64,000 bases of DNA from Rubricella aquisinus (GTDB taxonomy: Bacteria; Pseudomonadota; Alphaproteobacteria; Rhodobacterales; Rhodobacteraceae): positions 124,001-188,000 of the forward strand of contig NZ_JACIJS010000006.1 of the NCBI RefSeq assembly GCF_014199445.1. Reading direction: 5' to 3'. Positions 1 through 64,000 of this stretch are shown here, piece by piece. The translations under genes were made by a program, and so were the position numbers. Every line of letters begins with the position of its first letter. Position 1 is the stretch's first letter. The notes beneath the pieces were generated by a model. The model did not search any database. It was not told where the DNA came from and worked only from the letters and a program-made list of their open reading frames with translations.

Positions 1-1033
1 GCGCGCCATTGCGTGTTTGATCCGGACGCTCATCTCCATGCCGAAGAACGATGCTCGAGTGCATTGTCGGCAATACCGTCGCTAAGTGCTTGCCGATGTC
101 GGTCTTACCTGCGCCTGTCGGTGCTTCTACAAATGCAAATCCGTGTTCGTATGCTGTTCCGGCGGCCTCGTAGACGAGATCTTGCTGGAATAACAGCGGC
201 GGACGCCCCGCGGCGCCATCACCGTCGACACACCACGGCGAAAAGGATGTCATTTCGTGAACCGTTCGGGCGAGGGCTTCTTCGGCGCTCACGGGCCTAA
301 GGAGTGCTCTCAGGATCGCAAGAGCCTGTTCGGTCCAGTCGGTGCCAAGCGTCCAGAAATCTTCAGCGGCCTGTCGTCGCATTGAGGCAAGGTCAGGAAA
401 CGCTTGAAGTTCGTCGGCGTACTCAAGATTGCGTCTAAGTCCGCCGACCGAGAAGTTGGAGCTACCTGCGAGCGCGCCTGTGTCACTGATGAAGAGCTTC
501 GCGTGAAGCATAGCGTGTGTGCGACCGAACCGTTTTCGAGCTAAGTCACTATCAAAGACACGAAGCGAGATAGCTCCGGATTCGATCGCATCGTAAGCGA
601 GGACAGCGCGCAACTCATCGGAGGAACGAAGCGAAAGTCCGCGCGTTTCGAGAAAATAGTCACGGGCCTCCTCCGATAGTTCACGCCCGTCACCGTCCAT
701 GTGGCTTTGATTATCGGTATTCGTTCCAAATATGATCCTGATCGTTTCAGGGGGCTCGCTTACAATGCTGGGCCGAACGCGAAGAATGATGGACATCGCG
801 GACAGAAAGTCCTGGTATCCGGTTACAACGAGAGCGTGCGATCCATTAAGGGTGCGCTCAACGAGCTTTTGGACCGATAGCTCGCCGTTTGTCGCCCAAA
901 CAAATTCATGCTCGGTGGTACTCCCGGACGAGGGCGATGGCTCAACATCGGCGGCAACAGCCTCTTGCCCGTGTTCCTTGCGATCACGCAACAAAAACCT
1001 TGATATGAAACTGTCTGCTCGCTCGCGCGTCAT
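1..1033 (-). CDS. PLD-nuclease/helicase fusion protein, N-terminal part (runs off left edge)
   Basis: The minus strand is open for 344 codons from an ATG at 1033 to the window edge. The start has a GAGGTG ribosome site about 7 nt upstream. Residues 177-184 read HAKLFISD, followed by GALAGSSNFS, which is the HxK(x4)D half-motif of phospholipase-D-type nucleases. At residues 304-311 APTGAGKT is a Walker A box, so a superfamily-2 helicase domain begins near the cut edge. PLD plus helicase fusions are known in DNA-repair and anti-phage genes; the role here is inferred. The C-terminal helicase body is outside the window. Base composition is visibly lower in GC than the urt genes, and decayed mobile genes follow, which suggests an acquired island. 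Confidence 0.75.
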   Translation of the reverse strand, partial: MTRERADSFISRFLLRDRKEHGQEAVAADVEPSPSSGSTTEHEFVWATNGELSVQKLVERTLNGSHALVVTGYQDFLSAMSIILRVRPSIVSEPPETIRIIFGTNTDNQSHMDGDGRELSEEARDYFLETRGLSLRSSDELRAVLAYDAIESGAISLRVFDSDLARKRFGRTHAMLHAKLFISDTGALAGSSNFSVGGLRRNLEYADELQAFPDLASMRRQAAEDFWTLGTDWTEQALAILRALLRPVSAEEALARTVHEMTSFSPWCVDGDGAAGRPPLLFQQDLVYEAAGTAYEHGFAFVEAPTGAGKTDIGKHLATVLPTMHSSIVLRHGDERPDQTRNGA

Positions 1034-1315
1034 TCCGGTCACCTCAAGAGCAGTCTACAGGTTCAGATGATTCCTCCAAACCATTGAATTCGGGGCAATT
1101 CCTATGAGGCCGCTAAGCCTGAAGAACCAAAGCGTTTTTCGGTGAGGTCAATCGCTCCGGCTCAGGTGCGAGGCAATTCTAGCATGTTTTGCCAAGTGGA
1201 TATTTTTAACTTGGAGGGCCCCGCGCGGGATCGATACCATCCCCACCGCCGCACTTGATCCGCCCCACCGTGCGGTGTCTCCCGCAGTCCCCGCGCTTCA
1301 AAGGGTCCCGGTTTC

Positions 1316-1759
1316 CTATGCAGTTGAGCCGAAATTGACCGACAGAAGTTGCTTATTATCCTGCGAGGATTTGACGTTCACGCTTAAGGCTCGCGCTCAT
1401 CGCTCTTATGGTACGCAGCACTTGAGCGCTTTCAGGATCACTCGGTGTTCTTGAATGGTAGCGAGGCAGCTGATGCGCTTGCTATAAGTGTAGGCTTCGT
1501 CATCCCTCGAAACCGGACAAGGCGCATCCTTCTCGCCAACGTCGCTGTGGATCGCGAGGCGCCAATGGCCGTCGAGCAGCGCGCATTTTTTGAAATCGGA
1601 ACGGTCCCGGACGACGACCAGAGGCTCGACCAGCCCGACTTCTTTGATGGAGGCAACGACTTAGCGATAATTCACTGTCTCCTCGGTTTCTTTGCGAGCG
1701 GCATAGAGCGGGCAGATCTGTTCGAGTGGCAGTCGAATGAAGTCTTTTTAAAACGCCAT
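1316..1759 (-). pseudogene. Decayed RepB/ParB-like plasmid-partition protein
   Basis: Read from ATG 1759 in one unbroken frame, the translation matches ParB-like proteins with a RepB C-terminal domain. It starts FIRLPLEQI, continues with VASIKEVGLVEPLVVVRDR and LLDGHWRL, then DDEAYTYSKRIS, AIQEH-like TIQEHRVILKAL and ALSVNVKS. Four internal stop codons interrupt it: TAA at codon 4, TAA after NYR, TAA after CCVP and TGA two codons later. All sit where glutamine, glutamate or arginine codons would be expected. No frameshift is needed, so this looks like a recent pseudogene killed by point mutations. It lies directly downstream of the recombinase remnant, the usual order of these genes in mobile islands. 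Confidence 0.7.
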
Positions 1760-1788
1760 GCTGATCGATTTAATGCGTCTGGATCGCG

Positions 1789-2311
1789 TCATCTGATGTC
1801 TCCCGTTCGATCGGTCAGGTGGATGCGAGGAAGGGTCAGGTCTAGGCTTGGTAATCGGTAGTAATTAGGTGGACGCTGGTTCGGCTGATCCATGCGCACA
1901 GCGATGATGTTGTCAGGCTTGAGGCTCATGTCAGAGCGGATGTTCTAGCGAAGAGACGCCGCATTGGTTACGCTACATCGGACGACGTCGATCTCTTCGT
2001 CAGGGCTTGAGACAAAGTCGGCGCGATCCGTCTTAATACTTTTGTGTTCGCCGCGCTCGATTAGGCGACATTGGTCCATAAAGACCTTTTGCGAGAGCGC
2101 GCGGCTGTACTTTTTCGCCATGGCGCGCTTGACGCCTTTGACGATCTTGGAGAGCGGGGTGCCATCGCTCTCGAACTGCTCAGCGCAGTAGATGACGGAG
2201 ATACCGGCGCGATTGCAGATGTATGCGTAATAGGCGCTCGCGTCGGACTGGTTGTCGGTCGAGTGGCGCGCCGAGGCGACGCTCCCTGTGAAGCTGTTAC
2301 ACTCTGGTCAT
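1789..2311 (-). pseudogene. Decayed serine site-specific recombinase with internal deletions
   Basis: A good ribosome site (GGAGGGA) and ATG at 2311 remain, but the frame stops after four codons. A second frame then carries HSTDNQSDAS, resembling the N-terminal STDNQ motif of large serine recombinases. It joins directly to AYYAYICNRAGI, YCAEQFESDG, IVKGVKRAMAKKYSR and QCRLIERGEHKSIKTDR. The usual segments between these pieces are missing, so at least two internal deletions are inferred. After ASLR a TAG at 1945-1947 stands where family members have tryptophan. The frame continues with NIRSDMSLKPDNIIAVRMD and a YYRLP motif of the C-terminal domain. It is clearly non-functional. Confidence 0.7.
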
Positions 2312-2922
2312 GTCTGTCCCTCCAGATTAAGTGCTGAGCCCTTCATCTGTTGCTTTCGCTAAGTGGCTAGGATGGCCTGTGATTCATGGGGTCTAAGCCC
2401 GGATGCGGAGGTTGGGAAAAGTGTTTCCAAAGATGGGCAAGTCTTTTCCAGATGACGAAGAGCGGAAGGTCGATCGATTAAAATTCCAAATCCCTCTCAG
2501 CAATCTGAGCGTTTCTTGCGGCATCCTTTGCCTTCAACGAAGGTCTGGCGATGCCATGGATTTGCCGCGCGGGTAATGGGCGGCTGTCACAGCTGGGAAT
2601 CACTACATCGCTCACTTTTCCCTCGATACGCCCCGACTTGATGCTGCTAATCTGGGCAGGCTGTCTAGTGGTGCATATAAATTGTGCATCGCAGCAAAAA
2701 CACGGCTCTGCGCTGCGCAATTTGCTTTGAGACTGGGCAGATCATCGGCCAGCCTTGCGGTGTCTTGAAACAGACATCAAACGCCGCGCGAGGGTCAATC
2801 CTGGCAGACCACCCCCCGCGCGACTGCAACATTCCTGCTGCAAGAGCAGTCTAGCATTGTGTGTAACCCTTGGAAACGCATGGCGGGCGGTCTTTTCGCA
2901 GCGATACGAGAGGATTTCCCCC
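2312..2922. other. Non-coding or unrecognised stretch upstream of urtA
   Basis: No gene could be supported here. An 80-codon TTG-started frame on the minus strand (2478-2720) has no recognisable motif or ribosome site. The last 200 bases should hold the urtA promoter. They include an inverted repeat GACTGC-N18-GCAGTC at 2822-2851 and a ribosome site GAGAGGA at 2908-2914 that sets the urtA start. The boundary between the decayed island and the core chromosome lies somewhere in this stretch. Confidence 0.4.
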
Positions 2923-4203
2923 ATGACACGTTCCACCCTTTTTGGCGCTGCATCCGCGATCAGCCTGCTGGCCGCCGCCCCGGCCTTGGCCTGTGACGCC
3001 CCGATCAAGGTCGGTGTGCTGCACTCCCTGTCCGGCACCATGGCCATTTCTGAGACGACGCTCAAAGACACGATGGAAATGCTGATTGATCAGCAAAACG
3101 CGGCAGGCGGCCTTCTGGGTTGTCAGATTGAGGCCGTGGTCGTTGATCCCGCATCCGATTGGCCGCTCTTTGCCGAGAAAGCCCGCGAATTGCTGACCGT
3201 GTCGGAGGTGGATGTGATCTTCGGCTCCTGGACCTCCGTGAGCCGCAAATCGGCGCTTCCCGTGCTCGAAGAACTCAATGGCCTGATGTTCTATCCGGTG
3301 CAGTATGAGGGCGAGGAATCGTCCAAAAACGTGTTCTACACGGGTGCCGCCCCCAACCAGCAGGCGATCCCGGCGACCGACTATTTCCTTGAGGAATTGG
3401 GTGTCGAGAAATTCGCGCTTCTGGGCACCGACTATGTGTACCCGCGCACCACGAACAACATTCTCGAAAGCTACCTGATCTCCAAGGGGATCGCGGAGGA
3501 AGACATCTTCGTCAACTACACCCCGTTTGGGCATTCCGACTGGGCAACCATCGTGGCCGATGTTGTGGCCTTGGGTGAAGATGGCAAGCAGGTCGGCGTG
3601 ATCTCCACCATCAATGGTGACGCGAATATCGGCTTCTATAAGGAACTCGCTGCGGCAGGTATTTCCGCCGATGATATTCCGGTCGTGGCCTTTTCGGTGG
3701 GTGAAGAAGAACTCTCTGGCCTCGATACCTCCAACCTTGTCGGCCACCTTGCGGCATGGAACTACTTCCAATCCGCGGAGAGCGAGTTGAACGAGGAATG
3801 GGTCGCCGCGTGGAAAGCGCGCATGGGTGAGGATCGCGTGACGAACGACCCGATGGAGGCGCATTTCATCGGCTTCAACATGTGGGTGAACGCCGTGACC
3901 GAGGCAGGCACCACCGATGTGGATGCGGTGCGCGCGGCAATGTACGGGCAGGAATTCCCGAACCTCACCGGCGGGACGGCCGTTATGCTGCCGAACCATC
4001 ACCTCGCAAAACCGGTGTTGATCGGTGAAATCACCGCTGATGGTCAATTCGACATCATCTCGCAAACCAGCGAAGTGCCCGGCGATGCGTGGACGGATTA
4101 TCTGCCCGACAGCGCCGTGCTGGTATCCGATTGGCAGGAGCTTGGCTGCGGGATGTATAACACCGTGACCGAGACCTGCGTGCAGATCAAATCCAACTAC
4201 TGA
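2923..4203 (+). CDS. urtA: Urea ABC transporter substrate-binding protein UrtA
   Basis: This 426-residue periplasmic binding protein captures urea for the UrtBCDE importer. The start at 2923 was chosen because it follows GAGAGGA and begins a signal peptide ending ...APALA before Cys24; the frame is open 168 bases further upstream without a better start. The mature protein begins IKVGVLHSLSGTMAIS, the typical type-1 (Leu/Ile/Val-like) fold start. UrtA-type sequences follow, such as DWPLFAEKARELL, FYPVQYEGEE and GSDYVYPRT-like GTDYVYPRTTNN. It is the first gene of urtABCDE. NtrC-dependent control under nitrogen limitation is usual for the family but was not seen directly. Confidence 0.93.
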   Translation: MTRSTLFGAASAISLLAAAPALACDAPIKVGVLHSLSGTMAISETTLKDTMEMLIDQQNAAGGLLGCQIEAVVVDPASDWPLFAEKARELLTVSEVDVIFGSWTSVSRKSALPVLEELNGLMFYPVQYEGEESSKNVFYTGAAPNQQAIPATDYFLEELGVEKFALLGTDYVYPRTTNNILESYLISKGIAEEDIFVNYTPFGHSDWATIVADVVALGEDGKQVGVISTINGDANIGFYKELAAAGISADDIPVVAFSVGEEELSGLDTSNLVGHLAAWNYFQSAESELNEEWVAAWKARMGEDRVTNDPMEAHFIGFNMWVNAVTEAGTTDVDAVRAAMYGQEFPNLTGGTAVMLPNHHLAKPVLIGEITADGQFDIISQTSEVPGDAWTDYLPDSAVLVSDWQELGCGMYNTVTETCVQIKSNY

Positions 4204-4212
4204 TCGCCAACC

Positions 4213-4238
4213 GGGCCGCGCGGTTCACCGCGCGGCCC
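4213..4238 (+). promoter_or_regulatory. Intercistronic hairpin between urtA and urtB
   Basis: A perfect 11-bp stem (GGGCCGCGCGG, loop TTCA) begins 9 bases after the urtA stop. No T-run follows, so it is more likely an mRNA-stabilising or partial-termination element than a full terminator. Such elements raise the amount of binding protein over the permease. Confidence 0.7.
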
Positions 4239-4260
4239 ACCTCAATTTGAGAGTGCCCCC

Positions 4261-6210
4261 ATGATCCGCATTCTGCTCGTGCTGCTGGCCTCTTGGCTGA
4301 CTGTGTTGTCCCCTGTTCAGGCGCAAGAGGCCAGTTTGCAGGACGTCCTGCAAACCCATCAGGAAGAGATTGCCAGCCCGTCCCGCCGCAGCGTCGGGGA
4401 AGTGCTGGAGGCGCTGGTCGCGACCGCGCATCCCGATCTGCCCCGGTTTCTGGAGCGTTGGCAGGCGCGGGAGGTTTGGGTGCGGGATGCGGACGGCTTG
4501 TTCTTCTTCGTGGAGGAGGGGGCAGATGCGATCACGCTCATCGACATTACAAGCCTTGAAGTGGTTGGCACCGCCGCTAAGGCCGAGATGACCGAACTGC
4601 GCCCCAATGGCGGTGTGCGCCGGGTTATCGGCTCCGCCCTTGTGCAATTCCAACTCTCCGATCCCGATATTGAGCGGCGCATCGCGGCGGTGGATGCGAT
4701 TGCGCGCGCCATGTCCGCCGATCAATTGCCCGCCCTGTTGAGTGCCATCGACAATGAGCCGGACGCGGCGCTCAAAACCCGCAAAAGCCGCCTTGCAGGT
4801 ATGCTCGCCGCCAGTTTCGCGGAGACAGAGGAGGCGCGGATCGCGGCGATAGCGGGTCTCGGCTCTGACCTGTCCGTGGACGTACGCGCGGTCCTGAACC
4901 AGATCCTATCCACGACAGAGGGCGTCGCCGCCGAAATGCCGGATGACGCCAATATCGCGCGCGTCCAGATGCCCGGCACCGATATCACCTATACCGACGC
5001 GTATGACCGTTTGGTCGCCGCAAATCTTGCCCCGGCACGGATTTCCAACGCGGATATCCTTGCAGCCCTGACCGAACATGTGGCGGGCGGCATGGTTGGT
5101 GGCATTCCGACTGCACAACTCAACACGCTAGAGACACGTCGGATCGCCTATACCGCCCTCGCCGCCGACGGCCTTGTCCCCCCGCTCGTGACGGACGCAG
5201 AGCGCACCGCGATGGTCGATGCCCACAGCTTTTTTCTCGCCTATGATGAGGACAGCAGCGCGATCACGGATGCGGCACGCGCGTCCCTTGATACGATTGA
5301 GCAAAAAGTTGCGCTGAGCCAAGCCGCCGATCTGACGCTTGATGCCTTGTCTCTCGCGTCGATCTATTTCCTTGCGGCCATTGGTCTGGCCATCACGTTC
5401 GGTGTGATGGGGGTCATCAACATGGCCCATGGCGAATTCATCATGATGGGCGCTTATACCGGCTATGTCGTGCAATTGTTCGTGCCCGACTACACGCTTT
5501 CGATCCTGATCGCGCTTCCCTTGGCCTTTGCCATCACCTTCGGGGCAGGGGTCGCGATGGAGCGGACGGTGATCCGCTGGCTCTATCATCGGCCGTTGGA
5601 AACCCTGTTGGCCACGTTCGGGATTTCCATTGCGTTGCAACAGCTTGCCAAGAATATCTTTGGCACGCAGGCGCGGCCCCTCACATCGCCCGAATGGCTC
5701 GACGGCGCGCTGGTGTTCAATGACGTGATCGCGATCAGCTATATCCGTATCGCGATTTTCGTGCTGGCGCTGGTGTTTCTTGCGCTGATCCTCTTTGTCC
5801 TCAAGCGCACCCGGCTGGGGCTGGAAGTGCGCGCGGTGACGCAAAACCCCGGCATGGCCGCGTCCATGGGGATCAACCCCGACCGGATCAACATGCTGAC
5901 CTTCGGGCTCGGCTCCGGCATCGCGGGGATCGCGGGTGTGGCCATCGGGCTTTATGCCAAGGTCACGTCGGAAATGGGATCGGATTACATCGTGCAAAGC
6001 TTCATGACCGTGGTTGTGGGCGGGGTCGGGAATGTCTGGGGCACGCTCGCGGGCGCGTCGATGATCGGCTTTCTGCAAAAGGGGATCGAGTGGATGAACC
6101 CGTCCAATACTCTGGCCGCGCAGACCTTCATGATCCTGTTCATCATCCTGTTCATCCAATTCCGGCCCAAGGGCATTGTTGCGCTCAAGGGCCGCGCGGC
6201 GGGGGATTGA
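4261..6210 (+). CDS. urtB: Urea ABC transporter permease UrtB
   Basis: This 649-residue protein is one of the two membrane subunits of the urea importer. Residues 1-21 form a signal peptide (ending SPVQAQ). A long periplasmic region of about 330 residues follows, and then a LivH-type permease with about eight membrane segments starting near residue 362 (FLAAIGLAITFGVMGVINMA). The motifs NMAHGEFIMMGAY and VVVGGVGNVWGTLAGA are typical of LivH/UrtB. The long N-terminal extension is normal for proteobacterial UrtB. A GAGAGTG ribosome site precedes the ATG. Confidence 0.92.
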   Translation: MIRILLVLLASWLTVLSPVQAQEASLQDVLQTHQEEIASPSRRSVGEVLEALVATAHPDLPRFLERWQAREVWVRDADGLFFFVEEGADAITLIDITSLEVVGTAAKAEMTELRPNGGVRRVIGSALVQFQLSDPDIERRIAAVDAIARAMSADQLPALLSAIDNEPDAALKTRKSRLAGMLAASFAETEEARIAAIAGLGSDLSVDVRAVLNQILSTTEGVAAEMPDDANIARVQMPGTDITYTDAYDRLVAANLAPARISNADILAALTEHVAGGMVGGIPTAQLNTLETRRIAYTALAADGLVPPLVTDAERTAMVDAHSFFLAYDEDSSAITDAARASLDTIEQKVALSQAADLTLDALSLASIYFLAAIGLAITFGVMGVINMAHGEFIMMGAYTGYVVQLFVPDYTLSILIALPLAFAITFGAGVAMERTVIRWLYHRPLETLLATFGISIALQQLAKNIFGTQARPLTSPEWLDGALVFNDVIAISYIRIAIFVLALVFLALILFVLKRTRLGLEVRAVTQNPGMAASMGINPDRINMLTFGLGSGIAGIAGVAIGLYAKVTSEMGSDYIVQSFMTVVVGGVGNVWGTLAGASMIGFLQKGIEWMNPSNTLAAQTFMILFIILFIQFRPKGIVALKGRAAGD

Positions 6211-6261
6211 TGGGATGATATGTGTTCTACCGTTCCTCCCGTTCGCCGGGGGCGCAGACCC

Positions 6262-6330
6262 CGGATCGCGCCCGACCCGCCCCCCCGGGGCGGGCGCCAT
6301 GCGCCACCCCGCGGGCCGGTCGCGATCCTC
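6262..6330. repeat. GC-rich palindromic dispersed repeat, copy 1
   Basis: The gap between urtB and urtC holds CGCCCGACCCGCCCC, GGGGCGGGCGCCATGCGCC and a closing GGCCGGTCGCG arm. The same layout occurs at 45371-45434 between ureE and ureC. It can fold into a strong multi-armed hairpin. Confidence 0.5.
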
Positions 6331-6398
6331 TTCTTTCAGCCCGGAGCGTGAGCCAATCGCGCGAGACCCCGCCGCTGTATCAGATGCCGAGACCCCCC

Positions 6399-7565
6399 AT
6401 GCGTAAGACCTTCATCTCTCAAAACCCGTCCGTCCTGTGGTTCCTCGCAGCCCTTGGCCTGTTCACCCTGATCGTGACGATCCTGTCCGAAGGGTTCGGG
6501 CTTGGCATCGTTTCCACCTCCTTCATCAAGACGTTGGGCAAAACGCTGTGCCTGTGCCTTATCGCCATCGCGATGGATGTGGTCTGGGGCTATTGCGGTA
6601 TCCTCAGCCTTGGGCATTTCGCGTTTTTCGGCCTTGGCGGTTACGCCATCGGCATGTGGCTGATGTATGCGCGGACCGAAACGATTGTGGTCGAAAGCCT
6701 CGCTGGCAACATCATCCCTCCGACAGAGCAGGAGGTGATCGACGCCATCGGCACACAGATTTTCGGCGTCGTCGGCTCATCTGAATTCCCGCTGATCTGG
6801 GCCTTTGCCGATAGCCTTGTGCTGCAACTGCTGATGGTGGTTCTGGTGCCGGGACTGTTGGCGCTGGTGTTCGGCTGGCTCGCGTTTCGCAGCCGGGTGA
6901 CGGGCGTATATCTGTCAATCCTCACGCAGGCGATGACACTGGCGCTGGCGCTCTACCTGTTTCAAAACGACAGCGGTTTGCGCGGCAATAATGGCCTGTC
7001 GGGCTTGCAGAACATCCCCGGTTTTGAAGCGACCCCGCAGGCCACCATTTCCATCGTGTTTTTCTGGGCGTCGGCCTTTGCACTGTGCGCGGGCTATCTG
7101 TTTTTCGCGTGGATCGTGTCGGGTAAGCTGGGATCGGTCCTGCGCGCGATCCGCGATAATGAGGCGCGGGTGCGGTTTCTGGGCTACCATGTGGAAAGCT
7201 ATAAGCTGTTTGTCTTTACCATCACGGCGGTCGTGTCGGGGATCGCGGGCGCGCTTTATTATCCGCAAGCTGGCATCATCAACCCGGCGGAGATTGCGCC
7301 AATCGCCTCCATCTACCTCGCGGTTTGGGTCGCGATTGGCGGGCGGGGCCGGCTTTATGGCGCGGTGATCGGCGCGGCCTTTGTGTCGCTGCTGTCAAGC
7401 TGGTTCACGGGCGGCGGCGCACCGGATATTCCGCTTGGGTTTTACACGATCCAATGGACGGATTGGTGGCTGGTGCTGTTGGGCGTCAGTTTTGTCGCCG
7501 TAACGCTGTTCTTCCCGCAAGGCATCGGCGGTTTGTTCGACAAACTGGTGAGGAAGCAGCCATGA
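6399..7565 (+). CDS. urtC: Urea ABC transporter permease UrtC
   Basis: This 388-residue LivM-type permease is the second membrane subunit of the urea importer. It has about nine or ten membrane segments, from FLAALGLFTLIVTIL to the C-terminal WLVLLGVSFVAVTLFF. Family marks include CGILSLGHFAFFGLGGYAIGMW, shortened here to GILSLGHFAFFGLGGYA, and AIRDNEARVRFLGYHVE. The start at 6399 gives a normal length. An in-frame ATG at 6384 is also possible, and the open frame extends to 6222 through repeat-like sequence that is unlikely to be translated. The stop overlaps the urtD start (ATGA). Confidence 0.9.
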   Translation: MRKTFISQNPSVLWFLAALGLFTLIVTILSEGFGLGIVSTSFIKTLGKTLCLCLIAIAMDVVWGYCGILSLGHFAFFGLGGYAIGMWLMYARTETIVVESLAGNIIPPTEQEVIDAIGTQIFGVVGSSEFPLIWAFADSLVLQLLMVVLVPGLLALVFGWLAFRSRVTGVYLSILTQAMTLALALYLFQNDSGLRGNNGLSGLQNIPGFEATPQATISIVFFWASAFALCAGYLFFAWIVSGKLGSVLRAIRDNEARVRFLGYHVESYKLFVFTITAVVSGIAGALYYPQAGIINPAEIAPIASIYLAVWVAIGGRGRLYGAVIGAAFVSLLSSWFTGGGAPDIPLGFYTIQWTDWWLVLLGVSFVAVTLFFPQGIGGLFDKLVRKQP

Positions 7566-8305
7566 ACAACACGCTTCTTGAGGTTGATGGCGTGTCGGTC
7601 ACCTTCGACGGGTTTCGCGCCATCAACAACCTGTCGATCCAGATCGCGGAGCCGGAATTGCGCGCGATCATTGGCCCGAATGGCGCGGGCAAGACGACCT
7701 TCATGGATATCATCACGGGCAAGACACGCCCCGATGAAGGCAAGGTGATCTGGGGGGAGCGGAACATCTCCCTCCTCAAAATGTCCGAAAGCCAGATCGC
7801 ACAACAGGGCATTGGCCGAAAATTTCAGAAACCAACGGTGTTTGAGGCGCAGACAGTGCGCGAAAACCTCGCCATGGCACTCAAAAACAAACGCGGGCCG
7901 TTTGACGTGCTGTTTTTCCGCTCGAACCCCTCCATCGAGGGGGAGATTGTGGAACTGGCGGAGGAGATCGGCCTGCAAGACGCGCTCGACACGCCGTCCG
8001 GTATCTTGTCCCACGGGCAAAAGCAGTGGCTGGAGATTGGCATGTTGCTGGCGCAGGATCCGCGGCTTTTGCTCGTCGATGAACCGGCGGCGGGCATGAC
8101 GCAGGCCGAGCGGGAACAGACCACAGAAATCCTCGTGCGCGCGGCGCAGACCCGCGCCGTGGTGGTGGTGGAGCATGACATGGAATTTGTCCGGCGGCTG
8201 AATTGCAAGGTCACGGTGCTGCATGAGGGGTCCGTGCTGGCCGAAGGCTCCCTTGATCATGTGACCGCCAATCAGACGGTTATCGACGTGTATTTGGGGC
8301 GGTAG
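7562..8305 (+). CDS. urtD: Urea ABC transporter ATP-binding protein UrtD
   Basis: This 247-residue cytoplasmic ATPase powers urea import with UrtE. It shows Walker A GPNGAGKTT, the UrtD-type signature LSHGQKQWLEIG and Walker B LLLVDEPAAGMT. The switch histidine is in VVVEHDMEFV. The start overlaps the urtC stop by four bases, and the stop is 4 bases before urtE, so translation is probably coupled through the operon. Confidence 0.93.
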   Translation: MNNTLLEVDGVSVTFDGFRAINNLSIQIAEPELRAIIGPNGAGKTTFMDIITGKTRPDEGKVIWGERNISLLKMSESQIAQQGIGRKFQKPTVFEAQTVRENLAMALKNKRGPFDVLFFRSNPSIEGEIVELAEEIGLQDALDTPSGILSHGQKQWLEIGMLLAQDPRLLLVDEPAAGMTQAEREQTTEILVRAAQTRAVVVVEHDMEFVRRLNCKVTVLHEGSVLAEGSLDHVTANQTVIDVYLGR

Positions 8306-8309
8306 GGCG

Positions 8310-9005
8310 ATGCTGGAACTAGAAAACATCACTCTGAAATATGGGCAAAGCCAGATCCTCCATGGGATCAGCCTCACCGCCAAACCGGGGGAGGTGACGG
8401 CGATCATCGGCACCAATGGTGTGGGCAAAACCTCCCTGCTCAAGGCGATCTCAGGGCGGCACCCATATGCGGAAGGTCAGATGCGGCTGGATGGTGCGGT
8501 GCTGGACCATCCCACGGCGTTTCAGGCGGCGCGGGGCGGCATCGCTTATGTGCCACAAGGGCGCGAGGTGTTCCCGCTGATGACCGTGATGGAAAACTTA
8601 GAGACCGGGTTTGCCTGTCTCCACAAGGCGGACCGCACCATCCCCGAGCGCATTTTCGATCTGTTTCCCGTGCTGGCGGAAATGCGCCACCGGCGCGGTG
8701 GTGATCTGTCGGGGGGGCAGCAACAGCAGCTTGCCATTGCGCGCGCGCTGGTGTCCCGCCCGCGTGTCCTTTTGTTGGACGAACCGACCGAAGGCATCCA
8801 GCCCAACATCATCAAACAGATTGGCCGGGTGATCCACCAACTCCGCGACGAGGGAGAGATCGCGATCATTCTGGTCGAGCAGTATTTCGACTTTGCCTAT
8901 GATCTTGCCGCGCAATTCTATGTGCTGAACCGCGGCGAGGTGCGGTTGAATGGCGCCAAATCGGACCTGGGGCGGGAGCGGCTGTTGGAGAGTTTCGCGC
9001 TCTGA
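8310..9005 (+). CDS. urtE: Urea ABC transporter ATP-binding protein UrtE
   Basis: This 231-residue protein is the second ATPase of the urea importer. It has Walker A GTNGVGKTS, signature LSGGQQQQLAIARAL, Walker B VLLLDEPTEGIQPNI and the switch histidine replaced by Q in ILVEQYFDFA, as is normal for LivF/UrtE proteins. It is the last gene of the urt operon. About 160 bases without a recognised terminator separate it from the next gene. Confidence 0.93.
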   Translation: MLELENITLKYGQSQILHGISLTAKPGEVTAIIGTNGVGKTSLLKAISGRHPYAEGQMRLDGAVLDHPTAFQAARGGIAYVPQGREVFPLMTVMENLETGFACLHKADRTIPERIFDLFPVLAEMRHRRGGDLSGGQQQQLAIARALVSRPRVLLLDEPTEGIQPNIIKQIGRVIHQLRDEGEIAIILVEQYFDFAYDLAAQFYVLNRGEVRLNGAKSDLGRERLLESFAL

Positions 9006-9166
9006 TCTTGTTCGTGGTGAAGAAAGGTCCGTGACCTCCGGCTTGACCAATGATAGCGTTACCATCTGCTTCTGACGGCACTGCATGGCAGGGCAGCGCG
9101 ATTTGGGGTTGCTGGGTCGTGACCGTGCTCTAATTGGTATTGAACGTCGAAACCGGGGGGCATCGC

Positions 9167-9649
9167 ATGAAACAGCATTTACGGACGCTAAGTGTGGCCT
9201 GCCTCGTGGTGCCTCTTCTCAGCCTCGCGGGTATGGCGCAATCCTATATGACCCTGACCCTTACAGGACCGTCGGGCGCGGTGGTTGAATTCACGGCTGA
9301 GGAGATTGACGCGCTGCCGCAGCAGGACATCGTGACCTCGACCATCTGGACCGAAGGGGTCAACACGCTCACCGGCCCGTCGCTTCTGTCCGTTCTGGAG
9401 GCGGCGGAAATGACCGGCATGACCGTGACGCTGATTGCGCTTAATGAGTATGCGGTGGATATCCCCATGGCCGAGCTTGAGGCCGACATGCCCGTGCTGG
9501 CCACGCGGATGAATGGCGTGCCAATGTCCGTGCGGGACAAGGGACCATATTGGGTGGTCTATCCCTATGACAGCGACGAGACGTTGCAGAGCGAGCGGAT
9601 TTATGCGCAAAGCATCTGGCAACTGAACCGCATCATGGTGCGCAACTGA
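9167..9649 (+). CDS. Periplasmic SUOX-like (molybdopterin-binding fold) protein without the Mo-ligand cysteine
   Basis: This 160-residue exported protein has a signal peptide ending near LAGMAQ. The start at 9167 was chosen because it opens directly on the signal peptide. The mature part resembles the sulfite-oxidase-like fold: VVEFTAEEIDALPQ, LTGPSLLSVLEAA, YAVDIPMAE and GPYWVVYPYD. Its only cysteine (residue 12) is in the signal peptide, so the cysteine that binds molybdenum in true enzymes is missing. It lies 42 bases before a membrane histidine kinase, so a role as a periplasmic sensing partner is inferred. Confidence 0.65.
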   Translation: MKQHLRTLSVACLVVPLLSLAGMAQSYMTLTLTGPSGAVVEFTAEEIDALPQQDIVTSTIWTEGVNTLTGPSLLSVLEAAEMTGMTVTLIALNEYAVDIPMAELEADMPVLATRMNGVPMSVRDKGPYWVVYPYDSDETLQSERIYAQSIWQLNRIMVRN

Positions 9650-9691
9650 TCGTCCTGATCCGTTTCTGCTGAGAGTAACGCACGGAATAAC

Positions 9692-11815
9692 ATGACCCAT
9701 ATCCGTCTTGTCGTTGTTGTTCTGATTGCCCTTCTCTTGGGGTTGTTCGCCTATCTGGGCACGACGACCTTCACGCAGGTGCGGGGTCTGTCGACAGCCG
9801 CGCAGGACGACATGCTGTGGACGATCTCCCAGACGGAAGTTGAGATTGCCAATCTCGCGGCCACCCTTGCACAGGCTCAATCGGTGGAAATACCCGATAC
9901 GGATATGGTCACACTGCGCGCCAATATCGCGCTGAGCCGATTGGGATTGTTGTCAGCCGGGCAGGCCCGTGTCCTGATTGATCAGGATTGGGAGGCACAG
10001 CGTCTGCAGCGGGTGATCGACGCCTACGCGACAGACGCGGCAGCGATTGTCGATGGTGCAGGGGTGCTGACACCACAAGACATCGACCGCCTGTCGCTTT
10101 TGACGACGAACATCCGCCCCAGCGTGCGCGCGCTTGCGCTGCGCGGTCTGGAACTGGGTGTCGAAAGCGCCGAAGCACGGCGCATGGCCTTTATCTCGCA
10201 ATTGCGGGTGACGGGGATTGCTGCGATGGGCACGATCATCGCCCTTGGCCTGTTGCTGCTGATCCTTGATCAGCTTCTGGCGCAGGCCAGATTGCGGGAC
10301 GCGGCACTCAAGGCGTCGCGCGATCGGCTTGGGGCGACGGTCGCCGCCTCCCTCGATGCGATCGTGATCGCGGGTGAGGATGGCCGCATCGTGGAATTCA
10401 ACGATGCCGCCGAGACGATTTTCGGCTGGAAGCGGGATGACGTCATCGGCCAGCCGATGGAAGATAACATCATCCCCGACCGCCACCGCGCGGCCCATTT
10501 GGCAGGCATGAACCGCTATATCGCGACGAAAGAGCGCCGGGTTGCGGATCGTGGCCGGGTGGAGATGACGGCCCTGCGCAAATCGGGGGAAGAATTCCCC
10601 GTCGAGATCAACATCACCACCGCGCGGGACGGCACGCGCGAATTGTTCATCGCTTATCTGCGCGACATCAGCGCCCGCAAGATCAGCGAGCAAAACCTGA
10701 TTGACGCGCGCGACCGCGCCGAAAGTATGGACCGGGCGAAGTCGCAGATTCTGGCCGTGATGAGCCATGAAATGCGCACGCCACTAAACGGCATCCTTGG
10801 GGTGCTTGATCTGTTGCGCACCACACCGCTTGACGCGCAGCAAAAGCGGTATGTCGAGGTTGTGGCCGGTTCAGGGGAGATCCTGCTTGCGCATGTCAAC
10901 GAGGCGCTCGATATCACCCGGCTGGAAACCGGGGCGCTTACGCTGACCCCGCAACCGGTGGAGCTTTTGCCGCTGACCGAGCGGATCACCGATGTCTTGC
11001 GCCCTTTGGCACAAGAAAAGGGGTTGGAATTGACCCTTGAGTTTGATCCGTCCATGGCCCGTGCTTTTGTCGCGGATGGCGGGCGGATCGGGCAAATCCT
11101 CACCAATCTTGTGGGCAACGCGATCAAGTTTACCCAATCTGGCCGGGTTTCCGTCGAAGTGACGGGCATTCACGGCCCGGACGCCACTGCCGCGACCCTG
11201 ATCGTCAGCGATACGGGCGAAGGGATCCCATCCGATCAGACCGAAGCGGTGTTTGAGGATTTCGTGGTCCTCAACAGCCCCAAAGGCCGCCGGGATCGGG
11301 GCGATGGGCTGGGCTTGCCGATTTCCCGCAAACTCGCGCGCCTCATGGGCGGCGATATCACGGTGCAAAGCGTCGTTGGGCAGGGCAGCAGCTTTGTCCT
11401 GAAACTGATGCTGGAGAGGGTGCAGGAGCCTCAAAGCGCGGCGCTGCCGCCGCCCTCCCAGACAGGCAAGTCGGTGCTTGTGGCCAATAATGATCCGTCC
11501 AACCGCGCCATCTTGCGGGAGATGATCCTGGGCCTTGGTCACAACGTGACAGAGGCCAGCAACGGGCTGGAGGCGCTGAACGCAGCGCGCGCGCAACCGT
11601 TTGATCTGATCCTGATGGACAGCACGATGCCCGTGATGGACGGGAGGACAGCGGGCCGCTTCATCCGCTCCGGCGATGGGCCGAACACGGGCACGATGAT
11701 CGTCGGCCTCGTGGCGGAGGCCGGGCTGCCAGAGGAGGGGGCCGTCGAACCCTTCACCAGCTGCCTGCCGAAACCTGTTCGCATCAAGGAATTGCGCGAC
11801 CTGTTGGCCGAGTGA
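9692..11815 (+). CDS. Hybrid sensor histidine kinase (PAS-HisKA-HATPase-REC)
   Basis: This 707-residue inner-membrane sensor kinase has membrane segments near residues 4-24 and 168-192 flanking a periplasmic domain of about 140 residues. A PAS domain follows at about 208-325 (IVEFNDAAETIFGW). HisKA has the phospho-accepting His near 357 (SHEMRTPLNG). HATPase_c shows NLVGNAIKFT, DTGEGIP and GDGLGLPIS. The C-terminal receiver has its phospho-Asp near 641 (LILMDSTMPVMDG) and the conserved Lys in CLPKP. The first acidic pocket reads NND rather than the usual DD. No separate response regulator or output domain is encoded nearby, so the downstream partner is unknown. It is probably co-transcribed with the SUOX-like gene. 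Confidence 0.9.
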   Translation: MTHIRLVVVVLIALLLGLFAYLGTTTFTQVRGLSTAAQDDMLWTISQTEVEIANLAATLAQAQSVEIPDTDMVTLRANIALSRLGLLSAGQARVLIDQDWEAQRLQRVIDAYATDAAAIVDGAGVLTPQDIDRLSLLTTNIRPSVRALALRGLELGVESAEARRMAFISQLRVTGIAAMGTIIALGLLLLILDQLLAQARLRDAALKASRDRLGATVAASLDAIVIAGEDGRIVEFNDAAETIFGWKRDDVIGQPMEDNIIPDRHRAAHLAGMNRYIATKERRVADRGRVEMTALRKSGEEFPVEINITTARDGTRELFIAYLRDISARKISEQNLIDARDRAESMDRAKSQILAVMSHEMRTPLNGILGVLDLLRTTPLDAQQKRYVEVVAGSGEILLAHVNEALDITRLETGALTLTPQPVELLPLTERITDVLRPLAQEKGLELTLEFDPSMARAFVADGGRIGQILTNLVGNAIKFTQSGRVSVEVTGIHGPDATAATLIVSDTGEGIPSDQTEAVFEDFVVLNSPKGRRDRGDGLGLPISRKLARLMGGDITVQSVVGQGSSFVLKLMLERVQEPQSAALPPPSQTGKSVLVANNDPSNRAILREMILGLGHNVTEASNGLEALNAARAQPFDLILMDSTMPVMDGRTAGRFIRSGDGPNTGTMIVGLVAEAGLPEEGAVEPFTSCLPKPVRIKELRDLLAE

Positions 11816-11830
11816 CGGGCTGCGCGGGCC

Positions 11831-12595
11831 TCAGCCCTCTGCCGCCGTGCCGAACAGGGCATGAAGCTGCCGCGCCGTGGCCTCATCGCTTGGATACATC
11901 AACTCCAGCTTGACCTCAGACAGGGCCACATCCTCCGCCGTGCCGAATTGGCCGATTGTGGCAAAGAGGGACAGGCGCATATCGCCCAGCCGGTAGATGC
12001 TTGGCACGATCGGGGGCAGCGGATCATCCGACGGGGTGACCTCCTCTGCGATCCGGGCGATCCATGCGTCAAATCGGGGATCGGCCCCGAAATGCGCGGC
12101 TTCCGTGCGCAGCCGGGCAAGGCTGTGGCGCAACACTTCGTCAAGGTTGTCGAGCGCATCGCGCAGCGCGGCATTCTCGATCAGATGCGTGACCAGCCCG
12201 TCCCCCAATCCAATTCCGACCGCGCCCAATAGATGCGCTGCCGCCGGGTTCATCTCGATGATCTGCCAATGCCGGTCAATGGCATAGGCGGGATAGGGCA
12301 TGTGCCGCTCCATCGTCCAGCGGATTGCGTCCCGCACCGGGGCAAGCGCGTCCTCTGCGCGCAATGGCGCGGCAGCGGGGGCGTATCCGGCGGATAGAAG
12401 CATATCGTTGCGGGCGCGGTGGGGCAGGTTCATGCGCTGGGCAAGCCGCAGGATCATGCCCCGGCTGGGCCGCGCACGCCCCGATTCCAGAAAGGAGATA
12501 TGGCGCGCCGACACTTCCGCCACGCCGGCAAGGTCGAGTTGTGACAAATGGCGATGGTGACGCCAGCTTTTGAGTGTTTCGCCAAAGGTGCTCAT
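11831..12595 (-). CDS. XRE-family regulator with MmyB-like ligand-binding domain
   Basis: This 254-residue DNA-binding regulator has an N-terminal helix-turn-helix at about residues 4-62 (LSQLDLAGVAEVSARHIS, then FLESGRARPSRGMILRLA). The C-terminal two-thirds is a PAS-like MmyB domain (AYAIDRHWQIIEMNPAA, LMYPSDEATARQL). The start at 12595 matches family members; an upstream ATG seven codons earlier is less likely. It is divergent from a small membrane protein gene, and a perfect palindrome sits in the shared 111-base gap, so it probably controls that gene and itself. The ligand is unknown. Confidence 0.85.
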   Translation of the reverse strand: MSTFGETLKSWRHHRHLSQLDLAGVAEVSARHISFLESGRARPSRGMILRLAQRMNLPHRARNDMLLSAGYAPAAAPLRAEDALAPVRDAIRWTMERHMPYPAYAIDRHWQIIEMNPAAAHLLGAVGIGLGDGLVTHLIENAALRDALDNLDEVLRHSLARLRTEAAHFGADPRFDAWIARIAEEVTPSDDPLPPIVPSIYRLGDMRLSLFATIGQFGTAEDVALSEVKLELMYPSDEATARQLHALFGTAAEG

Positions 12596-12630
12596 GTCCC
12601 CACGATACCGGCACAAACACGGGAAAGCAC

Positions 12631-12645
12631 TTACCTCACAGGTAA
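12631..12645. promoter_or_regulatory. Candidate operator of the MmyB-type regulator
   Basis: TTACCT-CAC-AGGTAA is a perfect 6-3-6 inverted repeat located between the divergent regulator (start 12595) and the membrane protein gene (start 12707). The position fits an operator for both promoters. The assignment to this regulator is inferred. Confidence 0.55.
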
Positions 12646-12706
12646 TTGTTTTGCGTCTGTCAGACCGGCAGATCGGTCCCTGAATTCAAATCAAGGAGAC
12701 CAGATC

Positions 12707-13129
12707 ATGACCCTTCACCTTCGTGTGCGACTGCTCAAGACGTTCAGCATCCTTTACCTGATTGGTCCGGGCCTTTTGATGGTGCTGGCCGAACTGCTGC
12801 CGGTCATGGGGGCGGTGTCGGCCTTTCTTGATCTGGCCTATTGGCCCTATGACGGGGCGCAGGTCGTCGCCGGGGATGTGGCGACGCTGTTCAATGCGAT
12901 TCTCGGTGGTGTCTTGATCGGGTTTGGTGTCCTGATCCATGAGGTGGGGTCCAAGGTGTATGCTAAGGACGAGCCGCTGGGCCGTCGCATCCTGCTGACG
13001 GGCTTGTTTGCGTGGTATCTGACGGACAGCTTTGCCTCTGCCGTGACGGGGGCGCCATTCAACGCAGTGATGAACACGTTTTTCGCCGGGTGTTTCATCG
13101 TGACGCTTCTGTGGCCTGCACGGACCTGA
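12707..13129 (+). CDS. Small membrane protein, four predicted helices
   Basis: This 140-residue integral membrane protein has helices at about residues 8-28, 52-75, 88-108 and 116-136. The start at 12707 follows a strong AAGGAG site. Similar small proteins (DoxX/DUF-type) are often the single target of MmyB-type regulators, but I do not recognise a named family. The gene is divergent from the regulator and followed by a strong hairpin, so it is probably transcribed alone. Function is unknown. Confidence 0.7.
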   Translation: MTLHLRVRLLKTFSILYLIGPGLLMVLAELLPVMGAVSAFLDLAYWPYDGAQVVAGDVATLFNAILGGVLIGFGVLIHEVGSKVYAKDEPLGRRILLTGLFAWYLTDSFASAVTGAPFNAVMNTFFAGCFIVTLLWPART

Positions 13130-13148
13130 CACGCCCTTTGCCCTCGGA

Positions 13149-13170
13149 TCGGCGGAGACCCCTCCGCCGA
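13149..13170 (+). terminator. Hairpin downstream of the small membrane protein gene
   Basis: TCGGCGGAG-ACCC-CTCCGCCGA forms a perfect 9-bp stem 19 bases after the stop. There is no clear T-run, so termination is likely but not certain. It separates this gene from the seven-gene operon. Confidence 0.5.
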
Positions 13171-13266
13171 CAGCCGCTTGCAAAAATCGACGGCCAGCCG
13201 GATTAAAGGTTTGACCCATCAAGCGCCCGCTTGCACGATCCCCAAGGGACGTTTCAGGGAGCAGTG

Positions 13267-14259
13267 ATGGACCATATTCCACCTTTGCGCATTGACGGGC
13301 TGCAATACGCCAATTGGTCAGAAAAGATCTTTGGCCAGTTGCGCGCAGGCGGCGTGGACGCGATCCACGTCACCATCGCCTATCATGAGAGCTTTCGCGA
13401 AACCGTGCTGAATTTTGAGCGGTGGAACCGCTGGTTCGAGCAATATCCCGATCTAATCATGAAAGGGCTGTGGGCCAGCGATATCGACCGCGCGCGGACA
13501 ACGGGGCGCACGGCGGTGTTCTTTGGCTTTCAGAACCCCAGCCCGATGGAGGATGACATTGGGCTGATCGAGATTTTGCACACGCTCGGCGCGCGGTTCA
13601 TGCAGCTTACCTATAACAACCAATCCCTGCTCGCGACCGGATGTTATGAGGAGTATGACGCGGGCATCACCCGGATGGGGCGGCAGGTCATCGCGGAGAT
13701 GAACCGCGTGGGGCTCGTGATCGACATGAGCCATTCGGGCGACCGCTCCACCATCGAGGCGGCGGAGATGTCGACCCGCCCCATCACGATCACCCATGCA
13801 AACCCCCATGCGTGGCACCCAGCGTTGCGCAACAAGCGCGATGAGGTGATCCGCGCGGTCACATCGCGCGGCGGGATGCTCGGCTTCTCGCTCTATCCCC
13901 ATCACCTGAAGGGCGGCACGGCCTGCACGCTGGAAAGTTTCTGCCAGATGATCGCGGATGCGGCAGCCGCCTATGGCGCGGATCGGCTCGGCATCGGCAC
14001 GGACCTGTGTCAGGATCAGCCCGACAGCGTGGTCGAGTGGATGCGCGTGGGCCGCTGGAGCAAGCAGATCGACTATGGCGAAGGCTCCGCCGCCATGCCC
14101 GGCTTTCCCCCCATGCCAAGCTGGTTTCAGGACAATCGCGATTTCGGAACGATAGAGCAGGGCCTGCGCGATGTTGGCATGACCGACCATGAGGTCGCGG
14201 GCATCATGGGCGGCAACTGGTATCGCTTCTTTGCCGAGAATTTCGGGGGGCAGCCATGA
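13267..14259 (+). CDS. M19 membrane-dipeptidase-like protein with altered metal site
   Basis: This 330-residue protein is related to M19 (renal dipeptidase) enzymes. MSHSGDRSTIEAAE and ITHANPHAW carry the two later metal histidines, and LTYNNQSLLATG and RLGIGTDLCQDQP fit the family. The N-terminal HxD motif of normal members is replaced by L-Q-Y (IDGLQYANW, residues 9-17). The usual bridging glutamate is replaced by Gln in FGFQNPSP. A standard binuclear zinc peptidase is therefore unlikely. The start at 13267 follows AGGGAG. It is the first gene of a seven-gene operon, and its stop overlaps the next start (ATGA). A substrate cannot be named. Confidence 0.75.
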   Translation: MDHIPPLRIDGLQYANWSEKIFGQLRAGGVDAIHVTIAYHESFRETVLNFERWNRWFEQYPDLIMKGLWASDIDRARTTGRTAVFFGFQNPSPMEDDIGLIEILHTLGARFMQLTYNNQSLLATGCYEEYDAGITRMGRQVIAEMNRVGLVIDMSHSGDRSTIEAAEMSTRPITITHANPHAWHPALRNKRDEVIRAVTSRGGMLGFSLYPHHLKGGTACTLESFCQMIADAAAAYGADRLGIGTDLCQDQPDSVVEWMRVGRWSKQIDYGEGSAAMPGFPPMPSWFQDNRDFGTIEQGLRDVGMTDHEVAGIMGGNWYRFFAENFGGQP

Positions 14260-15929
14260 TCCCCGCACTCGATCAGATCACCCGCCGCGCGCCCGCGCAG
14301 GTGATGCGGCTCAAACGGTTGGGATCGTTTCACCAATCGCGGCTGAGTTTCATGCGCATTCTGACCCGGCGCATGGCGGGGGAGGGCTGGCACTTCACGC
14401 GCGCCGCGTGGGAGGTGGATGCCGAAGGCGTCGGCCATGCCGTCTATACCGCCCAGGGGCCGGAGCGGAGCTATTCGCTGGTTGCCTTTGCCCATGACCT
14501 GCCCGCCGATCAACGATCCGACCGGGTCATTGCCGAGGCGTGGGACGCGACATTCGCCCTTTTCGACGGGGTGCCGGGGGCGGAGGATATCGCGCGGCTC
14601 CGCGATAACGTCCCAGTGCAGGAGGCGGGCCGCGTCACGGCGCGGGAGTTGACCCTGTCGCGCGCAAACCGGTCGGTCCGGCTTTGGTCCCATGTGGTCG
14701 ATGCGCTGGCGCAGGGCGATCAGCCCGACGCGGCGGAGATCGACAAGGTGGGCTATCTGATGCGCACCACCGCCGTTTACGGATCGGGCAAATTCGGCGC
14801 AGCGGATCGGGAGATGATCGCCACTCGGCCCGAAATGGAAACCCCGTTTCAGGCAGAGATGCTGACGGTCTATCTCATCCGTACCTTCGTGCGCGATCTG
14901 GTCGAGCATATGGCTCGTATGCAGGGCGGTGACGGCGCGGTGCAGCTTGATCCGGCCCTTGCCCGGCGGCTCGGCATCGGGAATTCCACCGGGCTTGGCA
15001 TGGCGCCCTTCATCGTCAACCATCCGGTTTTGTTCAACAACTGGATCATGGCGCGGGAGGAGGCCATCGCGCGGGTGCGCGCCGTCGCCACTCCAACAGC
15101 GGAGGAAATCCGGCAATTTCGCACCGTGCTGGAGGCAAGCGCCGTGAGTATCGGCAATTGGACCTCCGCGCATCCTCTCCAGCAGGAAAAGCTCCACGCG
15201 CTGGGCGATGATCTGGCGGCCCTGCAGGCCTGTGTGGCCGCGATGGACCTGACGCGTGATCATCCGTGGCACCGTTTGGTCACTTGGGGGGAGGCTGCGA
15301 TGAGCGAGGAGGGGCAGGAATTGCTCTGCTCCCTGATCCTTGAACCCTACGGCACGCTCGTGGACGGATTGGCCTGCTGCATGGCCGATCCCCATGGCAG
15401 CCGCCAACCGATTGATGGGGCGATGACGGTCGCGGCGGTCCGAACCCTCCTGGAGGACGCATTCGGCTGGGCGCTACCGCTCGATTGGTCGGAGCAAGAG
15501 GCGTGTGCACGGGCATGGTATGTGTCCGAGGAAAAGCTCGAACCCCGCCTTGGGGAGCGGTTTGAAGAGCCGGTCGCGGAATATGAACAGCCCCTTGCCC
15601 CCGCGCGCGACGCGGCGATGGCCTATCGCGCCTTGACGGAATGGGAAGCAGAAGCGCCCATCGCGCCATTTCTGTTGGCCCATCCCGAGCATCGCCACAC
15701 CATCCGCCGCGCGCAGATAGCCGCCCGCGCGCCCTATGGCGAAATCCGCGACAACACCATCGCGGCCGATATGCTGCCCATCGACATGCTGCGTGCGAAA
15801 CTGTCTTTCTTTGGCGCGACACGGTTTGATCCCCGCTCCGACCGCTGGGTCCGCATTTCGATGTTTTCTGGCGCGCCTTATCCCGAGGCTCTGTCTCCGG
15901 AGACGGCGGATTTCTGGGTCTATCCTTGA
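14256..15929 (+). CDS. Uncharacterised 557-residue protein of the catabolic operon
   Basis: I do not recognise a functional domain. The protein is soluble, with no signal peptide or membrane segment. Sequence marks that could define the family include AVYGSGKFGAADREMI, ETPFQAEMLTVYLIRTF, NSTGLGMAPFIVNHP and LSFFGATRFDPRSDRWV. Its aromatic- and acid-rich character and position inside a catabolic operon suggest an enzyme or assembly factor acting on the same substrate as its neighbours. It starts four bases inside the M19-like gene and ends four bases inside the DUF3726 gene, so the three are probably translated together. Confidence 0.75.
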   Translation: MIPALDQITRRAPAQVMRLKRLGSFHQSRLSFMRILTRRMAGEGWHFTRAAWEVDAEGVGHAVYTAQGPERSYSLVAFAHDLPADQRSDRVIAEAWDATFALFDGVPGAEDIARLRDNVPVQEAGRVTARELTLSRANRSVRLWSHVVDALAQGDQPDAAEIDKVGYLMRTTAVYGSGKFGAADREMIATRPEMETPFQAEMLTVYLIRTFVRDLVEHMARMQGGDGAVQLDPALARRLGIGNSTGLGMAPFIVNHPVLFNNWIMAREEAIARVRAVATPTAEEIRQFRTVLEASAVSIGNWTSAHPLQQEKLHALGDDLAALQACVAAMDLTRDHPWHRLVTWGEAAMSEEGQELLCSLILEPYGTLVDGLACCMADPHGSRQPIDGAMTVAAVRTLLEDAFGWALPLDWSEQEACARAWYVSEEKLEPRLGERFEEPVAEYEQPLAPARDAAMAYRALTEWEAEAPIAPFLLAHPEHRHTIRRAQIAARAPYGEIRDNTIAADMLPIDMLRAKLSFFGATRFDPRSDRWVRISMFSGAPYPEALSPETADFWVYP

Positions 15930-16555
15930 GCCTCCGCGTGATCCTGTCCCTCAACGAAGTGGACGCAACCGCGAAAAAGGCGGCGCGCGGCGCGGGCTAT
16001 CCATGGGGGCTGGCGGAGGAGGCGGCGCGCGCGACCCGTTGGCTCTGTGCGCAGGGGCAGGACGGGTGCGGCGCGTTGGCAGGCCTTTTATGCATCACGG
16101 ATAGCCAGGTGGATGCGTTTGCCCCGGCGCGCAGCGGAACCGGATGGGTCGGTGACGGCCCCGTGTGCCCGATCCAGATGGGCGCGGCCCTTGCCGATTT
16201 TGCCTCCGATCTTAAGGCCGGGCCGGTGCATGTCCCGCCTGTGCGCGCACCGCGCCTGCTGCTGCCGTTTTTGGCGGTGATTGCGGAAATTATGGAAACG
16301 TCGGTTGAGGCCAATTGGAACAGTGGCACGGTTACGGTGGCGCAAGGCGCGGAAATGATGGGTGACCTGCCCGATCCATGCCGCCTCACGCTGTCCCTCA
16401 CTGCCGCCGCAATCCCGTCGCGCGCGGTCCTCCGCGTCGTTCCCAAACCAGAGGATTGGGCCATGCTCACGACCTTTGCCCATCGCACATACGCCCCGGC
16501 AACAGCCGCCTCCCGGTTGAAAGGGGCGGGCGCGGGACTTTCGGACAATGATTAG
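15926..16555 (+). CDS. DUF3726 family protein
   Basis: This 209-residue protein carries the family's N-terminal signature SLNEVDATAKKAARGAG followed by WGLAEEAARATRWL. Function is unknown for the whole family. The start is taken as TTG 15926, overlapping the previous stop (TTGA); GTG 15938 is an alternative that still keeps the signature. It is encoded between the 557-residue unknown and an Ldh2-type dehydrogenase. This conserved companionship implies a role in the same pathway, perhaps as an enzyme subunit; that is inference. Confidence 0.75.
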   Translation: MSLRVILSLNEVDATAKKAARGAGYPWGLAEEAARATRWLCAQGQDGCGALAGLLCITDSQVDAFAPARSGTGWVGDGPVCPIQMGAALADFASDLKAGPVHVPPVRAPRLLLPFLAVIAEIMETSVEANWNSGTVTVAQGAEMMGDLPDPCRLTLSLTAAAIPSRAVLRVVPKPEDWAMLTTFAHRTYAPATAASRLKGAGAGLSDND

Positions 16556-16567
16556 GATGAGGACATA

Positions 16568-17578
16568 ATGCAGACAGAAACGCTCACTCTGGCGGAGATC
16601 GAAGAGATCGCCTTCGCCGCGCTGACAGCCGCTGGCACCTCGCCGGAAAACGCGCACCCCTTGGCCAAAGCCACGGCAGAGACGGAGGCCGATGGCGTCG
16701 CCAGCCATGGCCTCGCCTATATCCCGATCTATTGTGAGCATGTGCGCTGCGGTAAAGTGGATGGGCAGGCCACACCCGTGATCGCCAAGCCGCGCCCGGC
16801 CTTCCTGACGGCGGATGCCGCGACAGGTTTTGCCCATGCGGCGATTGATGCGGGTTTTGCACAGCTGTTCCCTTTGGCGCGGGAGATGGGCGTGGCGGGC
16901 CTGTCGATCCGCAACAGCTATAATTGTGGGGTTCTGGGCTGTCACACACGGCGCATGGCGGAGGCGGGCTTGATCGGGCTGGGCTTCACGAATGCGCCGG
17001 CCTCCATCGCGCCCTCGGGCGGGGCAAAGCCCGTTGTGGGGACCAACCCCTTTTCCATCGCGGTGCCGGGGGAGGATGGCAAACCGGCGCTGTTGATCGA
17101 CCAGAGCGCCAGCACCATCGCCAAGAGCGAAGTGATGAAACACGCCCGCGAAGGCCGCCCGATCCCTGAAGGCTGGGCGCTGGATGCCGATGGCAACCCG
17201 ACGACCGATCCGGCGGTGGGGCTGAAAGGCTCCATGGCCCCCTCAGGCGGGTATAAGGGCGTGGGTGTGGCGCTGATGGTTGAGGTGCTCGCAGCCGCCC
17301 TGTCCGGGGCGCATCTGGGCATTCAGGCCTCCCCCTTTTCCGGCACGGCAGGCGGGCCGCCGCGCACCGGGCAGTTTTTCCTTGCGATTGATCCAAGTGC
17401 CGGGGATGGCGCGGCGACGGCAGTGCGGATTTCCCAGCTTGTCGCGGCGATCCGCGATCAGGAGGGCGCACACCTGCCGGGTGACGGGCGGGCGGCGGCG
17501 CGCGCGCGGGCCGAGGTCAGCGGCGTTGCGGTGAACACGGCGACGCTGGATAAAATCCGCGCGATTATAGAGGGTTAG
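16568..17578 (+). CDS. Ldh2/MDH2-family NAD(P)H-dependent reductase
   Basis: This 336-residue oxidoreductase belongs to the family of malate/lactate dehydrogenase type 2, sulfolactate dehydrogenase and pyrroline/piperideine-2-carboxylate reductase. The catalytic histidine lies in ADGVASHGLAYIP. The cofactor-binding region includes GFTNAPASIAPSGGAKP and GTNPFSIAVPG, and the C-terminal part has the typical GYKGVGVALMVEVLAAALSG. Members reduce either 2-keto acids or cyclic imino acids, and the sequence alone does not decide which. With an ammonia-lyase next door, reduction of an imine or keto acid product is plausible. It starts 12 bases after the DUF3726 stop. Confidence 0.85.
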   Translation: MQTETLTLAEIEEIAFAALTAAGTSPENAHPLAKATAETEADGVASHGLAYIPIYCEHVRCGKVDGQATPVIAKPRPAFLTADAATGFAHAAIDAGFAQLFPLAREMGVAGLSIRNSYNCGVLGCHTRRMAEAGLIGLGFTNAPASIAPSGGAKPVVGTNPFSIAVPGEDGKPALLIDQSASTIAKSEVMKHAREGRPIPEGWALDADGNPTTDPAVGLKGSMAPSGGYKGVGVALMVEVLAAALSGAHLGIQASPFSGTAGGPPRTGQFFLAIDPSAGDGAATAVRISQLVAAIRDQEGAHLPGDGRAAARARAEVSGVAVNTATLDKIRAIIEG

Positions 17579-17580
17579 AA

Positions 17581-18630
17581 ATGGTTGTTGATATTTTGCA
17601 GAATCCGTGGCGGGGCAAGGGTATTCCGGGTCTTGGCCCGATGCCTGCTGATGACCCTGCCCCTGTTTTGGCATTGCTAGACCAGTGTCCGGCCCATGCG
17701 CAGACCCCGCTGGTGCGGGCCGATACGCTCGCCCACGAGGCCGGTATCGCCCAGCTTTGGATCAAGGATGAGCGGGGCCGGATGGGTCTGGGCAGTTTTA
17801 AGGCGCTGGGGGCGGCTTATGTCATCGCGCGCGACGCCGCTGCCGCCGGTGGCCCGTGGGAGACGGCGCTGACCGGTGCGACTTACGTCACCGCGAGTGC
17901 CGGAAACCACGGCATGTCCGTCGCGGCAGGCGCGCGACTGTTTGGCGCGCAGGCGGTCGTCTATATCGCGCAAACCGTACCAGACAGTTTCGCGGAGCGG
18001 CTGCGCGCCATGGGCGCGCGCGTGGTCCGTGAGGGGCCGACTTACGAGGACAGCATGGAGGCCGCGGAAAAAGCCGCGCGTGATGAGGGGATGCGCCTTT
18101 TGTCCGACGGATCATGGCCCGGTTATACCGATCCGCCCTATCATGTGATGGAGGGATATCTGAACCTCGCGGCAGAGGCCGTGGCACAGATGGACGCCCC
18201 GCCGACCCATATCCTGCTTCAAGCGGGCGTCGGAGGGCTGGCCGCTGCGGTCGCGGCACATGCGCGGCGGGCATGGGGGGATGGCCCGACCATCATCGTG
18301 GTGGAGCCAGAGGCCGCTCCCGCCCTGATCGAAAGCATCCGCGCGGGCCGGATCGTGGAAACCGAAGGGCCCGTCTCCTCCATGGGGCGGCTTGATTGCA
18401 AGGTGCCGTCGATGATCGCGCTGGCCGGATTGGCGCGGGATGCGGATGCCTTCGTGACCATCAGCGAAGCAGAGGCGGCAGAAGGCTGCGTGACCCTCGC
18501 CGCGCATGGAATGCCGACCTCCCCCTCGGGCGGGGCGGGGTTGTGCGCGCTGTTGAGCGGGGGGACGGGCATCGCGCCGGACGCGCGCGTGCTGTGCATC
18601 ATGAGCGAAGGGATGACCGAGGGTGACTGA
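17581..18630 (+). CDS. PLP-dependent ammonia-lyase, diaminopropionate ammonia-lyase-like
   Basis: This 349-residue fold-type II PLP enzyme has its lysine in GLGSFKALGAAYV, preceded by IKDERGRMG. This is the pattern of 2,3-diaminopropionate ammonia-lyases rather than threonine dehydratases. Further marks are YVTASAGNHGMSVA, DGSWPGYTDPPYHVMEGY and the phosphate-binding loop LQAGVGGLAAAV. The expected chemistry is beta-elimination of ammonia or water from an amino acid, giving a 2-keto acid. It starts 2 bases after the Ldh2-type gene, and its end overlaps the M24 gene by 8 bases. The exact substrate is not established. Confidence 0.82.
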   Translation: MVVDILQNPWRGKGIPGLGPMPADDPAPVLALLDQCPAHAQTPLVRADTLAHEAGIAQLWIKDERGRMGLGSFKALGAAYVIARDAAAAGGPWETALTGATYVTASAGNHGMSVAAGARLFGAQAVVYIAQTVPDSFAERLRAMGARVVREGPTYEDSMEAAEKAARDEGMRLLSDGSWPGYTDPPYHVMEGYLNLAAEAVAQMDAPPTHILLQAGVGGLAAAVAAHARRAWGDGPTIIVVEPEAAPALIESIRAGRIVETEGPVSSMGRLDCKVPSMIALAGLARDADAFVTISEAEAAEGCVTLAAHGMPTSPSGGAGLCALLSGGTGIAPDARVLCIMSEGMTEGD

Positions 18631-19789
18631 CCGCTCCCTCATCTTTCCGCGCGCCGAATACGCCGCGCGGATCGCTGCCTTTCAGGCGCGGATGGCGCGG
18701 GCAGGGGCGGATGCGCTGCTTCTCACCAGCCCGGCGGATGTGTTCTATACCACTGGGTTCCTCACCCGGTTTTGGGAAAGCCCGGCGCGACCATGGTTTA
18801 TCGTGATCCCGGTAGAAGGCGCGCCGGTGGCCGTGATCCCGTCCATCGGGGCCGATCTGATGGGGCGCACATGGCTGGAGGATATCCGCACATGGGACGC
18901 ACCCGATCCGGTGGATGATGGGGTGTCGCTGCTCGCAGAGACGCTCTCGGCACTTGTGCCGGACAGGGGCAGGATCGCGCTGCCCATGGGGCTGGAGACG
19001 CATTTGCGCATGCCAGTGCGGGATTTTGAGCGAGTCAGGGCCGCGCTGTCGCCCCGCACGTTTGTCGATGGCACTGATGTTGTTCAGCGCGTGCGGGAGG
19101 TGAAATCAGAGGCGGAGATCGCAAAAATCCGCGCGACCTGCGGCATTGCGGATCGCGCCTTTGCCCGTGTGGCGGAATTTGCCGCTGCTGGCGCGACGCT
19201 CGCCCATGTCTTTCGCGCGTTCCAGATCACGCTCTTGGAGGAGGGTGCGGATTGGGTCAGCTATGTCGCGGCTGGTGCCGGGCAGGGCGGCTATGGCGAT
19301 GTGATCTCCCCCGCGGGGCCAGAGCCGCTGTTGCGTGGGGATGTGCTGATGCTCGACACGGGCGCGGTGCGAGACGGGTATTTCTGCGATTTCGACCGCA
19401 ATTTTTCTGTTGGGCCAGCCAATGACAGAGTGCGACGCGCGCATGAGGCGCTGGTTAGCGCTGTGGCCGATACCGCGCGCGATCTGCGGCCCGGAATGCG
19501 GGCCCGGGATGTGCATCGGCTGCTCTGCGCGGGGCTGACAGCGCGAGAGCAGATGCCCTGTGGTGGGCGGCTCGGGCATGGGCTGGGGATCACGCTCACC
19601 GAATGGCCGTCCTTCACGCCGAAGGATGACACGACCCTGCGCGCGGGCATGGTGCTGACGCTGGAGCCGGGCGTTGACCTTGGGCGAGGGCGGATCATGG
19701 TCCATGAGGAAAACATCGTGCTGCGCGAGGGTGGGGCGGAGTTTCTCTCCACCCCCGCGCCGCCCGATCTGCCGGAGCTGTCTGGATGA
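18623..19789 (+). CDS. M24-family metallopeptidase-like hydrolase (Xaa-Pro peptidase / ectoine hydrolase-like)
   Basis: This 388-residue protein has a creatinase-type N-terminal domain and a C-terminal pita-bread domain. All five metal ligands are visible: Asp245 and Asp256 (LDTGAVRDGYFCDFDRNF), His in GGRLGHGLGI, Glu in LTLEPGV and Glu in MVHEENI. Since creatinase itself lacks these metals, a metal-dependent amidohydrolase or peptidase is more likely. In ectoine degradation a related enzyme (DoeA/EutD) opens a cyclic amidine next to an EutA-like protein, the same pairing as here. The start is GTG 18623, within the previous gene. Confidence 0.8.
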   Translation: MTDRSLIFPRAEYAARIAAFQARMARAGADALLLTSPADVFYTTGFLTRFWESPARPWFIVIPVEGAPVAVIPSIGADLMGRTWLEDIRTWDAPDPVDDGVSLLAETLSALVPDRGRIALPMGLETHLRMPVRDFERVRAALSPRTFVDGTDVVQRVREVKSEAEIAKIRATCGIADRAFARVAEFAAAGATLAHVFRAFQITLLEEGADWVSYVAAGAGQGGYGDVISPAGPEPLLRGDVLMLDTGAVRDGYFCDFDRNFSVGPANDRVRRAHEALVSAVADTARDLRPGMRARDVHRLLCAGLTAREQMPCGGRLGHGLGITLTEWPSFTPKDDTTLRAGMVLTLEPGVDLGRGRIMVHEENIVLREGGAEFLSTPAPPDLPELSG

Positions 19790-20520
19790 GCCATCACCCC
19801 TACAAACTGACAGAGCGGCACAGCGCCACGCTTGGCCTGATCGTGTTGCAGGTAGATGAGACCATCGAGCAGGATTTCCGGCGGATGGTGCCGGATGAGG
19901 TTGCGCTCTATGTCACCCGCATCCCGTCCGGCGCGGAACTGACACCCGATACGATTGCGCAGATGGCCGTGGATTTGCCCGCCGCCGCGCGCCTTTTGCC
20001 CCCGGCGGTGAGGTTCGACGCGATTGGCTATGCCTGCACCTCCGGCACGACGCTGATCGGGGTGGAGCGGGTCGCGTCGCTTGTGACAGCTACCGCGCAG
20101 ACCCGCCATGTGGCCAATCCACTGACCGCCAGCATCAATGCGCTGCGTGCCGTGACGGCCCGGCGCATCGCCATCGTCTCCCCCTATATTGCCAGTGTGG
20201 CAGAGCCGATCCGGGATGCCTTTACCAGCGCCGGGTTTGAGGTGCGGCACACCGTCAGCTTTGGCGAGGAGGTGGAGGCGCATGTCGCCCGCATTGATCC
20301 CGCGTCGATCATGGAGGCCGCGCATGCGGCCTGCGCCGGGGGGGAGGTTGACGCGGTGTTCCTGTCCTGCACCAATCTGCGCACGCTTGATATCATCGCA
20401 CCGCTTGAGGCCGCTTTGGGCATCCCCGTGATCAGCAGCAATCTTGCACTGGCATGGGATATGGCGCGGCTGGCGGGGACGGACCTTATTGCACCGGGGC
20501 GGTTGGTCAGGGGCGTTTGA
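19786..20520 (+). CDS. Maleate isomerase / arylmalonate decarboxylase / EutA-like protein
   Basis: This 244-residue Asp/Glu-racemase superfamily member has both active-site cysteines of maleate isomerases: Cys84 in YACTSGTTLIG and Cys195 in FLSCTNLRTL. GIPVISSNLALAWDM is also typical. EutA of ectoine utilisation belongs to this group. It is the last gene of the seven-gene operon and starts four bases inside the M24 gene. Its 3' end overlaps the convergent oxyR gene by 14 bases. Confidence 0.8.
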   Translation: MSHHPYKLTERHSATLGLIVLQVDETIEQDFRRMVPDEVALYVTRIPSGAELTPDTIAQMAVDLPAAARLLPPAVRFDAIGYACTSGTTLIGVERVASLVTATAQTRHVANPLTASINALRAVTARRIAIVSPYIASVAEPIRDAFTSAGFEVRHTVSFGEEVEAHVARIDPASIMEAAHAACAGGEVDAVFLSCTNLRTLDIIAPLEAALGIPVISSNLALAWDMARLAGTDLIAPGRLVRGV

Positions 20521-21388
20521 GCGCGGTCGCGATATCCTTCAGCGTTGGGCCAAGCGGGTTTGCCTTGCGCCAGACCATGCCGATGCTGCGCCCCGGTTGC
20601 GGATCGGCAAGGCGAGAGATCGCCACATCGGCGGAGCGGGTTTCCACCGACACGGCCATCTCCGGGATCAGGGTCACCCCGATGCCCGAGCTGACCATCT
20701 GCACGAGGGTGGATAGGGAGCTTGCATCCAGCATGTCCCGCGTCGTGGTGCCACCAAGGGCGCAGAAAGACAGCGCCTGATCCCGAAAACAATGCCCTTC
20801 CTCCAGCAGCAAAAGGCGCATCGCGGGCAGGTCTTCGGCGCGGGGCACCGGCGCGTTTGCCTGCGCCTTGGGCCGGACGAGCATGAAGGCTTCGGAAAAC
20901 AGCTCCATCTCCGTCAAGGTCGGCTCTGAGGTGGGAAGGGCGACAATCGCCATGTCGATCCGCCCCTCTTTCAGTGCGCTGATCAGGGTCGGTGTGATGG
21001 TTTCGCGGATTTTGATATCGAGCGCGGGATACATCCGGCTGAGCGTGGTGATGACCGACGGCAAAAGATAGGGCGCCACCGTCGGGATCACCCCGATCCG
21101 GAGCCGCCCGGCAAGCCCCCCTGCCGCGTTGCGCGCCATGTCCCCCAACTCATCCACTGCGCGCAGGATATCGCGCGCGCGGGCGGCGGTTTCCTCCCCT
21201 ACGGGGGTGAGTCGCACCGTGCGGCTGCCGCGCTCCACCAGCGTGACGCCAAGCGTTTCTTCCAGTTCGCGGATCTGCATCGACAAAGCCGGTTGCGAAA
21301 CGAAACTGGCCTCCGCCGCACGTCCGAAATGACCGTGATGGGCCAAAGCCTCGAAATACCTGAGTTGTCTTAGGGTTAGTTGATTCAT
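20507..21388 (-). CDS. oxyR: Hydrogen-peroxide sensing LysR regulator OxyR
   Basis: This 293-residue LysR-type regulator has an N-terminal winged helix-turn-helix (FGRAAEASFVSQPALSMQI). Its two redox cysteines, Cys200 and Cys209, lie in LEEGHCFRDQALSFCALGG, nine residues apart as in OxyR. Peroxide forms a disulfide that turns it into an activator. It is divergent from katG across 135 bases, the classical arrangement for controlling that gene. Its 3' end overlaps the end of the racemase-like gene. Confidence 0.93.
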   Translation of the reverse strand: MNQLTLRQLRYFEALAHHGHFGRAAEASFVSQPALSMQIRELEETLGVTLVERGSRTVRLTPVGEETAARARDILRAVDELGDMARNAAGGLAGRLRIGVIPTVAPYLLPSVITTLSRMYPALDIKIRETITPTLISALKEGRIDMAIVALPTSEPTLTEMELFSEAFMLVRPKAQANAPVPRAEDLPAMRLLLLEEGHCFRDQALSFCALGGTTTRDMLDASSLSTLVQMVSSGIGVTLIPEMAVSVETRSADVAISRLADPQPGRSIGMVWRKANPLGPTLKDIATALKRP

Positions 21389-23737
<2,349 letters not shown>

Positions 23738-23756
23738 TCCCTGTCAGTTGAAACAA

Positions 23757-23790
23757 AGCGGCGTCCTCACATTCGGGGGCGCCGTTTTTT
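23757..23790 (+). terminator. katG rho-independent terminator
   Basis: CGGCGTCC pairs with GGGCGCCG (one G-T pair) around a short loop and is followed by six T residues, 20 bases after the katG stop. Confidence 0.85.
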
Positions 23791-23840
23791 ATGGGCAAAT
23801 GCACTGGCCAAGGTTAAAGCACCAACAGTTTTATGCCTGT

Positions 23841-23909
23841 GACGTTCTGAGGGAGCGGTGGAATTAGGCCGCCCGGCTAGACGTCGCATCGCGCACCACG
23901 AGACGATGC
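23841..23909 (+). promoter_or_regulatory. Structured 5' leader of the methyltransferase gene
   Basis: Two nested or adjacent helices can be drawn upstream of the GTG start at 23934. GACGT (23841-23845) pairs with ACGTC (23881-23885), enclosing GCGG/CCGC. A second hairpin GCATCG-N12-CGATGC spans 23886-23909. No known riboswitch consensus was matched. Confidence 0.35.
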
Positions 23910-23933
23910 AGATGACGATGAAAGGATACGCGC

Positions 23934-24809
23934 GTGAGCATTACTCTCCTTGATGGTGGGATGGGGCAGGAGCTTGTCCGCCGCAGCAGCGCAGCTCCCA
24001 CGCCGCTTTGGGCAACGGAGGCGCTGTTGCACGCGCCCGATCTGGTGGCGGAGGTGCACGCCGATTTCTTTGCCGCTGGTGCGCAGATCGCCACGACCAA
24101 CACCTATGCCGTCCACCGCGACCGGCTCGCCCCTGCTGGGATCGAAGGGCGGTTTGAGGATTTGCAGCGTGCCGCCTGCGAAATCGCGGTGCGCGTGCGT
24201 GATGCGCATGGCTCGGGCCTGATTGCGGGCGGGGTTGGCCCGCTGAAAGGCTCCTACCGCCCTGATCTGGCGCTGCCGGTGGCTGAGGCGGCGTATCTTT
24301 TCGGGGAGGTCGCGGCGATTCAGGCTGACTATGTCGATGTATTCCTCATCGAGACGGCGTCGTCGGTGTTGGAGGCAGAGGGGGCGCTGACGGGGCTGCT
24401 GCCCGCCGGAAAGCCCGTGTGGCTGTCCGTGTCGGTCGGGGATGCGGATGGCACGCGCCTGCGCTCCGGTGAGCCGGTGGAGGCGATCTTGCCATTGGTT
24501 GAGGCCATGGGGCCAGCGGCCCTCCTGATCAACTGCACCCGTCCAGAGGCCGTGACGCAGGGCGTGGCCCGATTGTCGGGGGCGAGCGTGCCGCTTGGCG
24601 CTTATGCCAACGGGTTCACCCGGATTGACGAGGCGTTCCTCGATACCCAAGCGACGGTGGATGCGCTGTCCGCACGGACCGATCTGACGCCAGCCGCCTA
24701 TGCCGATCATGCTGCGGATTGGATCGCCCTTGGCGCGTCGATCATTGGTGGCTGTTGCGAGGTGGGTCCGGCCCATATCGCGGAACTGAAATCCCGATTT
24801 GGAGCCTGA
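23934..24809 (+). CDS. Homocysteine S-methyltransferase family protein
   Basis: This 291-residue protein has the zinc-dependent methyltransferase fold. The ligand cysteines are in INCTRPEAV and GGCCEVGPAHI, and the N-terminus reads LLDGGMGQELVRR. Members move a methyl group from S-methylmethionine, betaine or similar donors to homocysteine. The GTG start at 23934 follows AAAGGA. It is two bases upstream of a dimethylglycine/sarcosine dehydrogenase-like gene. The pair suggests methylated-amine or betaine breakdown feeding one-carbon units; the donor is not proven. Confidence 0.85.
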   Translation: MSITLLDGGMGQELVRRSSAAPTPLWATEALLHAPDLVAEVHADFFAAGAQIATTNTYAVHRDRLAPAGIEGRFEDLQRAACEIAVRVRDAHGSGLIAGGVGPLKGSYRPDLALPVAEAAYLFGEVAAIQADYVDVFLIETASSVLEAEGALTGLLPAGKPVWLSVSVGDADGTRLRSGEPVEAILPLVEAMGPAALLINCTRPEAVTQGVARLSGASVPLGAYANGFTRIDEAFLDTQATVDALSARTDLTPAAYADHAADWIALGASIIGGCCEVGPAHIAELKSRFGA

Positions 24810-24811
24810 CC

Positions 24812-27253
24812 ATGACCCCTCCCTCCCATGCGCGCGCTGTGATCATCGGGGGTGGGGTTTCGGGCTGTTCGGTTGCGTATCACTTGTCGAAACTCGGTTG
24901 GACCGATATTGTCCTGCTGGAGCGCAAGCGGCTGACCTCCGGCACCACATGGCACGCGGCGGGCCTGATCGGGCAGCTGCGCGCCAATCAGAATATGACC
25001 CGGCTCGCGAAATACTCCGCCGACCTCTACACCAAGCTGGAGGATGAGACCGGCATCGCCACGGGGATGCGGCAAAACGGGTCGATGACCGTGGCATTGA
25101 CGGCACATCGCTGGGAGGAGGTCCGCCGTCAGGCCACGCTCGCCCATAGCTTCGGGGTGGAGGCAGAGGTGATCGGCCCTTCGGAGGTCAAATCGCTCCA
25201 TCCCCATGTGATGACGCGCGACGTGATCGGCGGCGTTTATCTGCCCCATGACGGCCAATGCGATCCGGCCAATATCGCGATGGCCCTCGCCAAAGGTGCG
25301 CGGATGCGGGGTGCGCGCATCCTGGAAGGGATCAAGGTCACGGCTGTTGACGATAATGGGCAGGCGGTCACGGGCGTTCATTGGGAAAGCTCTGAGGGAT
25401 CGGGCCATATCGCCACCGATGTGGTGATCAATTGCGGCGGCATGTGGGGCCGCGATCTGGCCGCACAATCGGGCGTGACGCTGCCGCTCCATGCGTGTGA
25501 GCATTTCTATCTGGTGACTGAACCCGTCGCGGGCCTGAGCCAGCTCCCGGTGCTGCGCGTGCCGGATGAACACGCCTATTTCAAGGAAGACGCGGGCAAG
25601 ATGCTCCTTGGCGCGTTTGAACCTAAGGCAAAACCATGGGGCATGGGCGGCATTCCCGAGGATTTCGAATTTGACAGCCTGCCGGAAGATTTCGCGCATT
25701 TCGAACCCATCCTGGAACGCGCGATGCGCCGGATGCCGCTGTTTGAGTCGGCAGGTATTCATACCTTTTTCAACGGGCCGGAAAGTTTCACGCCCGATGA
25801 CCGCTATTATCTGGGCGAAGCGCCTGATCTGCGCGGCTATTGGGTTGCGGCTGGGTATAATTCGATCGGGATCGTGTCCTCCGGCGGGGCCGGTATGGCG
25901 CTCGCGCAATGGATCCATGACGGGGAGCCGCCCTTTGATCTCTGGGACGTGGATATTCGCCGCGCCCAGCCCTTCCAGCGCAACCGCCGCTATCTGAAAG
26001 AGCGGGTGAGCGAGACGCTTGGCCTGCTCTACGCCGATCATTACCCCTACCGTCAGCCCGAAACGGCGCGCGGTGTACGCCGCTCCCCGGTCCATGCGCT
26101 GCTCAGCGCGCGCGGCGCGGTGTTTGGTGAGACCGCAGGATGGGAGCGTGCGAACTGGTTTGCCAAGGACGGTCAGGACCGGGAATACCGCTATGACTGG
26201 AAAGGGCAAAACTGGTTTGAGAATCAGCGCGCCGAACATCTGGCCGTGCGCGAACAGGTGGGCCTCTTCGATCTGTCCTCCTTTGGCAAGATCCGGGTCG
26301 AGGGGCGGGATGCCAGCGCGTTCTTGCAGATGATGTGCGGCAATGATGTGGATGTGCCTGCCGGGCGGCTCGTCTACACGCAGATGCTCAACGCGCGCGG
26401 CGGCATAGAGTGCGACCTGACGGTGACCCGCCTGACAGAGACGGCGTTTTTGCTGGTGGTGCCCGCAGCCACGGTTCAGCGGGATCTGGCATGGTTGCGG
26501 CGGCATATTGGCGAGCGGTTCGTCGTCGTGACGGACATGACGGCGGCAGAAGCCACCTTTGCGGTGATGGGGCCACGCGCGCGCGATTTGATGCAGGCGG
26601 TCAGCCCAGATGATTTCGGCAACAGCGCGCATCCCTTTGGCACCGCTCGGGAAATTGAGGTCGGTATGGGCCTCGCCCGTGCGCATCGTGTGTCTTATGT
26701 GGGCGAATTGGGGTGGGAGCTTTATGTCAGCGCCGATCAATCCGTGCATGTGTTTGAGACCCTGTTGCAGGCGGGGGCGGAATTCGGCCTGAAACTCTGT
26801 GGTCTTCATGCGCTCGACAGTTGCCGGATCGAGAAGTGATTTCGGCATTTCGGCCATGACATCACCGATGAGGATCATGTGCTGGAAGCGGGGCTGGGCT
26901 TTGCCGTGAAGCCAGATAAGGGGTCATTTATTGGGCGTGACGCGGTGCTGCGCAAAAAGGAGGGGGGACTGGCCCGCCGCCTCGTGCAATTCCAACTCTC
27001 CGATCCTGCGGCGATGGTGTTTCATAATGAGGGGATTTTGCGGGACGGCGCGCGCGTGGGCATCGTCACCTCCGGCAATTATGGCCACACGCTCGGCGCT
27101 GGCATCGCGATGGGATATGTGCCCTGCGCGGGAGAGACAGCCGTGCAGGTGCTGGCGTCACGCTATGAGATAGAGATCGCAGGGGAGCGGGTGCCGGCCA
27201 CGCCAAGCCTAACCCCGCTTTACGATCCGACCCACGTGCGGATGCGGGCCTGA
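24812..27253 (+). pseudogene. Dimethylglycine/sarcosine dehydrogenase-like FAD-GcvT protein, interrupted by one TGA
   Basis: The frame runs 814 codons with a single in-frame TGA at 26837-26839. The first part has FAD-binding VIIGGGVSGCSVAYHL, the flavin-linking His motif GTTWHAAGLIG and the start of the aminomethyltransferase (GcvT) domain. After SCRIEK the TGA stands where homologues have a small residue, and FRHFGHDITDEDH continues in the same frame to the normal C-terminus at 27253. Ribosomes would stop after 675 residues, losing about 137 residues of the GcvT C-terminal part. A truncated protein may keep dehydrogenase activity. A sequencing error or recent nonsense mutation are the simplest explanations. 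Confidence 0.85.
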
Positions 27254-27355
27254 TAGTTTGCGGTTAAGGGGCTGTTCTGTACCCCCGATTGATGGCCCGC
27301 GCCGACCCTTGGGCGTCATGGCTGACAGGGAAGGGGGCGCACCTGACGGTGCGAT

Positions 27356-27399
27356 GCCTCCGGCGGGGCATATTTGAAGAAAGTGAATTGGGTTTGGGA
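27356..27399 (+). repeat. Dispersed intergenic repeat (GCCTCCGGCGGG family), copy 1
   Basis: GCCTCCGGCGGGGCATATTT is followed by GAAGAAAGTGAATTGGGTTT. An inverted, nearly identical 44-base copy lies at 33653-33696, and shorter relatives at 47792 and 57382. A small hairpin GCACC-TGAC-GGTGC lies just upstream. It fills the gap between the DMGDH-like gene and convergent corC. Confidence 0.75.
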
Positions 27400-27482
27400 C
27401 TGTGAGAACGGACCCGGTCTTTGGGTATGCTGCCATGTCATGCGCCCGCCCGATAGGGGGGCGGGGGCGATGGGTTTTGGCA

Positions 27483-28793
27483 TCAGAGTTTGCGCAGTTT
27501 GATCCGGGTGAGACGGTTGCGATCCTTGGTCACGATTTCAAACCGGAAGCCATGGAAGCTGAACACCTGTCCCCGGGTCGGGATGGTCTGCGCCTCATGG
27601 ATCACGAGGCCCGCGATGGTGTTTGCCTCCTCATCGGGGAGCGACCAGTCGCAGGCGCGGTTGATGTCGCGGATGGTCATCGCGCCATCCACGAGAACAG
27701 AGCCGTCGGGTTGCTCCTCGACACCCTCAACTTCATCATCATGTTCGTCCGCAATGTCGCCCACGATCTCTTCAAGGATGTCCTCAAGGGTAACAAGGCC
27801 CTGAAGCGCGCCATATTCATCCACCACCAGCGCGAAATGGGTATTGCGCTTGAGAAATGCGCGCATCTGATCGTCGAGGGTCGTAGTGTCCGGCACAAAC
27901 CACGGCTCCATCGCGATATCGGTCACGTCCAAAGTGGAAAGTTTCGCAAGCCCACCTTCGGTGCCCCGGATCAGGGTGTCGACCGCGCGCAGCAGATCCT
28001 TTGCGTGGATCACGCCGATGATGTTTTCGGTCTCTCCCTTAAAGAGGGGGATGCGGGTGTAGCGGGAGCGCAGGCAGAAGGTCAAAATCTCCTCTGGCGG
28101 GGCATCCACGTCGATCATCTCGATATTGGAGCGGTGCATCATCACCTCCTCCACCGTGCGCTGGCGCAGATCGAGGGCAGCAAGCAGGCGGTCGCGATCA
28201 TCCTTTTCCACGCCGCCTTCGGAATGATGGAGTGCGATTGCATCCGCGATCTCCTCATGCGCCATAATCCGCGCGTCGGCATCGGTACGCACGCCAAAGA
28301 TACGCAAAGTCAGCCGCACGATCGCGCGCACGATGTTCACCACCGGCGCCAGCAGCCGCACAACCAGCGAAATGGGCAGGGAGACCATTTCCGCCGTCCG
28401 CTCCGAATTGGCGATGGCGTAGGTTTTGGGCAGCACTTCCGCGAACACGAGCACAAGTGCCGTCATCACAAGCGTCGCGGTGGCCACGCCATTCTCGCCC
28501 AAAAGGGTCGTGAAAAGCGCGGTCGCGAGGGCCGTGGCGGAGATATTGGCGAGATTGTTGCCCAACAAGATGCCGCCGATCAGCCGCTCGTCATCCTCCT
28601 TGAGACGCAGCGCACGGCCCGCCCCAACGCCGCCTTTTTCCGCGCGGCCGTGCAGCTTGGCCTTATTTGCGGCGGTCAGTGCCGTCTCAGAGCCGGAAAA
28701 GAAGGCCGACAGGCACAACAGAACCAAAATCGTGAGGATGGTTATCCATTCGCCAAGGGCGATGTTCAAAAACGGGGCGGCTTCGCCGTCCAT
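27483..28793 (-). CDS. CorC/HlyC-type (CNNM) transporter-like protein
   Basis: This 436-residue protein has an N-terminal DUF21 membrane domain with about four helices (ILTILVLLCLSAFFSGSETA), two CBS domains (TRIPLFKGETENIIGVIHAK; THFALVVDEYGALQGLV) and a C-terminal CorC_HlyC domain. The family is linked to magnesium or cobalt efflux and is often misnamed hemolysin. ATG 28793 was preferred because GGAGAG precedes it; a TTG five codons upstream is an alternative. It follows xerD on the same strand. Confidence 0.88.
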   Translation of the reverse strand: MDGEAAPFLNIALGEWITILTILVLLCLSAFFSGSETALTAANKAKLHGRAEKGGVGAGRALRLKEDDERLIGGILLGNNLANISATALATALFTTLLGENGVATATLVMTALVLVFAEVLPKTYAIANSERTAEMVSLPISLVVRLLAPVVNIVRAIVRLTLRIFGVRTDADARIMAHEEIADAIALHHSEGGVEKDDRDRLLAALDLRQRTVEEVMMHRSNIEMIDVDAPPEEILTFCLRSRYTRIPLFKGETENIIGVIHAKDLLRAVDTLIRGTEGGLAKLSTLDVTDIAMEPWFVPDTTTLDDQMRAFLKRNTHFALVVDEYGALQGLVTLEDILEEIVGDIADEHDDEVEGVEEQPDGSVLVDGAMTIRDINRACDWSLPDEEANTIAGLVIHEAQTIPTRGQVFSFHGFRFEIVTKDRNRLTRIKLRKL

Positions 28794-28868
28794 TGGGCTC
28801 TCCAACAAAGAACAGGGTGCGTGATGACAGAGTTATGGGGGCGGGGGGCCATCGGGGCAAGGGCTGCG

Positions 28869-29783
28869 TCAGGGTTTTGCCAGCGGATGATGCTCCAAAA
28901 CGAGGGATTTGAGGCGCTCATCGACGATATGGGTGTAAATCTCGGTCGTGGAGATGTCCGCATGGCCAAGCAGCACCTGAATGGTGCGCAAATCCGCGCC
29001 ATGGGCCAACAGGTGCGTGGCAAACGCGTGGCGTAGCACATGCGGGGACACTTTCTCAGGCGATATTCCGGCGGTGACCGCGATATCCTTCAACACCCCG
29101 AAAAACCGCACGCGCGTGATATGCCCCGCGCTGCCGCCACCGGGAAACAGAAACCGCGCGCCCGGGGGTGTTTTCGCGTGTTTCAGGGTCTTGCGATGGG
29201 GCAGCCATGCGTTGATCGCAGCGCGCGCCGGGTCTGAGAGCGGCACCAGCCGGTCTTTCCCACCCTTGCCGCGCACGAGGATCATTTCAGGCCGGGCGCT
29301 GGTGGCGCCAAGCGGCAGCGACACCAGCTCCGTCACCCGCAGGCCAGTGGCATAGAGCACCTCCATCAGGCAGGTGTTGCGCGCGCGGTCCGCCGGGCTG
29401 CGGCCCGTGTTGCGCGCGGCATCCATCAGCCGGTCGACCTCCTCCATATCCAGTGTGCGGGGCAGGGGGCGGCTCTTGCGCGGGCCTTGCAGGCGCTGGG
29501 CCGGGTCATCATCGCGCCAGCCTTCCGAATGAAGAAACCGAAAGAACTGCCGCACCGCGCTCAACCTGCGCGCGCGGGTCGCGGTGGCCAGCCCTTCGGC
29601 CTCCAGCCCCGCGATATATCCCTCAAGATCGGTGCGCGCGGCCTTGAGCGGGGCGACCTTGCGCGCGGCCAGATAGCCGGTGAAATCATCCAGATCCCGG
29701 CGATAGGCGGCAAGTGTGTTGGGTGCCGCGTCCCGTTCCGCGTGAAGTGCCGTCAGAAAGGCCTTGATCAGATCGCCGCTCAT
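28869..29783 (-). CDS. xerD: Tyrosine recombinase XerD
   Basis: This 304-residue site-specific recombinase resolves chromosome dimers with XerC at dif. The catalytic set is complete: Arg in YATGLRVTEL, Lys in RGKGGKDR, His and Arg in SPHVLRHAFATHLL, His in LLGHADISTTEIY and the nucleophile Tyr in that last motif. The N-terminal SAM-like core-binding domain covers about residues 3-90. The gene sits next to aroK in a head-to-head neighbourhood, as is common in alphaproteobacteria. Its start overlaps the stop of the upstream 523-residue gene (ATGA). Confidence 0.93.
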   Translation of the reverse strand: MSGDLIKAFLTALHAERDAAPNTLAAYRRDLDDFTGYLAARKVAPLKAARTDLEGYIAGLEAEGLATATRARRLSAVRQFFRFLHSEGWRDDDPAQRLQGPRKSRPLPRTLDMEEVDRLMDAARNTGRSPADRARNTCLMEVLYATGLRVTELVSLPLGATSARPEMILVRGKGGKDRLVPLSDPARAAINAWLPHRKTLKHAKTPPGARFLFPGGGSAGHITRVRFFGVLKDIAVTAGISPEKVSPHVLRHAFATHLLAHGADLRTIQVLLGHADISTTEIYTHIVDERLKSLVLEHHPLAKP

Positions 29784-31351
29784 GGCAGGCGCAGAAGGAT
29801 GGTCTGCACCGCGATGCGGCGCGCGTCCTCCTCCAGCCCCAGCCCGCGCAGGGTGCGCAGTGCTGCGCGCAGATCGCCCGGATCGACCTCCACCCCCGCG
29901 CCAAGCAGATCAAGCGCGCTCAGCACCGCCTCGCCATTTCGGTTGATCCGCAACAAGTCCTCCAGCCGCGCCTCCTGCGGGTCGAGCGATTGCCCCTCCA
30001 TGGGGAGGGCGAAGGCTTCAAGGGCAGCGGTGGCCAGCCTGTCGGCATCCCCCGGCAGGGCCGGCGCGGGCGGCAGCGTGTCATATGCGTCCGACCCTTC
30101 CGCGATCAGCAAGGCCACATGATGTGGATAGGGTGCCTCATCGGGCAGCCAATCGCGCGCGGGCGCGGGTTGCGCGGCAAGCATCAACACTTTCGCAACG
30201 GTCAGGTCGCCCTCCGCCGGTGGGATGAGGCGGGACAGGGCCGCCCCATATTCCAGCGCAAGCGGCATGGTCAGATCCACTTCCGCCAGGGCGTCATAGG
30301 CATAGCGGAGCGCGGGCAGGATATCCTCCGTCGCCTCGCCTTGGCCAAGGACCGCATCGAGGGTCTGCACATGCGCCATCCGGTCCCACACACTGCCGGA
30401 AGCAGCAGGCGTGCGCGCGCGATAGGCCGCAAACAGGATCGGATAGGGGAAGTCCCCCTCGCGGCTCAGCCGCTCTGCGGCAAGGGCGCGGTCGCGCACG
30501 GGAGCGCGGCCATGGATGTCGCGATAGAGGAACGCGGGCGGCAGATCGGCACGCGGGCGCGACTGCCCGGCGGCCTCTCGCAGGGCGAAATCAAGTGCGG
30601 TCATCGGCTCGGGCAAATCGAGGTCCGTGTCGTCCTCAAACAGGTCAGGGTCAAGGAACATGCGCAAATGATCGGCCCGCAATGGCGCGATGGCACCCAA
30701 CGCCTCACCAAGGCCGAGGGTCATCGCCGCCGTGTCCCATTGCCCGCTGCGCGCGGCACAGAATACGCGGGTCGAAAGATCATCGGAAAGGGTGGCGTCG
30801 GCTGCCAGCATCTTGCAGGCCGCATCCGCGCGCCCTGTCAGGAGCGCAATGTCAAAAAGCCGCTCGAACAACCTGTCATCGGGCGGCCCGGCCCGCTGGC
30901 CGAGCGCTTCGGCCTCATCGACGGCGCCCATGCGCATCAGCGCGTCGATCCGGGCGTTGAGCACGATGGCGCGGCGGCCCGATCCGCGCGGCGGGATCGC
31001 TTCAACTAGAAGGAGCCGGTGCAAAAGGCCGCGCGTCGCCGGCACGCCGTTCTCGTTCAATTCGTCGAGCATGCGGGAGATGCGCAAGGCGCTGGAGATG
31101 CCCCAGATATCGGGCGGCAGGCCAAGCGCACGGGCAGGCACCAGCCCCACCGCATCCCGGCGGGTGCCGATCAAGGGTTCGGATGTGATGGTGCTGCGCT
31201 GCACGGTCGGGCCGGTCGGGGCCTCCGCCGCATTCGCATCCCGTTCAAGCGGGATCCAGCTGATCGCGGAGCGGGGCACTTCCTGCCCTGATGCGGGCCC
31301 GGCGATGACCGCCACCAGCCCGAGAATCGCAGTAAGCCTAGGCGCCAACAT
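29780..31351 (-). CDS. Exported alpha-helical protein of unknown function
   Basis: This 523-residue protein has a signal peptide (start 31351; MLAPRLTAILGLVAVIAG, ending GPASG). The mature part is alanine/leucine-rich and helical with repeat-like stretches (RIDALMRMGAVDEAEALGQR; ADAACKMLAADATLSDDL) that resemble TPR-type solenoids. No catalytic motif was seen. It lies between a 45-residue ORF and xerD, overlapping both. Homologues seem to share the xerD-aroK neighbourhood. Function is unknown. Confidence 0.7.
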   Translation of the reverse strand: MLAPRLTAILGLVAVIAGPASGQEVPRSAISWIPLERDANAAEAPTGPTVQRSTITSEPLIGTRRDAVGLVPARALGLPPDIWGISSALRISRMLDELNENGVPATRGLLHRLLLVEAIPPRGSGRRAIVLNARIDALMRMGAVDEAEALGQRAGPPDDRLFERLFDIALLTGRADAACKMLAADATLSDDLSTRVFCAARSGQWDTAAMTLGLGEALGAIAPLRADHLRMFLDPDLFEDDTDLDLPEPMTALDFALREAAGQSRPRADLPPAFLYRDIHGRAPVRDRALAAERLSREGDFPYPILFAAYRARTPAASGSVWDRMAHVQTLDAVLGQGEATEDILPALRYAYDALAEVDLTMPLALEYGAALSRLIPPAEGDLTVAKVLMLAAQPAPARDWLPDEAPYPHHVALLIAEGSDAYDTLPPAPALPGDADRLATAALEAFALPMEGQSLDPQEARLEDLLRINRNGEAVLSALDLLGAGVEVDPGDLRAALRTLRGLGLEEDARRIAVQTILLRLP

Positions 31352-31475
31352 CAAGCTCCACCGGGACGCTGACAGGCTCTGCCTCGACACTCAGATCCGA
31401 CATCAGCGCATAGCCGATGATACCAAGCCCTGCCAGAACCACCAAAATTGCCAAATAGAATAGCGCCCGCGCCAT
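31338..31475 (-). CDS. 45-residue single-pass membrane protein
   Basis: ATG 31475 opens a 45-codon frame with one membrane helix (ALFYLAILVVLAGLGIIGYA, residues 4-23) and an acidic, proline- and valine-rich tail. AAGGCGGGG lies upstream as a ribosome site. The stop lies 14 bases inside the following exported-protein gene, so the two are probably coupled. It is the first gene of a likely operon with the 523-residue protein, xerD and corC. It is easily missed because of its size. Confidence 0.65.
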   Translation of the reverse strand: MARALFYLAILVVLAGLGIIGYALMSDLSVEAEPVSVPVELDVGA

Positions 31476-31634
31476 TTCTGCCCCGCCTTACCTGTACCCA
31501 ATGGGTGCATTGCGCACCCTGTTGCCTCATATCTGCCGCGTGTTGTGCCACGTTGCCTTTCATTGGCAGCATGGTAACACTGCACCTGCCATCCGGTCCA
31601 GCGATCCGGTCCCTTCGATATGAGAGGTAACCTC

Positions 31635-32246
31635 GTGCATCCCAGACACAAGAGCGACGCACCGGATCAGGCGGAATTATGCCGCCCCCTCGTGCTTGTC
31701 GGCTTGATGGGAGCGGGCAAATCCAGCGTCGGGCGGCGGCTGGCAATGACGCTGGATGTCCCATTCATGGATTCCGATCAGGAGATCGAAGAGGCCGCGG
31801 GCCTCAGCATCCCCGAGTTTTTCGAGAAATATGGCGAAGAGGAGTTTCGCGCGGGCGAACGCCGCGTGATCGCGCGCCTGATGGCTGAAGGCCCCTGCGT
31901 GCTTGCCACTGGCGGCGGTGCCTTCATGGCGGAGGAAAGCCGCGCGCTCATGGGGCAGGCAGGTGTGACCGTCTGGATCAATGCGGAGGTCGACACACTT
32001 TGGGACCGGGTCCGGCAAAAGGACACGCGCCCTTTGTTGCGCACGCCTGATCCGCGCGGGACGTTGCAGGCGCTTGCGGATACGCGCTATCCCACCTATG
32101 CGCTTGCCGATGTCACGGTGATGTCGGAACCCGGCCAACCCCATGAGGCGGTCGTGCACGCGATCCTCGCGGCCCTGCGGACCCGTGATGAAACACTGCC
32201 CCAAGAGGCGCGGACCTTTCGCCCCGTGCCAGACAGTCAGACCTGA
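31635..32246 (+). CDS. aroK: Shikimate kinase AroK
   Basis: This 203-residue enzyme phosphorylates shikimate in aromatic amino acid synthesis. Marks are Walker A GLMGAGKSS, the shikimate-binding MDSDQEIEE and FRAGERRVI, TGGGAFM, and the lid RPLLRTPDP. GTG 31635 is preferred over ATG 31620 because GAGAGG lies 7 bases before it; nothing precedes the ATG. It is divergent from the xerD operon and 10 bases upstream of aroB. Confidence 0.9.
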   Translation: MHPRHKSDAPDQAELCRPLVLVGLMGAGKSSVGRRLAMTLDVPFMDSDQEIEEAAGLSIPEFFEKYGEEEFRAGERRVIARLMAEGPCVLATGGGAFMAEESRALMGQAGVTVWINAEVDTLWDRVRQKDTRPLLRTPDPRGTLQALADTRYPTYALADVTVMSEPGQPHEAVVHAILAALRTRDETLPQEARTFRPVPDSQT

Positions 32247-32256
32247 AGGACGACCC

Positions 32257-33384
32257 ATGACCCCCATCCCACCCGAACGGCTGACCGTTTCGCTCGGCTC
32301 GCGCAGCTATGACATCCTGATCGGGCGCGATGTGATCCGGGACACGGGGCGCATCCTCAAGGACATGGGCGCGCGCGCTCGCGTTGCCATCGTGACGGAA
32401 CGCCGAGTGGCTGATCTGCGCCTTGGCGGGCTTTTGCGGGTGCTGGAGGAGGCGGGCTTTACCGTCTCGGCACTGGTGCTGGAGCCGGGAGAGGGCACGA
32501 AAGACTGGAAAAACCTGACCCGTACGGTGGATTGGCTGCTTTCCCAGAAGATCGAGCGGGATGATCTGGTGATCGCGCTCGGAGGCGGCGTGATCGGCGA
32601 TCTCGCTGGGTTCGCAGCGGCCATATTGCGCCGTGGTGTGGGCGTGGTGCAAATCCCCACGACGCTCTTGTCTCAGGTGGACAGTTCGGTCGGCGGCAAA
32701 ACCGGGATCAACTCACATTTCGGCAAGAACCTGATTGGCGCGTTTCATCAGCCGCGATTGGTCTTGGCCGATACGGCGCTCCTTGACAGCCTGACGGATC
32801 GCGACTTTCGCGCGGGCTATGGGGAGGTCGTGAAATACGGGCTGTTGGGGGATGCGGGGTTTTTTGCGTGGTTGGAGCAGAACGGTCCGGCCTTGCTGGC
32901 GCGCGAGCCTGCGGCGCTGGCCTATGCGGTGCGCCGATCCTGCGAGATGAAAGCAGAAATCGTGGCGCGCGACGAAGAAGAACGCGGGGACCGCGCCCTT
33001 CTCAATCTGGGTCACACGTTTTGTCATGCGCTGGAGGCAGCAACCGGGTATTCGGATCGTCTGCTCCACGGGGAGGGGGTCGCAATCGGGTGCCTGCTGG
33101 CTTTTGACGTCTCAGCCCGGTCGGGGCTTTGCGCGCAGGAAGAGCCGAGCCGCATCGCGGCCCATTTCGCGCAGATGGGCCTGAAAACACGGCTCGCCGA
33201 TATTCCGGGCGATCTGCCGGACGCAGAAGGGCTGATGCGGCTGATGGCGCAGGACAAGAAAGTGCAGGATGGCCGGATCACCTTCATCCTCGCCCATGGT
33301 ATCGGGGAGGCGTTTGTGAGCCGGAACGCCGATCTGGAGACGGTCAAGGCTGTCCTGAGCGAGGCGTTGGAGGCTCGCGCGTAG
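32257..33384 (+). CDS. aroB: 3-dehydroquinate synthase AroB
   Basis: This 375-residue NAD- and zinc-dependent enzyme makes 3-dehydroquinate, the second step of the shikimate pathway. It shows the NAD-binding GGGVIGDLAGFAAA, QIPTTLLSQVDSSVGGKTG, KNLIGAFHQP and the metal ligand motif NLGHTFCHALE. GAAGGA precedes the ATG. It forms an operon with aroK, a conserved pairing. Confidence 0.95.
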   Translation: MTPIPPERLTVSLGSRSYDILIGRDVIRDTGRILKDMGARARVAIVTERRVADLRLGGLLRVLEEAGFTVSALVLEPGEGTKDWKNLTRTVDWLLSQKIERDDLVIALGGGVIGDLAGFAAAILRRGVGVVQIPTTLLSQVDSSVGGKTGINSHFGKNLIGAFHQPRLVLADTALLDSLTDRDFRAGYGEVVKYGLLGDAGFFAWLEQNGPALLAREPAALAYAVRRSCEMKAEIVARDEEERGDRALLNLGHTFCHALEAATGYSDRLLHGEGVAIGCLLAFDVSARSGLCAQEEPSRIAAHFAQMGLKTRLADIPGDLPDAEGLMRLMAQDKKVQDGRITFILAHGIGEAFVSRNADLETVKAVLSEALEARA

Positions 33385-33705
33385 TGCCTTCACATGCCGT
33401 CGTGGGGTGACGGCGAGAAACAAACGCTTCGGGGCAGCGCTCCCGCCCGTCGTTCCGTCGCTTGCGCTCCGTCCTCCCGTTTGGCCGGGCCGGCGCTGCG
33501 CGCCGGTTCAAGATTGCGCTGAGGTGTTTGAGGAACAGGACTGTTCCTCAAATCACCCTCTCAATTATGGGTGTCACGATTCGCCCGCGCGTCAAGGCCG
33601 CTCGTTCCTCGGACCTTGACCCACGGCCGAATCGCGGGGGCTGCTCTGACAACCCCAAGTCCAATTCACTTTCTTCAAATATACCCCGCCGGAGGCGCAC
33701 GGTTC
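33385..33705. other. Gene-free gap between aroB and purD with strong palindromes and a repeat
   Basis: No reading frame in this 321-base convergent gap looks real. It holds CCGGCGC-TGC-GCGCCGG (33490-33506), a 12-bp perfect stem TTTGAGGAACAG-GA-CTGTTCCTCAAA (33527-33552) and copy 2 of the dispersed repeat. The palindromes probably terminate both genes, although no T-run follows. Confidence 0.6.
33653..33696 (-). repeat. Dispersed intergenic repeat, copy 2 (inverted)
   Basis: On the minus strand this reads GCCTCCGGCGGGGTATATTT then GAAGAAAGTGAATTGGACTT, matching copy 1 at 27356-27399 with only a few differences. It lies immediately after the purD stop. Confidence 0.75.
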
Positions 33706-34968
33706 TCACAAAGCGCGCCAGCCGATATCGGTGCGGAACATCGCACCATCCCAGTTGATCTGACCGACCGCCGCGTAGGCGCGCGTTCGCGCCTCCGCCA
33801 GGGTGTTCCCCCGTGCCGTCACGTTCAGCACCCGCCCGCCATTGCTGACGATTTGGCCATCGTGCGTGGCGGTTCCGGCGTGAAACACCTTGACCATCGG
33901 GTCCCCTTCAAGTGCTGCCAATCCGCCGATGGGCGCACCTTTCGCGTAGCTGCCCGGGTAGCCCTTTGCGGCCATGACCACCGTGATCGCGTGATCCGGC
34001 GCCCAGTTGAGGCGCATATCGGCCACTTCGCCCCGCGCCACCGCTATGATCGCATCCAGAAATTGCGCGCCGAGCCGCATGGCCAGCACTTGCGCTTCCG
34101 GATCGCCAAAGCGGGCATTGTATTCGACCAGACGCCCCCGGCCATTCTCGATCATCAGGCCCGCATAGAGCACACCCTGATAGGGGGTCCCGCGGCGGCG
34201 CAATTCGGCAAGGGTCGGGGCGATGATCTCCTCGATCGCACGGCTCATCACCGCATCGGTCATCACGGGGGCAGGTGAATAGGCGCCCATACCGCCCGTG
34301 TTCGGCCCCTGATCGCCATCATAGGCGCGCTTGTGATCCTGAGCGGAGGCAAGTGGCAAAATCGCCTCCCCATCGGTGAGAACAAAGAGGGAGGCCTCCT
34401 CCCCGGTCATGAACTCTTCGATGACGACTTCGGCCCCAGCGGCGCCGTAGGCACCACCGAACATGTCCTCAAGGGCCGCGTGGGCCTCGTCCACATTCAT
34501 GGCGACCGTCACACCCTTTCCGGCGGCAAGCCCGTCGGCTTTTACCACGATGGGCGCGCCCTTCTCGGTCACATAGGCTTTCGCAGGCTCCAACGCATCG
34601 AAATGCGCCCATGCGGCGGTCGGGACGTTGGCGGCGTCGCACACCTCCTTGGTGAAGGTTTTGGACACTTCGAGTTGGGCGGCCGCCTGACTGGGACCAA
34701 AGGTGAGGATGCCTGCTTCCCGCAGCCGATCCGACACGCCCGCGGCCAAGGGGGCCTCCGGGCCGATCACCACCAGATCAATCGACTCCGCATCGCAAAA
34801 GGCAACCACATCCGCCGCGTCGCAGGGATCAAGCGCGATGCATTGCGCGACCTCCGCCATGCCCGCATTTCCGGGGGCCGCGAACAACTCGTCACAGACC
34901 GGATTTTGCGAGATTGCCCATGCCAGCGCATGTTCGCGCCCACCGCCACCGAGGATCAGAATATTCAT
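33706..34968 (-). CDS. purD: Phosphoribosylamine-glycine ligase PurD
   Basis: This 420-residue ATP-grasp enzyme makes glycinamide ribonucleotide in purine synthesis. It begins MNILILGGGGREHALAW, the typical N-terminus, which fixes the start at 34968 although the frame extends 23 codons upstream. Other marks are VVIGPEAPLAAGV, VVKADGLAAGKGV, DHKRAYDGDQGPNTGGMG and YNARFGDPEAQ. It is divergent from an uncharacterised membrane protein gene and convergent with aroB. Confidence 0.95.
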   Translation of the reverse strand: MNILILGGGGREHALAWAISQNPVCDELFAAPGNAGMAEVAQCIALDPCDAADVVAFCDAESIDLVVIGPEAPLAAGVSDRLREAGILTFGPSQAAAQLEVSKTFTKEVCDAANVPTAAWAHFDALEPAKAYVTEKGAPIVVKADGLAAGKGVTVAMNVDEAHAALEDMFGGAYGAAGAEVVIEEFMTGEEASLFVLTDGEAILPLASAQDHKRAYDGDQGPNTGGMGAYSPAPVMTDAVMSRAIEEIIAPTLAELRRRGTPYQGVLYAGLMIENGRGRLVEYNARFGDPEAQVLAMRLGAQFLDAIIAVARGEVADMRLNWAPDHAITVVMAAKGYPGSYAKGAPIGGLAALEGDPMVKVFHAGTATHDGQIVSNGGRVLNVTARGNTLAEARTRAYAAVGQINWDGAMFRTDIGWRAL

Positions 34969-35048
34969 CGGGTGCGCTTCCTTTTGCTGTCCATCATTCT
35001 TGCGCCCCCGTGTAGCCAGCACGCTGGCCCCTGACAAGCCATCGGGCT

Positions 35049-35633
35049 ATGACAGAGGGCATGAGTGACACCACCGATACCCCATGGTCCGACAGGGACG
35101 CCCATTGGCAGCGCATCGTGGCGGCCCCGCTTGATGGCCCCGGTGACACACCGCTGGCGGAACGGGTCGATCTGCCAAGCGATGCGCTGTTTCACGAATA
35201 CCGCCGGTTTCTGCGGCTGGCGGAGATGTTTCCCGATCAGGTCACGCCCCCGCCTGTGCTGCAACAGGTCTGGCAAGCCCATACCGGGACCGCCGGTTGG
35301 CGCGCGATGAAGGTGCCGGAATATGACGCCCATGCGGGCCGGGGGGATATGAGCAGTTTCGCCGCCCGCTATCTGATGACGCGCCGCGCCTACGCCAAAT
35401 ATTTCGGAGAAGACCCGCCAGAGCCGATCTGGCCCCCCGTCACGATGGAGACGCAGGCGCGCGGTCCATCCCGGTCGATGTTCGCGGGTGGGCTGGTGGT
35501 GCTGCTGATCGCGATCCTGCTACCGGGGGAGAAGGTTTTGCTCAAATCGGGCTTGTTCGTGACCGCGTTCGTGCTTTTGCTAGGGCAAAGCATCATGCAA
35601 TTGCGCAACTGGTGGGGAGGCCGCGATGTCTGA
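35049..35633 (+). CDS. Uncharacterised protein with C-terminal membrane segments
   Basis: This 194-residue protein has a soluble N-terminal region rich in charged and aromatic residues (DALFHEYRRFLRLAEMF, YLMTRRAYAKYFGEDPP) and two membrane segments at about residues 141-156 and 160-178. ATG 35061 is an alternative start. It overlaps xseA by 8 bases, so it is probably co-transcribed with it. No family is recognised. Confidence 0.65.
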   Translation: MTEGMSDTTDTPWSDRDAHWQRIVAAPLDGPGDTPLAERVDLPSDALFHEYRRFLRLAEMFPDQVTPPPVLQQVWQAHTGTAGWRAMKVPEYDAHAGRGDMSSFAARYLMTRRAYAKYFGEDPPEPIWPPVTMETQARGPSRSMFAGGLVVLLIAILLPGEKVLLKSGLFVTAFVLLLGQSIMQLRNWWGGRDV

Positions 35634-37137
35634 CCTGATTGATGACGATATTCCGGGCCGCAACGCGCCGGAATTCTCCGTGTCGGACCTGTCTGGTGCG
35701 GTCAAACGACTGGTTGAGGGCAACTTTTCCCATGTGCGGGTCAGGGGGGAAGTTGGCCGCGTGTCGCGCCCTCGCTCGGGCCATGTTTATCTTGATCTCA
35801 AGGATGACCGCTCCGTCATCGCGGGGGTGATCTGGAAAGGCGTGGCAAGCCGCTTGCGCACCCCGCCCGAGGAAGGGATGGAGGTCGTGGTTACAGGGCG
35901 GCTGACGACCTTTCCCGGTCAATCGAAATACCAGATCGTGATCGAGAGCCTTGCCCCGGCGGGTGTCGGTGCGCTTATGGCGATGCTGGAGAAACGGCGC
36001 ATGGCGCTTGCCGCCGAAGGGCTGTTTGATGCGGAGCGCAAACGCCCTCTGCCGCGTCTGCCGCGCGTGATCGGGGTTGTCACATCGCCCTCTGGTGCGG
36101 TGATCCGGGACATCCTGCATCGTCTGCGCGACCGGTTCCCGCGAGAGGTGATCGTCTGGCCCGTCGCGGTGCAGGGGGAGCGGTGCGCGCCCGAAGTTGC
36201 CGCGGCCCTACGCGGCTTTAACGCGCTGCCAGCAGGGGGAGCGGTGCCCCGGCCCGATGTGCTGATCGTGGCGCGTGGCGGTGGCAGTCTTGAGGATTTG
36301 TGGGGGTTCAACGAAGAAATCGTCGTCCGTGCGGTGGCCGAAAGCGACATTCCCGTGATTTCTGCCGTGGGGCATGAAACGGATACCACGCTCGTTGATT
36401 TCGCCGCTGATCGGCGCGCGCCCACGCCCACGGCGGCAGCGGAGTTCGCGGTGCCGGTGCGGGCGGATTTGCTGGCAACGCTTGCCTCCTTTGACGAGCG
36501 GCGGCAGGCCGCCCTTGCCCGCCTGTTGCAGCGACAGGGGGAGCGGCTGCGCACTACCGCACGAGTTTTGCCCCGGCCCGAGGTTCTGCTGGCGGAGCGG
36601 GCGCAGCGGCTTGATATTGCGGCAGCACGCTTGCCGCTGGCGCTGCGCGACCATGCGCGCGCAAAGCGGGGGCTGTTGCAGGAACGGGGCGGATCGCGCC
36701 TGTCGCCTGCGCTTCTGACCGGGTTGATCCGTCATCGGCGTCAGCAGGTGACGGGCCTTGCGCAATGGATCCGGCCAGAGCGGGCCATGGCCGCCCTTAC
36801 CCCTGAACGGGAGGCGCTGGCGCGTCTTGCCCGGCGGCTGGAGGAGGCGCGGGACATCACCCACACGCGCCGCACCGCGCTCACGGCTCTTGACCGCGTG
36901 ATGCGCGCGGCGGGCTATCAGCAGACACTTGCGCGTGGCTATGTTGTGGTGCGCGATGCGGAGGGCGGCGTGGTCACCGATGGCGGTGCGCTCAACACAG
37001 GGCAGGGGCTGGAGCTGGAATTCCGGCAGGAGACGCGCGTCGGCGTCACCGTTGGGGATACGGCGCAACCGGCCAAAGCGAAACCGCGCAAATCAGCGCC
37101 CAAGTCCGGGCCGGACGGGCAGGGCAGCCTGTTCTAG
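35626..37137 (+). CDS. xseA: Exodeoxyribonuclease VII large subunit XseA
   Basis: This 503-residue subunit of ExoVII degrades single-stranded DNA in repair. An OB-fold occupies about residues 15-115 (VRGEVGRVSRPRSGHVYLDL). The nuclease domain follows with GVVTSPSGAVIRDI, VARGGGSLEDLWGFNEE and ISAVGHETDTTLVDFAADRRAPTP shortened to AVGHETDTTLVDFAADRR. A coiled-coil arginine-rich region comes next, ending in QTLARGYVVV. The small subunit gene is not in this window. The stop overlaps the convergent small secreted protein gene by 4 bases. Confidence 0.93.
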   Translation: MSDLIDDDIPGRNAPEFSVSDLSGAVKRLVEGNFSHVRVRGEVGRVSRPRSGHVYLDLKDDRSVIAGVIWKGVASRLRTPPEEGMEVVVTGRLTTFPGQSKYQIVIESLAPAGVGALMAMLEKRRMALAAEGLFDAERKRPLPRLPRVIGVVTSPSGAVIRDILHRLRDRFPREVIVWPVAVQGERCAPEVAAALRGFNALPAGGAVPRPDVLIVARGGGSLEDLWGFNEEIVVRAVAESDIPVISAVGHETDTTLVDFAADRRAPTPTAAAEFAVPVRADLLATLASFDERRQAALARLLQRQGERLRTTARVLPRPEVLLAERAQRLDIAAARLPLALRDHARAKRGLLQERGGSRLSPALLTGLIRHRRQQVTGLAQWIRPERAMAALTPEREALARLARRLEEARDITHTRRTALTALDRVMRAAGYQQTLARGYVVVRDAEGGVVTDGGALNTGQGLELEFRQETRVGVTVGDTAQPAKAKPRKSAPKSGPDGQGSLF

Positions 37138-37547
37138 GCCCCAAGGGCGGGACCACCGCAACTGAGCGGCACCACCGTGCGCCGCGTCATGCGAATATCG
37201 CCGCTCGTGTCGGTCGCGTCGGCGGGGCGGGCGAGGATATCCTCGCCATCGCGGATCATGTGCCAGCATTGCGGCGGCCCGCCGGTTTCATAGGCGAAAC
37301 ACATCGCGCCGGCCTCTTCATACCAGATGCCATTGATGCACATGCCGTTCGGAAATTGCCATTTCACCCGGCGGTCCGGCAGGAACATCTCCGATCCGGC
37401 AAGCGCGCCATCCTGTTCGAAATGCAGGGTGAAGCCTTCCACATGGGTTTCAAACCATTCGAGTGGCACGATTTCTTCGCTCGGGGAGAGGGTCTGCGCC
37501 ATGGCTGCCCCGGCAAGGAGGCAGGACAGAAGGACTGGCCGGATCAA
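37134..37547 (-). CDS. Small secreted protein, tandem paralogue A
   Basis: This 137-residue exported protein has the signal peptide MIRPVLLSCLLAGAAMAQ. TTG 37547 is chosen as start because it overlaps the upstream stop (TTGA) and opens on the signal peptide. The mature part shares the layout FPNGMCINGIWYEEAGAMCF...CWHMIRDGEDIL with its neighbour, with four matching cysteines. Unknown function; the disulfide pattern suggests a folded periplasmic domain. Confidence 0.65.
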   Translation of the reverse strand: MIRPVLLSCLLAGAAMAQTLSPSEEIVPLEWFETHVEGFTLHFEQDGALAGSEMFLPDRRVKWQFPNGMCINGIWYEEAGAMCFAYETGGPPQCWHMIRDGEDILARPADATDTSGDIRMTRRTVVPLSCGGPALGA

Positions 37548-37981
37548 CTCGTGGCTCCCGATTGGCAATCAAACCCGCCCGGCACGATCGTGCCCACGGT
37601 TTGCATCGTGTAGTCGCCATTGTCATCAGGCTCGGTCGGCAAAACGATAATCTCCTCCCCGCGCAGGACATGCAGAAAACAGGAGGTGTTGGTTGGCCAA
37701 AAAAAGCAGAATGCCTGATCGGTCTCCCGGTATTCCCATGTCCCGTCAAGACAAACGCCGCTCACATGCTGGAACCGCGCAAAACGGCTGTCGGGAAAGT
37801 AATATTCCCGCCCGTAGAATTGCCCGTTAAGAAAATAATAGACGGTCTGCCCATCCGCGAGGTCCAGCCATTCCTCATTCGTATAGGGCCGATCCCCCGT
37901 TTCCAGCGGGACAGAGGTCGCCGCCGAAGGCAGGGCGATGAGAACGGCTGCTGACAGGGCCGACAGGAACAATGTGCGCAT
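37544..37981 (-). CDS. Small secreted protein, tandem paralogue B
   Basis: This 145-residue exported protein starts MRTLFLSALSAAVLIALPSA, a clear signal peptide. It repeats the pattern of its downstream neighbour: FYGREYYFPDSRFARF, SGVCLDGTWEYRETDQAFCF, then CFLHVLRGEEIIVLP, with cysteines at matching places. The two genes overlap by 4 bases and arose by tandem duplication with strong divergence. No enzyme motif is visible. Confidence 0.7.
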   Translation of the reverse strand: MRTLFLSALSAAVLIALPSAATSVPLETGDRPYTNEEWLDLADGQTVYYFLNGQFYGREYYFPDSRFARFQHVSGVCLDGTWEYRETDQAFCFFWPTNTSCFLHVLRGEEIIVLPTEPDDNGDYTMQTVGTIVPGGFDCQSGATS

Positions 37982-38166
37982 GGGTATATCCTCGATTCGG
38001 GATCAAGAGTATCGCGCAGGGCGCGGATTTCCATGCGGTTTCACGCTTTTGTCATGCTGTGGATGGAGGCCCGGTGACGATGCGGAAGGTCAAACCTCAT
38101 CATCACCGGGCAAAGCGCCCCATCGGTGGGCCTTGGGTGCGGCGCGGTCGAGCCCCCTCTTGCGCG

Positions 38167-38421
38167 CTAGCATCCGCTGGATCGTGAGTGGCCTGTCACC
38201 AGATCCACGGTCACGAACCGGTCAACCGATGGTTCGCAGAAGCCTGTCGCCTGCAGAACGAAGACTCCTTCCGAGACGGCTACGGCATGGGCCGCTTCGT
38301 AGACCGAGGTGAACGTCCTGTCCGGGTCCATCCGCTCGGCAGCCGTGCCGACCGTGACCAGTGCCGCGCACAGCGCGAGAGCGAACAGAACCGAGAACCC
38401 AAGTTCACGAACCACCGTCAT
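38167..38421 (-). CDS. Small exported protein of unknown function
   Basis: This 84-residue frame starts at 38421 after a GGGGGAATTGGAA ribosome site and opens on a signal peptide or anchor (LGFSVLFALALCAALVTVG). The remainder is about 55 residues with two cysteines. A longer in-frame start 19 codons upstream lacks a ribosome site. Support comes only from the signal-peptide-like start and codon use. Confidence 0.5.
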   Translation of the reverse strand: MTVVRELGFSVLFALALCAALVTVGTAAERMDPDRTFTSVYEAAHAVAVSEGVFVLQATGFCEPSVDRFVTVDLVTGHSRSSGC

Positions 38422-38577
38422 TTCCAATTCCCCCAAACTGGATTTCCAAAGAAACGTCGGGACCCCCCGACTACGCATTCAAAGGTAATACAACCCTAGG
38501 GAGAGTCAAGGGTTGCTTATACAATCAAGGTTAACGCGCCCTCCCCTTGATCCCGCGCAAACCGATGTGTATCTGGA

Positions 38578-38680
38578 CTGTTGAGAGGTTGGCGCGGGCG
38601 AGCGCCTCGCCAACCCGGTCAGATCCGGAAGGAAGCAGCCGTAACGAGTCCCGTTCGGGTCGTTGTCCAGCCTCTCACCC
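38578..38680 (+). ncRNA. ffs: Signal recognition particle RNA (4.5S type)
   Basis: The stretch carries the universal SRP RNA apical loop GGTCAGATCCGGAAGGAAGC followed by AGCCGTAACGAG, and a closing stem GAGAGGTTGG/CCAGCCTCTC at 38583-38592 and 38667-38676. The RNA binds Ffh to target membrane proteins. It precedes a hydrolase gene and dnaX, the usual alphaproteobacterial neighbourhood. Confidence 0.93.
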
Positions 38681-38704
38681 ATCGTTTGACGAATTGGGGT
38701 CTTG

Positions 38705-39544
38705 ATGCGCGCATTCCTGGAAGTCCTGAAAGGCTTTCTGCTGGGCACTGTCCTGTGCGCCCTGTTCATCGCGGCATTGATTGTTTTTCTCCCAACGGCA
38801 GGAAATGAGGCACGCGACCGGCTCGCCATCCAACTGGCGCAACCGGACGAGGTGATTGTCGCGCAGGAGGCCGAGCGGCTGCGGATGCCATTGCCGCGCC
38901 CTCTGTCGATGTATTCCACCCAATACGAGGCCGAAGATCAGGGGCAGACGACCTACGAATCGGATGGCCGGCTTGTCCATATCCTTGATTTCGGCACCGG
39001 CGGGCAGCCGCGCCCCATGGTCATGCTGTTTCACGGGCAGGGGCGCAATGGCTTGTCGATGCTCGATATGTGGAAAGCAACCGGGGAGCGGGAAGGGTTG
39101 TTGCTGGTGGCACCCGACGGCATTGGCGGCGGCTGGACCGCCATGGTGGAGGACAACCAACGGATCGAGGCGCTGATCGAGGATGTCGCCGTCGAATACC
39201 CGGTGGACCGGGAGCGTATCTTTCTCTTTGGCCATTCGGCAGGTGCTCGGCATGTGCTGGAAATGGCCAATCATTTTGAAGGAAGCTGGCGGGCGGCGGC
39301 GGTGCATGGCGGTGTGCTCCCGCTCAACCGCGTGCGCCCTGCCGCCGAGCCTACGCCATTGCGCATCTATATCGGGACGGAGGACACGATCTTTCCCTAT
39401 GAAGAAGTAGAAACCGTCGCTGATGCACTGGCCCGTGCGGGTCATCCGACGGGCCTCGTCACGATCACCGGGCATAATCATTGGTACTACACGATTGGCC
39501 CGTCGATCAGCCGCCGGGCCTGGGACTATTTCGCGGAACAATAG
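38705..39544 (+). CDS. Membrane-anchored alpha/beta hydrolase (esterase/LpqC-like)
   Basis: This 279-residue hydrolase has an N-terminal anchor (FLLGTVLCALFIAALIVFL). The oxyanion region is MLFHGQGRNGLSM, the nucleophile elbow is FGHSAGARHVLEM and a late His is in TITGHNHWYYT. The pattern fits the polyhydroxybutyrate depolymerase/LpqC esterase group. ATG 38705 is taken over the adjoining TTG. It lies 24 bases after the SRP RNA gene. Confidence 0.75.
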   Translation: MRAFLEVLKGFLLGTVLCALFIAALIVFLPTAGNEARDRLAIQLAQPDEVIVAQEAERLRMPLPRPLSMYSTQYEAEDQGQTTYESDGRLVHILDFGTGGQPRPMVMLFHGQGRNGLSMLDMWKATGEREGLLLVAPDGIGGGWTAMVEDNQRIEALIEDVAVEYPVDRERIFLFGHSAGARHVLEMANHFEGSWRAAAVHGGVLPLNRVRPAAEPTPLRIYIGTEDTIFPYEEVETVADALARAGHPTGLVTITGHNHWYYTIGPSISRRAWDYFAEQ

Positions 39545-39609
39545 CCATCCGCTTGCCCCGCTCAGATGCGGGCCTTAGTCTGCTCGCATCACATTCAGGA
39601 AAGCATTCC

Positions 39610-41361
39610 ATGTCCGAGACTGACCAGCCCGTCTATCAGGTGCTTGCGCGCAAATACCGGCCCGCGACCTTCGCCGATCTGATCGGGCAGGAGGCGATGG
39701 TCCGCACCCTGCGCAACGCGTTCGAGGCCGACCGGATCGCCCATGCCTTCGTCATGACGGGCGTGCGGGGTGTGGGCAAAACCACCACCGCCCGGATCAT
39801 CGCCAAGGGGCTGAACTGTATCGGGGAGGACGGGACCGGCGGCCCGACGATCCAGCCCTGCGGCACATGCGGCCCCTGCACCGCAATCGCGGAAGGGCGG
39901 CATGTGGACGTGCTGGAACTGGATGCCGCGTCGAACACCCAAGTCGACAAGATGCGCGAAATCCTTGCCGGGGTGCCGTATCGCCCGACCGAGGCGCGCT
40001 ATAAAATCTACATCTTCGATGAGGTCCACATGCTGTCCACCAGCGCGTTCAACGCGCTTTTGAAGACGCTGGAGGAGCCGCCGGAGCATGTGAAATTCAT
40101 CTTTGCCACCACCGAGATTCGCAAAGTGCCCGTGACGGTGCTCAGCCGCTGTCAGCGGTTCGATCTGCGCCGGATCGAGCCGGATGTGATGATCGCCCAT
40201 CTGTCGAAAATCGCTCAGGCCGAAAAGGCGGATATCGATGATGACGCGCTGGCACTCGTGACCCGCGCGGCCGAAGGCTCGGTCCGCGATGCGTTGTCGC
40301 TTTTGGATCAGGCGATTGCTCATGGTGCGGGCAAAACCACGGTGGAGGAAGTGCGCGCGATGCTGGGCGTCGCGGACCGGGCGCGCGGGCTCGACCTGTT
40401 TGAGTTGGTGATGAGGGGCGACGCGGCGGGCGCTTTGGGCGAATTGTCCGCGCAATATGCCGCCGGGGCCGATCCTGCGGCGGTGATCCGCGATCTGGCG
40501 GAGATCACCCATTGGATTTCGATGGTGAAAATCACGCCCGAAGCGGCAGAGGATCCCACCGTATCGCCTGATGCGCGCCAACGCGGGGCGGAGATGGCGC
40601 AAGGATTGCGGATGCCGGTTTTGACCCGCGCCTGGCAGATGCTCTTGAAGGCGATGGAGGAAGTGTCCGCCGCGCCGAATGCGATGATGGCCGCTGAAAT
40701 GGCGCTGATCCGGCTGACCCATGTGGCGGAATTGCCGCCGCCGGGCGATCTGGCCGCGAAACTCGATACGATGGCGCCACCTGCCGCAGCGCCCCACGGC
40801 TCCGCGCCTCAGGGCGGTGGCGGTGACGGCGGGCCACGGGCGCAATTGAGTGCAATACCCGGCGGGGCGGCGGCGGCAGCCCTTGCCCAACCCGCGACGC
40901 CCGCCCCGGACCCACTGGCCCGATTTGCGCGGTTTGAGGATGTGGTCGCCCTGATCCGCGACCGCGACATCGTTTTTCTGATGGATGTCGAACAGCATTT
41001 GCGGCTGGTCGAATACCGCCCCGGCTTCATCGAGTTTGAACCGACGCCCGACGCGCCGCAAAACCTCGCCTCAACCCTTGGCCAACGGCTTCAGGATTGG
41101 ACGGGCGCGCGCTGGGCCGTTTCCGTCGTGTCAAAGGGCGGGGCTGCGACGCTCGCTGAGGAAAAAGAGGCGGCGTTTGGCGATCTGGTTTCGCAGGTGC
41201 AGGCGCACCCTTTGGTGCAAGCGGCCCTCACGGCTTTTCCCAAAGCGCAAGTGCGGGATGTGATCACCGATCACGTCGAGGAGGATACGAACGAGGATAT
41301 CGTGCCAATCGACCCGGATGAGGTTGATGACGATTGGGAACCGGTTGATCCGTTTGAATAG
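39610..41361 (+). CDS. dnaX: DNA polymerase III subunit gamma/tau DnaX
   Basis: This 583-residue clamp-loader ATPase begins with YQVLARKYRPATFADLIGQE. Walker A is GVRGVGKTTTARI, four zinc cysteines are in CGTCGPC and the preceding NCIGED region, Walker B-type IFDEVHMLS, and sensor 1 TTEIRKVPVTVLSRCQRF. The C-terminal tau-like part is long and acidic. The start at 39610 follows AGGAAAG; the open frame upstream runs through the hydrolase end. The gene is separated from ybaB by a PilJ-type sensor gene. Confidence 0.95.
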   Translation: MSETDQPVYQVLARKYRPATFADLIGQEAMVRTLRNAFEADRIAHAFVMTGVRGVGKTTTARIIAKGLNCIGEDGTGGPTIQPCGTCGPCTAIAEGRHVDVLELDAASNTQVDKMREILAGVPYRPTEARYKIYIFDEVHMLSTSAFNALLKTLEEPPEHVKFIFATTEIRKVPVTVLSRCQRFDLRRIEPDVMIAHLSKIAQAEKADIDDDALALVTRAAEGSVRDALSLLDQAIAHGAGKTTVEEVRAMLGVADRARGLDLFELVMRGDAAGALGELSAQYAAGADPAAVIRDLAEITHWISMVKITPEAAEDPTVSPDARQRGAEMAQGLRMPVLTRAWQMLLKAMEEVSAAPNAMMAAEMALIRLTHVAELPPPGDLAAKLDTMAPPAAAPHGSAPQGGGGDGGPRAQLSAIPGGAAAAALAQPATPAPDPLARFARFEDVVALIRDRDIVFLMDVEQHLRLVEYRPGFIEFEPTPDAPQNLASTLGQRLQDWTGARWAVSVVSKGGAATLAEEKEAAFGDLVSQVQAHPLVQAALTAFPKAQVRDVITDHVEEDTNEDIVPIDPDEVDDDWEPVDPFE

Positions 41362-41426
41362 GGCGCGGCATAAATGCTGCGCTGCAACTAATTCTAAGGT
41401 TGTAGGGAATCGGCGCCGACAATACA

Positions 41427-41455
41427 CTCTATAGTTGTATTTCGACAACTTAGAG
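41427..41455 (+). promoter_or_regulatory. Leader hairpin overlapping the ribosome site of the PilJ-domain gene
   Basis: CTCTA and AGTTGT pair with ACAACT and TAGAG around ATTTCG, an 11-bp stem with one bulged T. Its 3' arm contains part of AGAGAG, the ribosome site for the ATG at 41465, so the hairpin could limit translation. Confidence 0.45.
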
Positions 41456-41464
41456 AGCCTCCCC

Positions 41465-42391
41465 ATGCGTCTTCCCAAACCTCTTGTTTGTGCTGCACTG
41501 GCTTGTGTCGCACTGACACTGCCCCCTGCGAACGCCCTAGGAACGACCGAAGGCGCGGATCCCCTCGCAATAACAGCCCAGGAAGTGACCCGAAAAGTCA
41601 ACGTTGCCGGACGCCAGCGCATGCTGTCGCAACGGATGGCAAAAGCAAGTTGCCTTATGACGTCCGATATTGCGGCTGAGCGGCATTTTGAGCAACTGAC
41701 CCAAGCCCATGAGTTATTCGGCCGTTCGGATACTGCGCTGCGCCTTGGCGATCAGGAGATCGGCCTTGGCCCGGAACAGCGGCGCGCGGTGATGCGCGCT
41801 TTGGAAGAAGTGGATGGCCCGTGGTATCGCTATGACCGATTGATCCGACAGGTCATGTCAAACCGAACCACCGATCAGGTGGATATCGAACGGTTGTCGC
41901 TGGTGAGCCTTGAGGTCTTGCGCCATATGAATGCGGCCGTGAACCAGACCGCGCGGTCCTATGGCAATGTGCTGCCCGATGTGCCGCTTGCGCTGACGAT
42001 CACCATTGACGTGGCGGGACGGCAACGCATGCTCAGCCAAAAGGCGATGAAGGAGCTTTGCCTTGCCCATCAGGCGGCAGACCCGGCTGTGCATCTGGCC
42101 ACCCTGCAAGGCACGATTGAGATGTTCGATCTGTCGTTGACAGCACTTCAGCAAGGGTTTGCCGATGTCGGCGTTCTGGCACCCCCAAATTCCGAAATTG
42201 CCCGTCAATTGACGCTGGTTCGTGATCTGTGGATGCCAATCCAAGCGCAATACCGCATGGCGATTGAACAGGGTGTTGTGGACAGTGCCATGTTGGAACA
42301 GATGGCCCCGGCTACGGATTTCCTGCTTCAGGAGATGAACCGCGCTGTGGGACTGTATGAGGCTGACACGCGCGTCGCTGCCACAAATTGA
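41465..42391 (+). CDS. Periplasmic protein with two PilJ-type (nitrate/nitrite-sensor-like) domains
   Basis: This 308-residue exported protein has a signal peptide ending ANALG. Two copies of the type IV pili methyl-accepting domain follow, each starting with the hallmark VAGRQRMLSQ (near residues 41 and 181). No membrane segment, kinase or chemotaxis output domain follows, so it is a stand-alone binding protein. Ligand and partner are unknown. It is inserted between dnaX and ybaB, which are usually adjacent. Confidence 0.8.
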   Translation: MRLPKPLVCAALACVALTLPPANALGTTEGADPLAITAQEVTRKVNVAGRQRMLSQRMAKASCLMTSDIAAERHFEQLTQAHELFGRSDTALRLGDQEIGLGPEQRRAVMRALEEVDGPWYRYDRLIRQVMSNRTTDQVDIERLSLVSLEVLRHMNAAVNQTARSYGNVLPDVPLALTITIDVAGRQRMLSQKAMKELCLAHQAADPAVHLATLQGTIEMFDLSLTALQQGFADVGVLAPPNSEIARQLTLVRDLWMPIQAQYRMAIEQGVVDSAMLEQMAPATDFLLQEMNRAVGLYEADTRVAATN

Positions 42392-42478
42392 TCCGGTATC
42401 AAGGCATTGCCTGCCCTTGTTCTGCGCTGTGGCAGGCCCTATCACTGTGTCAGGTAAACCTCACGGAAAGGGATCGCG

Positions 42479-42823
42479 ATGCTCAAAGGGCTCGGCGGAC
42501 TTGGCGATATGGCCAAGCTGATGAAGCAGGCGCAGGAGATGCAAGGCAAAGTGGCCGAGGCACAGGCGCGGCTTGATCAGATCGAAGTGGAAGGACAGGC
42601 CGGGGCCGGTATGGTCACCGCGCGCGCCACGGCAAAGGGCCAGTTGCGTGGTCTCAGCATTGATCCGAGCCTGTTCGATCCTGAACAGCGCGAAGTCGTT
42701 GAGGATCTGATCGTTGCCGCCGTGCGCGATGCGCAGATCCGCGCGGGTGAGGCCGCGCAGGCCGAAATGGCGAAAGTGACCGAAGGGATGGAGCTCCCCC
42801 CCGGCATGAAGATGCCGTTCTAA
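42479..42823 (+). CDS. ybaB: YbaB/EbfC nucleoid-associated protein
   Basis: This 114-residue DNA-binding protein begins MLKGLGGLGDMAKLMKQAQE and has the conserved VEGQAGAGMVTARATAKG and the C-terminal LPPGMKMPF. It is usually encoded between dnaX and recR; recR is not found next to it here. GGAAAGGG upstream supports the start. Confidence 0.92.
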   Translation: MLKGLGGLGDMAKLMKQAQEMQGKVAEAQARLDQIEVEGQAGAGMVTARATAKGQLRGLSIDPSLFDPEQREVVEDLIVAAVRDAQIRAGEAAQAEMAKVTEGMELPPGMKMPF

Positions 42824-42834
42824 AGGTGCTGCCC

Positions 42835-43266
42835 ATGGATATTCGCAAACTCACTGAAACCATGTCCGTCGCCCCGCAATTGTCGGAGGAGGATATCGCC
42901 TCCCTCGCGGCGGAGGGCTACACGACGCTGATCAACAATCGCCCCGATGAGGAGCTTGCCCTGACCGGCGGGCCGGGGTCAGAGGTGATGGCGGCAGAGG
43001 CCGCAGCGCAGGGCATGGCCTATCACTACATCCCCGTGCCGGGCAGCGGCTTCGGGATCGAGCATGTCCGCGCCGTGCGCCGCGCGATTGAGGAAGCCGA
43101 TGGCCCCGTCATCGCCTATTGCCGCTCCGGCACACGCTCCTGCAATGTCTGGGCGCTGGCCATCGCAGGCGGTGAGATGAGCGCGGAGGAGATCAGCGCG
43201 GCAGGCCGGGCAGGGGGCTATGACCTGTCTGCCATGATGAACATGCTGAGCCAGCGGATCGACTGA
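42835..43266 (+). CDS. TIGR01244/DUF442-type phosphatase or sulfurtransferase-like protein
   Basis: This 143-residue protein has a dual-specificity-phosphatase fold with catalytic loop YCRSGTRSCNVWAL (Cx5R) and an N-terminal LINNRPDEE. Relatives include the N-terminal domain of Blh and proteins linked to sulfide metabolism. Start 42835 follows AAGGTG and comes 11 bases after ybaB. Its end is 6 bases from the convergent ureG stop. The substrate is not known. Confidence 0.78.
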   Translation: MDIRKLTETMSVAPQLSEEDIASLAAEGYTTLINNRPDEELALTGGPGSEVMAAEAAAQGMAYHYIPVPGSGFGIEHVRAVRRAIEEADGPVIAYCRSGTRSCNVWALAIAGGEMSAEEISAAGRAGGYDLSAMMNMLSQRID

Positions 43267-43272
43267 TCCCGG

Positions 43273-43893
43273 TCAGGCGGCCCTGATAAGGCCGCCTGCA
43301 CGCTCCAAAAACGCGACAATCTCCGCCACGCCTTCCCCGGTTTTGAGATTGGTGAACACGAAAGGCCGCGCGCCGCGCTGGATGTTTGCGTCCCGATCCA
43401 TCACATCCAGCGACGCGCCCACATGGGGGGCCAGATCGGTCTTGTTGATGATAAGAAGATCGGATCGCGTGATCCCAGGCCCCCCTTTGCGGGGAATTTC
43501 CTCTCCTGCCGCCACATCAATCAGATAGAGTGTGATATCCGCCAATTCGGGGGAGAAGGTCGCGGCAAGGTTATCGCCGCCACTCTCGATCAGGATCATA
43601 TCAAGATCGGGAAAGGTCTGGTTCAGCTCCGCAATCGCGGCGAGGTTAATCGACGCGTCCTCCCGGATCGCGGTGTGCGGGCAGCCGCCCGTCTCCACCC
43701 CGCGGATGCGGTCCAGCGGCAGGGCTTGCGCCCGCATTAGCGCCTCTGCGTCCTCCTTGGTGTAGATGTCATTGGTGATGGCGGCGATGGAATACTGATC
43801 CCGCATCGCCTTGCACAGCGCGATGGTCAGCGTCGTCTTACCAGCACCTACCGGCCCGCCAAGGCCCACGCGCAAGGGTCCATTCTGGGACAT
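43273..43893 (-). CDS. ureG: Urease accessory GTPase UreG
   Basis: This 206-residue nickel-delivery GTPase has Walker [11 protein letters not shown], the metal-binding [15 protein letters not shown] (CPH) motif, [15 protein letters not shown] and the NKTD motif in [12 protein letters not shown]. It acts with UreD, UreE and UreF to load nickel into UreC. The start shares one base with the preceding CMD-family stop (TGATG). It is the last gene of the urease operon. Confidence 0.95.
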
Positions 43894-44273
43894 CAGGCGT
43901 CCTCCTCTTCAAACACTTCGAGGGCCGCGTTCAGCCCGTTGATTGCGGCGGGAAAGCCGCCGTAAAGGCTCATTTGCCAGATCGTTTCCGCGATTTCGGC
44001 GCGTGTCAGGCCCGCCTTGCGCCCGCCCGCGATATTGACCTTCAACTGTGGCCGGGTTTGCCCACCAAGTGCGGTAAGGGCTGCAATCGTCGCGATATAG
44101 CGGTCGCGCAGGGGCAACCCCTCCCGCGCGTAAATCTGGCCATAGGCGAAATCGGTGATGCTTTCCGACAGGCCCGGCACCAGCGCGTCGTACCGTTTGC
44201 GCAGCGCATCCTCCATACCGGGATTGAGGGTTTCTGATACCATGCGTCCCTTGGCCAAAGTCTCATCGGTCAT
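43893..44273 (-). CDS. Carboxymuconolactone-decarboxylase (CMD) family protein inside the urease operon
   Basis: This 126-residue protein shows the CMD helical core: [40 protein letters not shown] and [14 protein letters not shown]. It has no cysteine at all, so AhpD-like peroxidase chemistry is excluded. Overlaps of 4 bases with ureF and 1 base with ureG tie it to urease accessory translation. Its role in urease function is unknown. Confidence 0.82.
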
Positions 44274-44896
44274 GATCTGAATATCCGTGAATATAGGGCT
44301 TCATGCCGCGCGGAGGCGATATCGGTCAGCACCATCGCGGTGCCAATCTCGTCGAGCGGCGCGGTCTCTGCCTCCGCAGCGATGTCGGAGCAAAGCGGTT
44401 GCAGGGCTGTCAGGATACGCTGCCCGTCCGTCTGGCCCAAGGGGATCAGCCGGATGCCCGCATGGATCAGATTTGCGATCACCGCTTGCAGATAGAGCGG
44501 TAGAACCATCGCGGGAGCCATTCCAGCGGCCATTGCTGCCCGCCCGACGGCAACGGGATAGGCGGCTTCGCTGATCGTGAACGGTTGGGTCGCGTTGATC
44601 GTGCGGGCAAAGGCGGCACCCTGTTCCATCGTCTCGGTATAACGTTCCCGGCTGGGGGCGAGGGCGGCGGCAAGGTCGGCCACATCCTCCCCCTCCATCG
44701 TGCGGGCAAGCAGGATCGCATCACTGCGCGCGGAGCCATAGCGAAGCAGGCCCGCGAGCCATTGCTCCAGCCCGTCGGCATTGGTGATGGTGCCCTCGGC
44801 AATCAGCGTCTCCAGCCCGTGCGACCACGAAAACGCGCCCGTGGGAAACGCGGGGGAGAGCCAACTGTGCAGCGTCAGCGCCGGATCAGTGGGCAT
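44270..44896 (-). CDS. ureF: Urease accessory protein UreF
   Basis: This protein (208 residues from 44896; up to 216 from ATG 44920) helps load nickel into urease. The family signature SPAFPTGAFSWSHGLE lies near the N-terminus, followed by helical stretches and a C-terminal [14 protein letters not shown]. Both starts lie inside ureE; 44896 gives a family-like N-terminus MPTDPALTL. The stop overlaps the CMD-family start (ATGA). Confidence 0.9.
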   Translation of the reverse strand: MPTDPALTLHSWLSPAFPTGAFSWSHGLETLIAEGTITNADGLEQWLAGLLRYGSARSDAILLARTMEGEDVADLAAALAPSRERYTETMEQGAAFARTINATQPFTISEAAYPVAVGRAAMAAGMAPAMVLPLYLQAVIANLIHAGIRLIPLGQTDGQRILTALQPLCSDIAAEAETAPLDEIGTAMVLTDIASARHEALYSRIFRS

Positions 44897-45332
44897 GGGA
44901 ATGGGTGCGGCCATGGCCATAGGCGCCGCCCTCGGGCGTAAACGGTGCCTCGATCCGCTCCACCGTACAGCCGAGTTGTTCGAGCATGTCCGCGATCACA
45001 TGGTCCCAGCGCAGGATCAGATGATCGGGATGGATCGCACAGGGCAGATGGCGATTGCCGACATGCCACGCGGTGCGAATAAGGTGATGCGGATCAGGGG
45101 AGGTCGCGCGCATCAGATCCTCGGGTGCGGCGCGCACCTCAATTGTGCGCCCATCGTCCAGCAAAAGCCGATCGCCCGCGCGCAACTCCGTCGCCTCCGC
45201 CAGATCAAGCAGAAACGCAGTGCCCTGATCCCCCGTCAGCGCAATCCGCCGCCGGAACCTGTCATCATAGGTGAGCGTCACCGTATCCGCGGGCGGCTCA
45301 TGGGAATGGGTGAGGGTGGTGGCTCTGGTCAT
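44886..45332 (-). CDS. ureE: Urease accessory nickel chaperone UreE
   Basis: This 148-residue protein has the UreE N-terminal domain (RRRIALTGDQGTAFLLDLAE), the C-terminal metal-binding domain (WHVGNRHLPCAIHPDHLILR) and a short histidine-rich tail (GHGRTHSHAH). The start at 45332 avoids reading through the palindromic repeat upstream. The DNA coding for the His tail also contains the ureF start codons. Confidence 0.92.
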   Translation of the reverse strand: MTRATTLTHSHEPPADTVTLTYDDRFRRRIALTGDQGTAFLLDLAEATELRAGDRLLLDDGRTIEVRAAPEDLMRATSPDPHHLIRTAWHVGNRHLPCAIHPDHLILRWDHVIADMLEQLGCTVERIEAPFTPEGGAYGHGRTHSHAH

Positions 45333-45370
45333 CGTCGTTCCATCTTGTCTGTTGGGGCGCGTAGCGGCCC

Positions 45371-45434
45371 GACATGCGCCCGACCCGCCCCACAGGGCGG
45401 GCGCATACGCCCACCCTCGGGTCGGGCGCATGTC
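45371..45434. repeat. GC-rich palindromic dispersed repeat, copy 2
   Basis: Sixteen-base arms GACATGCGCCCGACCC and GGGTCGGGCGCATGTC are perfect reverse complements (45371-45386 and 45419-45434) and enclose a second hairpin CCCGCCC-CACA-GGGCGGG. It lies between ureC and ureE and resembles the element between urtB and urtC. Confidence 0.75.
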
Positions 45435-45440
45435 TCTGAG

Positions 45441-47153
45441 TTAAAACATAAAATACCGCTGGGCCATCGGCAAAACTTCAGCCGGCTCGCAAGTCAGCAA
45501 CTCGCCGTTTGCCCGCACCTCGTATGTCTCTGGATGCACCTCAATCTCCGGCGTGGCGTCGTTGAGCTTCATTGCGGATTTGCCGATCCCGTCCCGCACA
45601 TTCTCCACCGGCAGGGTCTGTTTCGCCAGTCCAAGCGACGCGCCGATCCCGTCCGCATGGGCCGCGCCAGACACAAACACTACCGCCGAATGCTCCACCG
45701 CGCGGCCCATTGCGCCGAACATCGGGCGGGAATAGACCGGTTGCGGCGTCGGGATCGACGCATTCGGATCACCCATCTGCGCACATACGATGGAGCCTGC
45801 CATCAGCACCATTTCCGGCTTCACCCCGAAAAACGCCGGGTTCCACAGGCACAGATCAGCGCGCTTGCCGACCTCGATCGAGCCGATATGCGCCGATATC
45901 CCATGCGCAATCGCCGGGTTGATCGTGTATTTCGCGATGTAGCGGCGCACGCGCATATTGTCATTCTCGCCGGTCTCCTCGGGCAGGCGACCGCGCTGTT
46001 TCTTCATCTTGTCCGCGGTTTGCCATGTGCGGATCAGGACTTCGCCCACGCGCCCCATGGCCTGACTGTCTGACGCGATGATCGAAAACGCGCCCATGTC
46101 ATGCAGGATATCTTCTGCCGCAATCGTTTCCTTCCGAATGCGGCTTTCGGCGAAGGCCACGTCCTCCGGGATCGACTTGTCGAGGTGATGGCAGACCATC
46201 AGCATATCAAGATGCTCTTCGAGCGTGTTGACCGTATAGGGCCGCGTCGGATTTGTGGAGGAGGGGATCACGTTCTCCAGCCCGCACACCTTGATGATGT
46301 CGGGCGCATGGCCGCCGCCTGCGCCTTCGGTGTGGAACGCGTGGATCGTGCGCCCGCCAATCGCGGCAACCGTGTTCTCGACAAAGCCGCTTTCGTTCAG
46401 CGTATCCGTGTGGATCATGACCTGCACGTCCATGTCATCGGCCACGCTCAGGCAGCAATCGATGGCGGCGGGTGTCGTGCCCCAATCCTCATGCAGTTTC
46501 ATCGCACAGGCCCCGGCCTTGACCATCTCGACAAGGGCTGCGGGTTGGGAGGCGTTGCCCTTACACGACAGGCCAATATTCATCGGCACGCTATCGACGG
46601 CCTGCAACATCCGCCCGATATGCCACGGGCCGGGGGTGCAGGTGGTCGCCAGCGTGCCATGCGCGGGGCCAGTCCCCCCGCCGAGCATCGTGGTTACACC
46701 TGAATGCAGGGCATCCTCGATCTGTTGCGGGCAGATGAAATGGATATGCGCGTCAAATCCACCTGCGGTCAGGATACGGCCCTCACCCGCGATGATCTCC
46801 GTCCCCGGGCCGATAATGATATCGACACCGCTTTGCGTATCAGGATTGCCCGCTTTGCCGATCGCCGCGATCCGGCCTGAGCGCAGGCCCACATCGGCCT
46901 TATAAATCCCGGTCCAATCGACGATCAGCGCGTTGGTGATCACCGTGTCCATCGAGCCTTCGGCACGGGTGACTTGCGACTGACCCATCCCGTCGCGGAT
47001 CACCTTGCCGCCTCCGAATTTGACCTCCTCACCATAGGTGGTCAGATCCCGCTCCACCTCGATGATCAGATCAGTATCGGCTAGCCGCACCCGGTCACCG
47101 GTGGTGGGGCCGTACATGTCGGCATAGGCCGCGCGGGGGATGGATATGGGCAT
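45441..47153 (-). CDS. ureC: Urease alpha subunit UreC
   Basis: This 570-residue catalytic subunit hydrolyses urea to ammonia and carbamate at a di-nickel site. Metal ligands are visible in [12 protein letters not shown], the carbamylated lysine in [11 protein letters not shown], histidines in [12 protein letters not shown] and [15 protein letters not shown], and the flap [13 protein letters not shown]. The start [11 protein letters not shown] region is normal and the length is standard. It follows ureB by 162 bases with no gene in between. Confidence 0.97.
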
Positions 47154-47315
47154 CGGATTTCCCTTCGTTCAGTCAGATGGGCCGAGCGGGCGACAGCGCG
47201 GGCCATGGCAATTGTGGTTTGCGGGGCGCTTGCACATTCGGTTGCGGGACGAGCCCGCTGCGCGGCTCAGCACATATCGGCCCGCCCAACGCGTGTGATG
47301 TTGCGGATATGCTTG

Positions 47316-47621
47316 TCACAGCGCCCCCATCACCGCCTTGTTAAAACCATATACCTCGCGTGCACCGCCCAAGGGCACGAGCGTCACCTCACGCGTTTGC
47401 CCCGGCTCGAACCGCACGGCGGTGCCTGCCGCGATATCAAGCCGGTAGCCCCGCGCCGCGTCGCGGTCAAAGGACAGCGCGCCATTGGTTTCGGCAAAAT
47501 GGTAGTGGCTGCCGACCTGCACGGGCCGGTCTCCGGTATTGGAGATGGTGAGGGTCACGGCCTTCGCCCCGGCATTGAGCGTGATCTCTCCCGCTGCGGT
47601 CATCACCTCGCCGGGGATCAT
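47316..47621 (-). CDS. ureB: Urease beta subunit UreB
   Basis: This 101-residue structural subunit begins [18 protein letters not shown], the family N-terminus, which fixes the start at 47621 inside a longer open frame. [18 protein letters not shown] and [16 protein letters not shown] are diagnostic. The ATG overlaps the stop of the small histidine-rich ORF upstream (ATGA). Confidence 0.95.
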
Positions 47622-47782
47622 TTCTTGACCCGCGCCATGATGGCGGCCCCGACACCTGCACCGACGAGCAGCGCCAGCGCCATCGCGCCGATGCCAAACT
47701 CTGCCCCGTGGGGGTGCATATGTGCGCCGGAATGCGCCTGCGCGGCACCGGTCATCAAGATCAAGCCTATGGTTATGCGCAT
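47618..47782 (-). CDS. 54-residue His-rich membrane protein between ureA and ureB
   Basis: ATG 47782 opens a 54-codon frame with signal-like [16 protein letters not shown], then [10 protein letters not shown], then one membrane helix ([20 protein letters not shown]) and a basic end ARVKK. Its stop overlaps ureB (ATGA). The four-histidine cluster placed outside the membrane is suited to nickel binding, which would fit the operon. This function is inferred; no named family is recognised. Confidence 0.7.
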
Positions 47783-47791
47783 AACGTCTCT

Positions 47792-47828
47792 CCAATTCTT
47801 TTTTCCAAAAATACCTCCCGCCGGAGGC
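47792..47828 (-). repeat. Dispersed intergenic repeat, copy 3 (inverted)
   Basis: On the minus strand it reads CGCCTCCGGCGGGAGGTATT then TTTGGAAAAAAGAATTGG. It shares the GCCTCCGGCGGG core with the other copies and sits two bases after the ureA stop, inside the operon. Confidence 0.7.
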
Positions 47829-47830
47829 GT

Positions 47831-48133
47831 CTACCGTATGGGATGGTGGACGGTCACAAGCTTGGTCCCGTCGGGGAAGGTCGCCTCGACCTGCACGTCG
47901 TGGATCATCTCTGGCACGCCGTCCATGCACTCCTCGGCGCGCACCACATGCGCCCCGGCCTGCATCAGATCGGACACGCTGCGCCCGTCGCGCGCGCCTT
48001 CGACGACGAAATCGGTGATCAGCGCGATGGCCTCGGGGTGGTTTAGCTTCACGCCGCGCTCCCGTCGGTTGCGGGCCACGATGGCGGCCATGCTGATCAG
48101 GAGTTTGTCTTTTTCACGAGGGGTCAGGTTCAT
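47831..48133 (-). CDS. ureA: Urease gamma subunit UreA
   Basis: This 100-residue subunit begins [20 protein letters not shown] and contains [20 protein letters not shown] and the C-terminal [15 protein letters not shown], all typical of UreA. It starts 7 bases after ureD. Confidence 0.96.
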
Positions 48134-48140
48134 CTTTGTC

Positions 48141-48968
48141 TCACATATGCCAGACGCGGGGCAGGGCTTCGCCCCGCAAGTGGGTCAAGAGGGGGATCAG
48201 CGCGGCGCGCAGCGCCTGCGCCGTCTCCCCCACCAGTCGGAAGGCCATCATACCATTCCAGCCCGACACGCCCCCGATCACGCCGGGCGCATCAAGGAGG
48301 CCGCGCATCCCCTCCACGCGGGTCTCCGCATCAGGGGCGATATGCACGAGGCTTGCAAAGGCGCGGGAGCCGTCAAGCGCGCCGGGCAGGTCCAGCGCGC
48401 GCATCTCGGGCGGCAGGCGCAGCGCGTCGGCATAAACGAGCCGCCCTCCGCGATGGATATGCCATGTGTCACGAAATGCGGCGCGGGCCACATGCTCGCC
48501 CATGGCACGTCGCCCGATCACAATCGGCTCCAGCACCGTAAGGGTCGCATCCTCCGCCATATGGGCCGTCATCCGGCGCGACAGGGCTGAGTGCTCAAAA
48601 AGGATCGTCTCTTGCGGCACCCAATCAAGTCTGGCCCCGGTGCCGACCCGCAGGGTCGTGTGCACCTCTCCCGGCAGGTCGGCCTGCCGTGCGCGGTAGA
48701 GCCGCTCTGCCGTTTGGGTCGTTGCGGTGATGGCCGTGCCGTCACCCGCCTCCACCGTCCAGTCGAACCGGTCGCCGCCGGTGATCCCGCCTGCGGTGTT
48801 CACGAAAACAAGATGCGGCATGGTGCCATAGACACTGGGCAGCATCGCCTTGGCCGAGCCGGATTGGCTCAAATCCGCGATCCGCGTGCGCCCCGATTTG
48901 AGGGCAAAGCGCGCGGCGGCTGCCCCACGGGCCCGCTGCATCACCACGATATCCTGAGTGTCCAACAT
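48141..48968 (-). CDS. ureD: Urease accessory protein UreD
   Basis: This 275-residue accessory protein forms the UreDFG activation complex. Family marks are [48 protein letters not shown] and a C-terminal [19 protein letters not shown] 48968 is preferred to an upstream TTG because it gives the usual length. It is the first urease gene and lies 109 bases after the TRAP permease; that gap has unusual repeats. Confidence 0.93.
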
Positions 48969-48978
48969 GCCCGCGATT

Positions 48979-49077
48979 GGGGCATGACGATGCCCCTTGG
49001 TCAAGCGATCCTGACAGTTTCACCGCGCCATGGCAGGCAATTGCCTTTGTGTTGGGCAACTGCCTTTCTGCTGGGCA
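48979..49077 (-). promoter_or_regulatory. Upstream region of ureD with hairpin and 19-bp tandem repeat
   Basis: GGGGCAT-GACG-ATGCCCC (48979-48996) is a perfect stem. Two tandem 19-base units at 49040-49058 and 49059-49077 match at 16 of 19 positions, and AGGCAATTGCCT is a palindrome at 49035-49046. Regulator binding ahead of the urease genes is plausible. Confidence 0.5.
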
Positions 49078-51192
49078 TTATGCGACCACCGCCTGTTTGC
49101 CGTATTTCAGGTTCCACGCCAGAAGCGCCAAGACGACAACCACGCCCGCCGTGTTGATCATCAGCGATCCCGGCCACATGCAGGCCGCACCACCCACCCC
49201 GGCGATGACGCGCATCGGCAGGTTCAGCACTTTCTCCATCCCGCCTTGCAAAGCGCCCGCCACGCCGTAGACGCCGACGCAGGCGAAGGCGAAGATGGTG
49301 AACATCTCCCCCCAATTGCCAGATAGGAACGGCGTATAGGCAAAGAGGACCGGCACGATGTAGAGGCCTTTGGCCAGCTTCCAACTCGCGATGCCCGTCT
49401 CCATCGGTTTCGATTTCGCGATGGCAGCAGCGGTGAAGGAGGCAAGTGCCACGGGCGGCGTCACGTTGCTGTCCTGACTGAGCCAGAAAATGATCATATG
49501 CGCTGAAAGGATCGCCGTGACCATCACTTCAGGGGCCACGACGAGATCCCGCAGGGGCTGCGCCACTTCAATGGGCAGGGAGGCGACAAGTGCTGCGGCC
49601 TCCGCCTGTGGCATTGGTTGCGACAGAAGCGGGATGACCTCTGGCGAGGACAGCATGAAAAGGGCAGAGGCGAAATCGGGCAATTCGCCAGCCGCGATCA
49701 GCGCGATCACCTCACGGTCTGCGATCATGCCGGACAGGGCCGGGGCCGAAAGGGTCGCGAGCACGATATAAGCCGCCGTCACCGGCAACCCCATGCCCAG
49801 CACCAGCGATGCCAGCGCGATCAGCACGATGGCGATCAGGATATTGCCCCCCGCCCAGCCCGCGATTTGCAACGAGAACACGTTGCCGATCCCGGCGGTC
49901 GTGATCACGTTCACCACAAGGCCCACGGCGCACAGCAGGATCGCCGTCATCACCATGGATTTCGAGCCCATGATGAGCGCCTCCATGATCGCTTTCGGTC
50001 CCATCGGATTGGCGCTGGCCCAGCTTGACACGATCACGGCGGCGATGCCGAACACGCCCGCATAGGTGGGGGTGAAGCCCATAACCAGCATGGTGATCAA
50101 CAGACCGATGGGGATGATGAAGGGCGCGCCGCCTTTCTTGAGCGCGCCCATGAGTGTCTCCCCGTCGGCAGGCAGCGGTGGCATATCAAGGCGCCGCGCC
50201 TCGATCCGCACGAAAAACGCGACGGTGAGGAAATAAAGAAGCGCAGGCAGGGCCGCGACCGCCACGATGGTTTCGTAGGAGATTTGCGTAAAGCTCGCCA
50301 TCACGAACGCGCCCGCGCCCATGATCGGGGGCATCAACTGCCCCCCGGTGGAGGCCGCCGCCTCCACACCGCCTGCAAATTTCGGCTGGAACCCGGCTTT
50401 TTTCATCAGCGGGATCGTAATCACGCCGGTGGAAGCGGTGTTCGCCACCGCAGAGCCGGAGATCGTGCCCGTCAGACCGGAGGAGATCACCGCGACGATC
50501 CCCGGCCCCCCCTGAATACGCCCGGCGACCGCGCGGGCCAGCGCGATGACAAAATCGCCCGCGCCGGAGCGTACCAGAAACGCGCCGAAAATGATGAACA
50601 GGAAAACGTAAGTGGATGAAATTCTGGCGATATTGCCGAAAATTCCCTCATCATTGTAGATCGACCGCCACAGCGTGCTTTCCCATGTGAAGCCGGGAAA
50701 GGAAAACACCCCACCGATCCATGGTCCCCAAACGGCGACATAGGTGAGCGACAGGATCACGAGGATCGGAATGACCCAGCCTGCGACCCGGCGCGTGAGT
50801 TCGGTGGCAAACACGACGAGGCAGATCGCGGCGATCCAATCCAGCGTGCCGAAGGGCTGGTTCGCACCATAAAGCGGCTCTTCCATCAGGATGAACCACG
50901 CCCCGGAACACAGCGCGACGATGCCGATGGTCACGTCGATTGCGATGCCCAGACGGCCCTCTTTCCACGCTTTGCGCCGGAACATTGGGTACATGGCCGC
51001 GGCAAGGATCGCGAAGCCACCGAAATGGAACACGTTGCGGTCAAATTCGGAGACGACCGGGAAGATCGCCACAAACAGGTGGAACACCGCAATCACGAGG
51101 CACAGGCCCGAGATGAGCCAGTGACCGATGCCATCGAATGTGCGCAAGGGCGCGCCTTCTTCGTCGCGTGGCTCGTCTGTCGCATCGGTCAT
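49078..51192 (-). CDS. TRAP transporter fused permease (DctQM-type)
   Basis: This 704-residue integral membrane protein fuses the small and large TRAP permease subunits, as is usual for TAXI-type systems. N-terminal helices (WLISGLCLVIAVFHLFVAIF) are followed by the large subunit with GAFLVRSGAGDFVIALARA, GTISGSAVANTASTGVITIP and VLGMGLPVTAAYIVLATLSA. It works with the binding protein encoded 73 bases upstream, using an ion gradient. Its substrate is unknown; it lies directly before the urease genes. Confidence 0.9.
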   Translation of the reverse strand: MTDATDEPRDEEGAPLRTFDGIGHWLISGLCLVIAVFHLFVAIFPVVSEFDRNVFHFGGFAILAAAMYPMFRRKAWKEGRLGIAIDVTIGIVALCSGAWFILMEEPLYGANQPFGTLDWIAAICLVVFATELTRRVAGWVIPILVILSLTYVAVWGPWIGGVFSFPGFTWESTLWRSIYNDEGIFGNIARISSTYVFLFIIFGAFLVRSGAGDFVIALARAVAGRIQGGPGIVAVISSGLTGTISGSAVANTASTGVITIPLMKKAGFQPKFAGGVEAAASTGGQLMPPIMGAGAFVMASFTQISYETIVAVAALPALLYFLTVAFFVRIEARRLDMPPLPADGETLMGALKKGGAPFIIPIGLLITMLVMGFTPTYAGVFGIAAVIVSSWASANPMGPKAIMEALIMGSKSMVMTAILLCAVGLVVNVITTAGIGNVFSLQIAGWAGGNILIAIVLIALASLVLGMGLPVTAAYIVLATLSAPALSGMIADREVIALIAAGELPDFASALFMLSSPEVIPLLSQPMPQAEAAALVASLPIEVAQPLRDLVVAPEVMVTAILSAHMIIFWLSQDSNVTPPVALASFTAAAIAKSKPMETGIASWKLAKGLYIVPVLFAYTPFLSGNWGEMFTIFAFACVGVYGVAGALQGGMEKVLNLPMRVIAGVGGAACMWPGSLMINTAGVVVVLALLAWNLKYGKQAVVA

Positions 51193-51234
51193 TGGATCAC
51201 CCTATGTCGTTTCTTTTTGTCGTTGGAACGAAAA

Positions 51235-51256
51235 AGGGCGGCCCGAGAGCCGCCCT
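51235..51256 (-). terminator. Intercistronic terminator/attenuator after the TAXI binding-protein gene
   Basis: On the minus strand AGGGCGGC-TCTCGG-GCCGCCCT is a perfect 8-bp stem followed by five T residues. It lies 9 bases after the binding-protein stop and before the permease, so partial termination would favour the binding protein. Confidence 0.75.
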
Positions 51257-51265
51257 GATCCTGAA

Positions 51266-52279
51266 TTAGTTTGCCAGCAGGCGGGCAGGGATTTCGATGC
51301 CCTGCTCCTGATAGAAGCGTGCAGCACCAGGATGCAGCGGCACGGGCAGGCCCGCGATTGCCTTCTCGATTGCCATTGCTTTGGTTGCCGGGTGGATCGC
51401 CTGCAGGAAGGGCAGGTTCTCATAGATCGTCTTGGTGATCAGATAGACGTTCTCTTCCGGCAGGTCAGCATGGGTGGCAAGGAAGTTCGGCTGCGCGATG
51501 GTCATCACGTCAGCGGTCTGGCCGGGATAGGTGCCCGCCTCGATGAGGAACGGGGTCCACAACTCACGCCCACCATCTGCCATGGCAAGCTCTTCGTCGG
51601 TTACGCTCAGAAGCGTCACGCTATCACCCGCTGCGGCCATAAGCTGGCTCACCGCGCCGACAGGCACACCTGCGGGGGTGGAGATGCCCGCAACCTGACC
51701 GTTTTGCAGTGCCTCGGCAGAGGGGCCATAGCCACCCTCGACGAGCGTGAAGTCGTTATAGATGTCGAGCCCCATACCGCCCAGCAGGGCCTCGTTGGAG
51801 CCAATCGTGCCGGAGTTGCGGCGGCCAAGTGCCACGCTTTCACCCTTGAGCGCCACAAAATCGCTCAGCGTGCCGGAATTCACCCGGTCGCTTTGGACGA
51901 TGAAATGCTCGACGTTCTGCCACAGCATGGAGACGGAGCGCAGATGCTCCTGCGGGCCGGACTCTGCGACAGGGCCAGTACCGGTTGCGGCGAAATAGCC
52001 AAACAGACCTTGCAAAATGCCGAACTGCGCTTCGCCTTCGCGGATCAGGCGAACGTTTTCACCGGAGCCTGCGGAGGAAATCGCGCTCATGCCGATCTTC
52101 TGGCCCGGTTGCAACTTCACCTTCACCAGCGTGGAAAGAGCCACGCCAACGGGGTAGTAGGTGCCGCCGGTGGAGGCGGTGGCGAGGATGTAATTCGCTT
52201 CTTCCTGCGCTTTTGCGGGGGCGGATGCGAAAGTGATCGCAGTTGCCGCGACAAGCGCGGCCTTCATCAGGTTCTTCAT
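51266..52279 (-). CDS. TAXI-family TRAP transporter solute-binding protein
   Basis: This 337-residue periplasmic protein has a signal peptide ending APAKAQ, then the TAXI hallmark ILATASTGGTYYPVGVALST. SAGSGENVRLIREGEAQFG and GSNEALLGGMGLDI-type glycine-rich loops follow. TAXI proteins bind small acids such as glutamate or 2-oxoglutarate; the ligand here is not known. It is the first gene upstream of the fused permease and probably under the adjacent dctBD-like pair. Confidence 0.92.
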   Translation of the reverse strand: MKNLMKAALVAATAITFASAPAKAQEEANYILATASTGGTYYPVGVALSTLVKVKLQPGQKIGMSAISSAGSGENVRLIREGEAQFGILQGLFGYFAATGTGPVAESGPQEHLRSVSMLWQNVEHFIVQSDRVNSGTLSDFVALKGESVALGRRNSGTIGSNEALLGGMGLDIYNDFTLVEGGYGPSAEALQNGQVAGISTPAGVPVGAVSQLMAAAGDSVTLLSVTDEELAMADGGRELWTPFLIEAGTYPGQTADVMTIAQPNFLATHADLPEENVYLITKTIYENLPFLQAIHPATKAMAIEKAIAGLPVPLHPGAARFYQEQGIEIPARLLAN

Positions 52280-52386
52280 GGACTTCTCCCTGGTTAGAGG
52301 CAGCTATCGTGCTGCCTTGTGGGGAAAAGTTAGTGCGCGTGCTGCGCTGGGTCCACGAAAGAATCCGCGCAAGAGGGCGTGGGGGC

Positions 52387-52402
52387 CTGCGGATTTCCGC
52401 AG
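52387..52402. promoter_or_regulatory. Palindrome upstream of the TAXI gene
   Basis: CTGCGGA-TT-TCCGCAG is a perfect 7-2-7 dyad about 110 bases before the TAXI start. It could be the DctD-like regulator's site, but that link is only positional. Confidence 0.4.
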
Positions 52403-52451
52403 AGCGGGCGGTTTTGGGTGTCTCGGCGCGACGACGGTCTAGAATCAGAAC

Positions 52452-52475
52452 GAAAAAGCGGACAAACCGCTCGTT
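52452..52475 (-). terminator. Terminator of the dctD-like gene
   Basis: On the minus strand AGCGG-TTTGT-CCGCT is followed by TTTTT, about 26 bases after the dctD-like stop. Confidence 0.65.
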
Positions 52476-52496
52476 CGTGCCGCAGATGGTCCCACG

Positions 52497-53858
52497 TCAC
52501 TCCAGCAGATCCGCCTTTTTCAGCCCCAGTTTGACGATTTTCTCGTTCAGGGTGCGCCGCCCGATGCCAAGTGCCTCTGCCACCGCGTCCATCCGCCCGC
52601 CATGGGTCTTGATCGCGTTGGCAATCAGCGTGCGTTCAAATGCGGCGACGGCGGCACGCAGATTGTCGGGCACATCATCGGCAGTATCCGTCATGCGCAA
52701 CGCCGCCGCGACCGAGCCGCCGCCACGGCGGGCCGACAGCACCCGCCGCTCCGCCACATGACGCAATTCCCGCACATTGCCGGGCCAGTCATGCGCGAGC
52801 AGGGCCGCCGCATCCTCTGCCGTGAGGGGCGGGGGCGTAATTTCATAGGTTTCCGAGAGTTGTTCGACAAAATGCCCAAAAAGGAGGATCACATCCTCCC
52901 CCCGATCCCGGAGGGACGGCAGATGCACCTCAAACGTATTGAGCCGGTAGAGCAAATCCTCGCGGAAGGTGCCTGCCGTCACACGCTCCGCCAGTCCTTC
53001 ATTCGCGGCCGCGACGATGCGCACATCTGTCTGGATCATGGTGTCGGAGCCAAGCGGCGTCACCTCCCCGGTTTCCAGAACGCGCAACAATTTGGCCTGT
53101 ACAGAGGGCGGGCAGGCGGAAATCTCGTCAAGAAACAGGGTGCCGCCATCGGCCCGGCGCACCCATCCCGTGACCCCGTCCAGCACGCCGAACATCTGCT
53201 CGTCAAACCGGTCTGGCGCGATGGTCGCGCAGTTCACGGCGACAAATGGCCCTTCCCGCCTTGGGCTGAGGGTATGGAGCGCGCGGGCCACCAGCTCTTT
53301 GCCCGTCCCGGTCGCACCTTGCACCAGAACGCTGCCCGATTGAGCGGCAATGTCGATCACGTCCTCCCGCAAGGCCGCGATGCCGCTTGATTGCCCCAAC
53401 ATCACCCGATCCAGCCCGGAGAGGGAGGAAAGCTGATCGCGCAGCGCCCGCGTGGCCGATAGGAGTCGGTGGTTCTCGGCCGCGTGCAAAACAGCCGCCA
53501 GCAGGCGACGCGGATCAAACGGCTTTTCAAGGAAGGAGTAGGCCCCGTCCTGCATCGCCTTCACGGCGGTGGGGATATCCCCATGCGCTGAAATCAGCAC
53601 CAAGGGCGGCGCGACGTCATGGCCCTTGAGCGCGGTCAGAAGGTCCAGTCCAGTCATCCCCGGCATCCGCACATCCGACAGCACCACATCAGGGTCAAAG
53701 GCTTCCATCCGGTCAAGGGCGGCCTGCGCGGAAGCGGCGACACTGACGGTCCAGCCCGACCGTTCCAGAAGAACACCAAGGGAGGCGCGCATTTCCTTGT
53801 CATCGTCGATGACAAGCGCGCGATAACCGGAAGCGGGAGGGGAAACATGCTGGACCAT
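52497..53858 (-). CDS. dctD: DctD-like NtrC-family response regulator lacking the GAFTGA loop
   Basis: This 453-residue regulator has a receiver domain (Asp62 in LSDVRMPG), an AAA+ domain with Walker A GATGTGKE and LFLDEIS, the arginine region in GTFREDLLYRLNTFEV, and a C-terminal Fis-type helix-turn-helix (RMDAVAEALGIGRRTLNEKI). Where sigma-54 activators have GAFTGA, the sequence reads FGVLDGVTGWVRRADGG: the loop is short and altered. Sigma-54 activation is therefore doubtful; some Rhodobacter NtrC and HupR proteins lack the motif and use sigma-70. It is next to a DctB-like kinase and the TAXI/TRAP genes. Confidence 0.87.
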   Translation of the reverse strand: MVQHVSPPASGYRALVIDDDKEMRASLGVLLERSGWTVSVAASAQAALDRMEAFDPDVVLSDVRMPGMTGLDLLTALKGHDVAPPLVLISAHGDIPTAVKAMQDGAYSFLEKPFDPRRLLAAVLHAAENHRLLSATRALRDQLSSLSGLDRVMLGQSSGIAALREDVIDIAAQSGSVLVQGATGTGKELVARALHTLSPRREGPFVAVNCATIAPDRFDEQMFGVLDGVTGWVRRADGGTLFLDEISACPPSVQAKLLRVLETGEVTPLGSDTMIQTDVRIVAAANEGLAERVTAGTFREDLLYRLNTFEVHLPSLRDRGEDVILLFGHFVEQLSETYEITPPPLTAEDAAALLAHDWPGNVRELRHVAERRVLSARRGGGSVAAALRMTDTADDVPDNLRAAVAAFERTLIANAIKTHGGRMDAVAEALGIGRRTLNEKIVKLGLKKADLLE

Positions 53859-53985
53859 GACGGCGGATATGGGCCGAGTTTCCGTGCCGATGCAAGCGGC
53901 GATTTATGCGAATGGGACCAAGGGGGGGATTTGGCGTGGTTGCCATGCTGCCCGTTTCGGGTAGAGTTAAGAATGAATAAAATTG

Positions 53986-55725
53986 TTAAAAATTAGTATC
54001 TAAGGGGCGTTTGTTCACGTCATTCCCCACACCTTTCGGCAAGGATAAGGTGAACACCGCACCACCCTCCGGGCCATCCTGAGCCTCCAGCCGCCCGCTC
54101 AGATCCGCCACGATGGAGGCCGAGATCGCAAGGCCCAGCCCCATGCCCGCGCCGGAGGATTTCGTCGTCATGAACGGTTCCTGTAGGTCGCTCAGGCTGT
54201 GCTTTCCCAGCCCCGGGCCAGTGTCGGACACGCGCACTTGCGCCTCCTCCTCCGTCTGGGCAAAGCGGATGGTCACGCGCCGGACCGGCTGATCCTCCAC
54301 CGCGTCGAGCGCGTTGCGGATCAGATTGACCAAAACCTGCTCGACCCGGTGCTGCACGCCAAGTGCCAGCGCGGCCTGATCCTTGTCCAACACCTCTAGC
54401 GTTACATCCCGCGACAGTGCGGTATGCTCCACCAATGTGATCGCTGCCGCCACCGCATCGGCCATGGCAAAGGGCGCGCGCGGGCCTGCCCCTGGTGTTG
54501 CGAAAAACCGCAATTGATCGACGATGCCCTGCATCCGTGCGATCAGCCCCGTCATGGTCTGGTTCAGCGCGCCGGGCAGGGTGCCTTGCGCGATTTCCTC
54601 CGCTGCGAGGTAGTTGCGCATCGCGCTGATCGGCTGGCCCAGCTCATGGGTGATGGAGGCCGCAAGTTGACCGAGGGCCGCAAGCCGGGAGGACCGGCCC
54701 AGCTCGGCCTCCGCCGCGCGCAGATCGGCCTCCGCCCGCTGGCGTTCTCGGATTTCTTCGGTCAGGCGGCGGCGGTCCGCATCCGATAGTTCGAGCGCGC
54801 GGCGCAGTTGCGCCGACCGAAACACCGTCATTCCGATCCCCGCCGTGAGCAGCACGGCAAGCGCAAGGATGACGCCGACGCTGGCTTGCCGCCGCAGGCC
54901 CGCCACATCGGTCAGAAGGTGCACGGTCCAGCCTTCCCGCGGGATCGCGCGGATCGCCCAAAGATAGCTTTTGCCTTCCAACATCAGCCGCCCGGTGCCG
55001 GTGCTTTCCCAATCCAGCGGGGTCAGCGGATAGCTGCCATATTGGCGCTGCGCGTCGATGATCGCACGCGCCGCCGGGTCAAGCGGGGCGATGGTGCGAA
55101 ACGCGAGATCCTCTTGGGAGGATAGCACGACCACCCCTTCGGGCGAGGTGACAAGGATCAAGGCGCCCGCGCCCGTCAGGGCGGTGCTCAACTCCGCCAA
55201 CCCGATCTTGACCACCACCACGCCAATGACGCGCCCTGCGGCGATGACAGGTTCAGCCACGAAATATCCCGGTCGCCCGGTGGTCGCTCCGACGGCGAAA
55301 TAGCGCCCGGTCTTGCCCGCCAATGCGTCCGTGAAATAGGGCCGGAAAGTGTAGTATTCGCCCACATAGGTGCCCGGCTCGTTGTAGTTGGAGGAGGCGA
55401 TCGTCAGCCCGGTTGGGTCCATCAGGTAGATCGCTTCGGCTTCCGCGCGCTGCGCGTATTCCAACAGGCGCGGATTGAGCGCATCGCCCGCTCCGGTGCG
55501 CAGGGTTGCCATGATCACCGGGTCTTGCGCGATCACATGCGGCAAATGATCGAGCCGCCCGATGGCTGCACTGATCATGCTGGATTGGATATCGGCGCGG
55601 TCCTCCGTCTCCGCCTGACCTTGGCGCAGCAACACGCCCATCAGGCTGGCATAGATCACCCCGCAGATCACGAGGAGGGCCATTAGGACAAAAAGGATGC
55701 GAGAGCGTGGCATGGCCACCATCAT
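53986..55725 (-). CDS. dctB: DctB-like sensor histidine kinase
   Basis: This 579-residue membrane kinase has a helix near residues 6-28 (ILFVLMALLVICGVIYASL), a periplasmic double-Cache region (TYVGEYYTFRPYFTDAL, GRPGYFVAEPV), and a second helix (ASVGVILALAVLLTAGIGMT). A coiled coil follows, then phospho-His in ASITHELGQPISAMRNY and HATPase motifs NLIRNALDAVED, VSDTGPGLG and GMGLGLAIS. Start 55725 or 55713 are both possible. An AT-rich 127-base gap separates it from dctD. It likely senses a ligand of the TAXI/TRAP transporter. Confidence 0.87.
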   Translation of the reverse strand: MMVAMPRSRILFVLMALLVICGVIYASLMGVLLRQGQAETEDRADIQSSMISAAIGRLDHLPHVIAQDPVIMATLRTGAGDALNPRLLEYAQRAEAEAIYLMDPTGLTIASSNYNEPGTYVGEYYTFRPYFTDALAGKTGRYFAVGATTGRPGYFVAEPVIAAGRVIGVVVVKIGLAELSTALTGAGALILVTSPEGVVVLSSQEDLAFRTIAPLDPAARAIIDAQRQYGSYPLTPLDWESTGTGRLMLEGKSYLWAIRAIPREGWTVHLLTDVAGLRRQASVGVILALAVLLTAGIGMTVFRSAQLRRALELSDADRRRLTEEIRERQRAEADLRAAEAELGRSSRLAALGQLAASITHELGQPISAMRNYLAAEEIAQGTLPGALNQTMTGLIARMQGIVDQLRFFATPGAGPRAPFAMADAVAAAITLVEHTALSRDVTLEVLDKDQAALALGVQHRVEQVLVNLIRNALDAVEDQPVRRVTIRFAQTEEEAQVRVSDTGPGLGKHSLSDLQEPFMTTKSSGAGMGLGLAISASIVADLSGRLEAQDGPEGGAVFTLSLPKGVGNDVNKRPLDTNF

Positions 55726-55756
55726 GCCGGGCGGGGCGGCTGACGCAAGCGAAGTC

Positions 55757-57340
55757 TCAGCGGGCAGCGGCACGGATGCGCAGCGCCTCATCAAGCGTGA
55801 TGCGGGTGGGGGCCGCGGTCTGATCCGTGTCGGGCGTGTCCGTGCGGTAATGCCCGCCGCGGCTTTCGCGCCGGTCGAGGGCTGCTGCCGCGATGAGGGT
55901 GGCCGCGTGGGTCATGTTGAGAAACGCGCGGGAGGCGGGGGCATGGGCAGCCTCGAGCGCCGCGATCCCCTTGAGCGCGGTTGTCAGCCCATCGGCGCTG
56001 CGCTCCACCCCGACATGATCGGCCATGAGTTGGCGCAGGCTGCGCACGGCGTCATCGGGGGCGACCGCGCCGGGGCCGTCCATCAGGGCTGGCGGGATGT
56101 CGATCGGCCGGGGTTGGCCCTCTGCCGCGTCCTGCCCTGCGATGTGCTGCGCGATGCGGGCGGCGAACACCACGGCCTCCAGAAGCGAGTTTGACGCCAG
56201 CCGGTTCGCGCCATGCAGGCCCGTTGCCGCGACCTCGCCGCAAGCGTAGAGGCCCGGCAGGCTCGATTGCCCGTCCGCATCGGTCCAGACGCCGCCCATG
56301 TGGTAATGCTGCGCGGGCTGCACCGGGATGGGCTGAGTGGCCGGGTCAATGCCCGCGTCCGTGCAATAGGCCGCAACGGTCGGAAACTCGTCAAAGATAT
56401 GCGCGCCAATAGCTGCGCGCGTGTCGAGATATGCTTGTCCGCCGGATAGGTTCTTGCGATGGATCGCGCGGGCGACGATGTCGCGCGGCGCAAGCTCTCC
56501 ATCCGGGTGATCGTCAAAGATGAACCGCCGCCCGCTCTCGTCTATGACGCTGGCGCCATGCCCGCGCAGCGCCTCGGTGGCGAGCGGGCAGGGGTCGCGG
56601 TTTACGTCCATGCCGGTGGGATGGAACTGCACGAATTCGGGGTTGGAGATCAGCGCCCCCGCCCGGGCCGCCATGCCCAGCCCCTGACCGCGCACACGCC
56701 CGGGATTGGTCGAGATGGCGTAAAGCCCCCCGACACCACCCGTGGCAAGCACCGTGTGGGCCGCGCGAAACATCAGCGGCTCTGACGTGTCATCCCCGAC
56801 CCTGCGGGCAAATGCACCAATCACCCGCCCATCCGCCACGGTGAGGTCATCGACGGTGACATTCTCCAAAAGCGTGATGGAGGGGGTCGCGCGGGCGGTG
56901 GCGATCAACGCATCCATGATCGCGCGCCCGGCCTGATCGCCGCTGACGCGGATCACCCGGTTTGTGCTATGCGCCGCTTCGCGGGAAGCAAGAAGCGCTC
57001 CTGTGGCGTCATCGCGGTCAAACGGTGCGCCGTAAGCCAAAAGGTCAAGCACCCGCGCGCGGGCCTCCGACGTAACCATGAGCGCGATATCCGGGTCCAC
57101 CAGACCTGCGCCCGCCGCGATTGTGTCTGCCGCGTGATCTTCAGCCGTGTCGCCCTCACCGATCGCGGCGGCAAGCCCGCCTTGCGCCCATGCCGATGAC
57201 GCGCCCGTGCCAATCGGATCGGGGGAGAGGACAACCGCCGGGGCGGGGGCCAGTTTCAGCGCCGTGAACAGCCCCGCCAGACCCGCCCCGATGATCAGGG
57301 TGCCATCGCTTTCAAAGCAGGAATTGCGTGGGGCAGTCAT
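55757..57340 (-). CDS. nadB: L-aspartate oxidase NadB
   Basis: This 527-residue FAD enzyme oxidises aspartate to iminoaspartate for NAD synthesis with NadA. It shows FAD-binding LIIGAGLAGLFTALKLA, SSAWAQGGLAAAIG, EFVQFHPTGMD, EALRGHGASVIDESGRRF and YACGEVAATGLHGANRLASN. The gene lies 113 bases after a CAP-domain protein that overlaps nadA, so the nad genes are in one likely transcription unit. The dctB-like gene begins 31 bases downstream. Confidence 0.95.
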   Translation of the reverse strand: MTAPRNSCFESDGTLIIGAGLAGLFTALKLAPAPAVVLSPDPIGTGASSAWAQGGLAAAIGEGDTAEDHAADTIAAGAGLVDPDIALMVTSEARARVLDLLAYGAPFDRDDATGALLASREAAHSTNRVIRVSGDQAGRAIMDALIATARATPSITLLENVTVDDLTVADGRVIGAFARRVGDDTSEPLMFRAAHTVLATGGVGGLYAISTNPGRVRGQGLGMAARAGALISNPEFVQFHPTGMDVNRDPCPLATEALRGHGASVIDESGRRFIFDDHPDGELAPRDIVARAIHRKNLSGGQAYLDTRAAIGAHIFDEFPTVAAYCTDAGIDPATQPIPVQPAQHYHMGGVWTDADGQSSLPGLYACGEVAATGLHGANRLASNSLLEAVVFAARIAQHIAGQDAAEGQPRPIDIPPALMDGPGAVAPDDAVRSLRQLMADHVGVERSADGLTTALKGIAALEAAHAPASRAFLNMTHAATLIAAAALDRRESRGGHYRTDTPDTDQTAAPTRITLDEALRIRAAAR

Positions 57341-57381
57341 GGCGCAACTTTCGGGCAGGATCGCAGGTGGCGGGCAGGGAA

Positions 57382-57417
57382 GCCTCCGGCGGGAGGTATT
57401 TTGGGAAAAAAGAAATC
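57382..57417 (+). repeat. Dispersed intergenic repeat, copy 4
   Basis: GCCTCCGGCGGGAGGTATTT is followed by TGGGAAAAAAGAAATC. It matches copy 3 closely and fills the gap between nadB and the CAP-domain gene. Confidence 0.7.
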
Positions 57418-57453
57418 AGGGGCGCGCGCGCAGTGGCACGCGCCCCGAAAAGA

Positions 57454-58122
57454 TCATTCGACCAGCAATTGCGTGGCGACAAGCCCACCGCACAATTCCC
57501 GCCCGCCTGTCGGCGCAATCGCCGCGCCATGGCGGGTGACGTTGGGGGCAAGCATATTGTCGCGGTGATTGGAGGAGGCCATCCAATCCTCCACCATGGC
57601 CTGTCCAAGGCTCGCATAGGTATGGCGCGGCAGGATGCCCGTGCGCCCGCCATAGGTATAAGTGCAATTTTGATGGCTGATCACCCGGTATTCGACGCCG
57701 GATTTATAGGCGATGAAGAAATCCTTGAGGATATTCTCTCGCGCTTCGCCATAGCGGGCCCCTGCGCTGTCCAGACGGTCAAGGAAGCTGTTGCGCCCCG
57801 CGACCGGGGAGCGGTGATCGAAAAAGCCCAGTTGCGCCATATCGCCCGAATGCATTTCAGCCGCGCGGGTCAGCGCCGGGTCGGTGGTGACCGGATCAAG
57901 CCCCGCCCGGCACCGTCGTTCGTTGACGAAAGCGGTCGTGGCCTCGCTCACCAATCGGTTGTCATGGGTGCCGTCATTGGGCACATCGGCGGCAAAAGCC
58001 CGTGGCAGCGTGACCGCGCATGCATCCGTCGCCACAGGCGCGGGGGCGGGGATATCGCTCGACACACAGGCCGCGAGGGTCAGCCCCGCAAGGGAGGCGA
58101 GGGCAAAGAGGCGCGCGCTCAT
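57454..58122 (-). CDS. CAP-domain (SCP-like) lipoprotein
   Basis: This 222-residue lipoprotein has a signal peptide with lipobox LTLAAC (Cys19). The CAP/PR-1 domain shows AAEMHSGDMAQLGFFDHRSP, GEARENILKDFF, and SLGQAMVEDWMASSNHRDNM, with cysteines likely to form disulfides. Its start overlaps the nadA stop (ATGA), an odd companion for NAD synthesis genes. Function is unknown. Confidence 0.82.
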   Translation of the reverse strand: MSARLFALASLAGLTLAACVSSDIPAPAPVATDACAVTLPRAFAADVPNDGTHDNRLVSEATTAFVNERRCRAGLDPVTTDPALTRAAEMHSGDMAQLGFFDHRSPVAGRNSFLDRLDSAGARYGEARENILKDFFIAYKSGVEYRVISHQNCTYTYGGRTGILPRHTYASLGQAMVEDWMASSNHRDNMLAPNVTRHGAAIAPTGGRELCGGLVATQLLVE

Positions 58123-59174
58123 TTCGTCACCGCGATCATGCGTTCCACCGCCCGTGCCGCCCGGCCGATCAGATGCTCAGGCACCGTGACCTCCTCTGTC
58201 CCGGAATGCAGCGCCCAGAGGATATTCTCAAGGCTGATCCGTTTCATATGGGGGCAGATGTTGCAGGGGCGGATAAACTTCGTCTCGGGCAGTTCCGCCG
58301 CGACATTGTCGGACATGGAGCATTCGGTGACCATCACCACCTTTTCGGGCTTTTTGGTGCGGACATAGGAAATCATGCCATGGGTGGAGCCTGCAAAATC
58401 GGCCTCATCAATCACATCGGGCGGGCATTCGGGATGGGCGATGATCACGACACCAGGGTGATCTTCGCGGAAGGCGCGGAGTTCTTCGGCGGTGAATTGC
58501 TCGTGGACGATGCAGGCACCTTCCCACCAGACCACGCGCTTTTCCGGGACCAGTTTGGCGACATTCTGTGCCAGATAGCCATCGGGGGTCATGATGACCG
58601 TATCGCTGTCTTGTGCGCGCACGATCTCCACCGCGTTGGAGGAGGTGCAGCAGATGTCGGAGGCCGCTTTGACCTCAGCCGTGGTGTTGACATAGGACAC
58701 GACCGGTGCGCCGGGATATTCGGCGCGCATCTTGGCGATGTCGGCGGCGGTGATTGAGGACGCCAGCGAGCATCCCGCGCGGCTGTCCGGGATCAGTACC
58801 CGCTTGGCCGGATTGAGGATTTTCGAGGTTTCGGCCATGAAATGCACGCCGCATTGCACGATCGTGGATTGCTCCACCTTGGTTGCGGCAATGGCCAGTT
58901 GCAGGCTGTCGCCCACGATATCCGCGACGCCATGATAAATTTCCGGCGTCATGTAGTTATGGGCGAGGATGACCGCGTCCTTCTCCTTTTTCGCCGCGTT
59001 GATGGCGCGGATATAGGGGGCGCAGCTGGCCCATTCGGGGGCGGGAATGATGGATTTGACCACGTCATATTGCGCGGATGTTGCCTCCATCGCGGCATCG
59101 GACGGCGTCAGATCGTAATGCGCCGCCAACTCGGCACGGGCCGCATCTGCTGCGGTGTTGGCATTCATGAACAT
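58119..59174 (-). CDS. nadA: Quinolinate synthase NadA
   Basis: This 351-residue iron-sulfur enzyme condenses iminoaspartate and dihydroxyacetone phosphate to quinolinate. It has VILAHNYMTPEIYHGVADIV, VQCGVHFMAETSKILNP, PDSRAGCSLASSI, NTTAEVKAASDICCTSSNAV and the C-terminal CNICPHMKRISLENI. GGGGAG six bases upstream supports ATG 59174. A perfect palindrome just upstream suggests NAD-responsive repression. Confidence 0.96.
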   Translation of the reverse strand: MFMNANTAADAARAELAAHYDLTPSDAAMEATSAQYDVVKSIIPAPEWASCAPYIRAINAAKKEKDAVILAHNYMTPEIYHGVADIVGDSLQLAIAATKVEQSTIVQCGVHFMAETSKILNPAKRVLIPDSRAGCSLASSITAADIAKMRAEYPGAPVVSYVNTTAEVKAASDICCTSSNAVEIVRAQDSDTVIMTPDGYLAQNVAKLVPEKRVVWWEGACIVHEQFTAEELRAFREDHPGVVIIAHPECPPDVIDEADFAGSTHGMISYVRTKKPEKVVMVTECSMSDNVAAELPETKFIRPCNICPHMKRISLENILWALHSGTEEVTVPEHLIGRAARAVERMIAVTK

Positions 59175-59189
59175 GGTTTGCTCCCCACA

Positions 59190-59210
59190 TTATGCTCATT
59201 CGGAGCATAA
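59190..59210 (-). promoter_or_regulatory. Candidate NAD-regulon operator upstream of nadA
   Basis: TTATGCTC-N5-GAGCATAA is a perfect 8-5-8 palindrome, 16 bases upstream of the nadA start. Alphaproteobacterial nad genes are known to be controlled by NadQ- or NrtR-type repressors; which one acts here is not shown. Confidence 0.65.
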
Positions 59211-59281
59211 ATTTCTGTTCAAAAAACGCGCAAGGCTTGCGCGCGAAATCCCCTCAGATGTGGCGAGCTGTCACGAATTTG

Positions 59282-60172
59282 TCAAGCCTTAAGCCCCGGC
59301 GTGATCCGCGCAAGCCGTTGCTCCCGCCGGAATGCATATACCCCGGTCAGGGTCACAATCAGCATCCCGAACACCGTCCAACCATCTGGAATATCGCCAA
59401 AAACCAGATAGCCAAGGCCAATGGCCCAGATCATCACCGTATAGCGGAAAGGTGCGACATAAGCGATCTCTCCCACCCGCATCACCGCGACCGAACAGAT
59501 ATAGCCCAACAGGATAAACCCAGCCGCGCCCGCAAGGATTGCCCATGTGGCGGGCGCCATGGCGACCCAGTCTTGGGTCGGGGACAACACGATGCCGGTA
59601 AACGTGATCGCGCCTGCGGTCAGAAACGCGACCTGATAGGAGGAGACCTGCGCGGAAAGCCGCCGGGTCGCCAGATCGCGCAGCACGATAAAACCGACCG
59701 CCGCAACCGCCCAAAGTGCCGCTTGGTCAAATCCGGCAAATCCCGGCTTGATGATGAACAAAACGCCAAGGAACGCGACCGCAATCGCGCTTAACCGCCG
59801 CCAGCCCAATGGCTCCCCAAGGAACACTGCTGCCGCCAGCGTCACCGCAAGGGGTGTGATCTGCAACACGGCGGAGGCATTGGCGAGCGGCATCTGGGTG
59901 AGGGCCGTCAGAAAGCACAAGGTGCCGCCGATCTCCGCGCCGGTGCGCAGGGCGACGGGCCAACGGTCTCCGCGCGGAACGGGGCGGCGGAACGCGCCCT
60001 TGACCCAGGCGATTGTGCCCAAAAGGGCCGTCGCCATGATCCCGCGCACCACCATGATCTGATAGAGACCCAACTCAAGCGATGCGAGTTTCACCAAGGC
60101 GTCGTTGAACGTATACGCCCCCATTGCCCCGATCATCAGAAGCGCGCCGCGCATATTGTCCGTCAGGGGCAT
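59282..60172 (-). CDS. EamA/DMT-family transporter
   Basis: This 296-residue integral membrane protein has about ten helices in two repeated EamA halves, for example GALLMIGAMGAYTFNDALVK and LANASAVLQITPLAVTLAAA in the first half and YVAPFRYTVMIWAIGLGYLV in the second. Substrates of the family are metabolites or amino acids; this one is not known. It is on the same strand as nadA but downstream of nothing obvious, and divergent from folB by about 150 bases. Confidence 0.87.
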   Translation of the reverse strand: MPLTDNMRGALLMIGAMGAYTFNDALVKLASLELGLYQIMVVRGIMATALLGTIAWVKGAFRRPVPRGDRWPVALRTGAEIGGTLCFLTALTQMPLANASAVLQITPLAVTLAAAVFLGEPLGWRRLSAIAVAFLGVLFIIKPGFAGFDQAALWAVAAVGFIVLRDLATRRLSAQVSSYQVAFLTAGAITFTGIVLSPTQDWVAMAPATWAILAGAAGFILLGYICSVAVMRVGEIAYVAPFRYTVMIWAIGLGYLVFGDIPDGWTVFGMLIVTLTGVYAFRREQRLARITPGLKA

Positions 60173-60321
60173 AGGTGGGGTTCCCGCATGTTTCCCTTAT
60201 CGGTACACCTTGGATGGTCCTGCGCACAAGATGTCGCGGCGAGGCGATTGTGTGCCGTTTGCCGGGTTGTCCGCCGCGTTCAGGCTCGCTACCCATTGGG
60301 CGAAGGACAAAGGACGTCGCC

Positions 60322-61188
60322 ATGACCAATGAAACCGCACAGGCGCTTGGGCCGCTCGAATTTCGCACGCATGGGCAGGGGGCCGCGACCCCGCTCGACC
60401 GCATTTCGGTGCGTGATTATGTGCGCACGGTCGATATCGGGGCGTTCGGCAAGGAGCGTGGCGTGACCCAGCGGGTGCGCTTTAACGTGGTGCTCGAAGT
60501 GGTCGCCCATGCTGCGGCGGAAAATGACGATGTGGATCAGGTCATTTCCTATGACACGATCGTGGAGGCGATCCACGCTGCCTTGGCGGTGGAGCGGCTC
60601 AACCTGCTCGAAACGCTCGCGGAGCGGATCGCTGCGGGGTGCCTTGCGGATGCGCGGGCTTTGCGCGTGTTTATCCGGGTGGAAAAGCTCGACCGTATTC
60701 CGGGTGCGTTGGGGGTGGAGATCATGCGCCAGCGTCGCCCGGCGGATACGCCCCGGCTTGGCCCCGTGCCCGCCCCGCGCCCCGATGCACCGGGTGCGCG
60801 GCCGCTTGTGTTGTTCCTCGCGGCGGGGGCGATGCCCGATCGGGATCAGCTTGCGGCCATGGTGCGGCCCCTGGTCGTGGTGCTGCCACCGCTCGATCCC
60901 AGCCTGCGCGATGTGACCGGGGAGGCCGCGCGCCGGATCAGCCTTCTGTCGATGGAGCAGGCCGCATGGCGGTTTGCCGGAGCGGATGACAGGCTTGTCG
61001 TCGCCGGATCACGGACGGAGCTAGATTGGGCGCTGCGCGAAGGGTTCGTCGCGGTCTGGGCCCCGTCGAAAATCGTCCTTGATGCGGTTGATGATCCGGC
61101 CCCGGACGGGGCGGACCCGGCGGCGCTGGCCACCTGGCTTGCCCGCCATCTTGACGGGGAATACGCCACGGCCCTTCCCGCCGCCTGA
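60322..61188 (+). CDS. folB: Dihydroneopterin aldolase FolB with extra C-terminal domain
   Basis: This 288-residue protein has an N-terminal FolB domain at about residues 25-130 (RISVRDYVRTVDIGAFGKER, DDVDQVISYDTIVEAIH, LLETLAERIA). Normal FolB proteins are about 120 residues. The extra 150 residues (RPLVLFLAAGAMPDRDQLAA, SMEQAAWRFAGADDRLVVAG) form an added domain of unknown role. The start at 60322 follows AAAGGA. It is the first of a group leading to folP. Confidence 0.82.
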   Translation: MTNETAQALGPLEFRTHGQGAATPLDRISVRDYVRTVDIGAFGKERGVTQRVRFNVVLEVVAHAAAENDDVDQVISYDTIVEAIHAALAVERLNLLETLAERIAAGCLADARALRVFIRVEKLDRIPGALGVEIMRQRRPADTPRLGPVPAPRPDAPGARPLVLFLAAGAMPDRDQLAAMVRPLVVVLPPLDPSLRDVTGEAARRISLLSMEQAAWRFAGADDRLVVAGSRTELDWALREGFVAVWAPSKIVLDAVDDPAPDGADPAALATWLARHLDGEYATALPAA

Positions 61189-61258
61189 GCCGCCTTGCGA
61201 TGGGCGGCGATCTGGGGCAGGGTCCGGCTCAGTTTTGATCCCGCGACGGAGGCCCGCT

Positions 61259-61810
61259 ATGCCCGCAATTGAAACCCCGCAAGAGCCGCTTGGCTGGGCT
61301 GCGCCCGAATTCTCCCTGCCTGATCCGTCGGGACAGGTGTTCAGCCTTGGGGATTTGCGCGGTGTGCGCGGGTTGGTCGTGTTCTTCATCTGCAACCATT
61401 GCCCGTATGTGAAGGCCATTGCGGATCGGCTGACGATGGATGCGCAGGTGCTTCTCGATCTCGGCTATGGGGTCGTGGCGATCTCGTCCAATGATGTGGC
61501 AAGTTACCCGGAGGACAGCCCGGAAAACATGGCTGTTTTCGCGGAGGAGCATGCGTTTCCCTTCCCTTATCTCTACGATGAAGATCAGTCGGCGGCGAAA
61601 GCGTTCGGTGCAGTGTGCACGCCGGATATTTTCGGCTTCGATGCCATGCTCAAGCTGCGCTATCGCGGGCGGCTTGATGCATCGGGGCGGGAGGCCGCGC
61701 CGGATGCGCCGCGCGAGTTGATCGACGCGATGCGCCATGTCTACCGCACGGGCCGCGGCCCGGAGGTGCAGCATCCCTCCATCGGCTGTTCGATCAAATG
61801 GAAAGACTGA
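61259..61810 (+). CDS. Thioredoxin-like redoxin
   Basis: This 183-residue thioredoxin-fold protein has the active-site CNHCPYVKAI (CxxC) and GVVAISSNDVASYPEDSPEN, typical of the redoxin family with that motif. PYLYDEDQSAAKAFGAVCTP is also conserved. GGAGG precedes ATG 61259. It overlaps the following phosphatase gene by 13 bases. It is probably a cytoplasmic thiol reductase or peroxidase; the substrate is unknown. Confidence 0.83.
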   Translation: MPAIETPQEPLGWAAPEFSLPDPSGQVFSLGDLRGVRGLVVFFICNHCPYVKAIADRLTMDAQVLLDLGYGVVAISSNDVASYPEDSPENMAVFAEEHAFPFPYLYDEDQSAAKAFGAVCTPDIFGFDAMLKLRYRGRLDASGREAAPDAPRELIDAMRHVYRTGRGPEVQHPSIGCSIKWKD

Positions 61811-62460
61811 CGCCGCTGCGGGTGATCTTTGACCTCGACGGCACGCTGGTCGACAGCGCGCCGTCGCTTTGCCATGCGGGCAATGCGATGATCGCGGAAC
61901 TGGGCCGCGCACCCGTCGATGTGGCCACCTACAAAACCTTCGTCGGGCGCGGGATGCGCAAGCAGATTGAGGGGCTTTTGGCCCATACCGGGGGCATTCC
62001 TGAGGATTTCGAGCAGTGCCTTGCCCGGTTTCGCGCGATCTATGACGCCAACCCGCTGATCAAGACGGTGCTTTATCCGCATGTTCTGGATGCGCTGGCG
62101 GAGGTGCAGGCGGCGGGTCACAGCCTTGGCATCTGCACCCAAAAGCCCGAAGCGCCTGCGCGGTTTGTTACCTCCGGGCTGGGCCTCATGCCACCCATCA
62201 CGGGGCTGACCTGTGGCGATACGCTTGACGTGTTGAAACCTGATCCCGCGATGCTCTGGCACGCAGCGGAGCAGTTGCCCGCTGGTCGGATCGTTTTTGT
62301 GGGGGACAGTGAAACCGATGCGCAAACGGCGCTGAATGCCGATGTGCACTTCGTGTTGCACACCAAGGGCTACCGCAAGGGGGAGATCGCAACGCCCTAC
62401 CGGTTTGACGATTGGGCGGAATTTCCCGCCATCCTGCAAGAGATCGCCTTAGCCACATGA
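61798..62460 (+). CDS. HAD-family phosphatase, phosphoglycolate phosphatase-like
   Basis: This 220-residue HAD hydrolase has motif I FDLDGTLVDSAP, a cap domain, motif II GICTQKP, a lysine in VLKPDPAML and motif IV FVGDSETDAQTA. The pattern fits Gph, which removes 2-phosphoglycolate. The stop overlaps the folP start (ATGA). Confidence 0.85.
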   Translation: MERLTPLRVIFDLDGTLVDSAPSLCHAGNAMIAELGRAPVDVATYKTFVGRGMRKQIEGLLAHTGGIPEDFEQCLARFRAIYDANPLIKTVLYPHVLDALAEVQAAGHSLGICTQKPEAPARFVTSGLGLMPPITGLTCGDTLDVLKPDPAMLWHAAEQLPAGRIVFVGDSETDAQTALNADVHFVLHTKGYRKGEIATPYRFDDWAEFPAILQEIALAT

Positions 62461-63452
62461 TCTATTACCGTCCCCTTGCCCAAACCGGCCCGCGCCGCCC
62501 CGGGTCTGCTGTGCCTCTTGCCGGTGGGTGGGCGTGGTTCACCCATGTGGAGGCTCTGTCACGTGGGGCACCCGGGCGGATCGTTTCGGTGGCGGATGTG
62601 CCTGCGGATGCGCTGGCACGCCTCACCGGGGACCGCGCGCCGATGGCGGGCCTTTCCATGGCGCGCCCACACCTGATGGGTATTCTCAATGTCACGCCGG
62701 ACAGCTTTTCCGATGGCGGGCGGCTTTCCAATGTGGAGAGGGTGCGGGAGCGGGCTGGGGCGATGGTGGCGGCGGGTGCCTCACTCCTTGATATCGGGGG
62801 GGAGAGCACGCGCCCCGGCGCGGCCCTTGTCCCCGTCGCGGAGGAGATGTCCCGGGTGATGCCCGCCTTGGAGGCCGTGCAAGGCTTGCCCTGCGCCATT
62901 TCCGTGGACACCCGTAAGGCAGAGGTGGCGCGCGCTGCCCTCAATGCCGGGGCGCATCTGTTCAACGATGTGTCTGCCCTGACCTTCGATCCGGCGAGCA
63001 TGGACGTGCTGCGAGAAACCGGCGCGCCGGTCTGCCTGATGCATGCGCTGGGCGATCCGGCGACGATGCAGGATGCGCCGCGCTATGATGACGTGCTGCT
63101 CGACGTGTATGATTTTCTGGAAGCGCGCATCGCGGCCTGTGAGGCGGCGGGCATTTCGCGCAGCCGGATCATGGTTGACCCCGGTATCGGCTTTGGCAAG
63201 ACGCTGGAGCATAACCTGACCCTGCTGCGCGGCCTCAGCCTGTTTCACGGATTGGGCTGCCCGATCCTGTTGGGTGTGTCGCGCAAGCGTTTCATCGGCA
63301 CTATTGGCGGCGCGGCGGAGGCGGATCAGCGCGCGCCCGGCTCCATCGCCGTCGGGCTGGAAGGGATCCGGCAAGGTGCGCAGGTGTTGCGCGTCCACGA
63401 TCTGGAGGACACGGCGCAGGCCCTGGCGCTGTGGCAGGCGGTGGCCGTCTAA
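62457..63452 (+). CDS. folP: Dihydropteroate synthase FolP
   Basis: This 331-residue enzyme joins p-aminobenzoate and dihydropterin pyrophosphate in folate synthesis. It has MGILNVTPDSFSDGG, LLDIGGESTRPGA, AISVDTRKAEVA, VDPGIGFGKTLEHN and GVSRKRFIG. An N-terminal stretch of about 70 residues precedes the barrel, longer than in many homologues but common in Rhodobacteraceae. The stop overlaps the convergent ccmB stop by 4 bases. Confidence 0.95.
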   Translation: MIYYRPLAQTGPRRPGSAVPLAGGWAWFTHVEALSRGAPGRIVSVADVPADALARLTGDRAPMAGLSMARPHLMGILNVTPDSFSDGGRLSNVERVRERAGAMVAAGASLLDIGGESTRPGAALVPVAEEMSRVMPALEAVQGLPCAISVDTRKAEVARAALNAGAHLFNDVSALTFDPASMDVLRETGAPVCLMHALGDPATMQDAPRYDDVLLDVYDFLEARIAACEAAGISRSRIMVDPGIGFGKTLEHNLTLLRGLSLFHGLGCPILLGVSRKRFIGTIGGAAEADQRAPGSIAVGLEGIRQGAQVLRVHDLEDTAQALALWQAVAV

Positions 63453-64000
63453 CTTAGATGCACGCGCAGGGCCGCGGCACTGGCAAAGGGGCTGACGGCG
63501 ACCGCGAACAGGCTCGTGCCCGTCAAAAGCATCATAGCAATGCCGGGATCAAGGCCCTTCGCCGCGAGGCTTACGACCTGCGCGCCGAAAATCAGCGTCG
63601 GGATATAGAGCGGCAGCACGAGGATCGACAGCAACAGCCCACCGCGCCGCACACCCACCGTCAGCGCCGCACCAATCGCACCAAGCGCGGACAATGCCGG
63701 GGTGCCGACCAAAAGCGCCGCCACAAGCCATGGATAGGCGGGCCCGGCAAGGTTCAGCGTCAGCCCCAGCACTGGTGCCGCGATCACCAGCGGCACGCCT
63801 GTCGTCAGCCAATGACCAAGGGTCTTGACCATCACCAATCCCTCCATCGGCACGGGAGAGAGTGCGAGGATATCAAGCGTGCCATCCTCCGCATCCTGCT
63901 GAAACAGACGGTCGAGCGACAACAGGCACGCAAGCAGCGCCGCCACCCACAACACACCCGGCGCAATCAGGCCAAGCGTCGGCGTCTCTGGCCCGACGCC
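63449..64000 (-). CDS. ccmB: Heme exporter protein CcmB, C-terminal part (runs off right edge)
   Basis: The minus-strand frame is open to the window edge, so only the last 183 codons are present. They read PGVLWVAALLACLLSLDRLF and FQQDAEDGTLDILALSPVP, both typical of CcmB, followed by several membrane helices ending in SPFASAAALRVHLS. CcmB is the membrane part of the CcmABC heme-delivery complex for cytochrome c maturation. The N-terminal helices lie outside the window. Confidence 0.92.
   Translation of the reverse strand, partial: GVGPETPTLGLIAPGVLWVAALLACLLSLDRLFQQDAEDGTLDILALSPVPMEGLVMVKTLGHWLTTGVPLVIAAPVLGLTLNLAGPAYPWLVAALLVGTPALSALGAIGAALTVGVRRGGLLLSILVLPLYIPTLIFGAQVVSLAAKGLDPGIAMMLLTGTSLFAVAVSPFASAAALRVHLS

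Follow-up and report, generated by a model that had tools for sequence, protein, structure and literature searches.

Seven closely packed genes

We analysed a window of 64,000 nt from Rubricella aquisinus, a relative of marine roseobacters. At positions 13267-20520 the window carries seven open reading frames, all on the + strand, which we call A to G and which overlap or lie 2-12 bases apart. The overlaps are 4 nt for A-B, B-C and F-G and 8 nt for E-F, and the gaps are 12 nt (C-D) and 2 nt (D-E). An earlier, sequence-only reading had described seven same-direction genes, overlapping or within 12 bases of each other, as one operon. The reading frames are arranged as it said, the gene layout supports the operon, and Pfam and NCBIfam scans agree with the families that it had named (M19, an unknown of 557 aa, DUF3726, Ldh2, diaminopropionate ammonia-lyase-like, M24 and EutA-like). 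Scans of positions 12600-21600 gave results at chance level, with 2 promoter-like sites (1.5 expected) and 5 terminator-like sites (6.3 expected). No promoter-like site lies upstream of A. We lean towards the view that A-G would be co-transcribed as one unit composed of two catabolic modules.

A (13267..14259) is a conserved partner of B and a non-canonical homologue of the M19 (amidohydrolase-type) family. Its ATG start at 13267 is internal to a mechanically called TTG frame (13231-14259) and matches the beginnings of the orthologues (MRIDGLQYANW). The M19 assignment stands at the level of the family (PF01244, Peptidase_M19, 227 bits; nearest solved structure 2i5g, an 'amidohydrolase', 218.5 bits), but A does not have the glutamate found in M19 dipeptidases: the Gln in its 'GFQN' is aligned with the Glu in 'GIEG' of GliJ dipeptidases, and all 14 of the sequences aligned, the window's among them, have Gln at this position. 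We take this Glu of the dipeptidases to be a bridging metal-site residue. Because of the Glu-to-Gln change, it is doubtful that A is an ordinary dipeptide-breakdown enzyme. In the literature searched, no paper was found for membrane dipeptidase together with Ruegeria pomeroyi.

B (14256..15929) is the probable key enzyme of its module and belongs to a 557-aa orphan family with no Pfam or NCBIfam match. Its AlphaFold model (pLDDT 82.6, pTM 0.84), searched as an undivided chain, had no convincing fold match among solved structures (best Foldseek E 0.11; best VIA Z 4.6). An argininosuccinate-lyase fold appeared among the weak matches only, and we do not believe it. A profile comparison of B with A gave no match.

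C (15926..16555) matches DUF3726 (PF12525, 69.9 bits), a family for which we found no mention in the literature searched. Several weak lines agree that it is probably a shortened relative of Ldh2. Foldseek ranks 1-26 are all Ldh2-family chains, with E-values of 1.4e-3 to 0.1 (none at E <= 0.001) and probabilities of 0.80-1.00. A distant C, in locus L123, matches both DUF3726 (42.7 bits) and Ldh_2 (36.2 bits, just under the 38.8 cut-off), while another, in L122, matches DUF3726 only. Comparison of C with D by hhalign gave E 3e-4 over 118 columns (probability 39.7%) and, with a narrower alignment, E 4e-4 over 45 columns (34.0%).

D (16568..17578) is an Ldh2-type NAD(P)H imine/keto-acid reductase (PF02615, 318.7 bits). 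Its nearest solved structure is 1wtj, the DpkA-type delta1-piperideine-2-carboxylate/N-methyl-L-amino acid reductase (198 bits; the next is at 142 bits), whose fold C resembles in shortened form. The imine-type reductase proposed earlier is thereby upheld, which fits a substrate resembling a cyclic or N-blocked amino acid. According to PMC6110843, DpkA-type reductases have piperideine-2-carboxylate as their native substrate and make N-methyl amino acids.

E (17581..18630; PALP, PF00291) is the first gene of what we call the EFG cassette. Its closest family is 2,3-diaminopropionate ammonia-lyase, but it stays below the equivalog cut-off (NF006058, 254.8 bits against 276); the nearest solved structures are 5ygr/4d9g. 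The lysine motif is kept, as Lys74 in GLGSFKALGA aligns with the lyase motif GLNAFKGLGG, and is presumably the PLP lysine. F (18623..19789) is an M24 metallohydrolase with Creatinase_N and M24 domains (PF01321 and PF00557). Its nearest solved structures are Xaa-Pro peptidases, whose Asp, Asp, His, Glu and Glu positions, which we take to be metal ligands, are kept; DoeA chains score about 60 bits. G (19786..20520) is of the EutA/arylmalonate decarboxylase/maleate isomerase type (Amdase/Asp_Glu_race) and has two aligned cysteines, presumably catalytic: Cys195 aligns with Cys in 3 of the 3 arylmalonate decarboxylase chains shown, and Cys84 in 1 of 3. No paper assigning a function to EFG was found in a literature search on lyase, ectoine and M24, which returned only PMC3187862.

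Two modules with different distributions

The sequence-only reading had treated the seven genes as one conserved, undescribed pathway. By their distributions, however, ABCD and EFG are two separately travelling modules, and the seven-gene set is not a conserved unit. The genes do co-occur in other genomes, but mostly as separate modules. B is present in 134 of 295 genomes of the family and, in a sample of 299 genomes from the phylum (the window's own genome and family members included), in 22. Two very weak matches (G260 and G009, E ~5e-4 to 9e-4) were dropped, leaving 132 genomes for later counts. EFG is common: counting only matches to E and F at E <= 1e-70, E was found in 116 of the 295 genomes sampled, is adjacent to F in 98 of these 116 and occurs without B in 40 of them. 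Among 20 further loci chosen around E, F stands next to it in 19, and F and G both in 15. EFG is an independent cassette, and we find it somewhat easier to believe than to doubt that it would release nitrogen from an amino-acid-like compound.

Among the genomes examined, all seven genes are contiguous in four, in three layouts: ABCD-EFG in the window, EFG-ABCD in L082 and divergent GFE-ABCD in L167 and L168. On a tree built by a quick method, with the near-duplicates L032, L049, L057 and L074 omitted, the seven-gene state needs 3 changes, 2 of them forced; as the tree stands, the two modules came together at least twice independently. Of 500 shuffles of the labels, 36 gave a clustering as strong as the observed one, so the seven-gene label shows neither clear clustering nor clear scatter. 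Among the 76 genomes with both E and B, there are 4 E-B adjacencies against 0.04 expected, and two independent joins by chance have P 8e-4, an estimate that ignores selection for co-regulation. Co-occurrence odds ratios (B-E 4.2, B-F 7.7) are confounded by kinship, and we set them aside as evidence.

To describe the usual surroundings of B, we used the 64 loci that extend 4.5 kb or more to either side of it, near-duplicates included. A lies near B in 59, an aldehyde dehydrogenase (ALDH) in 43, a LysR regulator in 41, D in 27 and RidA in 11; C was found in 49, which is a threshold-limited underestimate. Transporters are BCCT of two types (15 plus 10 loci), ProX (7) and ProW (8). The names ProX, ProW, ProV, RidA, SoxB, SoxD and SoxG, used for neighbours outside the family scans, rest on cluster membership or on visual inspection of the translations. 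The single BCCT that was tested comes nearest to models of glycine-betaine/choline BCCT, under their cut-off. The order LysR-ALDH-A-BCCT-B-C also occurs in L121-L127, from another class of the same phylum, which we guess to be Gammaproteobacteria. D was undetected near B in all of these and in 37 of the 64 loci, and the reductase is therefore not a constant member of the module.

The cluster ALDH best matches alpha-ketoglutaric semialdehyde dehydrogenase (478 bits, cut-off 770). Orthologues of at least 62% identity occur in 58 genomes, all of which also have B. Matches of 47-56% were regarded as paralogues, a cut set after we had seen the gap between 62% and 56%. In the window genome, no ALDH orthologue was found (best match 35%), and no ALDH, cluster-type LysR or transporter adjoins the window locus. 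Since the genome thus has no ALDH orthologue, and the locus neither that LysR nor an adjoining transporter, the pathway here may differ from that of the relatives. The only LysR at the locus is OxyR-type (20507-21388; best NCBIfam match OxyR, 248.5 bits, under the 329 cut-off), with 29% identity to the cluster LysR. It stands beside KatG, and we did not adopt it as the operon's regulator. OxyR-KatG adjoins these clusters in 3 of 93 loci (the window, L056 and L144). In L071, KatG lies near the cluster without that OxyR.

A SoxBDAG-type operon directly adjoins LysR-ALDH-A-B-C-D-ProXWV in L057 and L037, which come from the same genome, assigned to Marivivens because L057 is identical with the named locus L037, and in L038, so that the linkage is known from two distinct genomes only. 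In L057, the sole locus long enough to show it, a DJ-1/AraC-type regulator lies on the far side of SoxBDAG. The nearest solved structure to the Marivivens SoxA is sarcosine oxidase, and this sarcosine-oxidase-family operon with its DJ-1/AraC neighbour resembles mgdABCD and may encode either Mgd or sarcosine oxidase. The window genome has two SoxBDAG-type sets above the cut-off for sarcosine-oxidase subfamily models (SoxA and SoxB tested).

Candidate substrates and routes

The gene content, the modularity, the repeated joining and the failure to find an ALDH orthologue can be read from sequence; the co-transcription, the substrate and all of the reactions are inferred. In our best explanation, to which as a whole we give slightly more credence than not, ABCD would be the ring-opening core for an N-methylated pyridine-2-carboxylate, most likely homarine (N-methylpicolinate). 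B and C, an orphan fold and a shortened Ldh2 relative, would attack and open the ring, a step that is a guess, as neither a cofactor nor a fold can be identified for B. The amidohydrolase-type A would cleave a C-N or N-formyl bond, the alpha-ketoglutarate-semialdehyde-type ALDH would form the second carboxylate in most relatives, and D would reduce an N-methyl imine. The product would be an N-methyl amino acid, most likely N-methylglutamate, which N-methylglutamate dehydrogenase (MgdABCD) would convert to glutamate and a one-carbon unit.

The link between ABCD and homarine was first prompted by the name of the homarine operon, which is said to be homABCDER, and R. pomeroyi is reportedly the model organism of the homarine work. 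The proposed match to the homarine catabolism pathway is the LysR-ALDH-A-B-C-D-BCCT cluster of R. pomeroyi SZCCDBG043 (L031), which shows presence only and whose expected product enters Mgd. The window locus differs from it in having EFG joined to ABCD and in missing the ALDH, the LysR regulator and the transporter of betaine type that are usual elsewhere. As cited in PMC13390433, the homarine pathway was published in 2026 (Ferrer-Gonzalez et al., Nat Microbiol 11:1531); the same paper states that Mgd takes part in homarine catabolism and that an AraC-type gene, tmaR, lies upstream of mgdABCD in R. pomeroyi. A 2022 paper (PMC9723723) counts homarine among the compounds for which R. pomeroyi had no confirmed transporter. 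No homarine gene tags were found in the searched passages of other papers, and combining a pair of homarine-pathway terms returned no paper in the literature searched. For the ABCD half of what had been suggested to be an undescribed pathway, a known substrate is likely, not proven.

By the same logic, ABCD could degrade another betaine-like compound, e.g., trigonelline, a betaine of pipecolate or proline, or a different N-methylated osmolyte. Any zwitterion of this kind would suit transporters of the betaine type and a reductase of the N-methyl-imine type, but the C5 semialdehyde-type ALDH and the SoxBDAG/AraC neighbour best fit a route to N-methylglutamate, and we consider these substrates unlikely; for trigonelline, nothing relevant was found in the literature searched. 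It is very improbable that EFG is a diverged ectoine or hydroxyectoine module. Its members are distant relatives of EutB (E), EutD/DoeA (F) and EutA (G), and an Lrp/AsnC-type gene lies beside EFG in L152-L154 (family scan on L152 only), recalling DoeX, which adjoins doeAB (PMC3187862). However, all three proteins are below the cut-offs of the Eut models: E scores 79.7 (cut-off 413), G 170.1 bits (TIGR02990, 318) and F 58.7-59.5 bits (EutD, 613). With the EutD model, a different locus in this genome reaches 550 bits. F is closer to Xaa-Pro peptidases, and the families expected for EutC and EutE had no match among the seven proteins. We reject the ectoine reading on the model scores; the earlier reading, although reminded of that pathway by the M24 and EutA-like pair, had noted the lack of its EutC-type cyclodeaminase and transporters.

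A further alternative, which we think rather improbable, is a single pathway of all seven genes, in which EFG chemically replaces the ALDH step and the compound degraded is not homarine but some other N-substituted cyclic amino acid. In its favour, the ALDH orthologue is present in none of the 4 seven-gene genomes and in 56 of the 92 genomes with a close B (at least 55% identity; P 0.021); the joining of ABCD and EFG in at least two lineages, well above the chance estimate, also agrees with it. However, that estimate carries the caveat about co-regulation given above, and EFG is frequent without B. Moreover, the ALDH is missing from 36 of the 92 close-B genomes, and in 32 of these no E lies less than 15 kb from B (a few could be concealed by draft contigs), so that something other than EFG must make the ALDH dispensable. 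We also considered whether E and ALDH exclude each other among the genomes; when the two are unlinked, they do not do so significantly (Fisher P 0.14). Diverged F-G genes lie near clusters that retain ALDH in L065 and L076. Equally tentative is the joint reading that EFG repeatedly replaces ALDH in ABCD operons, as a second route without the semialdehyde dehydrogenase, in which B would be a new-fold ring-opener with a degenerate Ldh2 partner and the lyase, metallohydrolase and racemase trio would dispose of the ring-opened product or feed in a different N-methylated cyclic substrate.

The repeated joining of EFG, with ALDH missing in all four cases, points to a variant of the route. If ABCD is the homarine core, this would give a role to DUF3726 and to a 557-aa family with no recognised fold, and would show how far the pathway reaches.

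The operon and its gene products

The sequence-only reading proposed a tightly coupled operon, and this operon is real: seven ORFs follow one another in tandem from 13267 to 20520 (+ strand), neighbours either overlapping by 4-8 nt or standing 2-12 nt apart. In Pfam and NCBIfam, the products match M19 (A), DUF3726 (C), Ldh_2 (D), PALP (E), Creatinase_N/M24 (F) and Amdase/EutA-like (G) families; the 557-residue protein B has no match. Our definition of the operon excludes its flanks. Upstream are a helix-turn-helix/MmyB-type regulator gene and a putative urea-type (Urt) ABC transporter set at 2755-9005, recognized by eye from translations (a substrate-binding protein, and two each of permeases and ATPases). 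Downstream, at 20507-23737, an OxyR-like gene convergent to G is followed by a KatG-like gene. An OxyR-KatG pair adjoins clusters in 3 of 93 loci (the window operon, an ABCD cluster in L056 and EFG in L144), possibly by chance or possibly because the pathway produces peroxide.

Elsewhere in the window, 23934-26839 encodes a homocysteine S-methyltransferase and then a dimethylglycine dehydrogenase-type protein (DAO/FAO_M/GCV_T), i.e., further methylated-amine metabolism near the operon. Positions 38583-38679 match bacterial SRP RNA. The Rfam family 5_ureB_sRNA, which comes from Helicobacter, matches at 46713-47000 (111.6 bits, gathering threshold 40), but this is probably merely conserved ureB coding sequence.

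A is nearest to 2i5g and has Gln at the position of Glu in GliJ dipeptidases, and D is nearest to the delta1-piperideine-2-carboxylate reductase 1wtj (198 bits; next, 142 bits). The model of B (pLDDT 82.6) has no convincing match among solved structures. For C (pLDDT 85.6), Ldh2-family chains fill Foldseek ranks 1-26, but with none as good as E 0.001. Of two distant C proteins, one matches DUF3726 and, just below the cut-off, Ldh_2 as well, and the other matches DUF3726 only; hhalign of the C and D profiles gives E 3e-4 over 118 columns, with a probability of merely 39.7%. Because these individually weak lines combine, C is a probable shortened Ldh2 relative.

E is nearest to diaminopropionate ammonia-lyase. 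F is nearest to Xaa-Pro peptidases and retains the acidic and histidine positions usual in them, and G is nearest to arylmalonate decarboxylase and has a Cys at each of the two aligned positions. The likeness to ectoine breakdown suggested earlier holds at the family level; however, it goes no further, as E, F and G each fall short of the Eut models' cut-offs. Elsewhere in the same genome (L173, G000 C1:151575-152726), a EutD/DoeA-type M24 protein is much closer than F (550 bits, under the 613 cut-off); its neighbours, named by eye, are a glutamine-synthetase-like gene and a TetR-like regulator.

Two modules and their joining

Within the family, 134 of 295 genomes carry B; among 299 phylum-wide genomes 22 do, 8 of these 22 belonging to another class, presumably Gammaproteobacteria. 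We drew gene maps for 63 loci, including the window, and recounted neighbours at a fixed threshold. The core around B comprises LysR, an aldehyde dehydrogenase (ALDH), A, B, C, often D, and a BCCT or ProXWV transporter. Among 64 loci flanked by at least 4.5 kb in both directions, which include near-duplicates, B neighbours A in 59, C in 49 (too low, being threshold-limited), ALDH in 43, LysR in 41 and D in 27, but E in 2, F in 5 and G in 4. All seven other-class loci (L121-L127) have ALDH, A, BCCT, B and a C relative; LysR is present in most and RidA in some, and D was found in none of them. Divergent B relatives (31-34% identity) in L083, L084 and L120 adjoin other ABC transporter types, with M19-like genes in L083 and L120, and genes labelled or recognized by eye as RidA-like and IclR-like among the three. 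These loci suggest that A and B may, as a pair, act on several substrates.

EFG is an independent unit. Among the same 295 genomes, E occurs in 116 and F in 147, and the two are neighbours in 98 of the 116; of 20 further loci selected around E, 19 have F next in line and 15 have G, and no other gene is constant (Lrp/AsnC-type neighbours occur in 3). Near ALDH-bearing ABCD clusters, L065 and L076 carry a second F-G version (~50% identical).

Of the 76 genomes that hold both E and B, 5 have them within 15 kb of each other, where 0.6 are expected. All seven genes are contiguous in four genomes, ordered ABCD-EFG in the window, EFG-ABCD in L082, and GFE-ABCD, divergently, in L167 and L168. On a tree of 71 B proteins, built by a quick method, this arrangement requires 3 changes, of which well-supported branches force 2; the window's B is nested among ALDH-type relatives.

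An ALDH orthologue occurs in 58 of the 295 genomes, all with B, and in 0 of the 4 seven-gene genomes; in the window's genome, the best match is 35% identical. Given ALDH in 56 of 92 genomes with a close B (at least 55% identity), the chance of 0 of 4 is 0.021. However, this absence should not be over-read, because 36 of the 92 lack ALDH (E is missing from the 15 kb on either side of B in 32 of these, and from the whole genome in 12), and mutual exclusion of E and ALDH is not seen across genomes overall (P 0.14). In the window operon, EFG might be either a co-regulated second pathway or a substitute for the ALDH step.

A possible route from homarine

The core combines a betaine-type importer with an ALDH of the alpha-ketoglutarate-semialdehyde type and with enzymes of the imine-reductase and amidohydrolase types. 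We consider it somewhat more probable than a coin toss that the core opens homarine (N-methylpicolinate) en route to N-methylglutamate, and the chemistry fits. Ring carbon 6 would be lost, and the resulting five-carbon semialdehyde would be converted to N-methylglutamate by ALDH and an N-methyl-imine reductase. The homarine operon is named homABCDER. Reductases of the delta1-piperideine-2-carboxylate type also produce N-methyl amino acids, as one report describes (PMC6110843).

In a Marivivens genome (L037, L057) and in L038, the cluster adjoins a SoxBDAG-type operon; in L057, a DJ-1/AraC-type regulator flanks this operon. Another report places the AraC-type tmaR upstream of mgdABCD in R. pomeroyi, and describes N-methylglutamate dehydrogenase (Mgd) as a participant in homarine catabolism (PMC13390433). 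The linked SoxBDAG is no more than a candidate Mgd, since the solved structure nearest to its SoxA is sarcosine oxidase.

The operon is real, and it combines a probably known core with the unassigned cassette EFG in a way that is new. EFG has joined ABCD repeatedly, the proposed substrate is a good, testable guess, and two protein families gain context.
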